Source: Leifsonia sp. fls2-241-R2A-40a
GTDB taxonomy: Bacteria > Actinomycetota > Actinomycetes > Actinomycetales > Microbacteriaceae
Assembly (NCBI RefSeq): GCF_030209575.1
Contig: NZ_JARVRS010000001.1
Coordinates: 806,001 to 870,000, forward strand
Length of the DNA: 64,000 bases
Reading direction: 5' to 3'
Under the pieces are notes generated by a model. It was not told where the DNA came from. It was given only the letters and a program-made list of their open reading frames with translations, and searched no databases. Shown piece after piece: positions 1 through 64,000 of this stretch; position 1 is the first letter of the stretch; each line of letters begins with the position of its first letter. The position numbers were made by a program, and so were the translations under genes.

Positions 1-193
1 AGAAGTCCTCGTAGCCCCCGATGTTCGCCCACACCAGTGCGACCACGACACCGGCCACCAGGAGCACGGAAGCCAGTGCGCCCGCTCGCAGAATGCCGTG
101 GAAGGTCCGCTTCGGGTGCACCATCACGGTGCGGTCCTGCTCGCTGGGACGGGAATCCGGGGCAGCGGGCGGGTCCGACTGCAGTTGCGTCAT
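1..193 (-). CDS. nhaA: Na+/H+ antiporter NhaA, N-terminal fragment cut by the window edge
   Basis: Reading the minus strand from the ATG at 193 gives about 64 residues before the window ends. A polar leader of roughly 30 residues is followed by a hydrophobic helix ending VVALVWANIGG, which closely resembles the first membrane segment of NhaA sodium/proton antiporters (family consensus VALxWAN). The protein would exchange Na+ for H+ across the inner membrane for pH and sodium homeostasis. The rest of the gene lies outside the window, so catalytic aspartates cannot be checked and the call rests on one helix. Confidence 0.65.
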   Translation of the reverse strand, partial: MTQLQSDPPAAPDSRPSEQDRTVMVHPKRTFHGILRAGALASVLLVAGVVVALVWANIGGYEDF

Positions 194-250
194 CTCGGGT
201 CGCTCAGCCGCCACATGCCTTGCAGGATACTCCCGCGGGCAGGAAGCCCG

Positions 251-952
251 TCAGTCGTCGGACGCCCCGACCGGGAGTGCTCGCAGAAGCTCGAGGGCGG
301 ATTCCGACACGCTCTCCTCCGGGCGGAACACGACGAGGAGCATGCCGTCCGTCCCGGCGATCGGCGTCTTCTCGCGCGTCAGGCGCAACTGCCCGACGAT
401 GGGATGGTGCCACTCGCCGGTCGTGGACACCTGCGGGGCCGGAGCCTCGTCGGCCCACAGCCGCCGGAACCGCGCGCTCCGCACCGCGAGCTCTCCGATC
501 AGGCACTGCAGGCCGGAGTCGCCGGGCTCACGCTCGGCGCGGTCGAGGAGGTGGCGCACCATCGACTCGGTCGCCTGCTCCCAGTCCCCCAGCCGCTCCC
601 GCGCCTCCGTCCCCAGGAAGACCGAGCGGACGAGGTTGCTGCCGGGCGAGAAGCAGGACCCCAGCGCCCGGGCCTGGCCGTTGGAGCACAGGACGTCCAT
701 CAGTCGACCGACGACGAACGCGGGAGCCTGCATGCGCGCCACCGCCTCGCTCACCGGCTCCGGGACCAGCTCCGCGTTGGGTGTCGACGGATTCCAGGGC
801 AGCCGGGGCAGTGCGGGCATGAGCGACGCTCCGCTCTTCAGGTAGGAGGCGAGCATGGCCTCCACTGCGTCGTGCGTCTCGACCGTCGTGCGGGCCGCGT
901 CCAGCCGGTGTGCCCAGGCGATGATCTCGCTCTCGCGCCGCCAGGGACTCAC
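251..952 (-). CDS. MmyB-like ligand-binding-domain protein lacking its HTH
   Basis: The 233-residue product matches the C-terminal ligand-binding domain of MmyB/MLTR-type XRE regulators: PAFVVGRLMDVL, a NLVRSVFL block, a WEQATESMV helix, the RSARFRRLWA segment, and a terminal HHPIVGQLRLT strand pair. In the family this domain normally follows an N-terminal XRE helix-turn-helix. Here only about 55 residues precede it and none look like an HTH. The start is the GTG at 952, preceded by AGGAGG six bases upstream, so the protein does not appear to be a truncated reading. Two GAACGTTC palindromes lie just upstream. It may bind a fatty-acid-like ligand without binding DNA itself, or partner another regulator. 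Confidence 0.7.
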   Translation of the reverse strand: MSPWRRESEIIAWAHRLDAARTTVETHDAVEAMLASYLKSGASLMPALPRLPWNPSTPNAELVPEPVSEAVARMQAPAFVVGRLMDVLCSNGQARALGSCFSPGSNLVRSVFLGTEARERLGDWEQATESMVRHLLDRAEREPGDSGLQCLIGELAVRSARFRRLWADEAPAPQVSTTGEWHHPIVGQLRLTREKTPIAGTDGMLLVVFRPEESVSESALELLRALPVGASDD

Positions 953-971
953 TCGTATCCTCCTGCACTGG

Positions 972-993
972 GAACGTTCTCAATGGAACGTTC
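972..993. promoter_or_regulatory. Tandem GAACGTTC palindromes upstream of the MmyB-like gene
   Basis: The self-complementary octamer GAACGTTC occurs at 972-979 and again at 986-993, a 14-bp repeat. The pair lies 20-41 bp upstream of the GTG at 952 and would overlap the transcription start of that minus-strand gene. The arrangement looks like a paired operator; the cognate regulator is unknown. Confidence 0.45.
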
Positions 994-1109
994 GAACTAT
1001 GCGGAAGTCGGGTCGACCGCGAGCCAGGATTGACCGTATGCGAAATTGGAACTCTAATCAAGGATGCGTTGCGCGACGCGCCGCTCATCTTCGCTGAAGC
1101 ACCGCGAGG

Positions 1110-1775
1110 TCACCCGCGGACAATCCGGGTAACCCCGAACACCTCTCTTGTGACCAGCTCCGCGTCGCTGTGTCGCTCCTCCTCCAGGCAGCGCGCGAGC
1201 TCCTCATGCTGCCGGCGCGTGGTCGGCCAGTCGATGTCGGACCGTGGGGATGCGAGAAGCACGTTGTACCCCAGCGCGGTCGCGGACTGGTCCACCAGCC
1301 GTGCCAGCGGCCGGTTCGGACACAGCCGGGCCAGGTCGGCGTAGTACTCGCGGAGATGGGCGACGAGCGCATCCCAGTCGTCCGCATCCATCGCCCGGAG
1401 AGCCGCCCGCAGCCGCTGACCGAGCTCCTGCCGCTGGCCGCTGCTGAGCGCCGGCAGCGTGACGGCGGTCAGGCCGGCGACGAGGACCCCCACGGTCTGG
1501 AGCAGCATCGCCGCATCCTCCGGCCGCGGCGTGACCACGCGCGTGTGCGACTGCGGTGCCGTCTCGATGAAGCCCTCGAGGGTCAGCGCGAACAGCGCCT
1601 GCCGGATCGGGGTGCGCGAGATGCCCAGCCAGCTCTGCAGCTGGGCGTCGTCGAGCCGCTCCCCCGGCCTCAGCGATCCGTCCAGGATCGCATCCCGGAT
1701 CGAATGATAGGCGCGGTCCCGCACCAGGCGCCGGGGCCGGCGGTCGTGCGGTTCATCCAGCGACGGAAGCGGCAC
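1110..1775 (-). CDS. GntR-family transcriptional regulator (FCD-like)
   Basis: A 221-residue protein with an N-terminal winged helix. The segment from about residue 20 (RAYHSIRDAILDGSLRPGER) and the LGISRTPIRQAL recognition helix are typical of GntR regulators, followed by an alpha-helical effector domain of FadR/FCD type. The GTG at 1775 is chosen because GGAGG lies five bases before it; an in-frame TTG at 1787 overlaps that ribosome-binding site. It is last in the minus-strand run after the ureohydrolase, permease, SnoaL and cyclase genes, about 70 bp behind the cyclase gene, so it probably controls that run. The inducer is not evident. Confidence 0.8.
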   Translation of the reverse strand: MPLPSLDEPHDRRPRRLVRDRAYHSIRDAILDGSLRPGERLDDAQLQSWLGISRTPIRQALFALTLEGFIETAPQSHTRVVTPRPEDAAMLLQTVGVLVAGLTAVTLPALSSGQRQELGQRLRAALRAMDADDWDALVAHLREYYADLARLCPNRPLARLVDQSATALGYNVLLASPRSDIDWPTTRRQHEELARCLEEERHSDAELVTREVFGVTRIVRG

Positions 1776-1847
1776 TGTCTCCTCCAACAGAGCGACGGCC
1801 CATCGGGGTTCGGGCCGGGCATTCCGTCCACAATAGAAGACGCTGAC

Positions 1848-2543
1848 TCAGTCGGCGGCGTCCGCCTCCTCGATCACCACCGCGCGCAGCGGCGACCCGT
1901 CGCCGCCCGCGATCGCGAGTGGCAGCCCGACGAAGTGCGGCGCCGCCGCGGTGATCCTGCCCAGGTTCGTGAGGTTCTCGATGATGAGTCCGCCCGCGGC
2001 GAGGAACACGTCGTGAAACGGCAGGCGCGGCGCCGCATCGTCGAGCGGGGTCTCGTCGGGATTCAGCGTGTCCACGCCCATCACCGTCACGCCCGCTCGG
2101 AGCAGCGCGACGGCGACCGACGCGTCGAGGAATGGATGGTCGAGGTACTCCGGTTCCCCGAAGCGGGTCGACCAGTCGGTGCGGAACAGCACGATCTCGC
2201 CGGGCCGGACGGCCGCGAGGTGCTCGCTCACCGCATCCACCTCGATCCGCGTCCGAGGCTCGAGGCCCGTCACCGGGATCACGCGGACCGGACCCATCAG
2301 GCGCCCGAGGTCGACGGTGTCGATCGTCGCGGCGCCGTCGATGGAGTGCGAGGGCGCATCCACGTGCGTGCCCGAGTGGCTTCCGAGTTCGAGGCTCATC
2401 ACATGCACACCGACCTCCGGGATGGTCGCCGCGGTCCCGATGCGCACCTCCGGGTCGCCGGGGAAAACCGGCATCCCGGACCGGAGCGGATGGCTCAGGT
2501 CGATGATCCTGCCGCCGCGCGACGGCACGGCGCCGGTGGTCAT
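1848..2543 (-). CDS. Cyclase family protein (kynurenine formamidase-like metal hydrolase)
   Basis: A 231-residue member of the cyclase/KynB-type family, which hydrolyses amides or lactones with a divalent metal. The hallmark HSGTHVDAP motif is at residues 56-64, and the N-terminal DLSHPLRSGMPVFPGDP and internal PDETPL segments fit the family. The ATG at 2543 overlaps the stop of the SnoaL-like gene (ATGA), so translation is coupled. An upstream extension of the frame to 2771 is unsupported and has the composition of antisense reading. In this operon it may open or hydrolyse an amide or cyclic intermediate; the substrate is inferred from context only. Confidence 0.8.
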   Translation of the reverse strand: MTTGAVPSRGGRIIDLSHPLRSGMPVFPGDPEVRIGTAATIPEVGVHVMSLELGSHSGTHVDAPSHSIDGAATIDTVDLGRLMGPVRVIPVTGLEPRTRIEVDAVSEHLAAVRPGEIVLFRTDWSTRFGEPEYLDHPFLDASVAVALLRAGVTVMGVDTLNPDETPLDDAAPRLPFHDVFLAAGGLIIENLTNLGRITAAAPHFVGLPLAIAGGDGSPLRAVVIEEADAAD

Positions 2544-2929
2544 CCTTGCTCCCGCGGGGAGAGGTGCTCGTGGACGGCCAGCCACGCGCCGTCGCGGCGC
2601 TGCATGACGATGGTCTCCCGTTCTAGCACCGTGGTCTGCCCGTCGCCGTCGGCGAGGTCCGTCGCGACGTCGTGCGAGAACACGGCCACGTCGTCGCCGA
2701 GCAGCTGCACCCGGCGCGCGGTCGAGCGGCAGGCGAGCACCTGGAAGCCCTCGGCCTCCCAGCCGTCCCACGCCGCCTCGTAATCGGCGCGCGACTCCAG
2801 GCGCGCCGGCGCGGTGTGGAGGAGGAACGTCGCGTCCTCCGCGAAGCCACGGAAGTACGCGTCGCGCCGGTGATGACCGAAGTCGTCGATGATGCGGTCG
2901 ACCGCGTCCAGCACGTCCCGCTCGCTCAT
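2540..2929 (-). CDS. SnoaL-like / nuclear transport factor 2 family protein
   Basis: A 129-residue protein with the features of the SnoaL-like NTF2 fold: an initial helix (DVLDAVDRIIDDFGHHRRDAYF), FAEDATFLLHT, a central strand pair with a tryptophan-rich segment (YEAAWDGWE), and a C-terminal QRRDGAWLAVHEHLS strand. This last motif is common in ketosteroid-isomerase-like and calcium/calmodulin kinase II association-like proteins. Both ends overlap neighbours by four bases (ATGA), so it sits firmly inside the ureohydrolase-permease-cyclase operon. It may isomerise or bind an intermediate; no catalytic residues can be assigned with confidence. Confidence 0.7.
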   Translation of the reverse strand: MSERDVLDAVDRIIDDFGHHRRDAYFRGFAEDATFLLHTAPARLESRADYEAAWDGWEAEGFQVLACRSTARRVQLLGDDVAVFSHDVATDLADGDGQTTVLERETIVMQRRDGAWLAVHEHLSPREQG

Positions 2930-4509
2930 GCTTCCGTCTCCTGCGACGTCAGTGCGCCGGTCTGGGCGCGGCGTGCGTGCGCGCGGGCGGCGGAGGAGCG
3001 CTCGTCGAGGCGGACGGCGGGGATGACCCCGTCGCGTGCCCGAACACCGCGCGGACCGTTCGGCCCGAAGACGTAGCGCGGCTCCGGGAACACCGCCAGC
3101 AGCACCAGGTAGATGACGGCGGCGGCGACCACGCTCGACAGCAGGCTGAGGTCGATGCCCCCGGCGAGGTTGCTGAAGGGTCCCACGATGATCGGCGGGT
3201 AGTTCGCGAACAGCAGCCCGACGACCGCCGCGACGATCCAGGCGGTCATGCCGCGCCAGTTGACGCCGGCATTGAACCAGTAGCGTCCACCGGTCTCGCC
3301 GCGGTTGAAGACCTGCAGGTCGGAGGGGTCGTAGTAGCCGCGACGGACCAGGTATCCGATCGTCATGATCACCATCCACGGCGTGGTGGTGACGACGATC
3401 GCGCCGACGAACGCATTAACCGTGCCGAGCAGGTCGAACACCAGGCGCCCGACCAGGATGAAGACGAACGCGATGCTGCCGATGAAGATCGTGGCCTGCA
3501 CGCGGCTGAAGCGCGGCACGACCGACGAGAAGTCGAGCCCGGTGCCGTACAGCGAGGTGGTGCCCGTCGACAGGCCGCCGATGAACGCGACCACCAGCAG
3601 GAGGAGCGCGTACCAGAGCGGCGAGGCCTGGATGAGCGACACGACGTAGTCGGACTTGCCGACGACCAGCGTGGCCGTCGCGACGCCGAACAGCAGCGGG
3701 ATGAGCCCCAGCCCCTGACCGAGCACCGTCGCGCCGATCAGCTTGCGCGGCTTGGTCGGGCGCGGGATGTAGCGGGACCAGTCGCCGAGGAACGCACCGA
3801 AGGAGATCGGATTGGCCATGACGATCAGCGCCGCCGCGATGAAGGTCGGCCAGAAGGCGCCGCCGATCGCCAGGGACTTCGGACCCGGGTCGTACCCGGC
3901 GTCGAACACGCCCGCGTACGCCACCAGGGCGAGCAGGATCAGGATGGTGTTGGCGACGACGGCGACCTTGTTCACGAGCAGCATGAACTGGTAGCCGTAG
4001 ACCACGACGATGATCACGATGAAGCCGATGATCGCGTAGATCCCGAGCCGCAGGCCCACCGAGTCGGGCACGCCGGCGAGCCGGGTCAGCGCGCCGACGA
4101 TCGCGTCGCCGGAGACCCACACCGAGATCGAGTAGAACGCGATCGCGGTCAGCAGGGAGAGGAACGACCCGACCACACGTCCGCGGACACCGAACAGCGC
4201 CCCCGACGACACGGCATTGTTCGTGCCGGTCTTCGGCCCGAACAGGCCCATCGGCGCGAGGAACACGATCCCGACGGCGACGCCGAGGACGGTCGCTGCC
4301 ACGGCCTGCCAGAAGGACAGCCCGAGCGCGATGGGGAACGTGCCGAGCAGGATGGTCGCGAACGTGTTCACGCCGCCGAACTGGATGCGGGCCAGGTCGA
4401 CCCAGGTGGAGGTGCGGTCGGCGTCGGGGATCGTGTCGATGCCGTGCGCCTCCACATCCGTGATCTTCGGGCGCGGGTTCAGCGCAGGGGCGACGTCGTT
4501 GTCAGACAT
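2926..4509 (-). CDS. NCS1-family permease (purine, cytosine, hydantoin or allantoin type)
   Basis: A 527-residue membrane protein with about twelve hydrophobic segments. The N-terminal [12 protein letters not shown] and the [11 protein letters not shown] region fit the nucleobase:cation symporter-1 family, which imports purines, pyrimidines, allantoin, hydantoins or related nitrogenous compounds by Na+ or H+ symport. The ATG at 4509 has AAAGAGA upstream; another in-frame ATG at 4524 lacks a clear site. The gene overlaps the ureohydrolase stop by 8 bp and the next gene by 4 bp. The neighbouring ureohydrolase suggests a guanidino or ureido compound as substrate, which is inference. Confidence 0.85.
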
Positions 4510-5500
4510 GCGTGTCTCTTTCATCGGGAAGGGGTGCTGGGGCGGTGCCCGCGGCGGCCTCGTGCTGCAGGGCCAGCAGCGAGACCAGGTCGTAGGCGAG
4601 GTGGGAGGCGGCGACGCCGGTGATCTCGGCGTGGTCGTAGGCGGGGGCGACCTCGACGACGTCGGCGCCGATCAGGTTGAGGCCGCGGAAGCCGCGGAGG
4701 ATCTCGAGCAGCTCGCGGCTGGTGATGCCGCCGGCCTCCGGGGTGCCGGTGCCGGGTGCGTGCGCCGGGTCCATCACGTCGACGTCGATCGAGATGTAGA
4801 GGGGCCGGTCGCCGATGCGGTCGCGCAGCCGGTCGACCACCTCGTCCACGCCCTGACGGTAGACATCGGCGCTGGTGACGATGCCGAAGCCGAAGCGGCG
4901 GTCGTCCTCCAGGTCGCGCTTCCCGTAGAGCGGTCCGCGCGTGCCGACGTGGCTGAGCGCCTCCGTGTCGATGATCCCCTCTTCGAACGCGCGCCGGAAC
5001 GGCGTCCCGTGGGTGTACTCGGCGCCGAAGTAGGTGTCCCACGTGTCCAGGTGCGCGTCGAAGTGCAGGAGCGCGACGGGTCCGTGGCGTTCGGCCGCGG
5101 CGCGCAGCAGCGGGAGCGAGATCGTGTGGTCGCCGCCCAGGGTGACCAGGCGCGTCCCGTCGGCCGTCAGGTCGAACGCGGCCGCCTGGATGGACTCGAT
5201 GGCGTCGTTGATGTCGAACGGGTTCACCGCGATGTCGCCGGCGTCGGCGACCTGCGTCAGCTCGAACGGCGAGACGTCGAGGGCCGGGTTGTAGGGGCGC
5301 AGCAGCCGCGACGCCTCCCGGATGTGGTTCGGGCCGAAGCGAGCTCCTGAGCGATACGAGACGCCCGAGTCGAACGGGATGCCGGCGACGACGATGTCGG
5401 CGTGCTCGACCTGATCGCGGCGAGGGAGCCGGGCGAAGCCGTCCCGTCCCGCGTAGCGCGGGATCTTCGACGAGTCGACCGGGCCTACGTGGTGCGACAT
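4502..5500 (-). CDS. Agmatinase/ureohydrolase-family amidinohydrolase
   Basis: A 332-residue ureohydrolase that releases urea from a guanidino substrate at a binuclear metal centre. Metal-ligand motifs are intact: GGDHT at 122-126, HFDAHLD at 146-152 and SIDVDVMDP at 237-244, followed by a [10 protein letters not shown] substrate loop. These place it in the agmatinase/guanidinobutyrase branch rather than arginase. AAGGAGG precedes the ATG at 5500. It is the first gene of the minus-strand operon and is divergent from an XRE-cupin regulator. Possible substrates are agmatine, 4-guanidinobutyrate, guanidinopropionate or guanidine; the adjacent ThDP enzyme favours 4-guanidinobutyrate, as in the arginine transaminase pathway. 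Confidence 0.85.
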
Positions 5501-5611
5501 GCGCGCGCCCTCCTTGGTGCGTGTTGCCTATAACTGAACCTTTGTTGCGTGAGAGGCTACAACGGCCAGCGCTCCGAGGTCAATCCGGGATGTTCGAGCT
5601 ACGGTGGTCGC
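5501..5611. promoter_or_regulatory. Divergent promoter region of the ureohydrolase and XRE-cupin genes
   Basis: The 111-bp intergenic region holds a strong AAGGAGG site for the minus-strand gene (plus-strand 5509-5516) and a TACGGT box at 5600-5605 exactly six bases before the plus-strand ATG at 5612, which suggests a leaderless transcript. TGTTGC occurs twice between about 5520 and 5550, with a TTGT...ACAA dyad near 5542-5563, a possible operator for the XRE-cupin protein. The operator assignment is weak. Confidence 0.4.
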
Positions 5612-6190
5612 ATGCGACCGATGCCCCTCGAGCCGACCGACCGACGCGTGGCGATCGGTCCCCGGCTGCGCGCGGCGCGGCGCGCTCAGCAGCTCACGAT
5701 CGACGAGGTGGCCCGGGTGACGGGGCTCACCAAGGGGTTCCTCTCCCGCGTCGAGCGGGACATGACCTCGCCCAGCGTGAGCTCCCTCATCAGCCTGTGC
5801 GATGTCCTCTCCATCCCGGTCGGGTCGCTGTTCGAAGAGCCGGATGTGCAGCTCGTCCCCGCGGGCGCCGGAGCGAAGATCAACCTGGGCGGTGTCGAGG
5901 TCGAGGAGCGCCTGCTCTCGCCGCGCACCGAGTCGCGCGTGCAGGTCATCCGCTCGGTGATCGCGCCGGGCGGCCACGGCGGGGAGGAGCTGTACGCGGT
6001 CGCCGCCGACGTGGACGTCCTCCACGTGCTCCGCGGCGAGGTCGAGGTGCGCTTCTCGGACCGGGAGTGGAAGCTGCAGGCGGGCGACACGCTCACCTTC
6101 AGCGGCCACGAGCCGCACAGCTGGACTGTGGTCTCCGACGACGGGGCCGAGGTGCTGTGGGTGCTGGTCCCGGCGCTCTGGAGCGCGTGA
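5612..6190 (+). CDS. XRE-family regulator with C-terminal cupin sensor domain
   Basis: A 192-residue protein. Residues about 15-70 form an XRE helix-turn-helix (RLRAARRAQQLTIDEVA, then GLTKGFLSRVERD and SPSVSSLISLCDVL). The C-terminal 80 residues are a cupin barrel with VLRGEVEV and LQAGDTLTFSGHEPHSW. Such HTH-cupin proteins usually control amino-acid, polyamine or alcohol catabolism. The start at ATG 5612 sits six bases after a TACGGT box; the frame extends further upstream but without support. It is divergent from the ureohydrolase operon and 130 bp upstream of the ThDP enzyme gene, and probably regulates both. Confidence 0.85.
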   Translation: MRPMPLEPTDRRVAIGPRLRAARRAQQLTIDEVARVTGLTKGFLSRVERDMTSPSVSSLISLCDVLSIPVGSLFEEPDVQLVPAGAGAKINLGGVEVEERLLSPRTESRVQVIRSVIAPGGHGGEELYAVAADVDVLHVLRGEVEVRFSDREWKLQAGDTLTFSGHEPHSWTVVSDDGAEVLWVLVPALWSA

Positions 6191-6319
6191 GCCGCTGGCG
6201 CTAGACTTCGCGTGTCCGACGACCTCGGGGTCGCCGGTGCTCGAAAAATGGGCACGAAGCGCCTGGCCGCGCGAGACACACACGGAATCCGTCACTCCGT
6301 CGTCTCGAAAGGCTCCGCC

Positions 6320-7972
6320 ATGCCCTCCGTCTCCGCCCACGTCGCCGCCACTCTCGCCAGCCACGTCCAGCACGTCTTCGGCGTGATGGGCAACGGCAAT
6401 GCGTACTTCCTCGACGCGCTGGTGCGTCAGAACGGGATCCACTACACCGCGATGCGCCACGAGGCCGGCGCGGTGGTCGCCGCCGACGCGTTCTACCGGG
6501 CCTCCGGTCGCCTCGCCGTCGCGAGCGCGACCTACGGCGCCGGCTTCACGAACACGCTCACAGCGCTGGCCGAGGCGGTGCAGGCGCACATCCCGCTCAT
6601 CCTCGTCGTCGGCGACGAGCCCACTTCCGGGCCGCGACCGTGGGACGTCGACCAGATCGCGCTGGCGGCCGCCGTCGGCGCCCGCACCTACACGGTCGGC
6701 CGCGCCGATGCCGCCGCGACGACGGCGATCGCCGTCGAGCACGCCCTCACCTACCGGCTGCCCACCGTCCTGGCCATCCCGTACGACGTGGCGACCCGCG
6801 ACGCCGGACCGGTGCCGGTCGCCCCCGAGCTCGCCCTCCCGGCGCCGCTCGCCCCGACCGACGCGTACGCGCTCGCGACGGTGGATGCGGTCGCCGCCGC
6901 TCTCGCCGGGGCCGAGCGCCCCTTCCTGCTGGCCGGCCGGGGCGCCTGGCTGGCCGGCGCCGGACCGGCCCTCGGCGAGCTTGCGGACGCGACCGGCGCC
7001 CTGACCGCCTCGACGGCGCTCGGCCGCGGAGTGTTCCCCGACGGCCGCTACGACCTGGGAGCGACGGGCGGCTTCGGCGCCGAGGAGGCGATGCGGCTGG
7101 TGCGCGAGGCTGATGTCGCCGTGGTGTTCGGCGCCTCCCTCAACCAGTTCACGATGCGCTTCGGCGCCCTCTTCGCGCCCGGCACCCACGTCGTCCAGGT
7201 GGATGTGGCCCCCACCGCGACGCACCCGCACGTCGGCACTTACCTGCGCGGCGACGCCGCGGTGGTCGCCGGCCGACTGGTCGAGGGGCTGCGGGCCCGC
7301 GACGCGCGCGCCAGCGGCTGGCGCGAATCCATCGACGTCGCCGCGGCGCGCACGCAGGAAGCAGGCGCACCGCTGGCCGACGACGGACGCCTGGACCCGC
7401 GCTCGGCCGCCGCGCGCATCGCGGAGCTGCTTCCCGAGGACAGGGTCGTCGTCTCGGACGGCGGTCACTTCATCGGCTGGGCGAACATGTACTGGCCGGT
7501 CGCCTCGCCCGAACGGATGATCATGGTCGGCACCGCCTACCAGTCCATCGGCCTCGGCTTCCCCAGCGTTGCGGGCGCCGCCCTGGCCCGCCCGGAGGCG
7601 ACCGTCGTGCTCACCACCGGCGACGGAGGCGGCCTGATGGCGTTGTCCGACCTGGAGTCGGCGGTCCGCGTGGCCGGAGGCCGCGGGCTCGCCGTCGTCT
7701 GGAACGACGCCGCCTACGGCGCCGAGGTCAACCTCTACGGACTGAAGGGTCTCGCACAGGAGCCGATGCGCATCCCCGAGGTCGACTTCGCCGGCCTCGC
7801 GCGCGCCGTCGGGGCGGAGGCGGTCACGGTCCGGGAGCTCGCCGACCTCGATGTCCTCGCCGACTGGACGCAGCGTCCGGCTGACGAGCGGCCCTTCCTG
7901 CTGCTCGACCTGCGCATCTCCGGGACGGTGGTCGCGCCGTACCAGGAGGAGATCATCCGGGTGAACAGCTGA
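6320..7972 (+). CDS. Thiamine-diphosphate-dependent enzyme (acetolactate synthase-like; possible 2-oxo acid decarboxylase)
   Basis: A 550-residue ThDP enzyme of the POX/acetolactate-synthase superfamily. The N-terminal pyrimidine-binding domain has the activating glutamate (MRHEAGA, E48), the central domain is Rossmann-like, and the C-terminal domain has the ThDP/Mg motif GDGG at 434-437 paired with N462. The ATG at 6320 is preceded by GAAAGG; the frame runs further upstream without a good start. Beside a ureohydrolase, the best comparison is AruI, 5-guanidino-2-oxopentanoate decarboxylase of the arginine transaminase route, whose product leads to guanidinobutyrate. Other 2-oxo acid decarboxylases or carboligases cannot be excluded. 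Confidence 0.75.
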   Translation: MPSVSAHVAATLASHVQHVFGVMGNGNAYFLDALVRQNGIHYTAMRHEAGAVVAADAFYRASGRLAVASATYGAGFTNTLTALAEAVQAHIPLILVVGDEPTSGPRPWDVDQIALAAAVGARTYTVGRADAAATTAIAVEHALTYRLPTVLAIPYDVATRDAGPVPVAPELALPAPLAPTDAYALATVDAVAAALAGAERPFLLAGRGAWLAGAGPALGELADATGALTASTALGRGVFPDGRYDLGATGGFGAEEAMRLVREADVAVVFGASLNQFTMRFGALFAPGTHVVQVDVAPTATHPHVGTYLRGDAAVVAGRLVEGLRARDARASGWRESIDVAAARTQEAGAPLADDGRLDPRSAAARIAELLPEDRVVVSDGGHFIGWANMYWPVASPERMIMVGTAYQSIGLGFPSVAGAALARPEATVVLTTGDGGGLMALSDLESAVRVAGGRGLAVVWNDAAYGAEVNLYGLKGLAQEPMRIPEVDFAGLARAVGAEAVTVRELADLDVLADWTQRPADERPFLLLDLRISGTVVAPYQEEIIRVNS

Positions 7973-7976
7973 GGCG

Positions 7977-8408
7977 CTACGCGCGTCCCTCCTGAAGGCG
8001 GGCGATCTCGGCACGCGCCGCCTGCACGAGCTCGTCGTTCGTGTGCGCGTGCCCCCACAGCCCCCAGCCGCCGGGCGCGGCCTCCGTCAGCAGCACCCAG
8101 GTGCGATCGGCGAGGGATTCGTCGCCTGCGGCCTCCGCGACGAGCGCGGTCAGCCGCTGCACGACCGCGAGCTGCTTGTCCCGGTCCAGCGCGCCGGCGT
8201 TCGTCAGCACCTGGACGCGGACGTGATCGCTCCGGCCGTCCACATCCGACAGGTGGGACTCGGGGAGCTCGTGGACGAACGCCGCGGTGTTGTTCCGGAA
8301 CATGGGGATGTCGGGCACCCCTTCCACCTCCTTCACCGTGGCCGCGGCTGACGTCGCGAGGGCGTGGGGGTCGGCGAAGGTACCGGCGGGCGCGTAGAGG
8401 TCAATCAT
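7977..8408 (-). CDS. 4-oxalocrotonate tautomerase-family-like protein
   Basis: A 143-residue protein. Its second half (VRVQVLTNAGALDRDKQLAVV, LTALVAEAAGDESLADRTWVLL and TEAAPGGWGLWGHAHTNDELV) resembles tautomerase-superfamily proteins, where a short strand is followed by an amphipathic helix and a conserved tail. The canonical N-terminal catalytic proline is not at the start, so this may be a long or divergent member. The ATG at 8408 was chosen; upstream extension to 8564 would cross the divergent TetR operator. It converges with the ThDP gene, five bases away, and is divergent from a TetR regulator that probably represses it. Confidence 0.6.
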   Translation of the reverse strand: MIDLYAPAGTFADPHALATSAAATVKEVEGVPDIPMFRNNTAAFVHELPESHLSDVDGRSDHVRVQVLTNAGALDRDKQLAVVQRLTALVAEAAGDESLADRTWVLLTEAAPGGWGLWGHAHTNDELVQAARAEIARLQEGRA

Positions 8409-8475
8409 CGGCACGGCGGAGTCCACATCTGTTCGAGGGGAAGAAGGAGTAGCTCCGACTCTCGCAGTCGCGTGC

Positions 8476-8495
8476 ATTATGATCAACGTCATAAT
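8476..8495. promoter_or_regulatory. TetR operator palindrome
   Basis: Perfect 7-bp inverted repeats ATTATGA (8476-8482) and TCATAAT (8489-8495) flank a 6-bp spacer. The site lies 17 bp before the TetR start codon and within the 103-bp divergent region shared with the tautomerase-like gene. Size, symmetry and AT-richness against the GC-rich background fit a TetR dimer operator. Confidence 0.7.
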
Positions 8496-8511
8496 CGACG
8501 AGGAGGGCCGG

Positions 8512-9093
8512 ATGGACGACACCCGCGACCGGATGCTGGATGGCGCCATCCGACTGCTCGCCACGGACGGAGTGCGCGGAGCCTCCCTCGGAAAGATGCT
8601 CGCGGCGACCGGCGCCCCGCGCGGTTCGATCTACCACCACTTCCCCGGCGGACGCGACCAGCTGTTCAGCGAAGCGCTCGAACGCACGACCGGCAGGCAC
8701 GACCGCTGGGTCGAGGCCCACGCCGGGCCGACGGCGGAGAGCGTCGCGGCGGCGTTCCTCGACTTCTGGAAGGCCGTGCTCGAGGGCTCCCGGTTCGAGT
8801 CGGGGTGTCCGGTGCTCGCCGTCGCCGTGTCCGCCCCCGACGGGCAGCTGTTCGACAAGGCCGGGTCGGTGTTCGCGTCATCGATGGACCACCTCGCCGC
8901 GCTGTTCGAGGAGCGCGGCGTCCCGCGCGCGGACGCCGCCGACTTCGCCACGGTGCTCGTCGCGTCCGCGGAAGGGGCCGTGGTGCTCGCGCGGCTGCAG
9001 CGCAGCCTGCGCCCGCTGGAGCTGGTGGCCGGCACGCTGCTGGCCCGTGCGCGCGAGTTGGATGCGTCGCCGCCCGGCACCGCGCGCGGATGA
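8512..9093 (+). CDS. TetR-family repressor (LmrA/YxaF-like)
   Basis: A 193-residue TetR regulator. The HTH is in the first 50 residues: MLDGAIRLLATDGVRGASLG, then TGAPRGSIYHHFPGGRDQLF, which is the SIYHHFP form seen in LmrA/YxaF-like repressors. The C-terminal ligand domain holds GCPVLAVAV and SAEGAVVLARL, as in that group. The ATG at 8512 follows GAGGAGGG at normal spacing; an earlier ATG at 8479 lies inside the operator and is unlikely. It probably represses itself and the divergent tautomerase-like gene. Confidence 0.85.
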   Translation: MDDTRDRMLDGAIRLLATDGVRGASLGKMLAATGAPRGSIYHHFPGGRDQLFSEALERTTGRHDRWVEAHAGPTAESVAAAFLDFWKAVLEGSRFESGCPVLAVAVSAPDGQLFDKAGSVFASSMDHLAALFEERGVPRADAADFATVLVASAEGAVVLARLQRSLRPLELVAGTLLARARELDASPPGTARG

Positions 9094-9163
9094 AGCCTGT
9101 TCCGACGGGCCTGCGGAGGAGCAGAATGACCCCGTTCGCACCATCCCTCCGGAAGGAGCGCCC

Positions 9164-9592
9164 ATGTCCGCATCCGCCACCGTGGCGAGTCCCAGCGAGA
9201 GCCTTCGCCGTCGATCGCGCGAGGCCCTGAGCGCCCTCGCCCTTCAGTTCCTGCTCGGGATGGCCGCGAACCTCATCGGTGAACCCGACGGCGGCTTCGT
9301 CGCCGTCGTCGACACGATCATCATCATCCTGCACATCCTGATCGCGATCGGGCTGGTCGTCGTCGCCGTCCGGGTGCTGCTCGCTGCGCGACAGGCCGGG
9401 GTCGGCCAGCGGCTGGCGCTGTGGGGGCTCGTCGTCATCTCGCTCACGTTCCTCGCCGGCGTCGCCACCGTCGTCTTCGGCAGCGACTGGGCGTCCTACC
9501 TGATGGCCTGCGGCTTCCTGGTCGCGGCCGCGCTCTACGGCGGGACGTTCATCGCCTCCTACGGCGGCTCCCGGCAGCGCCAGGCCACGTGA
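9164..9592 (+). CDS. Small integral membrane protein, four predicted helices
   Basis: A 142-residue protein of unknown function with a polar N-terminus and about four hydrophobic segments (about residues 22-38, 47-70, 84-106 and 113-135). The ATG at 9164 is preceded by AAGGAG with ideal spacing; the much longer frame starting at 8540 is the TetR gene read out of frame. Its stop overlaps the GTG of the following acetyltransferase gene (GTGA), so the two are co-translated. No family is recognised with confidence. Confidence 0.75.
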   Translation: MSASATVASPSESLRRRSREALSALALQFLLGMAANLIGEPDGGFVAVVDTIIIILHILIAIGLVVVAVRVLLAARQAGVGQRLALWGLVVISLTFLAGVATVVFGSDWASYLMACGFLVAAALYGGTFIASYGGSRQRQAT

Positions 9593-10203
9593 CCGAAGGA
9601 ACCGACCTCACCGAATACCGGGTGCGTCCTCTCGACGAGGACACCTGGGACGCTTTCGTCGCCCTGTGCGACCGGCACAGCGGCGGGGGTTTCGGCGGGT
9701 GCTACTGCACCTGGTTCCACCGGGAGAAGCACGCGGCGCCGACGGCCGAGTCGCAGGCGCGGCCCGCCTCCTTCACCCGCGACTTCAAGCACGAGCTGGT
9801 CACCGCCGGCCGAGCGCACGCGGCCCTCGTGTTCGACGGAGACGCGGCCGTCGGCTGGGCGCAGTACGGACCGCCCTCCGAGCTCCCCGGCATCAATCAC
9901 CGCAGGGAGGTCGAGTCGTCGGGCGACCCCCTCCCCGATTGGCGCATCACGTGCGTCTTCGTGGATCGCCGCGAGCGGCATCGCGGGGTCGCCCACGTCG
10001 CCGTCGCCGGCGCGCTGGAGCTCATCGCCGAGGCGGGCGGCGGCACCGTGGAGAGCTACCCGCAGGATGTCGGCGAGAAGCCGGTCTCGTCGACGTTCCT
10101 CTACAACGCCACCCGGAGCGTGTTCGAGCAGGCCGGATTCGAGTACGTGCGTGCGAAGGGCAAGAACCACTGCATCGTGCGGATCACCCTGCCGGCCGCC
10201 TGA
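9589..10203 (+). CDS. GNAT-family N-acetyltransferase
   Basis: A 204-residue protein beginning at GTG 9589, coupled to the membrane protein gene by a four-base overlap. It has the GNAT core: CTWFHREKH in the N-terminal part, AVGWAQYGPPSEL before the beta-bulge, WRITCVFVDRRERHRGVA as the acetyl-CoA-binding strand and loop (RxxRHRGVA), and a C-terminal YNATRSVFEQAGFEYV. The conserved GGCYC motif near residue 40 is shared with a subgroup of uncharacterised GNAT proteins. The substrate is unknown. Confidence 0.8.
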   Translation: MTEGTDLTEYRVRPLDEDTWDAFVALCDRHSGGGFGGCYCTWFHREKHAAPTAESQARPASFTRDFKHELVTAGRAHAALVFDGDAAVGWAQYGPPSELPGINHRREVESSGDPLPDWRITCVFVDRRERHRGVAHVAVAGALELIAEAGGGTVESYPQDVGEKPVSSTFLYNATRSVFEQAGFEYVRAKGKNHCIVRITLPAA

Positions 10204-10212
10204 TCGGCGGGT

Positions 10213-10581
10213 TCACGCCCGGTCGTGAAGCGTGATGTGGTACCCGTCGGGGTCGGCGAAGGTGAAGGTGCGACCGAAGGGTCCGTCGATCGGCGCCGAC
10301 ACGATCGGCAGGCCGTCCGCGACCAGCGCGTCATGGATCTCCTGGACGTCGGTCGCGTGCAGCCAGACGGCGGCGCCGATCCCCGGCTGAGCGACGGATG
10401 CGAGGTCGGTGCCGGGCGCGATGTCGCGGACGGCGAACGCGATCGGCTTCGTCTCGAAGACGACCGCGTGCGGCGGGCCGGCCGGGGAGCGGACGAGGCC
10501 GAGGTACTGCTCGTAGAACGCCTGCGATGCGGCGAGGTCGCGCACTTGCAGGGACAGGAAATCGGGGCCGGTTGCGGGCAT
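10213..10581 (-). CDS. VOC-family (glyoxalase/bleomycin-resistance-like) protein
   Basis: A 122-residue single-module VOC protein: FLSLQVRDLAASQAFYEQYLGL at the start, a central HAVVFETKPIAFAV strand pair, and the terminal GRTFTFADPDGYHITLHD. Such proteins bind a metal and act on, or sequester, small electrophilic molecules. The ATG at 10581 follows AAGGAG by seven bases. It is divergent from a MarR regulator, with two MarR boxes between them, so it is likely de-repressed by the regulator's ligand. Substrate unknown. Confidence 0.85.
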   Translation of the reverse strand: MPATGPDFLSLQVRDLAASQAFYEQYLGLVRSPAGPPHAVVFETKPIAFAVRDIAPGTDLASVAQPGIGAAVWLHATDVQEIHDALVADGLPIVSAPIDGPFGRTFTFADPDGYHITLHDRA

Positions 10582-10600
10582 GGTCAAACTCCTTCATCGC

Positions 10601-10618
10601 GTGTCAGCTTTCTGACAC
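10601..10618. promoter_or_regulatory. MarR box 1
   Basis: GTGTCAG and CTGACAC form a perfect inverted repeat around CTTT. It lies just upstream of the VOC gene's ribosome-binding site, so binding should block that promoter. The core TGTCAG-N4-CTGACA is shared with the second box centred 27 bp away. Confidence 0.75.
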
Positions 10619-10627
10619 GACCAGGCT

Positions 10628-10645
10628 ATGTCAGAATACTGACAT
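10628..10645. promoter_or_regulatory. MarR box 2, overlapping the MarR start codon
   Basis: ATGTCAG and CTGACAT flank AATA, giving a perfect 7-bp dyad. The right arm runs into the ATG of the marR-like gene at 10644, which indicates autorepression. Confidence 0.75.
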
Positions 10646-11090
10646 GAGTCAAGACGCGGCTGTCGATCTGGAGACCTCGCTCGGCTACCTGCTGAAGGAG
10701 GCATCGAGCGCGCTCCGGACGGCCATGGAGGAGGTGCTGCGACCGCTCGGGATGAGCGTGACGCACTACTCGTGTCTGGAGCTGCTGGCCCAGCGGCCCG
10801 GCCTGTCCAACTCCGAGCTGGCCCGCGGCGCCTTCGTGACTCGGCAGACGATGAATGTGCTGCTCCAGGCCCTGGAGCGAGACGGCGAGGTGACACGGCC
10901 CACGGCGGCGCCCGTGGGCAAGGCCCTCCCGACGCGCCTCACGCCGCGCGGCAGGCGCAACCTCGAGCAGGCGAGCGCCGCGGTCCGATCGGTCGAGCTC
11001 AAGATGCTGTCCGGAATGTCAGCGGACGAGCAGACCGCTGCCTTCCGCGCGCTGCGAAGCATGATCGTCGCCCTGCGCGACGACGCGTGA
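10644..11090 (+). CDS. MarR-family transcriptional regulator
   Basis: A 148-residue winged-helix protein. LGYLLKEASSALRTAMEEVL forms the dimer helix; MSVTHYSCLELLAQRPGLSN, then ELARGAFVTRQTMNVLLQAL, form the HTH; PTRLTPRGRRNLEQA is the wing and following helix. The start at 10644 lies inside the second TGTCAG-N4-CTGACA operator, so autoregulation is very likely. It is divergent from the VOC gene and should control it. Confidence 0.9.
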   Translation: MSQDAAVDLETSLGYLLKEASSALRTAMEEVLRPLGMSVTHYSCLELLAQRPGLSNSELARGAFVTRQTMNVLLQALERDGEVTRPTAAPVGKALPTRLTPRGRRNLEQASAAVRSVELKMLSGMSADEQTAAFRALRSMIVALRDDA

Positions 11091-11106
11091 TGGACGCTTC
11101 CGCGGG

Positions 11107-11649
11107 CTACGCCGTGAACTCCCCGGCGAGCAGCGACCACACCTGCTTGTCGTAGAACACGCCACCGACCGGCCACGCCTCGCGCAGCACACCGTCCAGC
11201 GTCATCCCCAGGCGACGGGCGACCGCGGAGCTGCGATCGTTGTCGCTGCGGCAGCGCCACTCCGCCCGGTGCATCCCGCGCTCCTCCAACGCATACGCGA
11301 GCAGCTCGCGCACCGCGCCGGTGATGTGGCCCTTCCCCTCGGCGCCCGGCTCGAGCCAGCATCCGACCTCGAACGAGCGCGTCCCCGTCGAGAACTCGAC
11401 GAACATGACGCCGCCGACGAGGACTCCGTCGTCCCAGATCCCGTAGATGCCGGCGCCGTCCCGGGCCGCCCGGTCGGCGTAGCGGCCCAGCGTCGCGCGC
11501 GCGCCATCCACGTCGGTCGTGACGAAGGAGGGCCCCACCCAGGGGCGGATGTGCTCACGGGCGCGGTCGATGTGGGCTGCGAACTCCTCCGCCCGCCACG
11601 GTTCCAGCGGGCGCAGTTCACCACCCGAGGTCAGCGTCTTGGAGAACAT
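11107..11649 (-). CDS. RimJ/RimL-type GNAT acetyltransferase
   Basis: A 180-residue protein of the RimJ/RimL-like GNAT family: GGELRPLEPWRAEEFAAHID at the start, IWDDGVLVGGVMFVEF, then EVGCWLEPGAEGKGHIT (the Q/RxxGxG/A-type pyrophosphate loop) and RSSAVARRLGMTLDGVLREA. Family members acetylate N-termini, antibiotics or small amines. The ATG at 11649 lies six bases after a minus-strand TAGCGT box, so the mRNA is probably leaderless. The target is unknown. Confidence 0.8.
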   Translation of the reverse strand: MFSKTLTSGGELRPLEPWRAEEFAAHIDRAREHIRPWVGPSFVTTDVDGARATLGRYADRAARDGAGIYGIWDDGVLVGGVMFVEFSTGTRSFEVGCWLEPGAEGKGHITGAVRELLAYALEERGMHRAEWRCRSDNDRSSAVARRLGMTLDGVLREAWPVGGVFYDKQVWSLLAGEFTA

Positions 11650-11695
11650 GGGCACACGCTACACGGCGAGTGCCTGCGCCCCGCGCCACGTCGCG

Positions 11696-12226
11696 TCAGG
11701 CGGGAAGGTCGAGGACGTACGTCTGCAGCTCGAGTTCGCGGCCGTCGGGAAGCACCAGCGTCTCTTCGCGCTCCGAGCGGCGCGAGAAGCCGAGCTTGCG
11801 GTAGAGCGCGTGGGCGCCCAGCATGTCGGGCCCGCTGTTCAGGACCACGACCCGGTCGCCGCGCCGGGAGGCCTCGTCCATGGCGAACCGCGTCAGCTCC
11901 GCTCCCACACCGCGCCCGCGTGCGGAGGGATGGGTGGCCAGCAGCCGGAAGTACAGCTCGCCTGGGCGGATGTGGCCGCCGAAGGTCTGACCCGGCCGCA
12001 GCAGGGCGATGGTTCCGACGAGTTCGCCGCTGTCCGCATCCTCTGCGACGAACACGTCGAAGGCGTCGAGGAGCGCCTCGGGGTGCTTGAGCTCCTCGCG
12101 GTAGCCCGCCGGAAGGTCGTCGTAGTCGTGTGTGTAGGCCGCGTGCGTCAGCTCGCCGATCGCGGGGTACTCGGTCGGGGCCGCGGGACGGATGCGGATC
12201 GTGGATGCGCGGGCGGTGTCGGTCAT
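11696..12226 (-). CDS. GNAT-family N-acetyltransferase
   Basis: A 176-residue acetyltransferase with IRIRPAAPTEYPAIGELTHA at the N-terminus, DSGELVGTIALL, LYFRLLATHPSARGRGVGAE (the acetyl-CoA loop, RGRGVG) and LGAHALYRKLGFSRR near the C-terminus. All core motifs of a free-standing GNAT are present; the substrate is unknown. The ATG at 12226 was chosen because longer readings to 12580 only antisense the VOC gene on the other strand. It is separated from the previous acetyltransferase by 46 bp. Confidence 0.8.
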   Translation of the reverse strand: MTDTARASTIRIRPAAPTEYPAIGELTHAAYTHDYDDLPAGYREELKHPEALLDAFDVFVAEDADSGELVGTIALLRPGQTFGGHIRPGELYFRLLATHPSARGRGVGAELTRFAMDEASRRGDRVVVLNSGPDMLGAHALYRKLGFSRRSEREETLVLPDGRELELQTYVLDLPA

Positions 12227-12298
12227 GATGGTCCCATTCTCGCAGCGCAACGCGGTGCACTGTCGCCCGGCGCCCTCGGGCAGTCCTAGGGTGAGGGC

Positions 12299-12730
12299 AT
12301 GTCGCCGAGAATCGCGAACGTGACCTTCTTCGCCGAGAACCCCGTCGCCCTCGCCCGCTTCTGGAGTGCGGTCATGGGATACCCCGAGTCCGTGTTCTCC
12401 GAGGAGGAGATCGCCGAACTGAAGTCGGCCGGGCTGACGGACGAGGACATCGCCGGCCGCGGGCTGGCATGGGACGGGGATCCGTCCCACCAGCGCTTCT
12501 ACTTCACTCGCTATCGGCATGAGCGCCGCCAGCGCAATCGGATGCACATCGACATCACGCCCTCCGCCCCGGGCGTCCACGCGACCCGCGCCGAAGTGGA
12601 GGCCGAGCGCGACAGGCTCATCGGGCTGGGCGCGACCGTCGAGAAGGTGCTGGACGGCGCCTGGGGCCCGTACAAGGAGTTCGCGATCATGATGCGCGAT
12701 CCCGAGGGCAACGAGTTCTGCCTCCAGTGA
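12299..12730 (+). CDS. VOC-family protein
   Basis: A 143-residue VOC module: IANVTFFAENPVALARFWSA at the start, an insert rich in acidic residues (about 36-52), RMHIDITPSAPG, and the closing FAIMMRDPEGNEFCLQ, which is the usual glyoxalase-like end strand. The ATG at 12299 lies six bases after a TAGGGT box, so the transcript is likely leaderless. It converges with the alpha/beta hydrolase gene eight bases away. Enzymatic role unknown. Confidence 0.85.
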   Translation: MSPRIANVTFFAENPVALARFWSAVMGYPESVFSEEEIAELKSAGLTDEDIAGRGLAWDGDPSHQRFYFTRYRHERRQRNRMHIDITPSAPGVHATRAEVEAERDRLIGLGATVEKVLDGAWGPYKEFAIMMRDPEGNEFCLQ

Positions 12731-12737
12731 CCTCGGG

Positions 12738-13517
12738 CTAGGACCTCCCCAGGAACGGGTCGATCGCCTCCCAGGTCGCCTCGGGCGCTTCGAGATGCGG
12801 CAGGTGCCCGGCTTCCGGGATCTCTACGAAGAGGGCGCCGGGGATGGCGCGACCTATGGCGCGCCCGTACGCCGGGGTGACCACCCGGTCGCTGGCGCCC
12901 CACACCACGAGGGTGGGGACGCTCACCCGGTGCAGCCGGCCGAGCAGCTCGGGGTCGCTCATCCCGCGGCCCGCGATCGCGGCCATGGTCCGTCCGTTGG
13001 ACGCCTGCGTCTCCCGCTGCTCGTCGGTGAAGGCCGCCGGATCCCGGTATCCCCGGTCCGGGTCGTGCCAGGCGGCCTCTGCGAGACCGCGGGCATCCAG
13101 AGAGAAGAAGTCCACGATCGGTTCGTCCTCGACGACCACGCCGACCCCGTCGATGACGACGAGGCCACCGATCACGCCTGCGTACCGATCGTCATCCGCT
13201 GCCGCCTGCACCGCCATCTCCAGCGCGATCCAGCCGCCGATCGAGGACCCGACCAGGACGACATCCCGTTCACCACGCTCGCGCAGCAGGGCCAGGTAGG
13301 CAGCCGCCAGGTCGGCGACCGAGGCGATCGAGTCGGGAAGAGCGGTGCCCTCCCATCCGGGATGCGTCGGTGCGGTCGCATGCATGGTCGCCGCGAGGTG
13401 CCCCACGATCGGCGCGATCGTCTGCGGTCCCCCGCCGCCGTGCAGCACGAGCGCGGGGCGCGCGCCTGGGTCGCCCGCCGCCTGGACGGGAAGGTCGGCA
13501 AGGACGGTGGTCGTCAT
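12738..13517 (-). CDS. Alpha/beta-fold hydrolase
   Basis: A 259-residue hydrolase with the HGGGGP oxyanion-hole segment near residue 26, a VGSSIGGW nucleophile elbow (Ser92), an acid residue in VVWGASDRVV, and a terminal EAGHLPHLEAPE histidine. The catalytic triad is therefore intact. AGGAG precedes the ATG at 13517. It is divergent from a MarR regulator with a long palindrome between them, so induction by a small lipophilic or phenolic compound is likely. Substrate unknown. Confidence 0.85.
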   Translation of the reverse strand: MTTTVLADLPVQAAGDPGARPALVLHGGGGPQTIAPIVGHLAATMHATAPTHPGWEGTALPDSIASVADLAAAYLALLRERGERDVVLVGSSIGGWIALEMAVQAAADDDRYAGVIGGLVVIDGVGVVVEDEPIVDFFSLDARGLAEAAWHDPDRGYRDPAAFTDEQRETQASNGRTMAAIAGRGMSDPELLGRLHRVSVPTLVVWGASDRVVTPAYGRAIGRAIPGALFVEIPEAGHLPHLEAPEATWEAIDPFLGRS

Positions 13518-13530
13518 GACGCACTCCTAA

Positions 13531-13558
13531 ATCAACATATTTAGATAAAGATGTTGAT
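13531..13558. promoter_or_regulatory. MarR operator: long palindrome between divergent genes
   Basis: ATCAACAT (13531-13538) and ATGTTGAT (13551-13558) are perfect 8-bp inverted repeats separated by 12 bp of AT-rich DNA. The site fills the 52-bp divergent region of the hydrolase and MarR genes and overlaps the TACAGT -10 box (13558-13563) of the regulator. Confidence 0.7.
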
Positions 13559-13569
13559 ACAGTAGCACC

Positions 13570-14001
13570 ATGCCGACGGATCTCGAAGCGCTCGGACTGG
13601 CGGTCAAGCGGGCGCAGTACCGGAATCACCGCACCATGGACACCGCGCTGCACGAAGTCGGCGTCAGCCTGGTGCAGTGGGATGCGCTCCGCGCCATCGA
13701 CCGGATGCCCGGGGCCTCCGGCCACGACCTGGCCGCGGCGACCTTCCAGAGCGATCAGGCGTTCGGCACGCTCGCGACTCGGCTGGTCGACCGCGGACTC
13801 ATCGTCCGCTCGACGAGCCGCGGCCGCCGTCTCGAGCACACGCTGACCGAATCCGGTCGGGCGACCCTCGAGGCCGGGCACCGGATCGCATCCACCGTGC
13901 TGCCGGAGCTGTTCGCACCCCTCGACGAGGACGAGCGCTCGGCACTCCACCGGGCGCTCCTGGCGCTCACGGGAGAACCCTCCGTTTCCCGGAAGGACTG
14001 A
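13570..14001 (+). CDS. MarR-family transcriptional regulator
   Basis: A 143-residue winged-helix regulator: VSLVQWDALRAIDRMPGASG, then DLAAATFQSDQAFGTLATRL as the recognition helix, a wing with TSRGRRLEHTLTESGRATLE, and a C-terminal dimer helix. The ATG at 13570 is six bases after TACAGT, so the mRNA is probably leaderless. The operator palindrome overlaps the promoter, giving autorepression and control of the divergent hydrolase. Confidence 0.88.
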   Translation: MPTDLEALGLAVKRAQYRNHRTMDTALHEVGVSLVQWDALRAIDRMPGASGHDLAAATFQSDQAFGTLATRLVDRGLIVRSTSRGRRLEHTLTESGRATLEAGHRIASTVLPELFAPLDEDERSALHRALLALTGEPSVSRKD

Positions 14002-14031
14002 CCCCGAATCATCGGGCGACTGACGCCCGGC

Positions 14032-14646
14032 CTACCGCGCAGGCCGCCACGGCTCGTCCGCATGCGAGAGCCACACCTGCTGCGGTTCGAGCGCGAGGAT
14101 GAGCCGCTGGCCCTCGGTGTCGGGTTCGTCCAGCTGGGCGGCCCACACCACGGTGTCGCCTGCGATGACGATCGGGCGCTCGTCCGTCTCCACGACCACG
14201 ATCTGGGAACCACGCGTGTGCCCGGGCGCCGGAAGGAGCCGGACGCCCGGGAGCAGTTCGAGTTCGCCGTCGACCGGGACGTAGTCGATCCCCGGCGCAT
14301 CCACCCAGTCGGGGATGGTGTAGTCCTCGAGCGTGCGCGCATCCTCGAGTTCCTGGCGCTGCACGTAGATCGGGCGCCCGGCGAAGAGGTGGTTGCCGCC
14401 GCAGTGGTCGAAGTGCAGATGCGTGTTGACCACGGCCGCGATGCTGTCGAGGTCGAGCTCTGCGTGCGTGTCCAGCGGCTCCAGCCGCGGGTCCATGTCG
14501 TCCACCGCCGGATGAAGCCGCGTCATCCCGGTGTCCACGACGATGCGACCGTCGGGATGGTCGATGACGTGCACGTACACCGGCAGCCGCTCCTCGCCCG
14601 CGAGGAGGCTGCCGACCAGGACCGGGGTCACGGTGATCGATTCCAT
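14032..14646 (-). CDS. Metallo-beta-lactamase-fold hydrolase, AHL-lactonase-like
   Basis: A 204-residue MBL-fold enzyme with the binuclear zinc motif HLHFDH at residues 76-81, a DTGM strand, GHTRGSQIVVVE, and IVIAGDTVVW carrying further metal ligands. Overall length and motif order fit N-acyl homoserine lactonases (AiiA/AttM type), which quench quorum signals, but other lactonases share this pattern. Its ATG at 14646 is six bases after a minus-strand TACAGT. It is a single gene divergent from an FMN reductase. Confidence 0.75.
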   Translation of the reverse strand: MESITVTPVLVGSLLAGEERLPVYVHVIDHPDGRIVVDTGMTRLHPAVDDMDPRLEPLDTHAELDLDSIAAVVNTHLHFDHCGGNHLFAGRPIYVQRQELEDARTLEDYTIPDWVDAPGIDYVPVDGELELLPGVRLLPAPGHTRGSQIVVVETDERPIVIAGDTVVWAAQLDEPDTEGQRLILALEPQQVWLSHADEPWRPAR

Positions 14647-14703
14647 GGGGGCACTGTACACACGCCAGGAATTTGTGGGGCGGCGTTCGCGGTTAGGGCC
14701 TTC

Positions 14704-15276
14704 ATGACGAACTTGATGATCATCGTTGGAAGCGTCCGCGAGGGACGTGTCGGCCTCCCGATCGCCGAGTGGGTGAGGGAGGAAGCCGAGAAGACGAACC
14801 GGTTCGACATCGACTTCGTCGACCTCCGCGAGCTGGCCCTCCCCTTCATGGACGAGCCGAACCACCCGCGGCTGAAGCAGTACACCAAGCCGCACACGAT
14901 CGCGTGGAGCAAGCGCGTGGAAGCCGCCGAGGCGTTCATCTTCGTCACGCCCGAGTACAACTACAGCTATTCGCCCGCGCTGAAGAACGCGCTCGACTAC
15001 CTGAGCAACGAGTGGTGGCGGAAGCCGGTCGGCTTCGTCAGCTATGGCGGGGTCTCGAGCGGCACGCGCGGAGTCGTCGGGCTGCTCGCGACCACGACCG
15101 GCCTGGGCCTCGTCCGAGTCGGGGCGAACGTGGAGCTGACGTTCGGCGGTAAGCAGGTCGTGGACGGCGTGTTCCAGCCGCAGGCGAAGGAGCAGAGCAT
15201 CCTCGCCCACGAGCTCGAAGAGCTCTCGACGCTCGCCGCCGCGCTCGCGCCGATCCGGGCGGGCGCCGACACCTGA
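14704..15276 (+). CDS. NAD(P)H-dependent FMN reductase
   Basis: A 190-residue flavodoxin-like reductase. IIVGSVREGRVGLPIAEWV binds the FMN phosphate, FVTPEYNYSYSPALKNALDY is the diagnostic family motif, and PVGFVSYGGVSSGTRG forms the second flavin loop. Such enzymes reduce FMN, quinones or azo compounds with NAD(P)H in the cytosol. Monocistronic; divergent from the lactonase-like gene. Confidence 0.88.
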   Translation: MTNLMIIVGSVREGRVGLPIAEWVREEAEKTNRFDIDFVDLRELALPFMDEPNHPRLKQYTKPHTIAWSKRVEAAEAFIFVTPEYNYSYSPALKNALDYLSNEWWRKPVGFVSYGGVSSGTRGVVGLLATTTGLGLVRVGANVELTFGGKQVVDGVFQPQAKEQSILAHELEELSTLAAALAPIRAGADT

Positions 15277-15336
15277 CGCGCGCGGCAGCGCCAGCGGGCT
15301 CTAGCGCGGCGGTCGCGCTCGGCGCATCCTGATCCC

Positions 15337-15789
15337 ATGGACGAGTCCCCGCTGCCCGAACAGGACACCCGCACGGCGCAGCCCCGGATCGTGGTGGGGG
15401 TGGATGGGTCCGAGCCGTCGATCAAGGCGCTCCAGCAGGCCGATCTGATCTCCCGCGCGCTGGGCGCGCGGATCGAGGCCGTGACCACCTGGACCTACCC
15501 GCCCCGGACGAACCCGGAGGCGGAGGCCGAGGACCCCACGTTCGAAGAGGCCGCGGAGGACACGCTCGACGTGGCGCTGACGGCGGCGTACGGCACAGAC
15601 CGCCCGACCCTGCTGACCCCGCTCGTGCTCTACGGCAGTCCGGCCAAGGTCCTGCTCGAGCACAGCGCCGGCGCCGCGATGCTGATCGTCGGCTCGCGCG
15701 GGCACGGAGGGTTCGAAGGACTGCTGCTCGGTTCGGTCAGCGCCCAGTGCACGGCGCACGCGCCATGCCCGGTGCTCGTCGCCCGCTAG
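15337..15789 (+). CDS. Universal stress protein (UspA family)
   Basis: A 150-residue single-domain Usp: IVVGVDGSEPSIKALQQA at the start and the ATP-binding tail GSRGHGGFEGLLLGSVS followed by CPVLVAR. The G-2x-G-9x-G(S/T) ATP motif is complete, so it is the nucleotide-binding type. These proteins aid survival of starvation, hypoxia and oxidative stress. It stands alone upstream of the small membrane protein/XRE pair. Confidence 0.9.
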   Translation: MDESPLPEQDTRTAQPRIVVGVDGSEPSIKALQQADLISRALGARIEAVTTWTYPPRTNPEAEAEDPTFEEAAEDTLDVALTAAYGTDRPTLLTPLVLYGSPAKVLLEHSAGAAMLIVGSRGHGGFEGLLLGSVSAQCTAHAPCPVLVAR

Positions 15790-15805
15790 GGGTGGCATCG
15801 AAGGC

Positions 15806-15875
15806 GACATGTAAGTAATTCTTGACACGATGTAACCGCTGCTTTACCCTCGACATGTCTAGAAAGTTTGACATG
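15806..15875 (+). promoter_or_regulatory. Promoter with three GACATG motifs
   Basis: A near-consensus promoter, TTGACA (15822-15827), 17-bp spacer, TACCCT (15845-15850), drives the membrane protein/XRE pair. GACATG occurs at 15807-15812 just upstream, within the perfect palindrome GACATGTC at 15852-15859 over the likely transcription start, and at 15870-15875. The motif is a likely operator for the XRE protein encoded downstream. Confidence 0.6.
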
Positions 15876-15886
15876 AGAGGTGTCCA

Positions 15887-16297
15887 GTGACATTCGACGA
15901 GAAGAACTCCTGGGTGTTCCTGGTGACGGCGGTCGTCGGCTACGCCACCTACCTGGTGCTGCTGGCCGCGTTCGGCGCGGAATCCTATGTCCCGTTGCTC
16001 CTGTGGACGATCGGCGGAGCGATCGCCGTGAACATCGCGGCGAGCATCGTGCTGGGAATCAGCAATCCCAGAGAGGCCGACAAGCGGGATCAGCGCGACC
16101 GCGAGGTCCACGCGTTCGGCGAGCGCATCGGGGGCGCCTTCGTCGTCGTGGGTGGCGTGGCCGCACTCGTCCTGGCGCTGTTCGAGGCCCCCTGGTTCTG
16201 GATCGCGAACGCCGTCTACCTGGCCTTCGTCCTCTCCGCAGTGGTCGGTTCGATCGCGCGTCTCATCGCCTACCGTCGCGGGATGCCCGCATGGTGA
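15887..16297 (+). CDS. Small membrane protein paired with an HTH regulator
   Basis: A 136-residue protein with four predicted helices arranged as two pairs: two in the first 60 residues, a charged cytoplasmic loop (NPREADKRDQRDREVHAF), then two more. The GTG at 15887 has GAGAGG upstream. Its end overlaps the XRE start by seven bases. Operons of a four-helix membrane protein with a 70-residue XRE protein are widespread in Gram-positive bacteria; the function is not established. Confidence 0.75.
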   Translation: MTFDEKNSWVFLVTAVVGYATYLVLLAAFGAESYVPLLLWTIGGAIAVNIAASIVLGISNPREADKRDQRDREVHAFGERIGGAFVVVGGVAALVLALFEAPWFWIANAVYLAFVLSAVVGSIARLIAYRRGMPAW

Positions 16298-16509
16298 AGC
16301 CGACGCGGGTGACCAACTCGCTCCGCGCGCTGCGGTTCGCAGCCGGGGAGATGACCCAGGCGGAACTCGCCGACCGGGTCGGCGTGACCCGCCAGACCAT
16401 CATCGCCGTCGAGCAGGGGCGGTACTCCCCCTCACTCGAGATGGCGTTCCAGCTCGCGCGGGTGTTCGGGGTCCCGCTCGACGACGTCTTCCACTACCCC
16501 GAGGACTGA
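16291..16509 (+). CDS. Small XRE-family HTH regulator
   Basis: A 72-residue protein that is essentially one HTH: NSLRALRFAAGEMTQAELAD, then VGVTRQTIIAVEQGRYSPSL and VFGVPLDDVFHYPED. It matches the short stand-alone XRE regulators found with membrane partners. It starts inside the end of the membrane protein gene, so the two are translationally coupled, and probably binds the GACATG sites in the operon promoter. Confidence 0.88.
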   Translation: MVKPTRVTNSLRALRFAAGEMTQAELADRVGVTRQTIIAVEQGRYSPSLEMAFQLARVFGVPLDDVFHYPED

Positions 16510-16521
16510 GAGCGAACGGTG

Positions 16522-17526
16522 ATGGAGACGACATCGATGATGCGCGCGGTGACCCAGGACTCGTACGGGCCGCCCAGCGTTCTGCACGTGGAGAGCATCC
16601 CGGTGCCCTCGCCCGCCCCCGGCGAGGTGCTCGTCCGGGTGCGCGCGGCGGGCGTCGATGCGGGGACCTGGCACCTGACGACCGGCCGACCGTACCTGAT
16701 GCGGGCGATCGGATTCGGCTGGAGCGGGCCGAAGGCCCGTGTGCGTGGCCTCGGGTTCGCCGGTGTCGTGGAGGCGGTGGGCACCGACGCAGTCACGACC
16801 GGATCCGCGCACGGCAGGCGCGTCGGCGACGCGGTGTTCGGCTCGGCCGACGGCGCCCTCGCCGAGTTCGTCGTCGCGAAGGCCGACGATCTCGTCGGGA
16901 TCCCGGACGGCGTCGGCTTCGAGGAGGCGGCCGCTCTTCCGGTGTCCGGGGTGACGGCCCTCCAAGCGGTGAAGCGGGCGGGCATCCGCGATGGGGACGC
17001 GGTCCTCGTCCTCGGGGCGGCCGGCGGAGTCGGCCACCTCGCCGTCCAGCTGGCCGTGGCGCGCGGCGGCCGGGTGACGGGCGTCTGCAGCGGGCCGAAG
17101 GCGCCGCTGGTCCGGGAGCTCGGCGCCGTGGAGGTGCTCGACTACACGACCACCGACGTCCTCGCTCTCGGACGGATCTACGACGCGATCATCGACACCG
17201 CGGGCAACCGCCCGCTGGCCGCGCTGCGGCGCATCCTCTCGCCGACGGGGTCGGTCGTGCTGGTGGGCGGCGAGTCCGGCGGGGCGCTGCTCGGCGGCAT
17301 CCAGCGCACCTTCGGTGCGGCGCTGCTCGACCGTTTCACGCAGCAGCAACTCGTCGGGCTCATGGCCCGCGAGCGGACGGACGACCTGCGGGAGCTCGCC
17401 GCACTGGCGGCCGAGGGAACGCTGCGGCCCGTGATCGACGCCGTGTACCCGCTGGAGCGCACGGCGGAGGCCGTGGATCACGTCGGCACTGGCCACGCGC
17501 GCGCCAAGATCGTGGTCGCGCCCTAG
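16522..17526 (+). CDS. NAD(P)-dependent zinc-free alcohol dehydrogenase / quinone oxidoreductase
   Basis: A 334-residue MDR-family oxidoreductase. The GroES-like domain (GEVLVRVRAAGVDAGTWH) lacks catalytic zinc ligands, and the Rossmann fold shows LVLGAAGGVGHLAVQLAVA at about residues 160-180. This is the quinone-oxidoreductase/enoyl-reductase-like branch. The ATG at 16522 was chosen over the adjacent GTG at 16519; a further ATG pair lies at 16537. Its stop overlaps that of the convergent topoisomerase gene by four bases. Confidence 0.85.
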   Translation: METTSMMRAVTQDSYGPPSVLHVESIPVPSPAPGEVLVRVRAAGVDAGTWHLTTGRPYLMRAIGFGWSGPKARVRGLGFAGVVEAVGTDAVTTGSAHGRRVGDAVFGSADGALAEFVVAKADDLVGIPDGVGFEEAAALPVSGVTALQAVKRAGIRDGDAVLVLGAAGGVGHLAVQLAVARGGRVTGVCSGPKAPLVRELGAVEVLDYTTTDVLALGRIYDAIIDTAGNRPLAALRRILSPTGSVVLVGGESGGALLGGIQRTFGAALLDRFTQQQLVGLMARERTDDLRELAALAAEGTLRPVIDAVYPLERTAEAVDHVGTGHARAKIVVAP

Positions 17527-18599
17527 GCGGGCTTCAGCTCCCCGAGAACTGCGGCCTGGACGTCGCCGTCCTGGTAGATGCGGGTGAAGTCGTCGTCCGC
17601 CGCTTCGGCGATCGCCGCAGCGACCGCTGTCTGTACGGCCGCGGACGACCCGATGCGCTGGGCGTCGGGGTGCACGTACGACGCCCGGGCGACCGTCGGA
17701 GTGTCGCCGAGCAGCAGCGCGGCGCCGTCGTACGCATAGAGGGAGGTGTCCCGCCGCGTGCGCGGCGGGTCCACTACGCGCGCGCCCGCGACGATCGTGC
17801 AGGCGGCGACGGTGGCGCCCCAGGTCCGGAAGACCTTCGCCGTCACGGCGCACCCGCCGTACGTGTGCAGGTACGAGTTCACCGTCGCACTGTCGACCAG
17901 CCGCCAGATCGGCGGGTCGGGAAGCGCGAACAGCCTCCCCTCGGGATGCGGCTCCTGTCGCAGCAACCGGCCGACGACCGTCGCGGCCGCGTCATCCTCG
18001 ACCGCGATGCGGTGCGGGATGTGCTCCTTGCCGACGAAGGTGAACGTCATCAGCGGGCCGCCCACCTGCACATGCTCCCGGCGCAGCGTCGTCAAGCCGT
18101 ACGTCTCGTTGTCGCGTGCGTAGCGCTCGTTGCCGACGCGGAAGAGTCCGCGGTCCAGCAGCCGCACGACCGCTGCGGTCGACCGTTCGACGTCCCGTAC
18201 ATCGGGCGCGGCATCCTCCTGAAGGTGCCCGTCCACGGTTCGGCGGATCTCCGGCAGCGCCGCCGCGAACTCGACCAGGCGAGCGAACTTGTCCCTCTCG
18301 GCGTCCGCCCGCGCCTCATCGGAGTAGCGGTATTGGGTGCGGCCGCGCAGGTCGACGCCGGTCGCCTGCACCCGGCCGCCGGCATCCGCCGCGGCCCACA
18401 CGTTGGTCCAGGCGGGAGGGATGGCCAGCCGGGCGAGCCTCTCCAGGTCGGCCGGAGCGGTGACCGGTTCCCCGGCGGAGTCGACCCAGCGCTCCGGACG
18501 CGTGCCCAGCCGGTGGAATCCGTGCGGTCTGACCACATGGCGGTACGCCGCGCCGCCCGGCAACTGCCGGTCGTCCCCGGTCGTGGTGGATGCGCTCAC
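17523..18599 (-). CDS. DNA topoisomerase IB (poxvirus-like)
   Basis: A 358-residue type IB topoisomerase. The N-terminal beta domain (YRHVVRPHGFHRLG) and GRTQYRYSDEARADAERDKF precede the catalytic domain with VGNERYARDNETYGLTTLR, the FVGKEH strand and the nucleophilic tyrosine in SYVHPD (Y308). It relaxes supercoils by transient 3' phosphotyrosyl nicking. Such genes are common accessory topoisomerases in soil actinobacteria. The start is a GTG at 18599. Confidence 0.92.
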   Translation of the reverse strand: MSASTTTGDDRQLPGGAAYRHVVRPHGFHRLGTRPERWVDSAGEPVTAPADLERLARLAIPPAWTNVWAAADAGGRVQATGVDLRGRTQYRYSDEARADAERDKFARLVEFAAALPEIRRTVDGHLQEDAAPDVRDVERSTAAVVRLLDRGLFRVGNERYARDNETYGLTTLRREHVQVGGPLMTFTFVGKEHIPHRIAVEDDAAATVVGRLLRQEPHPEGRLFALPDPPIWRLVDSATVNSYLHTYGGCAVTAKVFRTWGATVAACTIVAGARVVDPPRTRRDTSLYAYDGAALLLGDTPTVARASYVHPDAQRIGSSAAVQTAVAAAIAEAADDDFTRIYQDGDVQAAVLGELKPA

Positions 18600-18757
18600 T
18601 GCTGGATACCGCTCCTCCCCTGTCGCCCGAGGGTCGCCCGTGCGCTCAGCCCCACCCTAGATCGCTCGCCGGTCCCGTGGATGCTCTGCATCGGGTACAT
18701 TCGGCGCAACCACTGCGCCGGCTCCGGCAGCCGACGTGACGTCAGGGAGGGCATCGC

Positions 18758-19447
18758 ATGAGACGGATCGGGCTCCTGGGCGGCATGAGCTGGGAGAGCA
18801 GCGCGCTCTACTACCAGCTGATCAACGAGGGCGTTCGCGATCGGCTCGGCGGCCTGCACTCCGCCGACCTCGTGATGGTCTCGGTGGACTTCGCCGAGAT
18901 CGAGCGGCTGCAGTCGGACGGCGACTGGGATCGGGCCGGCGAGCTCCTCGCCGCCGAAGCGGTCCACCTGGAGCGTGCGGGCGCGGACTGCGTCGTCCTC
19001 TGCACGAACACCATGCACAAGGTCGCCGACCGCATCCAGGCTGCCGTCCGCATCCCCCTGCTGCACCTGGGCGACGTAACCGCCCGGGCCGTCCTCTCCG
19101 CAGGCATCACGTCGGTCGCCCTGCTCGGAACCAGGTTCACCATGCAGGAGACGTTCTACCGCGATCGGCTGGAGCAGCACGGCCTCCGCGTGATCGTGCC
19201 CGCTCCTCCCGCACAGGCCGAACTCAACCGGATCATCTACGACGAGCTCGTGCGCGGGATCGTCGACGCGGGATCGCGCGAGGTCTACCAGCGCGCGATC
19301 GCCGACCTCGTCGGCCAGGGCGCACAGGGCGTCATCCTGGGATGCACCGAGATCGAACTCCTCATCGGGCCCGAGGATTCGCCGGTCCCGGTCTTCCCGA
19401 CCACTGCGCTCCACGCGACGGCGGCCGTGGACTTCTCGCTGGACTGA
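18758..19447 (+). CDS. Aspartate/glutamate racemase family protein (YgeA/RacX type)
   Basis: A 229-residue PLP-independent racemase. IGLLGGMSWESSALYY opens the fold, the first catalytic cysteine is in VVLCTNTMHK, and the second in VILGCTEIELLI, both intact. YgeA-like racemases act on several amino acids such as homoserine or aspartate. GGGAGGGC precedes the ATG at 18758. It converges on the epoxide hydrolase gene two bases away. Confidence 0.9.
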   Translation: MRRIGLLGGMSWESSALYYQLINEGVRDRLGGLHSADLVMVSVDFAEIERLQSDGDWDRAGELLAAEAVHLERAGADCVVLCTNTMHKVADRIQAAVRIPLLHLGDVTARAVLSAGITSVALLGTRFTMQETFYRDRLEQHGLRVIVPAPPAQAELNRIIYDELVRGIVDAGSREVYQRAIADLVGQGAQGVILGCTEIELLIGPEDSPVPVFPTTALHATAAVDFSLD

Positions 19448-19449
19448 CG

Positions 19450-20601
19450 TCAGAGCGCGCTCGCGAAGGCCGTGATGTCCGCGGCGAGCAGGTCGGGCTC
19501 CTCGTGCGGGGCGAAGTGGCCGCCGCGCGGCATGCGGCTGAACCGGGTGACCCGGTAGCTGCGCTCCGCCCAGCTGCGCGGTGGCCTGGACAGGTCGTGC
19601 GGGAACAGGGCGACTGCGGTCGGTACCTCCACCCACTCGACCCGGGTGACCAGGCCCGCCGCGAACTCCCAGTACGGGCGGAACGATGTGCCGATGGAGT
19701 TCGTGAACCAGTACGCGGAGGCCAGGGTGAGTAGGTAATCCGGGGTGAAGCGGGTGAAGACGTCGCCGCCGCAGTCGCTCCAGGCCCGGTGCTTCTCGAG
19801 GATCCAGGAGAGCAGCCCCGCAGGCGAGTCGGAGAGCGCGGGCGCGAGGGTGAGCGGTCGCGTCTGCTGCTGATGCTGGTAGGCGCCTTCGGAGGCGACC
19901 CACGCATCCACCCGGCGCAGGTGCTCCCGCTCCTCCGGCGTCAGCGTGGCCTCGTCGAACGTCACCGGAGCGGCGACGGCGAGGAGGTGGATGCCGGCGA
20001 CGGCCTCGGGATGCGCCTGCGCCAGCCGGGAGGTGATCCCCGCACCGAGGTCGCCTCCGTGCGCCACGTAACGGTCGAAACCGAGGCCGGTCATCAGCCG
20101 GTGCCACAGCTCGTGGGTCTGCTCTCGGGTGCCGTCGTCCGCACCGGATGCGGGAAGCGACGGCCGCTGCGGGGAGAAGGGGAAGCCGGGGAGCGCCGGG
20201 ATGATCACCGTCATCGCTAAACGCGCATCCCCGCCGAAGCGGGAGGGCGTCGCCAAGCGCTCCGCCAGGGGCACCAGCTCCAGCGCCGTGCTCGGCCAGC
20301 CGTTGGTGAGCACGATCGGAAGGCGGCCCGGATGTTCGGCATCGAAGCGGAGATAGGCGATCGGCGCCCCGTCCACCTCAGAAACGCTCCACGGCAGAGC
20401 CTCGATCCGGCGCCGCTGCGACTCCCAGTCGAAGCCGTCGGCCCAGTATTCGACCAGGGTGCGCAGGACGGACGGATCGGTGCCCGCACTCCAGGCCTCA
20501 GCTGTCCCGTCGAGCGGCCATCGTTCGGGCCAGCGGGTAGACCGGAGGCGCGCCTGGAGGTCCGTCAGATCCGCGGCACCGATGTCGAACGGGATGGCCA
20601 T
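19450..20601 (-). CDS. Epoxide hydrolase (EHN-domain alpha/beta hydrolase)
   Basis: A 383-residue protein with the N-terminal EHN domain (FDIGAADLTDLQARLRSTRW, then WADGFDWESQRRRIEALPW) typical of microsomal-type epoxide hydrolases. The core domain carries NGWPSTALEL and the nucleophile elbow HGGDLGAG (D184), with a catalytic histidine in PRGGHFAPHEEP. It opens epoxides to diols. The ATG at 20601 is seven bases after a minus-strand TAGATT box; the upstream TTG at 20610 is less likely. Confidence 0.9.
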   Translation of the reverse strand: MAIPFDIGAADLTDLQARLRSTRWPERWPLDGTAEAWSAGTDPSVLRTLVEYWADGFDWESQRRRIEALPWSVSEVDGAPIAYLRFDAEHPGRLPIVLTNGWPSTALELVPLAERLATPSRFGGDARLAMTVIIPALPGFPFSPQRPSLPASGADDGTREQTHELWHRLMTGLGFDRYVAHGGDLGAGITSRLAQAHPEAVAGIHLLAVAAPVTFDEATLTPEEREHLRRVDAWVASEGAYQHQQQTRPLTLAPALSDSPAGLLSWILEKHRAWSDCGGDVFTRFTPDYLLTLASAYWFTNSIGTSFRPYWEFAAGLVTRVEWVEVPTAVALFPHDLSRPPRSWAERSYRVTRFSRMPRGGHFAPHEEPDLLAADITAFASAL

Positions 20602-20637
20602 ATCCCTCAATCTAGGACGACACGGCGACGAGTGCGA

Positions 20638-21555
20638 TCAGAACGGTTCGGCACCCGCCTCGGCCTCTCGCGCGCGCTGCCTCCAGCGACCCGGCGGCAT
20701 CCCGTGGTGCCGTCGGAAGGCAGTCGCGAAGGCGAAGGGGTTGCTGTACCCCACGCCGGCCGCGACCTCGGCGAGCGTGGCGTCGGTGTAGCGCAGGGTC
20801 TCCTCCGCACGCTGCATGCGGACCGCGGTGAGGTAGGCGGCGGGCGGAACCCCGACCTGCTGCCGGAAGCGGGCTGCCAGACCGGAACGGGAAATCCGCG
20901 CGACCCGCGCCAGCTCGGGAAGCGTCCACGAGTCATCCGGGTGGTCGTGGATCGCCTCCAGCACTCGGCGGAGCGGGTCGTCCGCGAGAGCGGTGAACCA
21001 TCCTGGTGCGGCTGCCGCCGAGTGCTGCCACCACGCCCGGAGCGCGTACACCAGGTTGGTGTCGAGGAGCCGATCGAGGAGAGCCTGCTGACCGGGAGTC
21101 TCACGCGCTGCCTCCTCGGCGAGCAGTCCGACCGCCGCGCGCTGGGCCGGCTCCTGCCAGGCCGCAGGAATGAGCACCGGCCGGGGAAGGTCCGCCAGCA
21201 CGGCCGCCCCCACGCTGCCCTCCAGGGTGTATGCGCCGCACAGCACTGTCGCCGCCGATCCGTCCGCGGTCGAGGTGCCCGTCGCCCGTGCGTCACCGAT
21301 GCGCTCGCGCGGCGCCCCGGGCGAGCTGACGATCGCATACTCCGCTCCCGCAGTCATCAGCAGCACGGCGTACCGCTCCAATTCGACCGGAGCCGCGCCC
21401 TCCTGTTCGAGCCAGGCACGACCATCGAGGAGGATGTGAGCGGTCAGCTCCCGCTCGCCCGCAAAGGACAGCCCCCATGGCTCGACGCGTCTCAGCACAG
21501 AGAAGACACCGCCGCGCGCACGCGCCCGTTCGAGTACATCGCTGAGCACATCCAT
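20638..21555 (-). CDS. AraC-family regulator with cupin-type sensor
   Basis: A 305-residue regulator. The N-terminal half is the AraC_binding_6 type cupin (DVLSDVLERARARGGVFSVL, PWGLSF, AHILLDGRAWLEQEG). The C-terminal 100 residues hold two HTHs: WTLPELARVARISRSGLAARF, then VAAGVGYSNPFAFATAFRRH. The ATG at 21555 follows a minus-strand TAGGCT box by six bases. It is divergent from the NmrA-like gene, 82 bp away, which it most probably activates. Confidence 0.9.
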   Translation of the reverse strand: MDVLSDVLERARARGGVFSVLRRVEPWGLSFAGERELTAHILLDGRAWLEQEGAAPVELERYAVLLMTAGAEYAIVSSPGAPRERIGDARATGTSTADGSAATVLCGAYTLEGSVGAAVLADLPRPVLIPAAWQEPAQRAAVGLLAEEAARETPGQQALLDRLLDTNLVYALRAWWQHSAAAAPGWFTALADDPLRRVLEAIHDHPDDSWTLPELARVARISRSGLAARFRQQVGVPPAAYLTAVRMQRAEETLRYTDATLAEVAAGVGYSNPFAFATAFRRHHGMPPGRWRQRAREAEAGAEPF

Positions 21556-21637
21556 GCGGGCAGCCTAGACGATGACGAATGAAGTGGGATGGATCAGACA
21601 TTTTACGTCCGGCTCAGCGTGCGTAGCATCCCATGTC

Positions 21638-22489
21638 ATGTCCACACTCCTTCTCCTCGGCGGGACCGGCAAAGTCGGCCGCCGCCTCACGGACCGCCTG
21701 CGCGCGAACGGCCACGACGTCCGCGCCGTGGGCCGGACCTCCACGCCTCCCTTCGACTGGCGCGATGAGACCACCTGGTCCGCTGCGCTGACGGGTGTGG
21801 ATGGCGTCTTCATCGTCGGCCCGGGCTCTGCGACGGATTGGAGCCCGCTGCTCGATCGGTTCCTCACGACTGCCGCCGAGCACGGCGTGGGCCGCGCGGT
21901 GCTTCTCTCCGCTCGCGGCGTCGAGTTCCTGCCGGACGGCGCGGTCGCACACGCGGAGGCGGCCCTGCGCAACGGGCCGCTCAGCTGGACCATCCTTCGG
22001 CCCGCCCACTTCGCTCAGAACTTCACGGAGGCGATGTTCGTGCCGGACGGCGGAGTGATCTTCGCCCCGGTCGCGGGCGGCCGAGAGCCGTTCATCGACG
22101 TGCAGGACATCGCCGACGTGGCGGCGGCCGCTCTGACCGAACATGGCTATGGCGATCGGATCCTGGAGCTCTCGGGCCCGCGCTCGCTCGACTTCGAGGA
22201 AGCTGCAGCGACGCTGTCGAACGTTTCCGGCACCGCCGTCCGCTACATCCCCGAGCCGGATGAGGCCCACGTCGAGCGACTGCAGGCGCAGGGCCTTCCC
22301 GCGGGGTACATCGAGTGGCGCATGGCGATGCTGCGCGGCATCGCATCGGGCGCCGACGAGTATCTCAGCGCGGATGTGGAGACAGTGCTCGGCCGCCCGG
22401 CGACCCCGTTCGAGGACTGGGCGCGAAGGGAGGTGCCTGCAGCCACGTGGGCATCGAGCCGGAACTCGAGATCGGCGTCGCCGAGCTGA
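21638..22489 (+). CDS. NmrA-like NAD(P)-binding protein
   Basis: A 283-residue atypical short-chain dehydrogenase. TLLLLGGTGKVGRRLTDRLR is the NAD(P) loop (GGTGKVG), followed by DGVFIVGPGS and RAVLLSARGVEF; there is no YxxxK pair, as is usual in NmrA-like quinone-reductase or redox-sensor proteins. It is likely a QOR2-type reductase or nucleotide-responsive regulator. A TAGCAT box lies eight bases before the ATG. Divergent AraC regulator. Confidence 0.85.
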   Translation: MSTLLLLGGTGKVGRRLTDRLRANGHDVRAVGRTSTPPFDWRDETTWSAALTGVDGVFIVGPGSATDWSPLLDRFLTTAAEHGVGRAVLLSARGVEFLPDGAVAHAEAALRNGPLSWTILRPAHFAQNFTEAMFVPDGGVIFAPVAGGREPFIDVQDIADVAAAALTEHGYGDRILELSGPRSLDFEEAAATLSNVSGTAVRYIPEPDEAHVERLQAQGLPAGYIEWRMAMLRGIASGADEYLSADVETVLGRPATPFEDWARREVPAATWASSRNSRSASPS

Positions 22490-22492
22490 CCC

Positions 22493-23524
22493 CTACTTCG
22501 TGAACGTCGAGAGCGTGTCGTTCGCGAGGGCTGTGCGGAGCTGCGCGATCGCGGCCGGGTCGACGTTCACGATGGACTGCCCGTCTGCCGACGTCCCCGT
22601 CCCGGCGGTCGGGAGGGTGAAGGTGTGGATGCTCGACAGACCCGACAACCGCATGCTGGCGGCCAGCCCCAGCATCGTCTGCAGCCCGAAGCCCTGGTCG
22701 ACACTCACGTAAGAGCCGGTGGCGGCCGCGAAGGCCGTGAGCTTGCCCGGGTCGGTGAGGACGGAGAAGCTCATCAGCTTGGAGCCGAAGGCCCGGATCA
22801 GCGCCTGCTGGTCGGCCACACGCTGGTAGTCCGCGGTGGGGAAGGCGTACCGCTCCCGGGCGAAGGCGAGCGCCTGGTCGCCGTCGACGTGGTTCATCCC
22901 TTTCACGAAGCTGTAGTGCGGGGCCCTGACGGTCGTGAAGGCCACCGGGCTGTCGACGTCCAGGCCTCCGAGCACGTTCGTCATGTCCTTGAGGCCGCTG
23001 AAGTCGACGATGGCGACATGGTCGATCCGAGCTCCGAGCAGCTGCTCGAGGGTCTGCACCACGAGCGGAGTGCCGCCCCACGCGAGCGCAGCATTGATCT
23101 TGGCTGACCCGTTCCCGGGAATCGGCACCCACATGTCGCGCATGATCGAGATCACGTAGACGTTCTGACGGTCCGCATCGATGTGGACGAGCATCATCGT
23201 GTCCGCGCGCTGGTTCGAGACGCCGGTGGAGCCCACGTCCGTGGGGGCGCCGCGGGAGTCCGATCCGAGGAGCAGGATGTTCATCGCACCCGTCTGGGTC
23301 GCCGCCGGCCGCGTCCCCGACGCCGGGAACGCCTGCTGGATGTGCGACACATGCGAGTCGAAGGTCGACGCGACGGAGCCCGCGTAGATCGCGCCGCCGC
23401 CGAAGACGACGGCGACCACGGCGGCTATGGCGGCGACGACGATGGCCAGGGCGACGAACCACCAGTGGTGGCGGCGCCGGGGCGTCTCGTAGTGCGGGGT
23501 GTGGTGAACGGCGTAGGAGACCAA
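22493..23524 (-). CDS. LCP-family cell-wall polymer ligase (LytR-CpsA-Psr)
   Basis: A 343-residue protein with one N-terminal membrane helix (about 22-48) and an extracellular LCP domain: LLLGSDSRG, RADTMMLVHID, VISIMRDMWVPIPG, KINAALAWGG, and a C-terminal FARERYAFPTADYQR. LCP enzymes transfer teichoic acid, arabinogalactan or capsule polymers from a lipid carrier to peptidoglycan. Start assigned to TTG 23524, nine bases after AAGGAGG, because no ATG or GTG precedes the membrane helix. Confidence 0.9.
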   Translation of the reverse strand: MVSYAVHHTPHYETPRRRHHWWFVALAIVVAAIAAVVAVVFGGGAIYAGSVASTFDSHVSHIQQAFPASGTRPAATQTGAMNILLLGSDSRGAPTDVGSTGVSNQRADTMMLVHIDADRQNVYVISIMRDMWVPIPGNGSAKINAALAWGGTPLVVQTLEQLLGARIDHVAIVDFSGLKDMTNVLGGLDVDSPVAFTTVRAPHYSFVKGMNHVDGDQALAFARERYAFPTADYQRVADQQALIRAFGSKLMSFSVLTDPGKLTAFAAATGSYVSVDQGFGLQTMLGLAASMRLSGLSSIHTFTLPTAGTGTSADGQSIVNVDPAAIAQLRTALANDTLSTFTK

Positions 23525-23586
23525 GATCCTCGCCCTCCTTCGCGTCTGATCGGGGACGCATCGTCGGGTTTTCTAGGTGAGCTTTG

Positions 23587-23643
23587 CTCATCTATTGATG
23601 AGGGTACGACGTAACTCTGGGTTTTGTCCTATTTTTAGAGGAC
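23587..23643. promoter_or_regulatory. Inverted repeats upstream of the LCP gene
   Basis: CTCATC-TATT-GATGAG (23587-23602) and GTCCT-ATTTTTAG-AGGAC (23626-23643) are two perfect dyads in the 184-bp AT-richer divergent region between the LCP and acetyltransferase genes. They probably overlap the LCP promoter and may bind a cell-envelope regulator. No regulator is encoded nearby. Confidence 0.35.
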
Positions 23644-23708
23644 ACGTTTGTACCCCACTTCAGGGGACTCGCTGAGGTCGTGACTTCGCTGCGCGTTAGC
23701 ATCACCAC

Positions 23709-24320
23709 GTGGACTTCGCCGATCTGGTCTCCGTGCCCGAGCGGCTGACGACGCCGGAGTTCGTGCTCCGTCCGCTCGTCGCCGCCGATGTCGAGCTCGA
23801 CTACGAGGCCGTGATGGCGAGCCGCGAGCAATTGCGGCCGTGGGAGCAGACCGGATGGCCGGCCGACGACTTCACGCTCGAGGAGGACCTCTCCGACGTC
23901 GAAGGGCTGGAGCACGGGCACCGCGACGGGCGGCGCTTCACCTACACGGTGCTGACGCCGGACGAGTCCGAGTGCCTCGGTTGCGTCTACTTCATGCCCG
24001 GTGACGCGCGCTCGTACACGACCGCGGAGATCACGCCTCTGGCCGACGACCGATGGGACCGGGTCCGCGGCACGGTGAGTTTCTGGGTGCGCAGCTCGCG
24101 GCTCGACGACGGGCTCGACCGGCGCCTGCTCGCCGCTGTGCTCCGCTGGATCACGGACGACTGGGGTCTCGACGATCTGGTCATGATGACCAACGAGGAG
24201 GTTCCGCAGCAGGTCGCCGTGCTCGAGCAGGTCGGCCTCCGCCCCGTGTTCCGGGTCCAGCAGCCCGGGCAGTCCGGCGCCTACCTCGCCTACGCCCAGG
24301 GCGCGCTCGGCACGCCCTAG
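23709..24320 (+). CDS. GNAT-family acetyltransferase-like protein
   Basis: A 203-residue protein. LTTPEFVLRPLVAADVELDY, LRPWEQTGWPADDFTLEEDL and the CLGCVYFMPGD strand fit the GNAT fold of the RimL-like group, although the acetyl-CoA pyrophosphate loop is degenerate (VSFWVRSSRLDDGLDRRLLA). It ends in a QQVAVLEQVGLRPVFRV helix-strand. The GTG at 23709 is six bases after TAGCAT, a leaderless arrangement. Its end overlaps the convergent sugar operon by four bases. Confidence 0.7.
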   Translation: MDFADLVSVPERLTTPEFVLRPLVAADVELDYEAVMASREQLRPWEQTGWPADDFTLEEDLSDVEGLEHGHRDGRRFTYTVLTPDESECLGCVYFMPGDARSYTTAEITPLADDRWDRVRGTVSFWVRSSRLDDGLDRRLLAAVLRWITDDWGLDDLVMMTNEEVPQQVAVLEQVGLRPVFRVQQPGQSGAYLAYAQGALGTP

Positions 24321-25000
24321 CGCAGCGTCGCCAGCGGCTTGCTCCACAGCCCGTCGCCGGCCAGCGCCGCGTAGGCGATGCGTTCGACAGCGTTCGCGTT
24401 CGGGCGCAGAGGAGCAGCCGTCACCCGCGCGGGCGTCGACCGGAACACGAACTTCGCCAGGCTCCGCGCGCCCTCCAGGTCCGGGACGGTGGGCGGCACG
24501 TCGAAGCGCTCGATGAAGCGGCGCAGGTTGCTGGTCGCCGGAAGGTCGCGCAGCCGGTCGTCGAACACCCAGCTGTCGCACACCAGAGGCACGTCGTCTC
24601 CGAACCACTCGGCCGCCCGGGCGATCGCGTCGTCGACGGACGCGGGCGTCAACGGCCCGGTCTCCGGGATGTGGATGCTGCGGCCGGCCCCCTCGGGCTC
24701 CACCTCGAACTGCAGGCGACCGAGGGTGACGACCTGGCCGGTGAACACCGCCAGCAGCCAGTCGACGTCGACCAGTTCGCCGTACAGCTCCAATTTCCTG
24801 GGGATGTCGGCGAGCGAGTCAGCAGCGTCAGCGGGAGGAAGTCCCCGAGCGACCAGCGCAGCGATCGCCTCGTCGCGCAACGCGTCCATCGCCGTGACGA
24901 GTTCCTGCCGGCCGACACCGGGCACGGGATGCCGGCGGCCGGACGCGAGCATGTCGCGCAACGCGTGGCGCGGCTCGGCCGCTTCGCGGGGGGAGGTCAT
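24317..25000 (-). CDS. Acyltransferase-domain protein with GNAT-like C-terminus
   Basis: A 227-residue protein, last gene of the ten-gene sugar operon. Its N-terminal half is helical (IPRKLELYGELVDVDWLLAV); the C-terminal half has GRLQFEVE, SIHIPETGPLTPASVDDAIA, FGDDVPLVCDSWVFDDRL and SNLRRFIERFDV. This resembles the NAT_N/GNAT_C pair annotated as an acyltransferase domain in other actinobacterial sugar loci. The ATG at 25000 overlaps the upstream stop. An acetyl-CoA-dependent role, for example on an amino sugar, is plausible but not shown. Confidence 0.5.
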   Translation of the reverse strand: MTSPREAAEPRHALRDMLASGRRHPVPGVGRQELVTAMDALRDEAIAALVARGLPPADAADSLADIPRKLELYGELVDVDWLLAVFTGQVVTLGRLQFEVEPEGAGRSIHIPETGPLTPASVDDAIARAAEWFGDDVPLVCDSWVFDDRLRDLPATSNLRRFIERFDVPPTVPDLEGARSLAKFVFRSTPARVTAAPLRPNANAVERIAYAALAGDGLWSKPLATLR

Positions 25001-26166
25001 CGCGCGGGCTGGCCGGCGGCGAAGTACTCCACGAGGTCCGTGGCGAGCGGGGGCACCGGCAGGGCGCTGCCGTCTCCTCGGAGGGATGCGGTGGCCACCA
25101 GGCCCGTCGCGACGGCGTTCCGGGCGGCGACCGGGGAGGTCTGCACTGCGGTGCCGCTGCGCACGAACTCGAGGAACTCGGTGACCATGACGGAGTCCGC
25201 TCCCCCGTGGCCGCCGATCCCGTCGGACACCACGAACGTCTCGTCGGCGGGTGCCGCGGTCGGGTGCCGGCGGTTCCAGAGCCCGACCTCGGATCCGGCG
25301 TCGTCCCCGAAGTTCTCGATGCGCCCCTCGGTGCCGATGACCGTGTAGTTGCGCCAGTAGTCGGGCGTGAAGTGGCACTGCTCGTACGAGGCCAGCACGC
25401 CGTTGTCGAGCACCATGTTGACCTGCGAGATGTCCTCGACGTCGATCACGGGGTTCAGGCCTTCGCTCGCGGTGGGCGGCCAGTTGTCGAGACTGAACCA
25501 GTCGCCGACCCGCTCGCCCGAGCGGTCGCGGCGGTCGTCGATGGCCCCATAGACGCTCAGCGAGCCGAACGCCTGGACACGGCTCGAGTATCCGCCCGCC
25601 AGCCAGTGGATGACATCGAGGTCGTGCGCGCCCTTCTGCAGCAGCAGGCCCACCGACTTGGACCGATCGGCGTGCCAGTCCTTGAAGTAGTAGTCGCCGC
25701 CGTTGCCGACGAAGTGACGGCACCACACCGCTTTGACCTCGCCGATGCGACCCTCCTGGATCAGCCTGCGCATCAGCGTGATCACCGGCATGTGCCGCAT
25801 GTTGTGTCCGACGTACAGTCGCGAGCCGGTGCGGCGGGCGGCCTCGAGGATGCGGTCGCAGTCGTCGATCGAGATCGCCAGCGGCTTCTCGCAGAACACC
25901 GCCACGCCGGCCTCGAGCGCTGGGATGGCCACGCCCGCGTGCTGGTCGTCCGGCGTCAGCACGAGGACCGCATCGAGGTCGAGGGCGAGCAGCTCGTCGA
26001 GGCTGCTCGTGACCGTCGCGTCCGGGAAGTCCGCACGGAACTCCTGGCGCGACCGCTCGCTCACATCGCAGAGGGCGACGACGGCCGCCCCCGCGCCGGG
26101 GCGATGAGCCTCCCGCGCCACGCTGCCGCGGTTGCCGTAGCCGACGACGCCGATCCTGAGGTCCAT
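24997..26166 (-). CDS. Gfo/Idh/MocA-family oxidoreductase
   Basis: A 389-residue NAD(P)-dependent sugar or inositol dehydrogenase. The Rossmann motif is GVVGYGNRG at the N-terminus; the diagnostic FCEKPLAISIDDC (the EKP motif, whose lysine is catalytic) follows, then KGAHDLDVIHWL with the active-site Asp/His pair. It would oxidise a sugar, uronate or sugar-derived lactone. AAGGA precedes ATG 26166; a second in-frame ATG at 26193 overlaps the kinase stop. Confidence 0.88.
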   Translation of the reverse strand: MDLRIGVVGYGNRGSVAREAHRPGAGAAVVALCDVSERSRQEFRADFPDATVTSSLDELLALDLDAVLVLTPDDQHAGVAIPALEAGVAVFCEKPLAISIDDCDRILEAARRTGSRLYVGHNMRHMPVITLMRRLIQEGRIGEVKAVWCRHFVGNGGDYYFKDWHADRSKSVGLLLQKGAHDLDVIHWLAGGYSSRVQAFGSLSVYGAIDDRRDRSGERVGDWFSLDNWPPTASEGLNPVIDVEDISQVNMVLDNGVLASYEQCHFTPDYWRNYTVIGTEGRIENFGDDAGSEVGLWNRRHPTAAPADETFVVSDGIGGHGGADSVMVTEFLEFVRSGTAVQTSPVAARNAVATGLVATASLRGDGSALPVPPLATDLVEYFAAGQPAR

Positions 26167-26189
26167 CACATTTCCTTCCGATCCGTTGT

Positions 26190-27155
26190 TCATCGCCGGG
26201 GCAGTGAGCCCAGCGCATCCGCCGTCAATGGCGCACCGGAGACCTTCGCCGCATAGAGCGCGGCTCCGACGTCCGGTTCGTACAGGGGTGCGCGCAGATC
26301 GTACCCGGCGTGCAGCCGGCCCAACTCGCCGGTGAACGCCTGGAGCACTCCGTCCGCGCGGAACACGCCGCCCGAGTACGAGACAGCCACCTGCTCGTCC
26401 TCCTGGAAGCCGAGCTGCCGGCGCGTGGCCTCGACCAGACCAGCGAGCTCCACTCCGGCGGCGGCGAGGATGTCCGCGGCGACGGGGTCGCCGGCGGTCG
26501 CGGCCTCGGCGACCGTGCTGGACAGGGCGGCGATGCGCGTCCGCTGCTTCTGCCAGTCGGTGAGCACGAGCCCGATCAGGTCGAGGTCGTGCGCGATCCC
26601 TGTGCGCTCCTTCACCAGGTCGTAGAGCGGGCCGCGGGGAAGGCGGCCGTCGCTCATCCGGGTGAAGGCGTTGAGACCGCGGTCGGCGATCCAGTAGCCG
26701 GACCCCTCGTCGCCGAAGAGCTCGCCCCAGCCGCCGACGCGGAGGCCGGCGCCGTCCCGCTCGCCGTAGGTCATCGATCCGGTGCCGCCGATCACGTTGA
26801 TCCCGTCCGCCGCACCCAGCGAACCCGCCCACCCGGGGACCATGTCGTTGACGCAGAGGAAGCGGTCGTGACCGAGAGCCGGGCGAGGGATGGCGTCCAG
26901 CGCGGCCTGGTCGGCGCTGACCTCGCCGTAGCCGGGGAGTCCGACCACGGTGAAGGCGATCGCGTCCGGAGCCATCCCGGCCTGGCGGCAGATGTCGTCG
27001 ACTCCGTCCGCGAAGGTCCGGGTCACAGCCTCGACGCCGAGAGCGTAGTAGTCGCTGCTCGCCTGCTGCGAGCGCGCCAGGACACCGCTCTCGGAATCGA
27101 TGAGGGCGAACGCCGTCTTGGTGCCGCCGCCGTCGACGCCCAGGAAGCGACTCAC
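26190..27155 (-). CDS. BadF/BadG-type sugar kinase (N-acetylglucosamine kinase-like)
   Basis: A 321-residue ASKHA-fold kinase. GVDGGGTKT (6-14) is the phosphate-1 loop, VGGWGELFGDEGSG is the NagK-like adenosine/phosphate segment, and NVIGGTGSMTYGER supplies phosphate-2. This matches eukaryote-type N-acetylglucosamine/amino-sugar kinases. In an ABC-fed operon without PTS, this kinase would perform the first phosphorylation of the imported sugar. The GTG at 27155 overlaps the SIS stop (GTGA). Confidence 0.85.
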   Translation of the reverse strand: MSRFLGVDGGGTKTAFALIDSESGVLARSQQASSDYYALGVEAVTRTFADGVDDICRQAGMAPDAIAFTVVGLPGYGEVSADQAALDAIPRPALGHDRFLCVNDMVPGWAGSLGAADGINVIGGTGSMTYGERDGAGLRVGGWGELFGDEGSGYWIADRGLNAFTRMSDGRLPRGPLYDLVKERTGIAHDLDLIGLVLTDWQKQRTRIAALSSTVAEAATAGDPVAADILAAAGVELAGLVEATRRQLGFQEDEQVAVSYSGGVFRADGVLQAFTGELGRLHAGYDLRAPLYEPDVGAALYAAKVSGAPLTADALGSLPRR

Positions 27156-28321
27156 GCGACTCCGCTCGCGGCCTCGTCGAGCGCGTGCAGGCGCACGCCC
27201 TTGACCACGCGGTTGACGTTCCCGCTCGGGAACGGATTGTCCGGCGTCGTCCCGACACCCAGAGCGAACGAGAGCGCGAGGATCTGGGCGACGACCACGT
27301 ACACACTGGCGAGGAACGAGTCGTTCACCGCGGTGAGACCCTCGAACGGGACCGACAGGCCGTCCGCCGTGGTGACGCCGTCGGGTGCGATCGCGATGAC
27401 GCGGGAGGGATCGAGCGCATCCCGCAGCTCCGCCAAGATGTCGAGGTCGTACTTGCGCGTGTACTCGTCGGACGAGATGAAGACGACGACGAGCGTGCGC
27501 TCATCGAGGACCGACTTCGGGCCGTGCCGGAAGCCGAGGGCCGAGTCGTAGTAGCTCACGACCTGCCCGGCCGTCAGCTCGAGCAGCTTGAGGGCGGATT
27601 CGCGGGCGAGCGCGGTGAGCGGACCGCTGCCCAGGTAGACGACGCGGTCGTACCGGTCGTCGGCGAGGTCGGCGATCGCATCCCAGCCGCCGTCGACGAT
27701 GCCGGCCGCCGCCGCGACGAGGGGCGCGACCGTCTCCGGGCCTCCACCGCCGAGCACCAGCAGCACGGACAGCAGCATCGACGTGAAGCTCGACGTCATC
27801 GCGAAGCCCTGGTCGTTGGCGTCGGCGGGCATCAGCAGCACGTAGGACTTCTCGCGGCCCTGGTGCTCCAGATTGAGCCGGCCGGCCGGATCGCACGTCA
27901 CGATCAGGTGACTCACGTCGGTGAGGCACTCGTCGGCCAGCCGGGTGGCCGCGACGCTCTCCGGGCTGTTGCCGGAACGCGCGAACGAGATGACCAGCGT
28001 GGGGACGTCCTCGGCGAGGAACTCGCGCGGGTTCGAGACGAGGTCGGTCGTGGCGATCGCCTCGATCCGCCGCGACAGCAGGCGCGACAGCTCAGGCGCG
28101 GCGACACCGCCGACGAAGGCGGAGGTCCCGGCGCCGGTCAGGACGATGCGCAGGTCGGGACGTGCGAGGAGCGGGGCGAGGAACGCATCCACGTCGGCGC
28201 GCTCGGCCGCGATGTTGGCCGCCGCCTCGCGCCACACCTCCGGCTGGTGGCTGATCTCGCCGATGGTGAACTGGGCGCCGCTGGAGTCGGGGCGTGCGGT
28301 GGTCGGGCGTGTTTCAGACAA
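27152..28321 (-). CDS. agaS: SIS-domain deaminase/isomerase, AgaS-like
   Basis: A 389-residue protein with two SIS domains: [21 protein letters not shown] and [14 protein letters not shown] in the first, [20 protein letters not shown] and [19 protein letters not shown] in the second. It lacks a glutaminase domain, so it is AgaS-like: deaminating isomerisation of galactosamine-6-phosphate to tagatose-6-phosphate and ammonia in the family. The start is TTG 28321, after GGGGG and overlapping the agaZ stop by eight bases; no ATG or GTG is available upstream of the first domain. Confidence 0.85.
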
Positions 28322-29627
28322 GGATTTCCCCCTGGTTGCGTGCGGTCATTGGGCGTGTGGCGGCGGCGTACGGGCGCAGGGCATCCCGGATCTTGTCCGT
28401 CACGAGTGAACGTGGATGGGGATCGAGCTCTCCGGCTCGGACGCGGTCGTACTGGTCCGGCAGGAACTGGGCGATCAGCGGGAGCGGCAGCGTCCTGCTG
28501 GAGAGATTGGCGTACAGCACGGCCTCGGCCGCCTCGATCTCGGAGTCGGGCCAGTAGTAGCGGAGGCGGTCGCTGTAGCTGTAGCGGCGCGCAATGCGCT
28601 GCTCGTCCTCGTCGCCCTCGTAGTAGTCCTGCCAGTACCCGGGTTCCGCCAGCATGCGCTCCTCGATCACTCCGACGAGGTGCGAACGCTGGGCCTCCGG
28701 CACCAGTTCGTCTTCGATGGCGGCGAGCGCGAACAGCGCCTCCCGCATCGCGAAGGTGAGTCCCGGACCGACCTTGAGGATGGCCCAGTGGTCGTCGACC
28801 AGCTCGGTCAGCCGCGACTCCAGCTGGTAGTCGGTCGAGTGCGCCTCGAAGACCATCCCGGGTTCGTCGTCGAGCACGGCGCGCAGGTCCGCGGTGCGGT
28901 CGCGACGGTAGTCGATGACCTGGAGGTGGTCGAACTCGACACCGGGCTGAACGACGAGGGCGATGATCCGGGGCCACGCGTCCAGCACCCCGGCGGCCGC
29001 GAAGGCCTCACGGTGCCGTTCCAGCGTCCGCCGTGCCGCGTCGGGCGATGTGGGCGTCAGCTCCGCCAGCGTCTCGTGCGCGCCGCCGGGCACCGGCACC
29101 TCCGTGCCGATCACGTAGAGCTGCCGCCCCTCGATGCCGAGACTGCGCGCCGTCTGCTCGGCGACGCGCAGCAGCCGTGCGCTCCGCTCGGCGACGAGCT
29201 CGTCGCCGAGCGGGACGGGATCCCCGCTGCAGGACATGCTGCAGTCGAGGTGGATCTTCGTGTACCCGGCCTCGACGTACGCGGCGACGAGGGCGTCGGC
29301 GTGGGCCAGCGCCTCCTCGGCCGGGAGCCCCTGCCAGCGGTTGGGCCCGAGGTGGTCGCCGCCGAGCACGATGCGGTCGCGCGGGAAGCCCTGCTGATCC
29401 GCGATCGAGTACACGAGCTCGCGGAAGTCGGCCGGGCGCATCCCGGTGTACCCGCCGAACTGATCCACCTGGTTCGAGGTCGCCTCGATGAGGACGAAGC
29501 TCGAATCGGCGGCGGCCTGGGCGATCGCCGCCTCGAGCACGACGGGATGCGCGGAGCACACCGAGTACGCCCCGACCGGTTCGCCGGCCTTGTGCCGCCG
29601 GATGGTCTCCCACAGCTGGTCCGTCAT
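28314..29627 (-). CDS. agaZ: Tagatose-bisphosphate aldolase non-catalytic subunit (AgaZ/KbaZ/GatZ)
   Basis: A 437-residue protein of the GatZ/KbaZ family. The diagnostic region reads [18 protein letters not shown], followed by [23 protein letters not shown] and a C-terminal [15 protein letters not shown]. In E. coli this subunit is needed for full activity and stability of the class II tagatose-1,6-bisphosphate aldolase. The ATG at 29627 overlaps the aldolase gene stop, so the two subunits are made together. Confidence 0.92.
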
Positions 29628-30493
29628 GCTGCTCCCTCGGATCGGGTGGTGCTGGTCTGGGTGCAGAGTGCGGCGACCGTCTCGGCGATGCCGTCCCGTC
29701 CGGGCGCGAGGTAGCGCCGCGGGTCGGTCGCCGACGGGTTGGAGTCGAGGAACGACCGGACGCGGCCGGTGAAGGCGACGTTGAGCGCCGTGCCGACATT
29801 GATCTTGCAGATGCCGGCGGCCACCGCGTCGTTCAGCCCGCTCACCGGGACTCCCGACGACCCGTGCAGGACCAGCGGCACCGGGACGACCCGCGCCAGC
29901 TCGCCCACGAGCGCAAGGTCGAGGCGTGCGTCGGCCGTGGTCATCGCGTGGGACGATCCGACGGCGACGGCCAGTCCGTCGACCCCGGTCGCCGCGACGA
30001 AGGAGACGGCCTCGGCCGGGTCGGTCCGGACGCCCGGCGCGTGCGCGCCCTCCTTGCCGCCGATCGCACCGAGCTCGGCCTCGACCCACAGCCCGCGTTC
30101 GTGGGCGCGGGCGGCGGCGTCGCGGGTGCGCGACACGTTCAGCTCGTAGTCGTGGTGGGCCTCGTCCACCATGATCGAGGAGGCGCCGAAGCGTCCGGCC
30201 TGCTGGATGAGCTCGTCGGCGAGCGCGCTGTCGGTGATGTGGTCGAGGTGGATGCTGACGGGCGCGGTGCTCTCCTCGGCCGCCAGTCCGCAGGCCGCCA
30301 GCAGGGGCGCGAACCGGCCGCCGTGGTAGGCGATCGCGTTCTCGCTGATCTGCAGGATCACCCCGACGCCCGCGCGCTCGGCGCCGGCGACGATCCCCTC
30401 CGCATGCTCGAGGGTGATCACGTTGAAGGCGAGCACAGCGCTCTCCTGGGCGACCGCCTCCTCGATGAGGCTCCGGGTGCTGGCGAGGCTCAT
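29624..30493 (-). CDS. agaY: Class II ketose-bisphosphate aldolase (AgaY/KbaY/GatY-like)
   Basis: A 289-residue zinc aldolase. The metal and substrate motifs are visible: [24 protein letters not shown] (normally GTxHG) and LHGSSGVP followed by KINVGT. With AgaZ next door it most likely splits tagatose-1,6-bisphosphate to dihydroxyacetone phosphate and glyceraldehyde-3-phosphate. The SSHAM variant and LHGSSG in place of LHGGSG are minor departures from the family pattern. The ATG at 30493 overlaps the GH4 stop. Confidence 0.88.
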
Positions 30494-31824
30494 GAGGCGA
30501 AGCGATCGTAGTGCGACGGGTCGGCCGCCACGGCGTCGTCGAGGATGCCGCGGGCGATCTGCGCGTCCGGGACGAGCGGGTCGAGCACGAGCGCCTGGAG
30601 GGCGAGCTCGCGCGAGCCGCTGACCGCGGCCTCGACGGTGAGCTCCTGCTGCTGCGCACGCGCGGTCAGCACAGCGGCGATCGCGTCCGGGAGCCGGCCG
30701 ACCGAGACGCCGTGGATGCCGTGGGCGCCGACGACGGCGGGCACCTCTACGACGGCCTCCGGAGGCAGGTTCGCGATGACCCCGGCGTTCGGCAGGTTGA
30801 CGGCGAGCTCGACGTGCTCGTTCCCGGTCCTCAGAGCCTCGGCGATGGCCACGAGGCGTTCGGCCTCCTGGTTCCGCGCCGGGGCGAGGGGCTCGGTCCC
30901 TTCGGCCTGGGCGCGCAGCGAGTCCCACAGCCGGCCCTTCTCGTCGATGTACTCGCGCGTCATGTCCTGGCCGCCCTGGAGTCCCCAGCCGAGTCCGCCG
31001 TCGCCGCCGCGGGCGAGGTAGCCCGAGAAGAACTCGGACACGTGCCGGTCGCCCGGTGCGGGGTACAGCCCGAAGGTCTGCAGGAGATCCGCCGACACCG
31101 CCGAGTGCACGCCTTCGCTGCGGGAGGTCTCCGCATTTCGGCCGCCGCCCCGCGTCCGCACGAGCTCTCGCAGTCGCGGATACAGGTCCTCAGAACCGGT
31201 GCGGATGTCGAGGAGCCAGCACAGGTGGTTCAGCCCGGCGAACAGCGCGCTCACCGACTCGGGGTCGACGCCGAGGTCGCCCGCGAGAGCCGCCTTGGTG
31301 TGCATCGTCCCGTGGCACAGTCCGACCGCGTTCACCGGCGTGTGCTTGGTGACGGCGCGGACGTTCGCGGTGAGCGGGTTGCTGTAGTTGATCAGCTGGG
31401 CGGTCGGCGCCACATCGGCGATGTCCGTCGCGATCGCGAGCAGCTCGGGGACGTGGCGGAGTGCGCGCAGCACGCCGCCGGGTCCGACGCTGTCGCCGAC
31501 GGTCTGGTGGATGCCGTACGCCTCGGGGATGTCGAGGTCGGCTTTCCAGCCGGCCGCTGACCCCACCGCGATGGTCGTGGCGACGAAACGGGCGGCCCGC
31601 AGCGCCTCCCGGCGATCGGCGACCGCTTCGACGCGCATCGTGGAGCCCGCCGCCTCGGCGATCCGGCGGCCCAGGCGGGCCATCGTCTCGGCCGCTTCCG
31701 GGACCACATCAACCAGCCGCACCGCGACGCCGCCGAACGTGCGCGACCGCGCCAGGTCGTTGAGCAGCCCGGGGGTGAACACGGTGCTTCCGGCACCGAT
31801 GAGGACGAACGCCTCCTGCGTCAT
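30490..31824 (-). CDS. GH4 family glycosidase (CHGT type)
   Basis: A 444-residue NAD- and Mn-dependent glycoside hydrolase. The NAD motif is [15 protein letters not shown], the NYSNPLT loop precedes the metal-binding cysteine in GLCHGT (C170), and [12 protein letters not shown] supplies the histidine ligand. GH4 enzymes cleave via oxidation at C3. The tetrad after GLC differs by specificity; CHGx is associated with alpha-glucuronidase-type members rather than 6-phospho-beta-glucosidases (CNVP). First enzyme gene after the ABC permeases. Confidence 0.85.
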
Positions 31825-31837
31825 CGCGCGCTCCTTC

Positions 31838-32671
31838 TCACTTGACGCTCCCCGTGAGGAGTCCGCTGACGATGTACCGGTTGAGCACGACCGCGATCAC
31901 GGCGGGAACCGCGACGGCAATCACGCCCGCCGCGCTCATCAGCGAGTACGGGACGGTGTGCCGGCCCTGCAGCGCCGCGATGACCACCGTGAGCGGTTGC
32001 GTCGACAGGTCGCTCGAGAGCACCAGCGGGAACAGGAACTGCGCCCAGGCCGACAGGAACGTGATGATGGCCACCGAGACGATGCCCGGCCGAGCGAGCG
32101 GCAGCACGACGTGCCAGAGCACGCGCATCCTGCTGGCCCCGTCGACCTGACCGGCCTCCTCGAGCGCGACCGGGAGGCTGCTCATGTAGTTGTAGAGGAT
32201 CCAGGTCGCCAGGGGCAGGAAGCCGGAGATGTACACCAGCACGATGCCCGTATAGGTGTTGACCAGTCCGAGCGCCGACATCATCTGGTAGAGCGGGATG
32301 AGGGTGGCGTACGCGGGGAACGCCATCGTCGCGAGCACCGCGTAGAAGAGCACGTCGCGGCCGCGGAACTTCATGCGGGCGAACGCATAGGCCGCGAGCG
32401 TGGCCAGGACGACGGTCACGATGGTCGCCGCCGTGCACTCGATGAAGATGTTGAGCGTCGACTGCCGGACCGAGTCGGCCAGGTCGCCACTGCCCCCGAG
32501 CAGTGTGAAGTAGTTCTTCAGGGAGGGCGTGGGCGGCAGGTAGTTCGCCGGCTTCGCACTGATCTGCGCGTCGGTCTGGAGGCTGGTGTTCAGCACCCAG
32601 TACAGCGGCAGCAGCGTCCAGACCAGGATGAACGCGACACCGATCGGTCGCGCGATGGAACGTCGTTTCAT
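31838..32671 (-). CDS. ABC sugar importer, inner-membrane permease (MalG-like)
   Basis: A 277-residue permease with six helices. The EAA loop that contacts the ATPase reads EEAGQVDGASRMRVLWHVVLPLARPG. The C-terminus VVLNRYIVSGLLTGSVK is typical of carbohydrate-uptake CUT1 MalG-type subunits. Its ATG at 32671 overlaps the MalF stop by one base (TGATG). No ATPase gene is in the window, so a shared MsiK-like ATPase encoded elsewhere is likely, as in many actinobacteria. Confidence 0.9.
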   Translation of the reverse strand: MKRRSIARPIGVAFILVWTLLPLYWVLNTSLQTDAQISAKPANYLPPTPSLKNYFTLLGGSGDLADSVRQSTLNIFIECTAATIVTVVLATLAAYAFARMKFRGRDVLFYAVLATMAFPAYATLIPLYQMMSALGLVNTYTGIVLVYISGFLPLATWILYNYMSSLPVALEEAGQVDGASRMRVLWHVVLPLARPGIVSVAIITFLSAWAQFLFPLVLSSDLSTQPLTVVIAALQGRHTVPYSLMSAAGVIAVAVPAVIAVVLNRYIVSGLLTGSVK

Positions 32672-33618
32672 CAGAACTCCACGGGGCGGTAGACGAGCCT
32701 CACGACGCCCAGCGACACGATGAGCGTGGCGAGCGTGATCAGCAGGGACAGCGCATAGCCCTGACCGAAGTCGAGGTTCTGGAAGCTGATGAAGTAGGTC
32801 TGCATCGTCACCGACGAGCCGGTCGCGGCGGCGCCGTTCAGCACGAAGGGCTGGTCGAACACATTGAGTGTCGCGATGACGGCCTGGACCATGGCGATGG
32901 CGATGCCCGGTCGGGCGAGCGGCAGCGTGATGCGGCGGAACATGTTGAACCCGGTGGCGCCGTCCAGCGCGGCCGCCTCGTAGAGCTCGCCGGGGATGTT
33001 CTGCAGCGACGCCAGAACGAGCAGCGCCGACAGCGGGGTGATCTGCCACACCTGCACGAGCTCGATCGCGAGGATCGTCACGAATTGGTTCTGGCCGAGG
33101 AACACCTGGTAGTGGTCGATCAGGTGCAGCGACGACAGCACGCTGTTGAGCAGGCCGTTGTTGCTGTCCCAGATGCCGGACCAGACGATGCCCTCGACCA
33201 CGCCCGGCAGCGCCCACGGCAGGATCAGGATCGCGACGAGCACCGAGCGGCCGCGGAACGGCTTCTGCAGGGTCACCGCGAACAGCACGCCCAGCGCCGT
33301 CGACAGCAGGACGCCGATGATGACGTACAGCACCGTGTTGCCCATGCTCGCCACCACGGCGGGGTCGCTGAACAGGGTGACGAAGTTGTCGATGCCGTTG
33401 AAGCGGTCCGGCGGGTTCAGCGGCTGGATCTTGAAGAACGCCTCGACCAGGGTGATCCCGGCCGGGACGAGAGCCAGCCCGATGATGAAGATCGCGAGCG
33501 GAGCGACGAGGCCATAGGGCAGGAAGTCGAGGCGGCGGACCAGCCGCGAACGCGTGGGACCCCCTCCCGCCGGCCGGGACGTGCCCGGCCGGCGGCGGGA
33601 CTGGACGTCGACGCTCAA
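32671..33618 (-). CDS. ABC sugar importer, inner-membrane permease (MalF-like)
   Basis: A 315-residue CUT1 permease. A polar Arg/Pro/Gly-rich leader of about 30 residues is followed by six helices and the EAA loop ELYEAAALDGATGFNMFRRI. The start is TTG 33618, whose TTGA overlaps the solute-binding-protein stop; there is no ATG or GTG before the first helix. A 12-bp perfect hairpin lies within codons 8-18. Forms the translocation pore with the MalG-like subunit. Confidence 0.88.
   Translation of the reverse strand: MSVDVQSRRRPGTSRPAGGGPTRSRLVRRLDFLPYGLVAPLAIFIIGLALVPAGITLVEAFFKIQPLNPPDRFNGIDNFVTLFSDPAVVASMGNTVLYVIIGVLLSTALGVLFAVTLQKPFRGRSVLVAILILPWALPGVVEGIVWSGIWDSNNGLLNSVLSSLHLIDHYQVFLGQNQFVTILAIELVQVWQITPLSALLVLASLQNIPGELYEAAALDGATGFNMFRRITLPLARPGIAIAMVQAVIATLNVFDQPFVLNGAAATGSSVTMQTYFISFQNLDFGQGYALSLLITLATLIVSLGVVRLVYRPVEF
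33567..33595. other. Strong hairpin at the binding-protein/permease junction
   Basis: Arms CCGCCGGCCGGG (33567-33578) and CCCGGCCGGCGG (33584-33595) are perfect complements around a 5-base loop. It sits about 20 bp inside the MalF-like gene, directly after the solute-binding-protein stop. In E. coli mal operons a stem-loop at the same place stabilises upstream binding-protein mRNA and lowers permease expression; a similar role is inferred here. Confidence 0.6.
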
Positions 33619-34946
33619 GAGCCGTTCGCCAGCTTGGTCGCCTGCGCGGCGATCGCCTTGATCGCCGCGTCCACGCTGATGGTGCCGACGGCGGCGGAGT
33701 GCAGGTTGGTGCTGACCGACCGCGAGAACTCCGGGTACCAGGACGGCGCACCCGTCGCGAAGACCGGCTTGGACTTCGACAGCAGCTCGCTGAGCTCGGC
33801 GCCCTGGGCCAGCTTGCCGTTCTCCGTGAGGATCTTCATCGCCGACAGACGCGACGGTGTCGGGTAGTTCGGCATGACCTTGTCGGGCCCGTTGGCGCCG
33901 GCGAAGTCGGCCTGGTTCTCGGAGGCGGTGATCCACTCGATGAACTTGGCCGCGGCGGCCGGGTACTTGGCCTGCTTCGGGATGCCGATGCCGTCCGGGT
34001 TACCGAGGTTGCTCGTGGTCCCGTCGACGCCCGGCGTCGGGATGTAGCCCGTCTTGCCGACCACGCTGGACGAGGCGGGTACGTCGTAGAGGCTGCCCAC
34101 GTTGCCCGAGTAGTCCGAGAAGGTCGAGGAGACGACGCCCTTCGCCATCAGGTTCTGCATGCCCTGGGAGTCGGTGACGTTGATGTTGCCGGCCGGGACG
34201 AGCCCGTCCTTCAGCGAGTCGATCATCCACTTGGCGGCCTTGTAGCCACCGGAGTCGGGGCTGGCGAACTGCGGCTTGCCCTTCGCATCGAGGAGCGTGC
34301 CGCCGAACGCCTCGGTGGCCTCGTACCAGTAGGTCGACAGGCCCTCCGCCGCTGCGAACGGGATGTTGAGCGGGGTCGCCGAGATGCCCTTCGCCTTGAT
34401 CTGCTTGAGGTCGTCGGTGTACTCGCTCATCGTGGTCGGCATCGTGGTGATCCCGGCCTTGGCGAACTGGTCCTTGTTGACCGTCGTCACCATGTAGGAG
34501 GAGTCGAACGGGATGCCGATGACCTTCCCGCCGGACTCGAACGACGTGAGCTGCGGCATGTCCGCCTTCAGCTTCTTCGTGTCGATGTAGTTGTCGATCG
34601 GGTAGAACCAGTCGAGCTTGCTGAGCTGCCCGACGCGCGACCAGTCCACATCCGTCACATCGGCGAAGTAGGTCTTCGAGGTCGCGGCTGCGGCGATCTT
34701 GGTCTGGAGGTTGTCCCAGTCGATGCTCGTCCACTTCACGGTGATGCCCGTTTCCTTGGTGAACGCGTCGAGGGCCGCCTTCGGGGGCGCGGGATTCATC
34801 CAGGCGACGGTGATGGTCGCACCCTTCGTCTGGGTGGAACCACCGGAGGATCCACTGCCGCCGGTGCATCCGGTCAGCGTGAGTCCGAGGGCGACGGCGC
34901 CGGCGATGACGGCATTCCGGGTACTGCGTCTGAGCTTGAGCGTCAT
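33615..34946 (-). CDS. ABC sugar importer, solute-binding lipoprotein
   Basis: A 443-residue extracytoplasmic binding protein with a lipoprotein signal: basic start, hydrophobic core and LTLTGC lipobox (C27), followed by a Gly/Ser linker. The mature part is a type 1 carbohydrate-binding fold (ITVAWMNPAPPKAALDAF, FTKETGITVKWTSIDWDNLQ). CAAGGAGGAG precedes the ATG at 34946. First gene of the ten-gene operon, opposite the DeoR regulator that probably represses it. Confidence 0.9.
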   Translation of the reverse strand: MTLKLRRSTRNAVIAGAVALGLTLTGCTGGSGSSGGSTQTKGATITVAWMNPAPPKAALDAFTKETGITVKWTSIDWDNLQTKIAAAATSKTYFADVTDVDWSRVGQLSKLDWFYPIDNYIDTKKLKADMPQLTSFESGGKVIGIPFDSSYMVTTVNKDQFAKAGITTMPTTMSEYTDDLKQIKAKGISATPLNIPFAAAEGLSTYWYEATEAFGGTLLDAKGKPQFASPDSGGYKAAKWMIDSLKDGLVPAGNINVTDSQGMQNLMAKGVVSSTFSDYSGNVGSLYDVPASSSVVGKTGYIPTPGVDGTTSNLGNPDGIGIPKQAKYPAAAAKFIEWITASENQADFAGANGPDKVMPNYPTPSRLSAMKILTENGKLAQGAELSELLSKSKPVFATGAPSWYPEFSRSVSTNLHSAAVGTISVDAAIKAIAAQATKLANGS

Positions 34947-35140
34947 GGTGCTCCTCCTTGGCAATGGGAGCGTGTCAGCGGCGGTGCTGAGCGACACGCG
35001 ATTTGAGCAACGATGACATGCAGTGCGCACGGTTTCAACAAATGGGAGCGGAAAACCGCACATTCCGCCCAAATGAACAATCTTGTGGCGAGAAACTGAT
35101 TGTGCGCGCACTTTTGCTGCTCATTCGCTATAGTTCCATT
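34947..35140. promoter_or_regulatory. Divergent control region of the Aga-like locus
   Basis: The 194-bp region between the binding-protein gene and deoR-like gene is AT-richer than its surroundings. It contains the palindromes GTGCGCAC (35023-35030) and GTGCGCGCAC (35102-35111), ATTGTGC at 35099-35105 and again at 35138-35144 over the regulator's start, and a TATAGT box (35129-35134) six bases before the GTG at 35141. ATTGTGCG recurs before the second GH4 gene, which makes it the best DeoR operator candidate. Confidence 0.5.
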
Positions 35141-35899
35141 GTGCAGCGCAAAGAACGCCTTCATCACATCGTCTCCGCGATCGTCGACAACCTCTCGATG
35201 GAGGTGCCCGAGCTCGCCGCACGGTTCGACGTCTCGGAGGCGACCATCCGCCGCGACCTGGAGCTGCTGGAAGAACAGCAGCTGGTCAGCCGCACGCGCG
35301 GTGGCGCGACGACGCACGTCGCCTTCAACGACCTCCCCCTCGGGTTCAAGACCTCGCAGGATCTGGACGAGAAGCGCCGCATCGCACGGAGCGCGCTCGC
35401 CTTCCTCGACGGCGCGAGGGTCGTCGGCATGACCGGCGGGACGACCACGAACGAGTTCGCTCGGCAGCTGCTCGGCCGCCGGGGCCTCACGGTCGTGACC
35501 AACGCCCTCAACATCGCCACGAGCCTGGTGAGCAGCCCGGGACTCCGCGTCTTCGCGGCCGGCGGCGAGGTGCGCAGCAGCAGCCAGGAGGTGGTCGGCC
35601 CGAGCGCCGAGGCGTTCCTCTCGGAGTACAACATCGACGTCTCGTTCCTCGGCGTGGACGGCGTCGACACCGAGGCAGGCTGCACCAACTACGACCCCAT
35701 CGGCGCCCGCGTGAACGGAGCGATGCGTGCGCGCTCACGGATGACGATCGTGCTGGCGGACGCCACCAAGATCGGCCGCGTCGCGCTCGCGAGCGTGTGC
35801 TCCATGGACGAGGTGGATGTGCTCATCACCGACTCCCGTGCTCCGCAGTCGGCGGTGGACGCCATCCAGCGCCGGGGATGCCGCGTCATCTGCGCCTGA
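35141..35899 (+). CDS. DeoR/GlpR-family sugar-phosphate-responsive repressor
   Basis: A 252-residue DeoR regulator. The HTH is ELAARFDVSEATIRRDLELL at residues 26-45, followed by the RTRGGA hallmark. The C-terminal sensor domain has VVGMTGGTTTNEFARQL, VTNALNIATSL and FLGVDGVD, which bind a sugar phosphate. The GTG at 35141 follows TATAGT by six bases, so the mRNA is probably leaderless; longer readings to 35003 are not supported. It is placed between two divergent sugar operons and probably represses both. Confidence 0.92.
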   Translation: MQRKERLHHIVSAIVDNLSMEVPELAARFDVSEATIRRDLELLEEQQLVSRTRGGATTHVAFNDLPLGFKTSQDLDEKRRIARSALAFLDGARVVGMTGGTTTNEFARQLLGRRGLTVVTNALNIATSLVSSPGLRVFAAGGEVRSSSQEVVGPSAEAFLSEYNIDVSFLGVDGVDTEAGCTNYDPIGARVNGAMRARSRMTIVLADATKIGRVALASVCSMDEVDVLITDSRAPQSAVDAIQRRGCRVICA

Positions 35900-35935
35900 T
35901 CCCACACCGGCTGCCTAACGCGCAGAAATCCGCTC

Positions 35936-35960
35936 GATTCGTGCACATTTATTGTGCGAA
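35936..35960. promoter_or_regulatory. Candidate DeoR operator before the second GH4 gene
   Basis: ATTCGTGCACA and TGTGCGAAT form an imperfect dyad around TTTAT, ending 27 bp before the ATG at 35987. The ATTGTGCG half-site matches those in the divergent region upstream of deoR. The spacing is compatible with repression of the GH4-kinase genes. Confidence 0.45.
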
Positions 35961-35986
35961 TGATGCGCTCGTGCGATATTGGCCGA

Positions 35987-37285
35987 ATGGTCAAAGTAGC
36001 CTTCATCGGCGCCGGGAGCGTCGAGTTCACCCGCAACGTCGTCACCGATCTCTGCAGCTTCAGTGAGCTGCAGGGCGAGTTCGAGCTGTCCCTCCACGAC
36101 ATCGATGCCGAGCGGCTCGGCTACGCGGATGCACTGGCGAAGCGGATCAGCGCACAGCTGGGCGCGGACGCCCGGGTCACCTCCAGCCTCGATCGCCGGA
36201 CGGCGGTGGCCGACGCCGACTATGTGGTGAACGAGATCCAGGTCGGAGGCTACGCCGCGACCCGCAAGGACTTCGACATCCCGGCGCGCTACGGCCTGCG
36301 GCAGACCATCGGCGACACGATCGGCATCGGCGGCATCTTCCGCGGGCTCCGCACCATCCCCGTCCTCACCGGGATCGGCCAGGACCTCGCCGAGGTGGCC
36401 CCCGACGCGTACCTGCTCAACTACAGCAACCCGATGGCGATGCTCCCGTGGGCCGTCTCCGCCGGGACACCCTTCTCGCGCGTCGTCGGCCTGTGCCACT
36501 CGGTGCGCGACACCCACCACCTCCTCGCGGAACTGGTCGGCGTCCCGGAGGACGAGATCACGTTCGAGACCGCCGGATTCAACCACCAGGCGTTCGTGCT
36601 GCGGTTCGAGCGGGACGGCGAGGACCTCTACCCGCGGCTGCGCGAGGTCATCGACGGCGACCCCGAGCTCCAGCGCCGGGTGCGTGTGGAGCTCTTCCGC
36701 CGGTTCGGCTACTTCCCCACCGAGTCCAGCGAGCACAGCGCCGAGTACGTGCCGTGGCTGATGCGCAGCGACGCCGCGATCGAGCGGTTCCGCATCCCCG
36801 TCGGGGAGTACCTCACCCGGTCCGAGCGGAACATCGAGGAGTTCGACGAGACCCTCGCGACGCTGCAGGCGCAGGGCGATCTGGATCTCCAGCCGACCTC
36901 GGAGATGGCGTCGGAGTTCATCCGGGCCCACGTCACCGGCGCGCCCGCGAGCCTCTACGTCAACGTGCAGAACAACGGACTCATCGAGAACCTCCCCGCC
37001 GAGTGCTGCATCGAGGTTCCCGGCATCGTCGACCAGGACGGGCTGCACCCGCAGGCCGTCGGCGCTCTGCCGCCGCAGCTGGTCGCGCTCAACCGCACCT
37101 TCCTCAACGTGGTCGAGCTGACCGTGAAGGCCGTCCTCGAGGGCAACCGCGACCACGTCTACCACGCAGCGCTGCTCGACCCGAACACGGCCGCTACGCT
37201 CGGAATCGACGACATCCGGAGCATGTGCGACGAACTGCTGCAGGCGCACGGCGACCTCATCCCCGAGGCGCTCCGGCTTCCCTGA
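35987..37285 (+). CDS. GH4 alpha-galactosidase-like glycosidase (CHSV type)
   Basis: A 432-residue GH4 hydrolase. FIGAGSVEFTRNVVTDL binds NAD, NYSNPMAMLPWAV precedes the metal cysteine in GLCHSV (C170), and TAGFNHQAFVLRF gives the second metal ligand. CHSV is the pattern reported for alpha-galactosidases (MelA). It needs NAD and Mn and acts inside the cell on imported galactosides. The ATG at 35987 was chosen since the earlier in-frame starts fall in the operator. Followed after 11 bp by the fusion gene. Confidence 0.85.
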   Translation: MVKVAFIGAGSVEFTRNVVTDLCSFSELQGEFELSLHDIDAERLGYADALAKRISAQLGADARVTSSLDRRTAVADADYVVNEIQVGGYAATRKDFDIPARYGLRQTIGDTIGIGGIFRGLRTIPVLTGIGQDLAEVAPDAYLLNYSNPMAMLPWAVSAGTPFSRVVGLCHSVRDTHHLLAELVGVPEDEITFETAGFNHQAFVLRFERDGEDLYPRLREVIDGDPELQRRVRVELFRRFGYFPTESSEHSAEYVPWLMRSDAAIERFRIPVGEYLTRSERNIEEFDETLATLQAQGDLDLQPTSEMASEFIRAHVTGAPASLYVNVQNNGLIENLPAECCIEVPGIVDQDGLHPQAVGALPPQLVALNRTFLNVVELTVKAVLEGNRDHVYHAALLDPNTAATLGIDDIRSMCDELLQAHGDLIPEALRLP

Positions 37286-37296
37286 TTGAGCACGCT

Positions 37297-38916
37297 GTGA
37301 GAATCGGGATCCTCGGCACGGGGGCGATGACCATCGCGCTCGGCGCCCGGCTCGTGCGAGCCGGGCACGAGGTGCTCATCGGCTCGCGCGACCCCGAGCG
37401 GTCGCGCGCCGTGAGTGAGGAGCTCGGCGCCGCGGGCGCCGGCGACTACCGGTTCGCGGCGCGCGCCGACGTGGTGATCCTCGCCCTGCACGACACCGAG
37501 GTTCTGCGGATCGCCGAGTCCCTCGCCGACGTCCTCGCCGGCGCCGTCGTGATCGACCTCAACAACCCGCTCGATCCTCCATCGTTCGAGAGCCGGTACG
37601 CCGGCTCCGAGTCGCTCGGCGAACGACTGGCGGCGGTCGCCCCAGGGGCGAGAGTCGTGAAGGCGTTCAACACGGTCTACGCGGAATGGTTCGCCGAGGG
37701 CGCCGACGCCGGCTCCCCCGCGGTGCAGGTGTTCGTGGCCTCGGATGACGAGGACGCGAAGAGCACCGTCACCGACCTCGTCCGCCAGCTCGACGCGGAG
37801 CCGGTCGATGCCGGACCGCTCCGGGCCGCGCGGCAGCTGGAGAGCCTGGCGGGGTTCGAGGTCTCCCTGGTCGATCGCGGCTTCGCCCCGTTCGTCGGCT
37901 TCCGGCTGGTCGCCGGTCAGCAGGCGCGGGACGCTGACGGCGTCCGACCGCGGATCTCGGTGGTCGGCCCCAACCCGGCGATGGACAGGACCGAGGCGAT
38001 TGCGGAGTTCCGCCCGAACGAGGTCAACCGGGCGACCGTCAGCAGCCCGCGGGCCGGCGGCAAGAGCTTCATTGTCGCCCGGGCCCTCCGCCGCCTCGGC
38101 CGGCCCGTTGCTCTCTACGGGTTCCTCGGCGGCACGACCGGAGAGTATCTGCGGTCGGAATGCGCCGAGCTGGGCATCCACGACCGTCACGTCACGATCG
38201 TGGGAGAGACGCGGATCAACACCATCGTCGTCGACGGCGCGACGGGCGGGGCGACCGTCGTCAACGAACCCGGGCCGACGGTCAGCGAGGCCGAGGCGGA
38301 CGCGCTCGTCCGGGCTGTCGGCGCCGGCCTGGCCGCCGACGACCTCCTGCTCCTCTCCGGCAGCCTCACGCACGGACTCCGCCCGGGCTTCTATGCGGAA
38401 CTGGTCGAGCTCGCGCATTCGCGCGGCGCCCGAACGGTGGTGGATGCGGCAGGCGACGTGCTCGTGCGCGCTGCCGCCGCCCGCCCCTGGGCGCTGAAGT
38501 GCAACCTCGAGGAGTTCGCGGCGATCATGCCCGATGCGCCACGGCAGCTCGCCATGGACGCCGACCGCGACCGCCTCCTCCGCGCGATGCGCGCGCTCAC
38601 GGCGACGGGCGTCGAGCTCGTCATCGTCACGCTCGGCGCGGACGGCCTGCTGGCCGCCACCGCGAGCGAGGCGATCCAGGTCGCAGCTCCACGGGTGATC
38701 GTCAAGAACCCCACGGGCTCCGGCGACACCCTCCTCGCCGCTTTCGCGGCGGCATGCGCCGACGGCGAGCCGCTGCCGGACGCGTTGAGGTTCGCTGTCG
38801 CGGCCGCCAGCGCCAACGCCGCCGTTCTGGTCCCGGACCTCGGGCCCGACCCTCAGCTGACCGAACTGGTGAAGCAGACCGTCGTCCACCGGCTCTCGAC
38901 AGGGACGGCATCGTGA
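37297..38916 (+). CDS. Fusion of an NADP-oxidoreductase-like domain to a PfkB-family sugar kinase
   Basis: One uninterrupted frame of 539 residues. Residues 1 to about 212 are an F420-dependent NADP-reductase-like Rossmann domain (GILGTGAMTIALGARLV, SRDPERSRAV, VIDLNNPLDPPSFE, VVKAFNTVYAEWF). From about 222 a PfkB kinase follows (VVGPNPAMDR, GGKSFIVARALRRLG and NPTGSGDTLLAAF with catalytic D477), resembling tagatose-6-phosphate or 1-phosphofructokinases. A tagatose-6-phosphate kinase is exactly the step the Aga pathway needs. The N-terminal partner is unexplained. GTG start at 37297; the stop overlaps the FGGY start (GTGA). Confidence 0.8.
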   Translation: MRIGILGTGAMTIALGARLVRAGHEVLIGSRDPERSRAVSEELGAAGAGDYRFAARADVVILALHDTEVLRIAESLADVLAGAVVIDLNNPLDPPSFESRYAGSESLGERLAAVAPGARVVKAFNTVYAEWFAEGADAGSPAVQVFVASDDEDAKSTVTDLVRQLDAEPVDAGPLRAARQLESLAGFEVSLVDRGFAPFVGFRLVAGQQARDADGVRPRISVVGPNPAMDRTEAIAEFRPNEVNRATVSSPRAGGKSFIVARALRRLGRPVALYGFLGGTTGEYLRSECAELGIHDRHVTIVGETRINTIVVDGATGGATVVNEPGPTVSEAEADALVRAVGAGLAADDLLLLSGSLTHGLRPGFYAELVELAHSRGARTVVDAAGDVLVRAAAARPWALKCNLEEFAAIMPDAPRQLAMDADRDRLLRAMRALTATGVELVIVTLGADGLLAATASEAIQVAAPRVIVKNPTGSGDTLLAAFAAACADGEPLPDALRFAVAAASANAAVLVPDLGPDPQLTELVKQTVVHRLSTGTAS

Positions 38917-40294
38917 CGTTCATCGGCATCGACGTGGGCACGACCGGACGAAGGCGCTGCTCTACGACCCGCAGTCTCCGGAGCGCACGGTCATCGCCGA
39001 ACCCACGCCCGTCGTCCCGACACCGCACGGTGATCTCCGCGACGCGGACGCCGTGGTGGCCACTGTGCTCTCGTGCATCGACCGGCTTCTGGAGGGGCTC
39101 CCGCCTGCCGAGCGCGGAGCCGTTCGCGGGATCGGCATCACGTCGCTCAGTGAGGAGATGGTGCTGCTGGACGCATCCGGTCGTTCCATATCCCCCATGC
39201 CCGCCTGGTACACCGGCGTCGCAGCAGAAGCCGCACGCGGCGAAGGGATCGACCCGTCGTTCTCGTGGTCCAAGCTGCGCTGGGCCTCCGAACAGTATGC
39301 GGCGGAGGATGTTCGGGGCGTCACGACGCTGAACAGCTACATCGCGGCTGCCCTCGGCGACGACTCCGACTTCGCGATCGACGACTCGCACGCCTCGCGC
39401 ACCGGATTCTTCGACGTCGGGGCAGCGACCTGGCAGCCGCAGCTCTTCGAGGCGACGGGGTGGCCGGCCTCGCTCCTCCCTCCGTTGGTCCCGGCCGGGA
39501 GCGCCGTGTCGACGCTCGCATCCCCGCTCGCGGAACGGTGGGGCATCCCGGGCACCGCCGCTATCGTCCTGGGCGGCCACGACCACTTCTGCGGCGCCTT
39601 CGCCGTCGGCATCCGCAGCGAGGGCCAGCTGTACGTATCCGCCGGCACCTCCGAGGCGCACTGCCTGATCGTGGACGAGTTGCCGCAGGGGCTCCTGCCC
39701 GAGCAGGTCGGCGCCGGTCGGTTCGTCGACGGAGAGCACTTTTACCTGCACCGGCAGCTGCCGTCGGGCCACCTGTACCGGCAGTGGACCGGGCTGCTCG
39801 GTCTGGCCGACGAGTCCTCCCGCGCGCGGGAAGCCGAGGAGCTCCGCGCAGAGCCGCTGGGCTCCCTCGGCACCACCGTCGTCCCCGGATTCGGCACGGA
39901 CGTGCGCAGCTCGGTGTTCGATCTCGCCCCGGACGCCGGACGCCGAACGCTGCTGCGCGCCCTCCTCGAAGGTCTCGCCTGCGCTGCGCTGCTGGTCGAC
40001 CGTGAGCTCATCGCCCTCACCGGCAGACCCATCACGGAGGTGGTCGCGTCGGGGATCCCCGCCGCCAGTCCTGTCTGGCAGCAGCTGCGGGCGAACCTCG
40101 CCGTCGCTCCCTTGTCGGTGAGCAGCGAGGACGAGGCTCCCGCGCTCGGCGCCGCGCTGCTCTGCGAGAGGGTGGCCACCGGAACCGAGGGCCGCCCGTC
40201 GGCCCTGCAGCGCGTGCCCGCCGACCCCGCCTCAGCCGCCGAGTACGGGGCGCTGTACGCACGGTTCGAGCAGAAGCTGTCGACCCTCCGCTAG
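38913..40294 (+). pseudogene. FGGY-family carbohydrate kinase with a one-base frameshift
   Basis: Begins GTG 38913 with VTFIGIDVGTTG, the FGGY phosphate motif, then loses frame. From 38948 a second frame continues T-K-A-L-L-Y-D and runs to 40294 with normal family features (GITSLSEEMVLLD, GGHDHFCGAFAVGI, VSAGTSEAH). One base is missing between 38947 and 38948, where GGN-ACG-AAG is expected. Corrected length is 460 residues, normal for a gluconate/xylulose-type kinase. No homopolymer is present at the site, so a true mutation is as likely as a sequencing error. Confidence 0.8.
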
Positions 40295-40490
40295 CGCGCC
40301 AGATCAGGCGGTCTCGCGCGGGCTGCTCAGCGGTACCCTTCCCTCGAAACGAGACACGCATCCGATCGCTGTCTCTCTCGACGGGATGCACGGCAGGGCC
40401 AGCTCGGGCCCCGGCGCGCCGGGCCCCGGCGCCCCGCGCCCGATGCGCCGCGCCGACCATGCCGACGGCACCCGGGGAAGGAACGACATC
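40295..40490. promoter_or_regulatory. Intergenic region before the epoxide-hydrolase-like gene
   Basis: These 196 bp hold a TACCCT box (40334-40339), a GAGACA/TGTCTC dyad (40351-40356 and 40370-40375), and a GC-rich block in which CGGGCCCCGGCGC is repeated at 40405-40417 and 40420-40432 around a 14-bp palindrome (40410-40423). AAGGA lies before the ATG at 40491. The long structured leader could affect translation; no specific regulator is suggested. Confidence 0.3.
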
Positions 40491-41399
40491 ATGAACGACA
40501 ACTCCACCGACCTCTCCGCCTTCGGGATCGGGGTCGACCTCCGCGACGGCTACGCCGAGGTCGGCGACGGCGTGCGATTGCACTACGTCGAGGCCGGGAC
40601 CGGCCCGCTGGTCGTGCTTCTGCACGGCTTTCCCGAGTTCTGGTACGGCTGGCGACGGCAGATCGCGCCGCTCGTCGAGGCCGGCTACCGGGTGGTGGCC
40701 CCGGACCTCCGCGGCTACAACCTGTCGTCGAAGCCCGACGACTACACCGAGTACACCGCAGACAAACCCGCTCACGACATCCAGCAGCTGATCCGCGTCC
40801 TCGGCGCTGAGAAGGCGCCCGTCGTCGGGCACGACTGGGGCGGGTCGATCGCCTGGACCCTGGCGATGAATCACCCGGAGGTGGTCGACCGCCTCGTGAT
40901 CCTGAACGCTGCTCACCCGCGCAAGCTCAACGAAGGTCTGAAGAACCCGCACCAATTGGAACGCAGTTGGTACTTCTTCTACTTCCAACTGAAGGGCACC
41001 CCGGAACATCATGCCGAGCGACACAACTGGGAGTTCTTCGTCCACTTCCTCCGCGACGCGCAGCCGCCGTACACGGACGACGAACTGGACCGGTACCGCG
41101 AGGCCTGGTCCCAGCCCGGAGCTGCCAAGGGGATGATCGACTACTACCGCGCGGCCGTCCGGTTGGGCTCGAAACAGAAGGTCCTGACCATCGCCACGCC
41201 GACCCTCGTCATCTGGGGGCAGCAGGACCGCTTCCTCGGTGCCGATCTCGCGGAGCCGCACGCCGAGGACGTGCCGAATCTTGTCCGTGTGGAACGGATC
41301 GACGGCGCCTCCCACTGGGTCCACCACGATGAGGCCGATCGAGTGAACCGACTGATCATCGAATTCCTCGGAGCCGACCAGCCCCGGGCAGACGCATGA
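40491..41399 (+). CDS. Alpha/beta hydrolase, epoxide hydrolase-like
   Basis: A 302-residue protein. HGFPEFWYGWR carries the oxyanion segment, the nucleophile elbow VGHDWGGSIA has aspartate (D115) rather than serine, and ASHWVHHDEAD supplies the histidine. An Asp nucleophile with HGFPE is typical of soluble epoxide hydrolases and haloalkane-type enzymes; two tyrosines of the cap appear present (WYFFYFQ and YYRAAV). AAGGA precedes the ATG. Monocistronic. Confidence 0.88.
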   Translation: MNDNSTDLSAFGIGVDLRDGYAEVGDGVRLHYVEAGTGPLVVLLHGFPEFWYGWRRQIAPLVEAGYRVVAPDLRGYNLSSKPDDYTEYTADKPAHDIQQLIRVLGAEKAPVVGHDWGGSIAWTLAMNHPEVVDRLVILNAAHPRKLNEGLKNPHQLERSWYFFYFQLKGTPEHHAERHNWEFFVHFLRDAQPPYTDDELDRYREAWSQPGAAKGMIDYYRAAVRLGSKQKVLTIATPTLVIWGQQDRFLGADLAEPHAEDVPNLVRVERIDGASHWVHHDEADRVNRLIIEFLGADQPRADA

Positions 41400-41428
41400 C
41401 CAGCTGAACGCGGTTCCGCTCGGCTCTC

Positions 41429-41632
41429 TCAGCTCCCGGTCTTCTTGAGCTGCTTCTTCGCGGAGCGCTCGACGAGGATCGCGAGGTAATCCCGCACCGG
41501 GCGCCCCGCATACTGCCCGTACTCCGCACGGGCGATGTCCTCGATCTCCGCGCGGGGCGTATCCGGGAACTTCTCCTGCAGCCGTTCGACGATCTGCTGG
41601 ATGGTGTCCTCGTCTGTTGGTTGCTTTGCCAT
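41429..41632 (-). CDS. Small three-helix-bundle protein
   Basis: A 67-residue protein predicted to be three helices: EDTIQQIVERLQEKFP, RAEIEDIARAEYGQYA and VRDYLAILVERSAKKQLKK. It resembles the three-helix-bundle dimerisation domain proteins that are widespread and uncharacterised in actinobacteria (pattern of PxxxxxxAREEYxxFxGRPVRDYxxxLVER). The ATG at 41632 is the only sensible start. Function unknown; its basic tail could bind nucleic acid. Confidence 0.7.
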   Translation of the reverse strand: MAKQPTDEDTIQQIVERLQEKFPDTPRAEIEDIARAEYGQYAGRPVRDYLAILVERSAKKQLKKTGS

Positions 41633-41699
41633 AAGCGGAGTCTTGCATGCCCGAGTGAACGCCGACGAATGCGGGTCGGCGGCCGCGCCGTCTCGCCGG

Positions 41700-42599
41700 C
41701 TAGCCGTCGATGACCTGGCTGCGGCCTCGCTCGGATCGCGGCGCACCGACGATCCGGGCCGCCGCCGCATTCGCCGACCGTGCCGCGTCGAGAAGGTCCT
41801 TTCCGACGGCGAGTTCTGCAGCGAGCGTTCCTGCGAACGCGTCGCCGGCACCCGTCGTGTCGACCGCAGCGACGGCCACGGGAGCGATGCTCCGGCCGGC
41901 CGTACCGTCGTCCACCCACGCACCCCTGGCACCCAGGGTCACGACAGACGATCGGACGAGGGGACGTAACCGTTCCGCGATCGTGCCCGGACTCGCCTGC
42001 TCAGGCAGGTCCACCAACACGGCGGCCTCTTCGAGGTTGACGATCACGGGATCCGCCGACGACAGCACCCGTGGGTCCACCCCGGGGGCCGGACTCGCGT
42101 TGAGGATGAAGCGCGCCCCGTTCTGCAGTGCCCACCCGGCGGCTGCCCGCACCGCCTCGGACGGGACTTCGCACTGGCACAGCACCACCTGCGGCATCCG
42201 TGCGTTCAACGCGGCTTCGACCTGCCCGCCGGTGAGCTCCGAATTCGCCAGCGGAATCACAACGATCGAGTTCTCACCGTCCGGCGTCACGGAGATGACG
42301 GCCCTTCCTGTCGGCTGGGGCGCAGTGACGACCTGCGTGACATCCACCCGGTGCGCCGTCAACTCGTCCAGCAACCGGCGCCCGGCGTCGTCGTCTCCCA
42401 GCGCGCCCACGAACGACGTCGCGGCGACCGCCGCAGCAGCGAGGGCCTGATTCAGCCCCTTCCCCCCGGGAGCCGTCTCGTATCCGGTGCCCAACAGGGT
42501 CTCCCCCGCCCGAGGAGCCCGAGCGACGCGGACCACGATGTCGAGGTTCGCGGAGCCCACGACCGCGACCGCGGGGGTGGGGAGGAGGAATCTGGACAC
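41700..42599 (-). CDS. rbsK: Ribokinase (PfkB family)
   Basis: A 299-residue ribokinase-like kinase. VVGSANLDIVV at the start, GYETAPGGKGLNQALAAA as the first PfkB signature, IVNLEEAAVLV, and the second signature VDTTGAGDAFAGTLAAEL with the catalytic aspartate. It phosphorylates ribose or a similar pentose or nucleoside-derived sugar. The start is GTG 42599, 11 bp behind the M55 peptidase gene, so the two are co-transcribed. No ribose transporter is next to it. Confidence 0.85.
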   Translation of the reverse strand: MSRFLLPTPAVAVVGSANLDIVVRVARAPRAGETLLGTGYETAPGGKGLNQALAAAAVAATSFVGALGDDDAGRRLLDELTAHRVDVTQVVTAPQPTGRAVISVTPDGENSIVVIPLANSELTGGQVEAALNARMPQVVLCQCEVPSEAVRAAAGWALQNGARFILNASPAPGVDPRVLSSADPVIVNLEEAAVLVDLPEQASPGTIAERLRPLVRSSVVTLGARGAWVDDGTAGRSIAPVAVAAVDTTGAGDAFAGTLAAELAVGKDLLDAARSANAAAARIVGAPRSERGRSQVIDG

Positions 42600-42610
42600 A
42601 GACGCCTCGG

Positions 42611-43432
42611 TCAGGCGATCTCGGCGATGTCCGCCACCAGGCCGACCAGGCCGTAAGCCGTCGACAGGTCCAGGTCCGGATACCCGAACGTGCGTGGACC
42701 GCGACGCTGGGATCCCGGAATGAGGAGGAGCCGTTCCATCATCTCCGTCAGGCGCACATCCACTTCGAGGTCCACCGCACCGTCGAATGCGAGTCCGCTG
42801 CCGGTGTCGGTGGCCGCGACCGCGTCCGGCACAGCCGCCTCGATGAGCGCGCAGGCGACGGTCGGATGGACGCTGTCCGCCGCCCGCACGCCGAGCGCCC
42901 GCTTCACCGTCACCGACGTCACACCGGGAAGAACCTCCGCAGCTTCGCGCGTTGCGGCGTCGTCGCCGGTCACGAGAACGGTTCTCGCACCGTGCGAGTT
43001 CGCGACTGCTGCACTCAACCCGACCTCGCCCAGGACCATGCCGTTCATGCGAACGGAATCAATGGTCCGGCCGCTGAGCGTGTGCGGGAGGACCGCATCG
43101 GCGAGGCCCGCTCGGCCGTGATAGCCGATCAGCAGGACCGCGTCGACCCCACGGTCGACTCCTGCGACCATGTCCAGCGGGCGCGGGATGCCGCGGATCA
43201 GCCGCGCCCGCGGATCCAGCCGGTCGGGCAGGAGGTTCAGGCCCTTCGCGTGAGAGTCGCACACTGTGACCTCGGCCTCGTCGTCTGCGGCGAAGACGCC
43301 GCGGACCGCTGCGGACGCTTCGTCCGTCATCAACTCGCGTGCGCGTTCCCAGCCTGGGCCGCCCGGGGCGATATCCGACCGGTCGACGACCCCGGCGATG
43401 CCTTCCATATCGACCGACACCAGTACGCGCAT
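42611..43432 (-). CDS. M55-family D-aminopeptidase (DppA-like)
   Basis: A 273-residue zinc peptidase. VLVSVDMEGIAGVVD carries the first metal ligands (D8 and E10), VCDSHAKGLNLLPDRLDPRA the DSHG-type region, and LLIGYHGRAG with PHTLSG the remaining ligands. DppA-type enzymes cleave D-Ala-containing dipeptides. The ATG at 43432 is six bases after a minus-strand TAGTGT. It is followed directly by ribokinase, a pairing that suggests cell-wall peptide and sugar scavenging. Confidence 0.88.
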   Translation of the reverse strand: MRVLVSVDMEGIAGVVDRSDIAPGGPGWERARELMTDEASAAVRGVFAADDEAEVTVCDSHAKGLNLLPDRLDPRARLIRGIPRPLDMVAGVDRGVDAVLLIGYHGRAGLADAVLPHTLSGRTIDSVRMNGMVLGEVGLSAAVANSHGARTVLVTGDDAATREAAEVLPGVTSVTVKRALGVRAADSVHPTVACALIEAAVPDAVAATDTGSGLAFDGAVDLEVDVRLTEMMERLLLIPGSQRRGPRTFGYPDLDLSTAYGLVGLVADIAEIA

Positions 43433-43464
43433 GCGCCCACACTACGACGCCGGGTGGAGACTCC

Positions 43465-44721
43465 TCAGAACTCCACCGGGTCGCGGATGATCGGGCAGGT
43501 CATGCAGTGTCCGCCGCCGCGCCCGCGGCCGAGTTCCGCACCGACGATCGGGATGACCTCCACGCCCGCCTTCTGCAAAAGCGCGTTGGTCGAGGTGTTG
43601 CGGTCGTAGGCGTAGACCACGCCGGGCCGGAGTGCGACGGCGTTGTTGCCGCTGTCCCACTGCTGGCGCTCGGACTCGTAGTTGTCCCCGGCGGTCTCGA
43701 CGACGTGCAGGCTGGGGAGCCCGAGGGCGTCGGCGACGACCTCCACGAACGGCGTCGACCCGTGGTCGATCACCCGCATGCCGGGGGCGCCGTCGTCGGG
43801 AAGCAGCGTGAAGGTGTGGACGTCATCCATGATCTTCGGGTAGAGCGTCACGATGTCGCGGTCGGCGAAGGTGAACACGGTGTCCAGGTGCATCGCCGAG
43901 CGCAGTTTCGGCATCCCCGCGACGATCACCCGCTCGGCGGCGTTCCGCGCGAACAGCGCAGCGGCCGCCTGCGTGATGGCGTGCCGCGAGGTGCGCTCGC
44001 TCATGCCGATGAGTACGGTCCCGTTCCCGACGGGCATCACATCGCCGCCTTCGAACGTGGCCTGCCCCCAGTCCGCCTCCGGGTCCCCCCACCAGACCGT
44101 GGCGTCCACGAAGTCGGGGTGGAACGCGTAGATGGCCTTCATCAGCAGCGTCTCGTCGTGGCGTGCCGGCCAAAACAGGGGGTTGAGGGTCACCCCGCCG
44201 TAGATCCAGCAGGTGGTGTCCCGCGTGTAGAGGGTGTTGGGAAGCGGGGGCATGAGGTACTCCCGGACACCCGTGGATTCGCGGGCGAGCGCCACATAAT
44301 CGGTGCGGTAATCCTCGGGCAGGTCGGAGGTGGCCAGGCCGCCGATGAGGTAGCGGGCGAGATCCGCCGGCGCGAGCGAATCGAGGTAGGCGCGCGTGCC
44401 CTCCACGAGGCCGAGGCCCACCTCGGCGGGGACGATCTTCCGGTCGAGCAGCCACGACTTCGCTTCCGGGTCGGTGACGGTGTCCGCCAGCAGCTCATGC
44501 AGCTCCACCACGTCCACGCCGTTTCCTCGCAGATCGGCGACGAAGGCCGCATGGTCGCGGATGGCGTTGTCGACCCACATCACGTCGTCGAACAGGAGGT
44601 CGTCGGCGTTGCCCGGCGTGAGCCGGTGGTGCGCGAGACCCGGCGAGCAGACCAGGACCTTGCGCAACTGCCCGACCTCCGAGTGGACACCGAACGCGGG
44701 CGCGGCGGGTGAGTCTGTCAT
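43465..44721 (-). CDS. arcA: Arginine deiminase
   Basis: A 418-residue enzyme converting arginine to citrulline and ammonia. [17 protein letters not shown] opens the protein, [16 protein letters not shown] and [11 protein letters not shown] are the core motifs, and the catalytic cysteine lies in [11 protein letters not shown] (C406). AGGAGG precedes the ATG at 44721. It lies 19 bp behind the antiporter gene. Neither ornithine carbamoyltransferase (arcB) nor carbamate kinase (arcC) is in the window, so the ATP-yielding steps must be elsewhere or absent. Confidence 0.95.
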
Positions 44722-44740
44722 CGTTCCTCCTCGTGACGCT

Positions 44741-46189
44741 TCAGATGTGGATCCAGCCGACGACCAGCGCGACGACGGCCGCGACGGCCCCGACGACGGC
44801 GACGGCGAGGATCACGTACTCGCGGCCGGTGAAGACTCTGCGTCCCTGCTCGCGCCGGGCCATGACGAACAGCACCGTCGCGGGCGCGTAGATGATGAAG
44901 GACAGCAGGACGAAGGTCAGGCCCGCTGCGAAGATCAGATACGCGGTGTAGATCGTCGCCAGGATGCCGACCGTCAACTCCCTGCCCCAGCCCCGCGGCG
45001 CATCCCGGTACGTCTCCCGGGTGAGCACGAGCTTCATCGCGTAGCACGCGACCAGGAAGAACGGGATGAGCGTCAGCGCGCTCGTCAGGTCGAGCGCCAG
45101 GTTGAACGCGTCGTGTGAGAAGTAGGTGATGATCAGGACCACCTGGACGAAGATCGCGGTCGTCAGCAGCGCGGGCACCGGAACGTCGGATCGGTTCGAC
45201 CGCGAGAGGAAGCGGGGCATGTCGTCGTCCTTGGCGGCGACAAACAGCACCTCCGCCGCCATCAGCGACCACGCCAGGTAGGCGCCGAGGACGGAGACGA
45301 TCAATCCGATGCTGACGAACCACGCGCCCCACGGCCCGACGGCGGCCGCCAGCACGCCACCCATCGACGGCTGCCGGAGCTCGGCGATCTGCCCCATCGG
45401 CAGGATGCCGTACGAGACGATGGTGACCGAGGCGAAGATCGCGAACACGCTCAGGAAGCCCAGCACCGTCGCGCGCCCGACGTCGGCACGCCGTTTCGCG
45501 TGCCGGGAGTACACGCTCGCCCCCTCGACGCCGAGGAACACGAAGACCGTGACCAGCATCGTCCCGGTCACCTGGTCGAACAGCGATCCCGCGTAGTCTG
45601 CGCCGCCCCAGTTCTCAGCGAAGACCTGCGGCTTCAGCACGAACAGGCAGAGCAGGATGAAGACGACGATCGGCACGATCTTGGCGATCGTGACGATCCG
45701 GTTGATCACCGCGGCTTCCTTGATCCCGCGCCGGATCAGCAGGAAGAACCCCCACAGGCCGACCGACGAGATCCCGATCGCGAGCAGACTGTCGCCCTCG
45801 CCGAGCGCGGGCACGACCGCCCCCACGGTGGACATGATGAACACCCAGTAGAACACCAGCCCCATCGACGCGCTCGCCCAGTAGCCGATCGCGGAGTAGA
45901 ACCCGAGGAACTGACCGAAGCCCGCCTTCGCGTACGCGTAAACGCCCGCGTCGAGTTCCGGTTTCCGGTTGGCGAGCGTCTGGAACACGAACGCCAGCAT
46001 CAGCATCCCGACACCGGCGATCGTCCACGCGATCAACGAACCGGCGACGCCGGTCTCCTGGGCGAATCGCCGCGGGAGCGTGAACACTCCCGCGCCGACC
46101 ATGGACCCGACGACCATGCCGGTCATCGTCAGCATCGACAGCTTGGCCGCCGGCGCCTGCTGCTGTGCGGCTACATCGGTCTGTGTCAC
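44741..46189 (-). CDS. arcD: APC-family arginine/ornithine antiporter
   Basis: A 482-residue amino-acid antiporter with about twelve to thirteen helices. The first helix carries [19 protein letters not shown], the GSMVGAG substrate loop of basic-amino-acid antiporters, and [18 protein letters not shown] is the second conserved segment. With arginine deiminase encoded 19 bp downstream it most likely exchanges arginine for ornithine or citrulline. Likely first gene of the arc operon. Confidence 0.9.
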
Positions 46190-46229
46190 GAACCCTCCCC
46201 AGGGGTGTGATTCGCCGAAGGGACGACCA

Positions 46230-46243
46230 CCGCCCGAAGGCGG
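46230..46243 (-). other. UUCG-capped hairpin in the arcD leader
   Basis: On the minus strand the sequence reads CCGCC-UUCG-GGCGG, a five-pair stem closed by C-G around a UUCG tetraloop, one of the most stable small RNA hairpins. It lies 41-54 bases before the arcD start, in the 141-bp gap after the arylsulfatase gene. A role in leader stability is possible. Confidence 0.35.
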
Positions 46244-46330
46244 ATCGTGGACGCGGTTCGACGCGCATATTCAACTCGCGCCCGGGTCCCTGGGTCAAGC
46301 ACCTCGAGCGGCCGGAGGATCACACCCGCC

Positions 46331-48673
46331 TCACCTGCCGGTGTACGCAATCCGCACTCTCCCGATCTCGCCGTCGAAGGGGAAGGGCATGCGGTCCATG
46401 TAGGAGCGCGACACCGCCCCGCCATAGGCGCGCCCGATGTCGAGGCAGTCGTTCGCCGAGAACAGCAGCGGGATGCTCACCGGCACCGTCCCGGAGCCGA
46501 CCGCGCTTCCGTCGACCCGTAGGTCGATCCGGAGGGGTGACGCCGGCCGCGGCTCGAGCACGGTCGTCTCGATCTCGATGGTGTGAGCGCCGGGCGGGAG
46601 CGGCACATCCGCGCGGATGATCGTCCGCTGGATGAGGAACAGGTTGAACTCGTAGGTGAGCGCACCGTCCACGACGTACGCCGTCAGGCCGCCGCCTGCC
46701 CCGCCGAGCTTGTAGAGCACGCCGTTCGCCTTCTCCCCCAGCTCCGCCTCGATCGTCACCAGGTTCGCCCGGGTGCCGAGGGCGGGTGCGCAGAACTCCG
46801 GCACCCGCACCGTGTCGCCGGAGAACTCCCACTCGGTGTACGGCGGCGAGATGCGGTCCTCCGGATGCATGGTCACCACCCACAGACCGCCGCCGACCGG
46901 CAGAACGTCGTTCCGCGCGGCCTCGATGGCGAACAGCTCTTTCAACTGCCCCAGCTTTTCCGGATTCTCCGCCGCGAGGTCGTGCGCCTGGCTCCAGTCG
47001 TGCTCCAGATCGTAGAGCTCCCAGGTGTCCTGATCCGGGGTCCAGGTGCGGATGCCGGGAGGTGCGCCCGGCACCCAGGGCATGCGCGGGCCGAGTGCCG
47101 AGGCGATCCAGCCGTCGGAGTAGATCGAGCGGCTGCCCATGATCTCGAAGTACTGCGTGCGCCGCCGGCCCTCGGCGGTCTTATCGTCGATCGAGTAGGC
47201 CAGGCTGACGCCGTCGATCGGATCCTGCGGGATGCCCGCCACCATCTCGGGGTGCGAGATCCCGAGGATCTCGTACAGGGTCGGCGCGACGTCGATCACG
47301 TGGTGGAACTGCGTTCGCGGCTCCGGATCGTGCTCGATGCGTCCCGGCCACTGGACGAACATCGGGTTCCGCGTTCCGCCGAAGTGCGACGCCAGCAGCT
47401 TCATCCCCTGGTACGGGGTGGAGCCTGCCCAGGCCCACGCCGCGTGGTACTGATTGTCCACCTGCGGAGTGCCGAGCACGTCCAGACCGCCCATCTCCTC
47501 CAGCACCGCGATGTGCTGATCGATCGTCGTCGGGATCTGATTCTGCGCGAGCAGCTCGCTGATCGTGCCGTTCTGTCCCTCACCGGACGAGCCGTTGTCG
47601 CCCCAGATGTAGATGACGATCGTGTTGTCGAGGTACCCGAGCCGCTCGACCTCGTCGATGACCCGGCCCGCCTGCACATCGGCATGCTCGCCAAACCCGG
47701 CGCACACCTCCATCAGCCTTCGCTGGAACGGCCGCTGGTGCTCGGGGATCTCATCCCACCCCTGCAACGACTCCGGGCGCGGAGTGAGCTCGGCGTCCTG
47801 CGGAACCCAGCCCGCGGCCTTCGCGCCGGCGAGAGCCTCTTCGCGGTAGACGTCCCAGCCGTCGTCGAAGACTCCGGCGTACTTGTCGGCCCACTCCTTC
47901 ATGATGTGGTGCGGCCCGTGGATGGCCCCGGTCGCCCAGTACATGAAGAACGGCTGGTCCGGAGCGAGGGCGTTGTGGTCGCGCAGCCACGAGATGGCGT
48001 CCTCGGCGATGTCCTCGCTGAGGTGATAGCCCTCCTCCGGCGTCTTCGGGGGCAGCACGCTGGTGGTGTTGCGCACGAGGTTCGGCTCGTACTGCGACGC
48101 CTCCCCGGCGAGGAAGCCGTAGAAGTAATCGAACCCGACACCGGTCGGCCAGTTGTCGTACGGGCCGGCCTTCGTCGTCTCCTCGGCCGGAGTGTTGTGC
48201 CACTTTCCCCAGGCGGCCGTCGCGTAACCGTACTGCCCGAGCACCTCGGCGATGGTGGCGCTGCTCTTCGGGATGTGGCCGGAGTATCCATCCCAGTCGT
48301 TGGCCAGTTCGGCGATCTGCCCGGCCCCCACCCGATGGTGGTTGCGCCCCGTGAGCAGCGATGCGCGTGTCGGCGAGCACATGGCGGTCGTGTGGAAGCG
48401 GTTGAAGCCGATCCCGTTCTCGCGAATGCGCTCCAGCGTCGGCGTCGCCACCTTGCCTCCGAGCGGCGCCGGCAGAGCGGGGCCGGCGTCGTCGATGAGA
48501 ACCAGCAGGATGTTCGGGGCATCCGGACCCAGGTGCTTCTCCGGTGGCAGGGGCGAGTACGTCGACTCCTGCATCGTGCGTCCCGCGACACTGCCGGACC
48601 GCTTCGGCGGGAACGGCAGTGTGCGGGCCGGCGGAAGCGGCTTCCCGACCACAGAGCGACCCTGGTCAGCCAT
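46331..48673 (-). CDS. Arylsulfatase (type I, formylglycine-dependent)
   Basis: A 780-residue sulfatase. NILLVLIDDAGPALPAPLGG supplies calcium-ligand aspartates; CSPTRASLLTGR (C99) is the full type I signature whose cysteine is oxidised to formylglycine; later YATAAWGKWH and WGDNGSSGEG complete the active site. The long C-terminus (about 600-780) is a beta-rich domain. No export signal is visible, so it is probably cytosolic. The maturation enzyme is not in the window. GAGGGGG precedes the ATG. Confidence 0.93.
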   Translation of the reverse strand: MADQGRSVVGKPLPPARTLPFPPKRSGSVAGRTMQESTYSPLPPEKHLGPDAPNILLVLIDDAGPALPAPLGGKVATPTLERIRENGIGFNRFHTTAMCSPTRASLLTGRNHHRVGAGQIAELANDWDGYSGHIPKSSATIAEVLGQYGYATAAWGKWHNTPAEETTKAGPYDNWPTGVGFDYFYGFLAGEASQYEPNLVRNTTSVLPPKTPEEGYHLSEDIAEDAISWLRDHNALAPDQPFFMYWATGAIHGPHHIMKEWADKYAGVFDDGWDVYREEALAGAKAAGWVPQDAELTPRPESLQGWDEIPEHQRPFQRRLMEVCAGFGEHADVQAGRVIDEVERLGYLDNTIVIYIWGDNGSSGEGQNGTISELLAQNQIPTTIDQHIAVLEEMGGLDVLGTPQVDNQYHAAWAWAGSTPYQGMKLLASHFGGTRNPMFVQWPGRIEHDPEPRTQFHHVIDVAPTLYEILGISHPEMVAGIPQDPIDGVSLAYSIDDKTAEGRRRTQYFEIMGSRSIYSDGWIASALGPRMPWVPGAPPGIRTWTPDQDTWELYDLEHDWSQAHDLAAENPEKLGQLKELFAIEAARNDVLPVGGGLWVVTMHPEDRISPPYTEWEFSGDTVRVPEFCAPALGTRANLVTIEAELGEKANGVLYKLGGAGGGLTAYVVDGALTYEFNLFLIQRTIIRADVPLPPGAHTIEIETTVLEPRPASPLRIDLRVDGSAVGSGTVPVSIPLLFSANDCLDIGRAYGGAVSRSYMDRMPFPFDGEIGRVRIAYTGR

Positions 48674-48798
48674 TCCTGAACCCCCTCGCGAATCAGACCA
48701 AACGCCCGCATCGTCGCTGACCCGGCTGCCGCCTGGCTAGTCACCAGGTGGCTTTTCGGTACTGCCGCTGCGCATGCACCAGGCGTTACCGTGACCGC

Positions 48799-49164
48799 AT
48801 GCGCACTTCGCAGAGCTTCCGTCTCTCCGCCGTCCTCATCGTGGCCGGTGTCCTGGCCCTCAGCGGGTGCTCGTCGGCCTCGGATGCTTTCACCGGAAGC
48901 TGGGGGTCCACAGCCCAGGGACAACCGAACCTGACCATCAAGGACGACGGCACGTTCTCCGGATCGGACGGCTGCAATGCCATGTCGGGCAAGGGGTCCG
49001 TGTCCGGTGACACGTTCACCTTCGGCCCCTTCGCCTCGACGCTGAAAGCCTGCGACGGCGTCAACCCCTGGTTGAGTCGCGCCAGCACCGCCAAGGTCTC
49101 GGGCGACAACCTGGTGATCTACGCGAACGGCGGTCAGAAGGTGGGCACCCTTCCGCGCAAGTGA
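48799..49164 (+). CDS. META-domain (HslJ-like) lipoprotein
   Basis: A 121-residue exported protein: basic start, hydrophobic core and LALSGC lipobox (C24). The mature part is a META/HslJ-type domain with FTGSWGSTAQGQPNLTIKDD and the diagnostic DGCNAMSGKG near residue 57. Such domains occur in heat-shock or antibiotic-tolerance-linked envelope proteins. The ATG at 48799 lies six bases after TACCGT, so the message is probably leaderless. Confidence 0.85.
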   Translation: MRTSQSFRLSAVLIVAGVLALSGCSSASDAFTGSWGSTAQGQPNLTIKDDGTFSGSDGCNAMSGKGSVSGDTFTFGPFASTLKACDGVNPWLSRASTAKVSGDNLVIYANGGQKVGTLPRK

Positions 49165-49201
49165 CACCGACCGGCAGAAGACCCGTCGTCAGGAGGTGAC
49201 C

Positions 49202-49528
49202 GTGGGTTTCTTGGCATACGACAGCAGCGCGCGGGTCCAGTTCGACGACGACACCCTCGCCCATGTGGAGGTCGTCGTGATCAACAAGCTCCTGCGCAAG
49301 GAGTCATTCGCCCTGAGCTGGCAGGAACCGGAGGACGACGGCGGAGGGCGGACCAGCGTCTGGATCGACACCGGACTGCCTCTGAGGTTCCGTTTCGCGC
49401 ACCCGAGCGTCGGCCGACTGGATCGCGACTGGCTGGAGCAGCTGACCCGGGGCGCCATGAGTTCCCACGGGCTGGTCGTCGTGGACCGGCAGGGCCTACC
49501 GGTGACCGCACGGACCCAGCGGCACTGA
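49202..49528 (+). CDS. DUF7882-type small protein, copy 1
   Basis: A 108-residue protein of a family I associate with Microbacteriaceae, sometimes mislabelled ATP-dependent DNA ligase. Shared features with the copy at 51.6 kb: YDSS near the start, VQFDDDTLAHVEVVVINKLL, a KESFALSW strand, WIDTGLPLRFRFA, and a WLEQL helix. There is no ligase motif. GTG 49202 is used because AGGAGG lies five bases before it. Convergent with the GAF-ANTAR gene. Function unknown. Confidence 0.7.
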   Translation: MGFLAYDSSARVQFDDDTLAHVEVVVINKLLRKESFALSWQEPEDDGGGRTSVWIDTGLPLRFRFAHPSVGRLDRDWLEQLTRGAMSSHGLVVVDRQGLPVTARTQRH

Positions 49529-49537
49529 CCCGGACGG

Positions 49538-50248
49538 CTAGAGCTCCAATTTCTGCTCCACCACAGCCTTGGCCACGGCGGCGATCCCGAGCTGGTGGTT
49601 GCGGGCGTACGTCCGAAGCAACTCGAAGGCCTGCTCGATCCCGATGCTGCGCTTGTACGCGATCACTCCCTTGGCCTGCTCGATCACCACTCTGCTGTTC
49701 AGCGCGTGCTGGAGCTGCTCCCGCACCTCATTGCTCCGCGCCAGCGTCCGCTCGTGCAGGATGCTGATCGTCGCCACGTCCGCGAACGCCTGCGCAGCGA
49801 CCATGTCGTCTTCGCTCAGCTCACCCGTCTGGGTGCGCATCAGGTTCAACGTCCCGATCGTGTTCTCTCGGAGGCGAAGCGGGATGGCGTCGATCGCCAG
49901 GAACCCCTGCTCCGTCGCTCTGACGGTGAAGTCGTGCCAGCTGCTGGGGCTCGTACGGATGTCCGGGACGGACACCACCCGGCCGAACCGGTAGCTGTCG
50001 ATGCAGGGACCCGCGTAGGCGCTCAACTGCATCACTTCGACCAGCCGGCTCGCCTCGCTGGTGGAGACCACCAGATCGAGGTCGCCGTCTCCGTCGGCGA
50101 GCAAGACCCCCGCTGCCGACGCCCCCAGCAGGTCGCTGCAGGTGTCGACCAGGTTCTGCAGCATGTCCACCACGTCGTAACCGGCCACCAGGGTGTCTGC
50201 TAACGCAGCGAAGGCGCGCAGCAATCGCTGCTCACGGGTCGCAGCCAT
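49538..50248 (-). CDS. GAF-ANTAR RNA-binding antiterminator regulator
   Basis: A 236-residue protein with a GAF sensor (LVDTCSDLLGASAAGVLLAD, later PLRLRENTIGTLNLM) and a C-terminal ANTAR domain (HALNSRVVIEQAKGVIAYKR, then QAFELLRTYARNHQ). ANTAR proteins bind paired hexaloop hairpins to prevent termination. The ATG at 50248 follows GGGAGGGG. It overlaps the end of an upstream GAF-ANTAR gene by 17 bases, so the two are co-expressed. Confidence 0.88.
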   Translation of the reverse strand: MAATREQRLLRAFAALADTLVAGYDVVDMLQNLVDTCSDLLGASAAGVLLADGDGDLDLVVSTSEASRLVEVMQLSAYAGPCIDSYRFGRVVSVPDIRTSPSSWHDFTVRATEQGFLAIDAIPLRLRENTIGTLNLMRTQTGELSEDDMVAAQAFADVATISILHERTLARSNEVREQLQHALNSRVVIEQAKGVIAYKRSIGIEQAFELLRTYARNHQLGIAAVAKAVVEQKLEL

Positions 50249-50957
50249 CGCGCCCCTCCCCCGCATTCTCCGGCTCGGAGAAGTCGAGCCGGCCCTCGAG
50301 GATGTCGCGAGACACGGCCATCATCGTGCGATTGGTCGAGAACGCGTGCGCACGGATCACGAGGTGCGCATCCTCCGCCGTCACCCCCAGCTGCGCCAGC
50401 ACCATGCCGGTTGCCTGATGCACGAGCCGGCGTGAATACTTCGGCGCTACCGTGTCGCGCTGCTCCTCCTCATCCAGGGGCAGCAACGCCGATTGGAGGA
50501 CACTCCGTGCCACCCGCTGGGTCAACTCGACCGCCTGCTCGGTCTGCCGGTCGGTCAGCGACATGGGTTCGCGCGAGTAGATGTCCACGGCCCCGATCTT
50601 CAACGACCCCACGAGCATCGGGAAGGCGAACAGTGCCCCCACGTCCTCCTGCGAGACAGCGGGGCTGAACATCGGCCACCATCTGCGAGGGCGCGTCTGA
50701 AGATCCGGTTCCAGGATCGGTCGCCGGTAGCGCAACGCGTCCCAGCACGGGCCCTCGCCGAGGTCGAACTGCAACTCGTCCAAGCGCGCCGCTTGCGCAT
50801 CGCTGGCCGAGATGGTCTCGCTGCCCAGCAGATCGCCGACAGTGGAGACGGCGCTGCCGCTGACCGGAAGCAGACGCACGAAGAGCGCGGAGAACTCCGC
50901 GCGCTGCCCGGCGCTGTCCTGCGCTCGAGGAGCGCCGCGGCTCTCGGACTCATCCAT
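50232..50957 (-). CDS. GAF-ANTAR regulator, second copy
   Basis: A 241-residue protein: GAF domain (GSAVSTVGDLLGSETISASD, ILEPDLQTRPRRWWPMFS, ALFAFPMLVGSLKIGAVDIY) and ANTAR (SRRLVHQATGMVLAQLGVTA, then DAHLVIRAHAFS). It resembles the copy downstream in architecture but not closely in sequence, so the duplication is old. It is first in the two-gene operon. The GAF ligand is unknown. Confidence 0.85.
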   Translation of the reverse strand: MDESESRGAPRAQDSAGQRAEFSALFVRLLPVSGSAVSTVGDLLGSETISASDAQAARLDELQFDLGEGPCWDALRYRRPILEPDLQTRPRRWWPMFSPAVSQEDVGALFAFPMLVGSLKIGAVDIYSREPMSLTDRQTEQAVELTQRVARSVLQSALLPLDEEEQRDTVAPKYSRRLVHQATGMVLAQLGVTAEDAHLVIRAHAFSTNRTMMAVSRDILEGRLDFSEPENAGEGRDGCDP

Positions 50958-51029
50958 ACAGCCACCCGCGACTCATACCCTCACGGTACCGCTACGGCCG
51001 GGAGAACCAACCCCGGCCGGGCGTCGCGG

Positions 51030-51380
51030 TCACGGCCAGTCCAGATCCAGATTCGGCCACTGGTCGGTCAGGTCGTCTGCACGAAAGGCCTGGCCTCGCA
51101 CGCATCCGACCCGCTCCGCCCGATCCAGCAGGTCGATGACGGTGCCCGGTTCGACGAGCTCTTCGACGCCCGCCGGCAGCGGGGCCGTCAAGGTCAGCGT
51201 GTCGCTCTGCCATCCCACCGCGAACCCGGCCCGTGCTGTTGTGCCGTCCTCGACGATGACAGGGATGTCGACAGTGTCGAGTTCCCGATGTCTGGCCAGG
51301 GCCACTCCCAATCGCAGGACAGCCTCCGCGATCTCGGTCCCGGTGAGTAACGTGTGCACCCCGACGGAAATGCTCTTCAT
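51030..51380 (-). CDS. Hypothetical protein, 116 residues
   Basis: Family not recognised. The protein is soluble and acidic toward its end (FRADDLTDQWPNLDLDWP), with ELDTVDIPVIVEDGTTARAG and GWQSDTLTLTAPL as alternating strands suggesting a small beta-rich fold. The ATG at 51380 has GAGGGG two bases upstream. It sits between the GAF-ANTAR pair and the second DUF7882 copy and shares their lineage-specific neighbourhood. Confidence 0.6.
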   Translation of the reverse strand: MKSISVGVHTLLTGTEIAEAVLRLGVALARHRELDTVDIPVIVEDGTTARAGFAVGWQSDTLTLTAPLPAGVEELVEPGTVIDLLDRAERVGCVRGQAFRADDLTDQWPNLDLDWP

Positions 51381-51610
51381 GACCCCTCGATCCCATAAGG
51401 CGCCGACCAGGGTCCAGGGTGGCGTATGCGGCCACGGTACATCGTGCAGGATTCAAGTCAAGAGTGCGCAGGATGCGGCAGGCCGCGCTCGACACGATCG
51501 CGCTGTCTTCGCAACCCTCGTGCGGGAGTCCGGGGCGAGCGATACCGTGAGCGAAGTCGTGGTGCGGAGCGAGTGCGCCCGGCGCCATACGCGCGAGAAG
51601 GGTCACGCCG
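51381..51610. other. Intergenic region upstream of DUF7882 copy 2
   Basis: A 230-bp divergent gap between the 116-residue hypothetical and DUF7882 copy 2. No convincing ORF, terminator or palindrome was found. It is slightly less GC-biased at 51440-51480, where a promoter for either gene could lie. Confidence 0.4.
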
Positions 51611-51943
51611 TTGGGCTACATGATGTACGACAGCACCACCAAGATCGGCTTCGACGACCGTGTTCTGGCGCACCTCGAAGTGGTCATCGTCAGCAAACTG
51701 CGCCGAAAAGAGTCCTTCGCCCTGACCTGGCGGGAACCTCTGGAGAACGGGAGCGGACGGAGCACGGTCTGGCTGGACGTCGCCATCCCGTTGCGCTTCC
51801 GTTTCGAGGGGGGCCGGGCGCCCTCGCTCGACCGTCACTGGATCGAGCAGCTCAGCATCTCCGCCGCCAGTTCGACCGGGCTCGTCGTTGTGGACCAGCA
51901 CGGCGAAAGCGTCTACGGAACCACCCACGAGCGGGGCATCTGA
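51611..51943 (+). CDS. DUF7882-type small protein, copy 2
   Basis: A 110-residue paralogue of the protein at 49.2 kb. Matching blocks: YDSTTKIGFDDRVLAHLEVV, then KLRRKESFALTW, STVWLDVAIPLRFRFEGG and HWIEQL. The two begin at equivalent positions, which supports TTG 51611 as start despite an ATG three codons later. GAAGG lies ten bases upstream. Function unknown. Confidence 0.7.
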   Translation: MGYMMYDSTTKIGFDDRVLAHLEVVIVSKLRRKESFALTWREPLENGSGRSTVWLDVAIPLRFRFEGGRAPSLDRHWIEQLSISAASSTGLVVVDQHGESVYGTTHERGI

Positions 51944-51953
51944 ATCAGCCGCG

Positions 51954-52175
51954 TCACCCGGCGTTCTCGTCCGGGTCCGCCAGATACGCGTCACGCGCCT
52001 TCTGGATCCGGTCCGGATCGTCCCTGGGGGTGGAGCGCAACGTTTCCCACACCCGATCCTCTCGCTCTTCCGCTTGTGCCGGCGTGTCATTGGGAAACAG
52101 TTCATCCAGCACGATTCCACCGCCCGGGCAGATGCTGTCTGCATTGCGACGCCACACGACTTCAGCGAAGGTCAT
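51954..52175 (-). CDS. Hypothetical protein, 73 residues
   Basis: A small acidic protein with DSICPGGGIVLDELFPNDTP at the centre and a helical, charged C-terminal half (AQAEEREDRVWETLR, RIQKARDAYLADPD). I do not recognise the family. It converges with DUF7882 copy 2, 10 bp away. The ATG at 52175 was chosen over an in-frame TTG at 52181. Confidence 0.5.
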   Translation of the reverse strand: MTFAEVVWRRNADSICPGGGIVLDELFPNDTPAQAEEREDRVWETLRSTPRDDPDRIQKARDAYLADPDENAG

Positions 52176-52244
52176 CGTCAACGCCCCACGTCGACGGAAC
52201 AGTCCAGTGGACGGCGATGCGCGGGAGCTACCCGTCCCTTCAGG

Positions 52245-52370
52245 CTACGTCGCATCTCCGCGGGGGTGTGTGCAGATCGCCAGTCCTTTCGGGCCGAACG
52301 CCGCCGGGGCGGACGCGGTGGCGGCGGGCGAGGAGAGCCAGAGGAGGGCCGCGGCGAGCGCGAGCTTCAC
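52245..52370 (-). CDS. Possible small secreted peptide, 41 residues
   Basis: In an otherwise empty 226-bp gap, the minus strand reads a GTG-started frame: KLALAAALLWLSSPAATASA, then 20 residues ending CTHPRGDAT. The first 21 residues look like a Sec signal with an AxA cleavage site. There is no clear ribosome-binding site, and Ala/Leu-rich chance frames are common at this G+C, so this is tentative. Confidence 0.2.
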   Translation of the reverse strand: MKLALAAALLWLSSPAATASAPAAFGPKGLAICTHPRGDAT

Positions 52371-52401
52371 GACCGCCCGACTTCCGGTCTAGGGTGCGGT
52401 C

Positions 52402-52734
52402 ATGGTTGAACATGGAAAGGGCCACCCGGACCGGCTTCCACCGGGCGAGCAACAGATCACAGAAGTGGAAGCCGATCGATTGGATGAGGACGGCCGACAT
52501 GCCGGCCGGCTCATTCTGACCCCGGACAGGATCTACTTCCTCGACGACGACCACAGCAGCGGGAGCCACGACGACGTCATCGATCACCTCGGTTTCCAGG
52601 GCGCCGAGGTGACCGGCGACGACACGATCGGCACGCTGGCGCTCGCCTGGGGCGACCAGGGAAGGGTCTACGAGGGCGACACCATCGAACTCAAGGCCTT
52701 CGCCAAGGCGATCGACGACCAGCTGAACCCGTAG
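52402..52734 (+). CDS. Hypothetical protein, 110 residues
   Basis: A very acidic protein (HGKGHPDRLPPGEQQITEVE, ILTPDRIYFLDDDHSSGSHD, then TLALAWGDQGRVYEGDTIEL). The alternating strands and Asp/His runs suggest a small beta-rich, perhaps metal-binding, protein, but no family is recognised. The ATG at 52402 is six bases after TAGGGT, the leaderless pattern, which supports expression. Confidence 0.6.
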   Translation: MVEHGKGHPDRLPPGEQQITEVEADRLDEDGRHAGRLILTPDRIYFLDDDHSSGSHDDVIDHLGFQGAEVTGDDTIGTLALAWGDQGRVYEGDTIELKAFAKAIDDQLNP

Positions 52735-52885
52735 CGGGCCCGGCCCGCCCGTCACTCGACCGGCGGTTCGTGTTCCAGCGTTGCACAGCTTGACGTGCGA
52801 TCCTGGCGGAGTCGGTCGCGAGTGCGCGGCCCCTGGACGAGACGCGCCGTACCCAGTCAGCACGACGACGCTGAGGAGAGTGCTC

Positions 52886-53137
52886 GTGCTGGATCAGTTC
52901 GTCCAGGTGTTCGGTTCGGTTCTTATCCTGGCGGCCTTCGTAGCGGCCCAGCGCGGCCGGCTCGATCCGAAGTCGCCGCTCTATCTCGCGCTCAACGCGG
53001 CGGGATCCCTGGTCCTCGCCGTCGATGCGGCGGTCGGGCGCGAGTGGGGCTTTCTGCTGCTCGAGGGAGTGTGGGCGGTCGTCTCTGTCGTCGGACTGGG
53101 GGGAGAGCTGGTCCGCCGCCGCGCGAAGCGCCTCTGA
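52886..53137 (+). CDS. Small membrane protein (CBU_0592-like)
   Basis: An 83-residue protein with two or three helices: FVQVFGSVLILAAFVAAQRG, YLALNAAGSLVLAVDAA and FLLLEGVWAVVSVVGLGGEL, ending RRRAKRL. Length and pattern match the small CBU_0592-type membrane proteins common in actinobacteria. The GTG at 52886 was chosen because AGGAG lies seven bases upstream; the in-frame GTG at 52880 is too close to it. Function unknown. Confidence 0.75.
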   Translation: MLDQFVQVFGSVLILAAFVAAQRGRLDPKSPLYLALNAAGSLVLAVDAAVGREWGFLLLEGVWAVVSVVGLGGELVRRRAKRL

Positions 53138-53153
53138 CGCGCGTGCCCTGATG

Positions 53154-53169
53154 GTGCATTATGCTGCAC
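53154..53169. promoter_or_regulatory. XRE-cupin operator overlapping its promoter
   Basis: GTGCA (53154-53158) and TGCAC (53165-53169) flank TTATGC. The -10 box TATGCT (53160-53165) lies inside the dyad, and the ATG follows at 53173, so binding would block the promoter of the regulator and the exporter downstream. Confidence 0.55.
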
Positions 53170-53172
53170 TAC

Positions 53173-53775
53173 ATGGATGAAGCCGCGGTGTCCCTCGCTC
53201 GTGCGATCGGCGTGCGGGTGAAGCAGGAGCGCAAAGGGCGAAGCTGGACACTCGACCAGCTCGCTGAACTCGCCGGCGTGAGCCGCCGGATGCTGGTGAA
53301 CGTCGAGCAGGGCGGGGTCAACCCGAGCGTCGGCACGCTGTTGCGGCTGTCGGACGCTCTGGGGGTCGGCTTGCCCGCGCTCGTCGAACCGCCGGCTCCG
53401 CGCACGGGAAGGCTCACGCGCGCCGGCGAGGGTGCCGCACTGTGGACGGGCGAACTCGGGGGGAAAGGCGTACTGGTCGCGGGGACGGAGCCCCCGGACG
53501 TGGTCGAACTGTGGGACTGGACTCTGATGCCCGGCGAACGCCACGACAGCCAGGCCCACACAGGCGGCACTCGCGAATTGCTGCAGGTCCAGTCGGGTGC
53601 GATCACGGTGGCGGTCGGCCACGAGGGCTTCGACCTCCAGGCCGGCGACGCGTTGACGTTCGACGGCGACATCGGCCATTCGTACGCCAACCCCCATCCG
53701 GGGCCGGCGCGGTTCTCACTCGCCGTCTTCGAACCCGGAGTCGGCGTACGCAGGGCGGAGACGCCGAATGCCTGA
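53173..53775 (+). CDS. XRE-family regulator with cupin domain
   Basis: A 200-residue HTH-cupin regulator. The HTH reads GRSWTLDQLAELAGVSRRML, then VNVEQGGVNPSVGTLLRLSD; the cupin holds LMPGERHDSQAHTGGTRELL and LQAGDALTFDGDIGHSYAN. ATG 53173 is seven bases after TATGCT, implying a leaderless message; the earlier ATG at 53161 falls inside the -10 box. Its stop overlaps the EamA exporter gene by eight bases, so it likely controls export of an amino-acid-like metabolite. Confidence 0.88.
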   Translation: MDEAAVSLARAIGVRVKQERKGRSWTLDQLAELAGVSRRMLVNVEQGGVNPSVGTLLRLSDALGVGLPALVEPPAPRTGRLTRAGEGAALWTGELGGKGVLVAGTEPPDVVELWDWTLMPGERHDSQAHTGGTRELLQVQSGAITVAVGHEGFDLQAGDALTFDGDIGHSYANPHPGPARFSLAVFEPGVGVRRAETPNA

Positions 53776-54688
53776 TCACGGAATGCCTCGCAGGGCCGGC
53801 ACCCGGATCCCGCCCTGGTCGATGGCGATCGCGGCGATGCTCGCCGTACAGCTCTCCAACGCCGTCTCCGTGCCGGTGATCCATCAGGTCGGCCCGGCCG
53901 GGACCGCGTGGCTGCGGATGTGCTTCGGCGCCGTGTTCTTGGTGATCATCGGCCGTCCGGCGCTGCGTTCTGTTCGTCGCACGGATGCGGCGGGCCTGCT
54001 CGCGCTCGGAGTGGTCACCGGCTTCATGACCACGTTCTTCCTCGCCGCCGTAGCGCGCATCCCCCTCGGCACGGCCGTGGCGATCGAGTTCCTGGGCCCG
54101 CTCACGGTTGCGACCGTGACGAGCAAGCAGCGCAAAGCCCTGATCTGGCCGTTGCTGGCGTTCGCGGGGGTGGTGCTGTTGACCGAACCCTGGCACGAGC
54201 GGATCGACCTCGTCGGAGCAGGGTTCGCCGCCGCTGCGGGTGCCTGCTGGGGCCTGTACAACGTGCTCACCCAGCACATCGGCGGTCGGTTCTCCGGCAT
54301 CAGCGGCCTCTCGCTCACGATCCCGATCGCTGCCCTGGCGACACTGCCGGTCGGACTGCCGCAGGTCATCTCGGGTGACTTCACGTGGTGGGTGCTCCCC
54401 GCGGCCGCGGGGATCGCGCTGGTCACCCCGGTGATCGCTTTCGGGCTGGAGATGCTGGCGCTGCGTCGCATGACGCACACGGCGTTCGGCACGCTCCTCT
54501 CGATCGAGCCGGCGTTCGGCATCCTCATCGGGCTGCTCGTGCTGGCGCAGACCCCGACGCCCCTGCAACTAGCGGGGATCGCGCTGGTCGTGATCGCCGG
54601 GGCGTTCGCGCAGCGAGGCGGAAGACGTGACCCCGAGCCCGTGGCCACCGCCGATCAACAGGTGGAGACCACGGAGGAGATCCGGTGA
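53768..54688 (+). CDS. EamA-family exporter (RhtA-like)
   Basis: A 306-residue transporter with ten helices in two EamA repeats: GPAGTAWLRMCFGAVFLVII in the first and GVVTGFMTTFFLAAVARIPL leading into GTAVAIEFLGPL, a motif of RhtA-type threonine/homoserine exporters; the second repeat has GACWGLYNVLTQ. The coupled XRE-cupin gene suggests substrate-triggered expression. Likely exports amino acids or related metabolites. Confidence 0.85.
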   Translation: MPDHGMPRRAGTRIPPWSMAIAAMLAVQLSNAVSVPVIHQVGPAGTAWLRMCFGAVFLVIIGRPALRSVRRTDAAGLLALGVVTGFMTTFFLAAVARIPLGTAVAIEFLGPLTVATVTSKQRKALIWPLLAFAGVVLLTEPWHERIDLVGAGFAAAAGACWGLYNVLTQHIGGRFSGISGLSLTIPIAALATLPVGLPQVISGDFTWWVLPAAAGIALVTPVIAFGLEMLALRRMTHTAFGTLLSIEPAFGILIGLLVLAQTPTPLQLAGIALVVIAGAFAQRGGRRDPEPVATADQQVETTEEIR

Positions 54689-54724
54689 AACCTCACGAGG
54701 GGCCGACGAGCGACCTCTGTCGCT

Positions 54725-56815
54725 TCACCCCGCGGCGACGACGGCCACCGCGGGCTCGGCGCTGTCGAGCGCCACGCGTGGGGAGATGACCACGACGCCC
54801 TGCGGTTCGAGCGTCATTCCCTGCGCGTCCGCACCGCTCAAGAGGTCGACGCCCTCCTGCGCCAGAGTCACGGCCGTGGAGCCGTGGTTGATGACGAACA
54901 GGGCGTCGCCGCGTTGCACCGTCTCGACGAAACCGCTCTCTCCGCCGACGACCGACGCGCTGAGCGCGAGTCCGCTGTCCGCGATGAGTTGAGCTACCAG
55001 AGAGGCCGTGTCCTCTCGGCTCAAGCGGGTCGCCAGATACCATGCGGCGCCGACCCCTCTCGCTTTCCGCGTGAGCGCGGGCCAGCCGCTCAGGTGGCCG
55101 CCCTCGAAGACGGCGCGCACGGAGGCATCACGAACGTGCACGCACTCGCTCCACTCGATTCCCGTCGCCGCCTCTGGTCCGAAGACGTCGCCGCGAACGC
55201 GCACAGTCGGAGCGACAGTCGATTCCTGGGCCACCGGGATGGCGCCCGGCCGCGCCCACGCGCCGCCGAGTGGCCAGAACTCCTCGATCCACACACCGAG
55301 CGTGGACTGCAGGTCGCCGAGATAGCCTCCGAGCCGCACGCGCAGATCCTGGTCGACGATGCCCGTCTGGCTGGTGACGAGCACCGTCGATCCAGCAGCC
55401 GCTGCGGCATCGATCGCGGCGGCCTGGGCGTCGGTCAGCACGAACAGGCTGGGGACGATCACGATCGGGTACGCGCTCAGGTCCTCGTCACCGGGGGCGA
55501 GGTCCACCGTCAGTCCGGCCTCGGTCAGGGCGGCGTGCCAGTGCGCGGCGAGGGCGAGGTAGCTGGAAGTCGTGGGAAGGCCGGCCTGCTCGATCGCCCA
55601 CCGGCTGTCCCAGTCGAACACGAGCGCGGCGTGCGCGCGAGTCCGCGTCCCGACGACCGACCCGAGCGCTGCGAGCTCCGCGCCCAGCTGCTCGACCTCC
55701 CGCCAGATGCGTGTATCGGTTCCGGCGTGCGGCAGCATCGCGGAGTGGAACCTCTCCGCGCCGGCGGCCGACTGCCGCCACTGGAAGAAGAGGATGCCGT
55801 CGGCGCCGCGCGCGAGCGCCTGGTACGACAGCGCACGCATCTGCCCCGGCGCCTTCGGCACGTTGGTCGGACGCATGTTGACGGCGCTGGTCGACTGCTC
55901 CATGAGGAGCCACGGCTTGCCGCGACCGAGTGAGCGCATGAGGTCGCGTGCCATCGCCGCCCCTCTGGCCGCATCGGGGTCCGCCGGGTCCGGGTACAGG
56001 TCGTCGGAGATGACGTCGACGTGTGGGGCCCAGGTCCAGTAGTCGACGTTGCGGAAGGTACCCATGAAATTCGTGGTGACCGGGATGTCCGGCGTCACCT
56101 CGCGCAGCACTGCTTTCTCTTCGAGGAAGCACGCGAGCAGCTCGTCCGAGCTGAAACGGTCGAAGTCGAGGGACTGCGTCGGGTTGGGGAAGGCGGGAGT
56201 CGCGCGCGGCGGCAGGATCTGCTCGAAAGATCCGTACGACTGCGACCAGAACGCCGTTCCCCATGCGGAGTTCAGCGCGCCGATGGTTCGGTACTTCGCT
56301 TCGAGCCAGCGGCGGAAGGCGGAGGCCGACTCGTCGCAGTAGCACCGGGAGACATGGCAGCCGTACTCATTGTTGATGTGCCACAGGACGACTGCGGGAT
56401 GCGCGCCGTACCGCTCCGCCAGCGTGCGCGTGAGCCGGCGGGCGGCCGTGCGGTACGCCGGTGAGCTGGGGCAGTATCCCTGGCGCGATCCTGGAGAGAG
56501 CCGGATGCCGTCCACCGTCACCGGCAACGACTCCGGGTACTGGTCCGACAGCCACGGCGGCGGTGCGGCTGTTGCCGTGGCGAGGTCCACCTTCACGCCG
56601 TTCTCGTGCAGCAGGTCCAGCACGCTGTCGAGCCAGCCGAATTCGTAGCGGCCCTCCTCCGGTTCCAGCAGCGCCCAGGCGAAGACACCGACAGTGACGA
56701 GGTTCACACCGGCGCCACGCATGAGATCGACATCTTCGTCCCACACCGCCTCCGGCCACTGCTCCGGGTTGTAGTCGCCGCCGAACCAAGGGCTGTCAGT
56801 GAAAACGGGACGCAT
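54725..56815 (-). CDS. Beta-galactosidase, GH42
   Basis: A 696-residue enzyme with GH42 TIM-barrel, trimerisation and C-terminal domains. FGGDYNPEQWPEAVWDEDV opens the barrel; acid/base Glu150 is in HINNEYG and nucleophile Glu306 in LLMEQST; CHVSRCYC just after Glu150 resembles the structural metal cluster of A4-type enzymes. It hydrolyses lactose or galacto-oligosaccharides in the cytosol. ATG 56815. Last gene of the operon after an ABC importer. Confidence 0.94.
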   Translation of the reverse strand: MRPVFTDSPWFGGDYNPEQWPEAVWDEDVDLMRGAGVNLVTVGVFAWALLEPEEGRYEFGWLDSVLDLLHENGVKVDLATATAAPPPWLSDQYPESLPVTVDGIRLSPGSRQGYCPSSPAYRTAARRLTRTLAERYGAHPAVVLWHINNEYGCHVSRCYCDESASAFRRWLEAKYRTIGALNSAWGTAFWSQSYGSFEQILPPRATPAFPNPTQSLDFDRFSSDELLACFLEEKAVLREVTPDIPVTTNFMGTFRNVDYWTWAPHVDVISDDLYPDPADPDAARGAAMARDLMRSLGRGKPWLLMEQSTSAVNMRPTNVPKAPGQMRALSYQALARGADGILFFQWRQSAAGAERFHSAMLPHAGTDTRIWREVEQLGAELAALGSVVGTRTRAHAALVFDWDSRWAIEQAGLPTTSSYLALAAHWHAALTEAGLTVDLAPGDEDLSAYPIVIVPSLFVLTDAQAAAIDAAAAAGSTVLVTSQTGIVDQDLRVRLGGYLGDLQSTLGVWIEEFWPLGGAWARPGAIPVAQESTVAPTVRVRGDVFGPEAATGIEWSECVHVRDASVRAVFEGGHLSGWPALTRKARGVGAAWYLATRLSREDTASLVAQLIADSGLALSASVVGGESGFVETVQRGDALFVINHGSTAVTLAQEGVDLLSGADAQGMTLEPQGVVVISPRVALDSAEPAVAVVAAG

Positions 56816-56850
56816 CGGGACGGACTTCCTTCCGGTAGGGCGGGGCCCTG

Positions 56851-57750
56851 TTACTTGATCGCGCCGGCACTGATGCCGTCGACGATCTGACGTTGTGCGA
56901 AGAGGTAGAAGACGACGACCGGGACGATGGAGATCAGCGTCGCGGCCAGCAGGATCTGCGGCTGGGGTGTTTCCGCGGAGACGAAACTGGTCAGGCCGCG
57001 CTGTACCGGCATCAGCGAGTTGTCGTTGAAGATCACGAGCGCCATGAGGTACTCGTTCCAGACGGCGAACGCCTGGATCACCGCGACAGCGGCGAGCCCG
57101 GGCTTGGCGAGCGGCAGCATGATGCGGAAAAAGGTCCCCAGGGCGGAGGCGCCATCGAGGGCTGCGGCCTCCTCGAGGTCCTTCGGCTGGGAGGCGAAGA
57201 AGCTCCGCATGATCAGCGTCGAGATCGGGATGCCGGTCGTGATGAGGATGAAGACGTACCCGGGCCGCGTGTTGGCCAGGTCGAGCGCAAGCAGCACCTT
57301 GTACTGGGCGAGGAACATCGCCGGCGCCGGGATGATCATCACGGCGAGGATCAGGGCGGTGAAGAGGCCCTTTCCCTTGAATTCGAGCCGCGCGAGCGCG
57401 TATCCCGCCAGGCTCGACACGAGCAGGATGCCGGCGACGGCGCACAGCGTGTAAATGATGCTGTTGGTCATGTAGACGCCGAGGTTGCCCTTGACCCACG
57501 CTGTGGCGAAGTTCTGCCACTGGGGCACCGCCGGGAGCAGCGCGTCGCCTTTCAGGAGTTCGGGCAGGCTCTGCATCGACCCCGAGATCATCCAGAGGAT
57601 GGGGAAGAGCGCGCTCAGCGCTGCGGCGACCAGCAGGGCGTAGAGGGCCACGCGGCCTGGGCGCAGGGGTCGGGGGCCGCTGCGTTCGTGCGTGGTCGCC
57701 GTCGTGTCGTGGAGCCCGACGTACTCGGGCGCGTTCGTTGTCGTGGTCAT
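56851..57750 (-). CDS. ABC galactoside importer permease (MalG-like)
   Basis: A 299-residue CUT1 permease with six helices after a polar leader of about 30 residues. The EAA loop reads LEEAAALDGASALGTFFRIM and the C-terminus ends QRQIVDGISAGAIK. Between the MalF-like gene (19 bp) and the beta-galactosidase gene (35 bp). No ATPase gene accompanies it, so a shared ATPase is expected. Confidence 0.9.
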   Translation of the reverse strand: MTTTTNAPEYVGLHDTTATTHERSGPRPLRPGRVALYALLVAAALSALFPILWMISGSMQSLPELLKGDALLPAVPQWQNFATAWVKGNLGVYMTNSIIYTLCAVAGILLVSSLAGYALARLEFKGKGLFTALILAVMIIPAPAMFLAQYKVLLALDLANTRPGYVFILITTGIPISTLIMRSFFASQPKDLEEAAALDGASALGTFFRIMLPLAKPGLAAVAVIQAFAVWNEYLMALVIFNDNSLMPVQRGLTSFVSAETPQPQILLAATLISIVPVVVFYLFAQRQIVDGISAGAIK

Positions 57751-57769
57751 GGTGGTCTTCCTTGTCCCC

Positions 57770-58711
57770 TCAGGCGTTCGCGCGGCGGCGCGAGAAGCCC
57801 AGCTGGAGCAGCGACAGGAGAATGAGGGCGCCGCCGAAGATCACCGACATGGCGGCGGCAGCGCCGTAATTGTTGTAAGTGAAGGCCTGCGTGAAGATCT
57901 GCAGCGTGGGAACCATGGTGGTGTAACCGGGTCCGCCGTTGGTGAGCACCTGGACCGTGCCGAAGATCTGCAATGCGGCCAGCAGCGTGAGGAGGCTGAC
58001 CACCGTCGTCACCGGGGCGAGCTGCGGCCAGGTGATGTAGCGGAACTTCGCCCATCCGCGAGCGCCATCGAGCTCGGCCGCCTCGTACAGGTACTTCGGG
58101 ATGTCCTGAAGCCCGGCGAGGAACAGGATGAACCCGAACCCCCAGTGCAACCACAGGAACACAGCGATCACGGCGAACATGGCCACGTTGGGGTCGTTCA
58201 GCCAGTCGTGCCGGAGGAAACCGAGGCCCGTCCAGCCGAGGATCTTGTTCACGACACCGGAGCGCGGGTCCAACATGGCCGAGAAGACCATGCCGACGAC
58301 GACCACCGACAAGACGCTCGGCAGGTAGTAAACGGTGCGGAAGAACGTTCGGCCTTTTCGGACAGCGTTGACGGCGAGCGCCATGATCATCGAGATGCCG
58401 TTGCCCACGACGAAGCCGACCACGCCGAAGATGAGCACGTTCTTCATCGAGGTCCAGAACGCGACGTTCTTGAAGGCGGCCTGGTAGTTGAGGACTCCGA
58501 CCCAGGGCGTCTCCGGGCTGACACCATCCCACGCCTGGAAGCTGAGGACGATCGACTCGACGAACGGCACCAGGGTGAACACGGCGATCAAGGCGATCGC
58601 CGGCGCCAGGAACAGATAGCCGGTGAGCGCCTTCCGTCCGACTACCCGGCGCCGCCTGCGCGGCGCTCCGAGGGAGCGCCGCGCAGTGGTGGTGCTGAGG
58701 GTGCTGGTCAC
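57770..58711 (-). CDS. ABC galactoside importer permease (MalF-like)
   Basis: A 313-residue CUT1 permease: basic leader (GAPRRRRRVVGRKA), then six helices and the EAA loop YLYEAAELDGARGWAKFRYI, followed by the family's TNGGPGYTTMV segment. GTG 58711 overlaps the binding-protein stop (GTGA), so the two are coupled. Partners the MalG-like subunit for import of galactosides. Confidence 0.9.
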   Translation of the reverse strand: MTSTLSTTTARRSLGAPRRRRRVVGRKALTGYLFLAPAIALIAVFTLVPFVESIVLSFQAWDGVSPETPWVGVLNYQAAFKNVAFWTSMKNVLIFGVVGFVVGNGISMIMALAVNAVRKGRTFFRTVYYLPSVLSVVVVGMVFSAMLDPRSGVVNKILGWTGLGFLRHDWLNDPNVAMFAVIAVFLWLHWGFGFILFLAGLQDIPKYLYEAAELDGARGWAKFRYITWPQLAPVTTVVSLLTLLAALQIFGTVQVLTNGGPGYTTMVPTLQIFTQAFTYNNYGAAAAMSVIFGGALILLSLLQLGFSRRRANA

Positions 58712-60039
58712 TGGCTTGCGTCCTGTGCGCTCTGGACGTCTGCGAGCAGGTCCTTGACCGTGATCTGCCCGAGCACGAGGCTCTGCACGTCGCGATTGAC
58801 GGCGTCCGTGACCTGGGCGCTGAACGTGTTCGGGATGACCTGCTGGGTCTTCGCCGCCTGCGCGAAGCCGGTAAGCGTCTCCGGGAGCTTGCTCCCGCTC
58901 TTCAGGAGCGCCGGGCTCGTCGGAATGATGTAGGCCTCCTTGGCGAACACCTCCTGCTGAGCCGGCGCGGTGAGCCATTTCACGAAGTCGAGCGACGCCT
59001 GGACGTGCTGGCCGCGCGGGTTGATGACCGCGCCCTTTCCGGGCACGCCCGGCGAGCGAGGCGTGTATTTGGCGTCGGATGCCTTCGGCAGCGCCATCGA
59101 GAAGAACGCGGTGTAGTCCGGTGCCGTCTTGTGGGCGACGGAGACTCCGGGCGACGCGTCGAAGATCGTGCCGACGCTGTGCTTGGTGAAGAAGTTCGTC
59201 TCCACCGTCGGGTTGTCGGTCTGCCCGCCCGGGATGGCCCCGCCCTGGATGGCCCCCGCCTTCTTGAGGTCGGCGATCACCTGGAATGCTTTCTCCCAGC
59301 CGGAAGACGTCCACTTGTAATCACCGGCGAACGTGTCGTTGATCTGCTTGTCCGTCAGCCAGTTCGAGGCGAGGTACTGCACGAACTGCGGCGTCAGGGA
59401 CGCGGCCACGGAGAACCCGCCGTTGGCGTTCTTGTTGCTGGCTGCCAGCTGCTTGATCAGGTCGGAGACCGTCTTCGGCGGGGTCGAGGCGTCGATGCCC
59501 GAGTTGGCCGAGTCGGAGATGAGACCGTAGGCCTGATTCTCCCAGTGGACCGTGTAGATACCGGGCTTTACGCCGAGGTTGTTGCCCTTGGCGAAGGTGG
59601 CGAGCTTGACCACCTCGGGAGTGAAGTTCTTGCTCCAGTCGCCCTTCAGCTCCTTGCTCAGGTCGAGCGCCCAGCCTGCCTTGTAGAACGGCGCCATGGA
59701 AACCGGGTTGAACGACGAGTAGATGTCCGGCATCTGCTTCGACTGGGCATCCGCCTGGAGCTTCGGCAGGTAGTCCACCGGACCCGGGGTGTCGATCGTG
59801 ACCGTGACGCCGGTCTCCTTGCCGTACTTCTTGGCGAGTTCGTTCAGCACGGCCTCTTGGCCACGGGACTGGTTGAGGAACGTCAGATGGACGTCCTTCT
59901 CGGCCGATGCGGACGGGGTGGCTGCGGGGCTGCTACCGCTGCAGCCGGTCAGCAGCAGAGCCGCGGCTGCGACGGTCGCGCCGGCTGCCAGCGCGGCACT
60001 CCGGCCGATTTTGGATCGATTCATTTTGCGTGGAAGCAT
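58708..60039 (-). CDS. ABC galactoside importer solute-binding lipoprotein
   Basis: A 443-residue lipoprotein with a lipobox LLLTGC (C33) and a Ser/Ala/Pro linker; the mature domain is a type 1 sugar-binding fold (VHLTFLNQSRGQEAVLNELA, YGKETGVTVTIDTPGPVDYL). AAAGG lies nine bases before ATG 60039. First gene of the beta-galactosidase operon. The same length as the binding protein at 34 kb, but only the fold is shared. Confidence 0.9.
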   Translation of the reverse strand: MLPRKMNRSKIGRSAALAAGATVAAAALLLTGCSGSSPAATPSASAEKDVHLTFLNQSRGQEAVLNELAKKYGKETGVTVTIDTPGPVDYLPKLQADAQSKQMPDIYSSFNPVSMAPFYKAGWALDLSKELKGDWSKNFTPEVVKLATFAKGNNLGVKPGIYTVHWENQAYGLISDSANSGIDASTPPKTVSDLIKQLAASNKNANGGFSVAASLTPQFVQYLASNWLTDKQINDTFAGDYKWTSSGWEKAFQVIADLKKAGAIQGGAIPGGQTDNPTVETNFFTKHSVGTIFDASPGVSVAHKTAPDYTAFFSMALPKASDAKYTPRSPGVPGKGAVINPRGQHVQASLDFVKWLTAPAQQEVFAKEAYIIPTSPALLKSGSKLPETLTGFAQAAKTQQVIPNTFSAQVTDAVNRDVQSLVLGQITVKDLLADVQSAQDASQ

Positions 60040-60103
60040 TCGTCCTCACCTTTGAAAGACGCCGGGGCACGCTGCCCAGGCCGGGAATGTGATGCAGTCT
60101 GCT

Positions 60104-60126
60104 AACTCTGAGTCTCTTATAGAGTT
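60104..60126. promoter_or_regulatory. Operator-like palindrome downstream of the galactosidase-operon promoter
   Basis: AACTCT (60104-60109) and AGAGTT (60121-60126) are perfect inverted repeats across 11 bp. The site lies just downstream of the minus-strand -10 box, so a bound repressor would block elongation or initiation. Confidence 0.5.
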
Positions 60127-60135
60127 CGCACAGCG

Positions 60136-60165
60136 ATGCTAACCAGCCCGCCCGCGCGATGTCAA
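60136..60165 (-). promoter_or_regulatory. Promoter of the beta-galactosidase operon
   Basis: On the minus strand TTGACA (plus positions 60160-60165) and TAGCAT (60136-60141) are 18 bp apart, a near-consensus sigma-70-type promoter about 95 bp before the binding-protein start. Confidence 0.55.
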
Positions 60166-60178
60166 TTCTTAATCGACA
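60160..60178. promoter_or_regulatory. TetR operator candidate
   Basis: A 19-bp imperfect palindrome beginning TGTC and ending GACA, with seven of nine base pairs symmetric. It covers the -35 box of the minus-strand operon promoter and lies about 24 bp before the -10 box of the TetR gene, well placed to repress both. Confidence 0.6.
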
Positions 60179-60213
60179 ATAGTTTTAGAGAGTGCTTGCG
60201 TTAGGGTTTCTGC

Positions 60214-60843
60214 ATGACGAACACGGTCGGTGTGCGTGGGCCCCGCGGAAGCTACGCCAAGACGAAGGAACGTCGCCGGGCCATTGCGGAGGCGGCGCTC
60301 GAACTCGTCCTGGAGAAGGGTCACCGGGCCCTCATCACGGCGGATGTCGCCCAGCGCGCGGGCTTGAGCGAACCCGGCGTGCTCTACCACTACCCCACCA
60401 AAGACGACCTCCTACTCGCCGCCCTCCGCCTCTCCGACGAATTCGAGTGGTCGACGATGCCCCTCGGGGAGTCGGTGCGGCGAGCGCCGGCCCGCGCGGC
60501 GGAGAGTCTGCGCCGCATCAACGTCGTCCGGCTCCACACGGCGATGTTCGGAGAGTCCAGCGACCCGTCGCATCCGGCGTACGAGTACTTCAAGGAGCGC
60601 TGGCGCGCGGGTGACGAACGAATGGTGGAGAGCATCCGGCGACTTCAGGCCGCTGGGGTGATCGATACGGCGATAGAGCCGTACCGCGCTTCGCGGTGGA
60701 TCCACACGGCGTGGGAAGGACTGCAGCTGCAGTGGCTCGCAGAGCAGGACTTCGACATCGCCGCGGAGCTGGAGTCCCTGATCGAGCGCATCCTCGGGGT
60801 CACGATGGAGGAGATCGACCGTGTGACCCCGAGCGGCGACTGA
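60214..60843 (+). CDS. TetR-family regulator of the beta-galactosidase operon
   Basis: A 209-residue TetR protein: AIAEAALELVLEKGHRALIT, then VAQRAGLSEPGVLYHYPTKD forms the HTH (YHYPTKDDL), and the C-terminal domain (AWEGLQLQWLAEQDFDIAAE) is the ligand-binding part of TetR_C-type sugar regulators. ATG 60214 is six bases after TAGGGT, a leaderless start. Divergent from the galactosidase operon and followed by the converging SDR gene. Confidence 0.88.
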   Translation: MTNTVGVRGPRGSYAKTKERRRAIAEAALELVLEKGHRALITADVAQRAGLSEPGVLYHYPTKDDLLLAALRLSDEFEWSTMPLGESVRRAPARAAESLRRINVVRLHTAMFGESSDPSHPAYEYFKERWRAGDERMVESIRRLQAAGVIDTAIEPYRASRWIHTAWEGLQLQWLAEQDFDIAAELESLIERILGVTMEEIDRVTPSGD

Positions 60844-60846
60844 CGG

Positions 60847-61680
60847 CTAGAGGGTCTCCCCCGCATCCGCCAGCAGCGTGCTGCCGGTCATGATCAACGA
60901 CAGGTCGCTGACCGCGAACAGGACCACGCGCGCGATGTCGTCCGGAGTACCCAGGCGACCGATCCGGCTGTGGGTCATCACGTCCAGCGGAGGCAGCTCC
61001 ACGCCGGCCGCGGCCGCCTGCTCGGCCGCCGCCTTCCCTGCGGCGATGTTGCCCTCCGTCGGGACGAAGCTCGGAGCGACACCCAGCACGCGGACTCCGA
61101 GCGGGGCCAGGTCGACAGCCAGGGACTTGGTGAGCCCGCGCGCAGCGTGCTTGGAACTCACGTAGGCGGCCATGCCCGGGAAGGCGACCTGGAAGCCTGC
61201 CGTCGAGATGATGTTGACGATGACTCCGCCGGAGCCGTCGGCGGCCATGCGGCGAGCGGCCTCCCGGGAACCGAGGAACACTCCCCGGGCGTTGACCGCG
61301 AAGACGCGATCCCACATCTCATCCGGCATCTCCAGAACCGGAGCGTTGGGGAACAGTCCCGCGTTGTTGACCCAGATGTCGAGGCCTCCGAGCTCGGCGA
61401 CGGCCAGGTCGGCGGCGGCCATCACGGACGGCGTGTCGGAGACGTCGGCACGGGTGCCAATCGCGGTGATCGGGTACCGCTCGGCCAGCTCGGCCGCCGC
61501 TGCACGCGCCGCCTCCTCGTCGAGGTCGACGATCAGGAGATCGGCGCCGGCTTCGGCCAGCCGGGCCGCGATGGCTTTGCCCAGGCCTTGCGCACCGCCT
61601 GTCACGACGGCTCGCCGCCCTCTGAGCGAGACGAGCTCGGCGATGGAGACGCCGGAGACATCGGCGAAGGGATAGGGCAT
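60847..61680 (-). CDS. Short-chain dehydrogenase/reductase
   Basis: A 277-residue classical SDR. The cofactor loop is VVTGGAQGLGKAI (TGxxxGxG), NNAG follows, and the catalytic Tyr/Lys pair is in AAYVSSKHAA with the serine upstream (NIISTAG). An N-terminal 20-residue leader precedes the fold. AGGAGG lies before ATG 61680. In a gluconokinase operon a gluconate 5-dehydrogenase or related polyol dehydrogenase role fits, but specificity is not readable. Confidence 0.85.
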   Translation of the reverse strand: MPYPFADVSGVSIAELVSLRGRRAVVTGGAQGLGKAIAARLAEAGADLLIVDLDEEAARAAAAELAERYPITAIGTRADVSDTPSVMAAADLAVAELGGLDIWVNNAGLFPNAPVLEMPDEMWDRVFAVNARGVFLGSREAARRMAADGSGGVIVNIISTAGFQVAFPGMAAYVSSKHAARGLTKSLAVDLAPLGVRVLGVAPSFVPTEGNIAAGKAAAEQAAAAGVELPPLDVMTHSRIGRLGTPDDIARVVLFAVSDLSLIMTGSTLLADAGETL

Positions 61681-61720
61681 GGGAGACCTCCTGGGTTCGG
61701 GTGGCTCTGCGGGTGGGTGG

Positions 61721-63349
61721 CTATTCGGCCAGGTCCTGGATGCGGAGGACGGTGTCGCCGTACCGGGCGAACCCGTGGCTCTGCGGCGTCCCGTCATCGG
61801 CCTGCCCGAAGAGGAGCCGCGTGCCGTCGCCGACGCCCGACCAGGATGCACGCACGCGCATCTCCCCGCCGATGTCGCCGACGAGCTCGAGGTCGGCCTC
61901 GTACACGGCGCCGGCCGTCATGGAGCCGCTCGAGCGTTCGACGCCGTTGTAGACGTTGCGGCCGTCGTCGCTGTAGTCGACATAGCGCGAGGCCGCCGAC
62001 CAGGTGCCATGGCCGTCGGACGAACGGTCGAACTCCAGATACCCGGAGTGCGCGCCCGCGATGCGGCCTGCCGGGGTGAACTCGGCCGTCCGGGCGAGTA
62101 GTTCCTCGGCCTCCCGACCCGAGAGCGCCGACGGCGTCGTCGCCGGTGTCGCGGCGACCGGGACGGGCTCCCCCGGCGCGTAGTCCGCCAGCTCGGCGGT
62201 GCGGATGCGCAGCGTGGGTCCGAGATCGCCGCCGCTGCCGCGCTGCATCTCCATCCACATGACGTTCCGGCCATCGGGATGCCACGACATGGGCGACACG
62301 TAGACCCAGGAGTCGTCCGCGCTGTTCAGCGGCACCCCCGCGTAATCGCGGTCGGCCCTCGAACGCTCGATCTCGATCAGCACCGGACCGATGTTGCCCG
62401 GCCGGAAACGGCGGACGCCGTCGACCGCATACATGTACAGGACCCACGCCATGGACATGGTGACCAGCGTGGCGTGCGGCCGCGGCACCAGCCCGAGGAA
62501 CGCCGGGTTCGTGCCTTTCGACGCCCGCGACGTCATGACGATGCCGAGCCGCTCGTCAGGCGAGAGGATGGTGGTCTCGTCGTATCCGGGCGTGCGGGTG
62601 ATCGGCTCGAGGGCGTCGGAGACCAGGTCCTGGACGACCGAGTCGGTGAGCGGCGCGCCGCCGTCTCCGACCGCCGAGATCGCCGTCCCGCCCCGGACGA
62701 ACTGCTTCACTTCGCCGCCGAGCATGTGCCGAGCGGAGAAGTATCCTTCGCGCTCGGGGTCGGGAACGAGCGCATCCGTACTGCTGATGACGACGGGATC
62801 GACGATCGTGTATCGGTCCTCATCTCGGCGCAGGCGCCCCAGCGCCACGACGGCGGTGAGGTCGGTGCGCAGGATGGTCCAGGCGATCCGCTCGCCGTCG
62901 GGCGACACGATGATCTCCGACCAGTGGTGGGAGGTCAGCGGGTCGTCCGCGAGGTTCCAGGGGTATTCGACGGGGACGAGCTCGACGTGCTCCGCGTCGT
63001 CGAGGCTCGGGCTGGCTTCCAGGACGTGGTCTCCGAGCAGCATCCGGCTGTTGTCGGTGAAGGGCATATGACGGATCCCGTTGGCGGTGCGCTTCTGCGG
63101 AATGGTCCCCGCGAAGATCTCCGTGAAGCGCGCCCCGTTGTCGTCGACGACGGCGGCTCGCACGGTGTCGGAGGGATCCTCCTGAGTGCGGAAGAGGAGG
63201 AACACCCGGCCGCTCGGCGTGTAGGTCGCGCTGGGTGCACGAACATGGCCGGGAAGGGGAACTGTCGAGATCCGGATCGGCCCGAGCGAGTCGTCGACCA
63301 TCTCCTGCACCTCCGCCTCGTGGGCCGCTCGTTCACGGGTGTCGTTCAT
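61721..63349 (-). CDS. Beta-propeller-like protein of unknown function
   Basis: A 542-residue protein without signal peptide. Repeated short strand patterns (SATYTPSGRVFLLFRTQEDP, EIIVSPDGERIAWTILRTDL, TILSPDERLGIVMTSR, MSWHPDGRNVMWMEMQRG) resemble PD40/WD40-like TolB blades, so it may form a beta-propeller in its first 400 residues; the C-terminal 130 residues are separate. Its ATG overlaps the gluconokinase stop. A lactonase-like or sugar-binding role is possible; no active site is evident. Confidence 0.55.
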   Translation of the reverse strand: MNDTRERAAHEAEVQEMVDDSLGPIRISTVPLPGHVRAPSATYTPSGRVFLLFRTQEDPSDTVRAAVVDDNGARFTEIFAGTIPQKRTANGIRHMPFTDNSRMLLGDHVLEASPSLDDAEHVELVPVEYPWNLADDPLTSHHWSEIIVSPDGERIAWTILRTDLTAVVALGRLRRDEDRYTIVDPVVISSTDALVPDPEREGYFSARHMLGGEVKQFVRGGTAISAVGDGGAPLTDSVVQDLVSDALEPITRTPGYDETTILSPDERLGIVMTSRASKGTNPAFLGLVPRPHATLVTMSMAWVLYMYAVDGVRRFRPGNIGPVLIEIERSRADRDYAGVPLNSADDSWVYVSPMSWHPDGRNVMWMEMQRGSGGDLGPTLRIRTAELADYAPGEPVPVAATPATTPSALSGREAEELLARTAEFTPAGRIAGAHSGYLEFDRSSDGHGTWSAASRYVDYSDDGRNVYNGVERSSGSMTAGAVYEADLELVGDIGGEMRVRASWSGVGDGTRLLFGQADDGTPQSHGFARYGDTVLRIQDLAE

Positions 63350-63888
63350 ACGGCAGCCTCCTCGCGGCGATCGGAGGCGGCCCAGTCGCGGATGCGGGCG
63401 GCGATCTCGGCCGGCCCGGCGTCGATGGAGAAGGCGGTGCCGTCCTCGTCGGAGGCGAGCGGTTCCAGCGTCTCCAACTGCGAGTCCAGCAGGGCGGGCG
63501 GCATGAAGTGCCCGGCTCGGTCGTCCATCCGTTCCCGGATGACCTCCCGCCGACCGGTCAGATGGGCGAATCGAACGGGGACGCCGGCCTCATCAGCGAT
63601 GGCGGCCCTGTATCGGCGTCGCAGTGCCGAGCAGGCGACCACGACGCCCCGGCCGGCAGCCGCTTGCTCTCCGATGGTGTGGCCGACAGTCCGCAGCCAG
63701 GGACCGCGGTCGTCATCCGTCAAGGGCGTGCCCCCGGCCATCTTGTCGCGGTTGGCTTGCGGGTGCAGGTCGTCGGCGTCGATGAACGGCACTCCGAGCG
63801 CACGGGCGAGCTCGCGGCCGACCGTGGTCTTGCCGGATCCGGACACGCCCATCACCACGATGGCGGCCGGTTGCACGGAGGTGTTCAT
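63346..63888 (-). CDS. gntK: Gluconokinase
   Basis: A 180-residue P-loop kinase of the GntK family. Walker A is GVSGSGKT at 14-21, followed by FIDADDLHPQANRDKMAGGT, DDDRGPWL and VVACSALRRRYR, all diagnostic. It makes 6-phosphogluconate for the pentose phosphate pathway. The ATG at 63888 lies two bases before the transporter stop, and its own stop overlaps the next gene (ATGA). Confidence 0.93.
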   Translation of the reverse strand: MNTSVQPAAIVVMGVSGSGKTTVGRELARALGVPFIDADDLHPQANRDKMAGGTPLTDDDRGPWLRTVGHTIGEQAAAGRGVVVACSALRRRYRAAIADEAGVPVRFAHLTGRREVIRERMDDRAGHFMPPALLDSQLETLEPLASDEDGTAFSIDAGPAEIAARIRDWAASDRREEAAV

Positions 63889-63889
63889 G

Positions 63890-64000
63890 TCAGCGGACCG
63901 CCTTGACCTTGGTGAAGATGATGAGGCCGCCGATCAGCGCGAAGACCGCGCCGATCAGGTAGAGCGCGGTGTAGTTCTTGTCCGCTCCGACCGCGCCGAT
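63890..64000 (-). CDS. Transporter, C-terminal fragment cut by the window edge
   Basis: The minus strand reads 36 residues to a TGA at 63890: ADKNYTALYLIGAVFALIGG followed by LIIFTKVKAVR. This is one hydrophobic helix with a basic tail, the usual end of an MFS symporter. It lies directly upstream of gluconokinase, so a gluconate or sugar-acid importer is likely, but the family cannot be fixed from this fragment. Confidence 0.5.
   Translation of the reverse strand: MGAVGADKNYTALYLIGAVFALIGGLIIFTKVKAVR

Follow-up and report, generated by a model that had tools for sequence, protein, structure and literature searches.

Two described systems come close to the locus analyzed here. One is the aga/gam cluster of Escherichia coli, which contains agaS, kbaY, kbaZ, agaR, and the AgaPTS/GamPTS genes and relies on PTS uptake. 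The other is a non-PTS pathway for N-acetylgalactosamine (GalNAc) in Shewanella, reportedly the subject of work by Leyn in 2012. According to PMC12118421, this pathway is composed of the AgaP permease and the AgaK kinase. The locus under study lies in a window of 64 kb, i.e., the whole stretch of DNA that was analyzed, and it has homologues of AgaS, KbaZ, and KbaY and a DeoR-type regulator in common with the E. coli cluster, but it contains an ABC importer, a BadF-type kinase, and GH4 enzymes where E. coli has a PTS, and no deacetylase gene. It resembles the Shewanella pathway in having a separate transporter and kinase in place of a PTS, and differs from it in that the permease-type GalNAc uptake is replaced by an ABC importer accompanied by GH4 enzymes (PMC12118421). 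Most likely, the locus takes up galactosamine glycosides through an ABC importer instead of a PTS, primes them with GH4 enzymes, and feeds them into the tagatose-bisphosphate pathway.

A preliminary description of this DNA had listed AgaS, AgaY, AgaZ, an ABC importer, a BadF kinase, a PfkB domain, two GH4 enzymes, a Gfo/Idh dehydrogenase, and a GNAT-like protein, and all of them were found within positions 24317..40294 (Table 1), along with a DeoR regulator and an FGGY kinase that it had left unnamed. Ten genes form a minus-strand operon, running from 34946 down to 24317, in the order substrate-binding protein, two permeases, GH4A, AgaY, AgaZ, AgaS, BadF, Gfo/Idh, and GNAT_C, and neighboring genes overlap by 1–8 bp, with a 13 bp gap between permease and GH4A as the sole exception. 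The divergent plus-strand arm contains DeoR, GH4B, an oxidoreductase-PfkB fusion, and the FGGY kinase. Two open reading frames of the minus strand were over-long: that at 28314-30659 likely corresponds to AgaZ and AgaY, and that at 24317-26218 to GNAT_C and Gfo/Idh, with the limits given in Table 1. No importer ATPase was seen among the annotated genes of the locus, and neither tRNAs nor Rfam families at the gathering score were found in the 64-kb window. Downstream, positions 41700-48673 hold a row of genes for a PfkB kinase, an M55 D-aminopeptidase, an arginine deiminase, an amino-acid permease, and a sulfatase.

Table 1. Features of the amino-sugar locus (positions are those of the window)
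Feature	Position	Strand	Evidence or remark
GNAT_C (PF18164) protein, 227 aa	24317..25000	-	C-terminal part of solved Tcp24 and Dbv8 matched
Gfo/Idh/MocA-type dehydrogenase, 398 aa	24997..26193	-	Homologue near AgaS at 4 other loci (52-79% identity)
BadF/BadG-type sugar kinase	26190..27155	-	Domain match; 5 solved relatives
AgaS (SIS domain), galactosamine-6-phosphate deaminase/isomerase by homology	27152..28321	-	46.5% to E. coli AgaS
AgaZ/KbaZ, tagatose-bisphosphate aldolase non-catalytic subunit	28314..29627	-	TIGR02810; 60.8% to E. coli KbaZ
AgaY-type class II ketose-bisphosphate aldolase	29624..30493	-	F_bP_aldolase by Pfam; 34.3% to E. coli KbaY
GH4A, family 4 glycosidase, CHG motif	30490..31824	-	Best solved match LplD alpha-galacturonidase
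ABC importer permease, MalG/UgpE type	31838..32671	-	Domain match
ABC importer permease, UgpA/MalF type	32671..33618	-	Domain match
ABC importer substrate-binding protein (SBP_bac_1)	33615..34946	-	Lipoprotein-like N-terminus
Divergent promoter region	34947..35140	.	Between SBP and DeoR genes
DeoR-family regulator, AgaR/GlpR-like	35141..35899	+	Scores below AgaR/GlpR model cut-offs
GH4B, MelA-type GH4, CHSV motif	35963..37285, start anywhere in 35954-35987	+	NF011657; 42.6% to E. coli MelA
Fusion of F420_oxidored-type domain and PfkB hexose-phosphate kinase, 539 aa	37297..38916	+	Putative tagatose-6-phosphate kinase by context
FGGY carbohydrate kinase	39053..40294	+	N-terminal signature in another frame

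The DeoR protein shared 30.7% identity with E. coli AgaR. The word ATTGTGC, picked after inspecting the sequence, occurs three times in the 64 kb, all within 35099-35957, with two sites in or at the edge of the divergent promoter region and one just before GH4B. Since this total equals the chance expectation and none of 11 related loci had the exact word in its promoter (L064 has two stray matches elsewhere), it was dropped as a candidate, and we claim no DeoR operator.

The tagatose-bisphosphate part of the route is well supported, because AgaS showed 46.5% identity to E. coli AgaS over 372 aa and AgaZ about 61% to E. coli KbaZ. AgaZ also passed the tagatose-bisphosphate aldolase model TIGR02810 with 653.9 bits (cut-off 568.8), and AgaS gave 480.9 bits against the subfamily model TIGR02815, under its cut-off of 529.2. 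Together with AgaY, AgaZ makes up the aldolase pair. AgaY was under every NCBIfam cut-off among the models listed; the source genome encodes another copy, with which it shared 52% identity. The five solved relatives of BadF comprise four named as N-acetylglucosamine-type kinases, including an N-acetylmuramic acid/N-acetylglucosamine kinase, and one hexokinase; against the NagK model, it scored 78.4 bits, with a cut-off of 370.

That an ABC importer and a BadF-type kinase replace the PTS of an Aga-like route, as first proposed, is supported by this gene content and by a genome search for the EIID-AGA PTS component, in which the PF03613 family gave no match in the source genome. This family was found in only one of the 23 AgaS-bearing genomes of the bacterial family, G173, where EIIC, EIID, and NagA share the strand of AgaS and are no more than 7 kb away from it, an MFS gene on the minus strand being interposed. 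This region (L064) combines ABC, GH4A, AgaS, and BadF genes with an Aga-type PTS and NagA.

From the missing deacetylase, the preliminary description had gone on to suggest a non-acetylated or otherwise modified galactosamine glycoside as a possible substrate. The premise stands for the locus itself, as no deacetylase gene was found there, beside AgaS. The genome, however, carries two NagA genes that score above the cut-off of the model (G000:C1:2375738 and 2381734). One adjoins a GlcNAc-type cluster with a substrate-binding protein, permeases, GH3, ROK, and NagB-type genes, and the second lies within a cluster of SIS, ROK kinase, PfkB, AgaY, and DeoR genes. The two clusters stand side by side and form a second amino-sugar region of the source genome (L077, G000:C1:2368000-2387999). 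The suggestion of a non-acetylated substrate is weakened further by E. coli, where nagA substitutes for agaA (PMC3668189). NagA-type matches were present in all 23 AgaS genomes of the family, with 21 over the cut-off (for their positions, 28 of the 38 search rows were used and 10 short partial matches were dropped), and such a match was within 10 kb of AgaS in 3/24 family loci. To compare groups, 40 loci were taken, i.e., 24 from the family, 6 from the class-wide sample, and 10 from outside the family (L021-L030), with NagA called by TIGR00221 search for the family loci and by tblastn with the two NagA proteins of the source genome for the other 16. NagA was near AgaS (about 10 kb) in 2/29 BadF-type loci vs 8/11 others (Fisher p 8e-5), a contrast that is a correlation because the two groups also differ in phylum. 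When collapsed to genera, the figures were 2/12 vs 8/11 (p 0.012). Contig ends truncate some of the loci (L025, L027, L070, L075, L121, and L122), and upon removal of L025 and L027 the counts were 2/28 vs 8/10. This contrast agrees with the published rule that AgaS without AgaA marks galactosamine use (PMC5583593), and the backing it lends to a non-acetylated substrate is by correlation only.

These data also bear on a different reading, in which an N-acetylated sugar is imported, BadF makes GalNAc-6-phosphate, and a NagA encoded elsewhere deacetylates it before AgaS acts. The two NagA genes, one of them clustered with SIS, ROK, PfkB, AgaY, and DeoR genes, the N-acetylglucosamine-type relatives of BadF, and the replacement of agaA by nagA in E. 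coli (PMC3668189) would all fit, as would the two BadF-type loci that do have a NagA-type gene, in G043 (204.9 bits, divergent, below the 225.65 cut-off) and G173 (257.8 bits, over it). Nonetheless, such loci are just 2 of 29, and the second NagA cluster comes with a kinase and SIS genes of its own; we regard acetylated import as rather unlikely. With regard to the kinase alone, BadF probably acts on a galactosamine-type sugar, acetylated or not, and the chances that this sugar is unacetylated galactosamine appear to be about equal either way.

The two glycosidases are of different kinds. GH4B passed the MelA-type α-galactosidase model NF011657 (565.5 bits, cut-off 486) and shared the CHSV motif and 42.6% identity with E. 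coli MelA, from which it differs in being linked to AgaS and a BadF kinase. GH4A gave 336.5 bits with the same model, below the cut-off, and was 27.4% identical to MelA, with CHG at the position of CHSV; its best solved match was LplD, an α-galacturonidase. Strong GH4A orthologues (E up to 1e-110) were found in 6 of the 398 family genomes, the source genome included, and each is preceded by an importer resembling the one in the window, with the substrate-binding protein at 47-74% identity in the five others. AgaS and BadF are near this cassette in the source genome (G000), G317, and G173, and it is followed by a ROK kinase and a SIS protein in G095 and by a SIS protein in G290; for the G043 orthologue (G043:C1:972517), no SIS gene was detected within about 10 kb. 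In both G095 and G290, the SIS protein gave hits to models of GlmS and of glucosamine-6-phosphate deaminase, every one with a score well short of the cut-off. With five of the six GH4A cassettes thus next to a SIS protein of one of two amino-sugar-related kinds, this association is the best pointer to the substrate, and it points to an amino-sugar glycoside. Two literature listings on GH4 and galactosaminidases, judged as listings alone, made no GH4 enzyme with amino-sugar activity evident. In the congener G018, the neighbors of a GH4B homologue (50%) include a SIS protein of this kind, AgaY, two PfkB genes, and permeases, and no BadF match was found there. Some GH4B copies are accompanied by Amidohydrolase_2 genes (L055 15875-18114, L094 7492-8559, and L067 18425-19477), in L055 also by an FAD-dependent DAO gene.

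In view of the MelA-type match of GH4B above the cut-off, plain galactose may make up part of the substrate. Taken to its limit, this would mean that the locus degrades ordinary α-galactosides, with GH4B as a melibiase, BadF yielding galactose-6-phosphate, and the SIS protein isomerizing it to tagatose-6-phosphate, a reading favored by the MelA-like scores of GH4B and, below the cut-off, of GH4A. It is difficult to reconcile with the E. coli agaS mutants, which are blocked on both GalNAc and galactosamine (PMC3668189), with the GH4A cassettes of other genomes, whose SIS partners distantly resemble glucosamine-6-phosphate deaminases, or with the Aga-type PTS and NagA within 7 kb of AgaS in G173. 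We thus consider ordinary α-galactosides improbable and keep galactosamine-containing glycosides as the preferred substrate.

To place the locus in a wider context, AgaS was located in the 398 family genomes (E up to 1e-60), and 23 of them had it, at 24 loci including that of the window. Within about 10 kb of AgaS, BadF was found at 21/24 loci, ABC permeases at 18/24 (tblastn matches at E 1e-6; identity was in many cases 25-37%, and some may be parts of other systems), AgaZ at 11/24, and AgaY at 5/24. GH4 genes were within 10 kb at 15/24 loci, 7 of these 15 being from one genus (g51), and were absent from this distance at 9/24. In the 23 AgaS genomes, 18 of the 42 GH4 genes lie less than 10 kb from AgaS vs 0.28 expected, i.e., a linkage beyond chance that justifies the early inclusion of these enzymes in the system. 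All these genome searches scored the best few candidates of each genome. A class-wide sample gave AgaS in 7/394 genomes, the source genome included, and the six other loci (families f11, f26, and f36) had BadF nearby in 6/6 and GH4B in 4/6. Altogether, BadF was near AgaS in 27/30 sampled actinobacterial loci, often with GH4 and an ABC importer. The BadF-AgaS system is a recurring actinobacterial type. The idea of an undescribed pathway could therefore not be maintained: besides these 27 loci, PTS-free GalNAc use by a permease and a kinase is described for Shewanella (PMC12118421), so the kind of pathway is already known. Direct queries for literature on an actinobacterial ABC/tagatose route or on the Shewanella GalNAc kinase found none.

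In the fusion of the plus-strand arm, the C-terminal PfkB half scored 254.8 with the TIGR03168 hexose kinase model (cut-off 216.4) and 127.5 bits with the tagatose-specific LacC model (cut-off 409.55), and the N-terminal half, an F420_oxidored domain (NADP/F420-type), matched STEAP metalloreductase domains and F420:NADP oxidoreductases. This architecture is rare: among 61 protein matches, from the best 8000 candidates scored, only three other full-length relatives were present (71-81% identical; jgi and lgn sources, contigs <9 kb), and no other family genome of the 398 had the fusion at E up to 1e-70, with three candidates scored per genome. Separate halves do occur in the family, PfkB at 60-63% in G154 and G019 and the oxidoreductase at 61% in G129. 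The fused oxidoreductase could point to a linked redox step. The FGGY gene appears disrupted near its start (38900-39053), where the N-terminal signature is in a different frame from the rest of the gene, and so the kinase is possibly inactive or the frame an assembly error.

In G154 and G019, PfkB and FGGY genes stand apart as a cassette that also contains AgaY and an aldo/keto reductase, and in G019 this cassette is away from AgaS. This speaks for the alternative that the locus is composed of two adjacent cassettes, a minus-strand amino-sugar operon and a plus-strand α-galactoside/ketose operon, sharing little but the regulator. Against this, the divergent layout of importer-AgaS-BadF vs DeoR-GH4B is kept in G317, together with GH4A and with no AgaY match nearby, and in two genomes of another family, G508 and G461 (f36), where DeoR-GH4B lies opposite the importer (substrate-binding protein and both permeases, 66-70%), AgaS, and BadF, with no GH4A match. 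A mere juxtaposition of two operons is, thus, quite improbable, and we treat both arms as one system.

The Gfo/Idh gene was within about 10 kb of AgaS in 5/24 family loci, the window counted, and its assignment as a GH109 α-N-acetylgalactosaminidase was rejected, as the best 60 of its 93 PDB matches included no enzyme named GH109. The GNAT_C protein resembles the N-acyltransferases Dbv8 and Tcp24 of glycopeptide antibiotics and differs from them in covering their C-terminal part alone. According to PMC8987122, Tei11/Dbv8 acylate the amino group of glucosamine. A protein search gave 24 matches, the named ones from Leifsonia and Humibacter. GNAT_C was near AgaS in 1/24 family loci, and the three other matches in the 23 AgaS genomes lie elsewhere; this ruled it out as a conserved pathway part. 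As it is not kept with AgaS, we treat it as accessory. In the congeners G008 and G017 (L088 and L090), a partial GNAT_C match has sugar permeases, a BadF-like stretch, and a sulfatase as its neighbors. Digestion of galactosaminan via GH114 was also considered and rejected: this family had no member in the source genome, and it was found in 14/29 AgaS genomes, in none of them within 10 kb of AgaS.

Collectively, we propose, giving it an even chance of being correct, a DeoR-controlled catabolic locus for galactosamine-containing α-glycosides that would operate via the tagatose-bisphosphate route. In this scheme, which combines observed features (protein families, gene content, conserved linkage, and the homology of two enzymes to AgaS and KbaZ of E. 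coli) with an inferred regulation, substrate, and step order, a small glycoside would be brought in by the ABC importer and cleaved in the cytosol by GH4A and/or GH4B through the NAD-dependent GH4 mechanism, releasing galactosamine. The BadF kinase would convert it to galactosamine-6-phosphate, which AgaS would deaminate and isomerize to tagatose-6-phosphate. Phosphorylation of this product by the PfkB half of the fusion would yield tagatose-1,6-bisphosphate, and AgaY with AgaZ would split this into triose phosphates. Several points weigh against the scheme: AgaS, AgaY, PfkB, and BadF fall under specific cut-offs, two NagA genes are present in trans, 9/24 AgaS loci are without GH4 within 10 kb, the G043 orthologue of GH4A is without a detected SIS gene within about 10 kb, GH4B passes an α-galactosidase model, the BadF/NagA contrast is confounded by phylum, and the two literature listings made no amino-sugar-active GH4 evident.

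A bolder extension, which we put forward tentatively and with more doubt than confidence, is that GH4A founds a GH4 subgroup cutting α-linked, non-acetylated galactosamine and feeding a mostly deacetylase-free actinobacterial BadF-AgaS-tagatose route, with GH4B cutting at the galactose and GH4A at the galactosamine of a single mixed polymer, e.g., fungal galactosaminogalactan. The locus offers a simple test case for whether 2-amino sugars can be processed by the NAD-dependent mechanism of GH4. If the proposal is true, it would provide a substrate for a GH4 subgroup for which we found none here, and it would give the actinobacteria a defined, PTS-free use of galactosamine glycosides.
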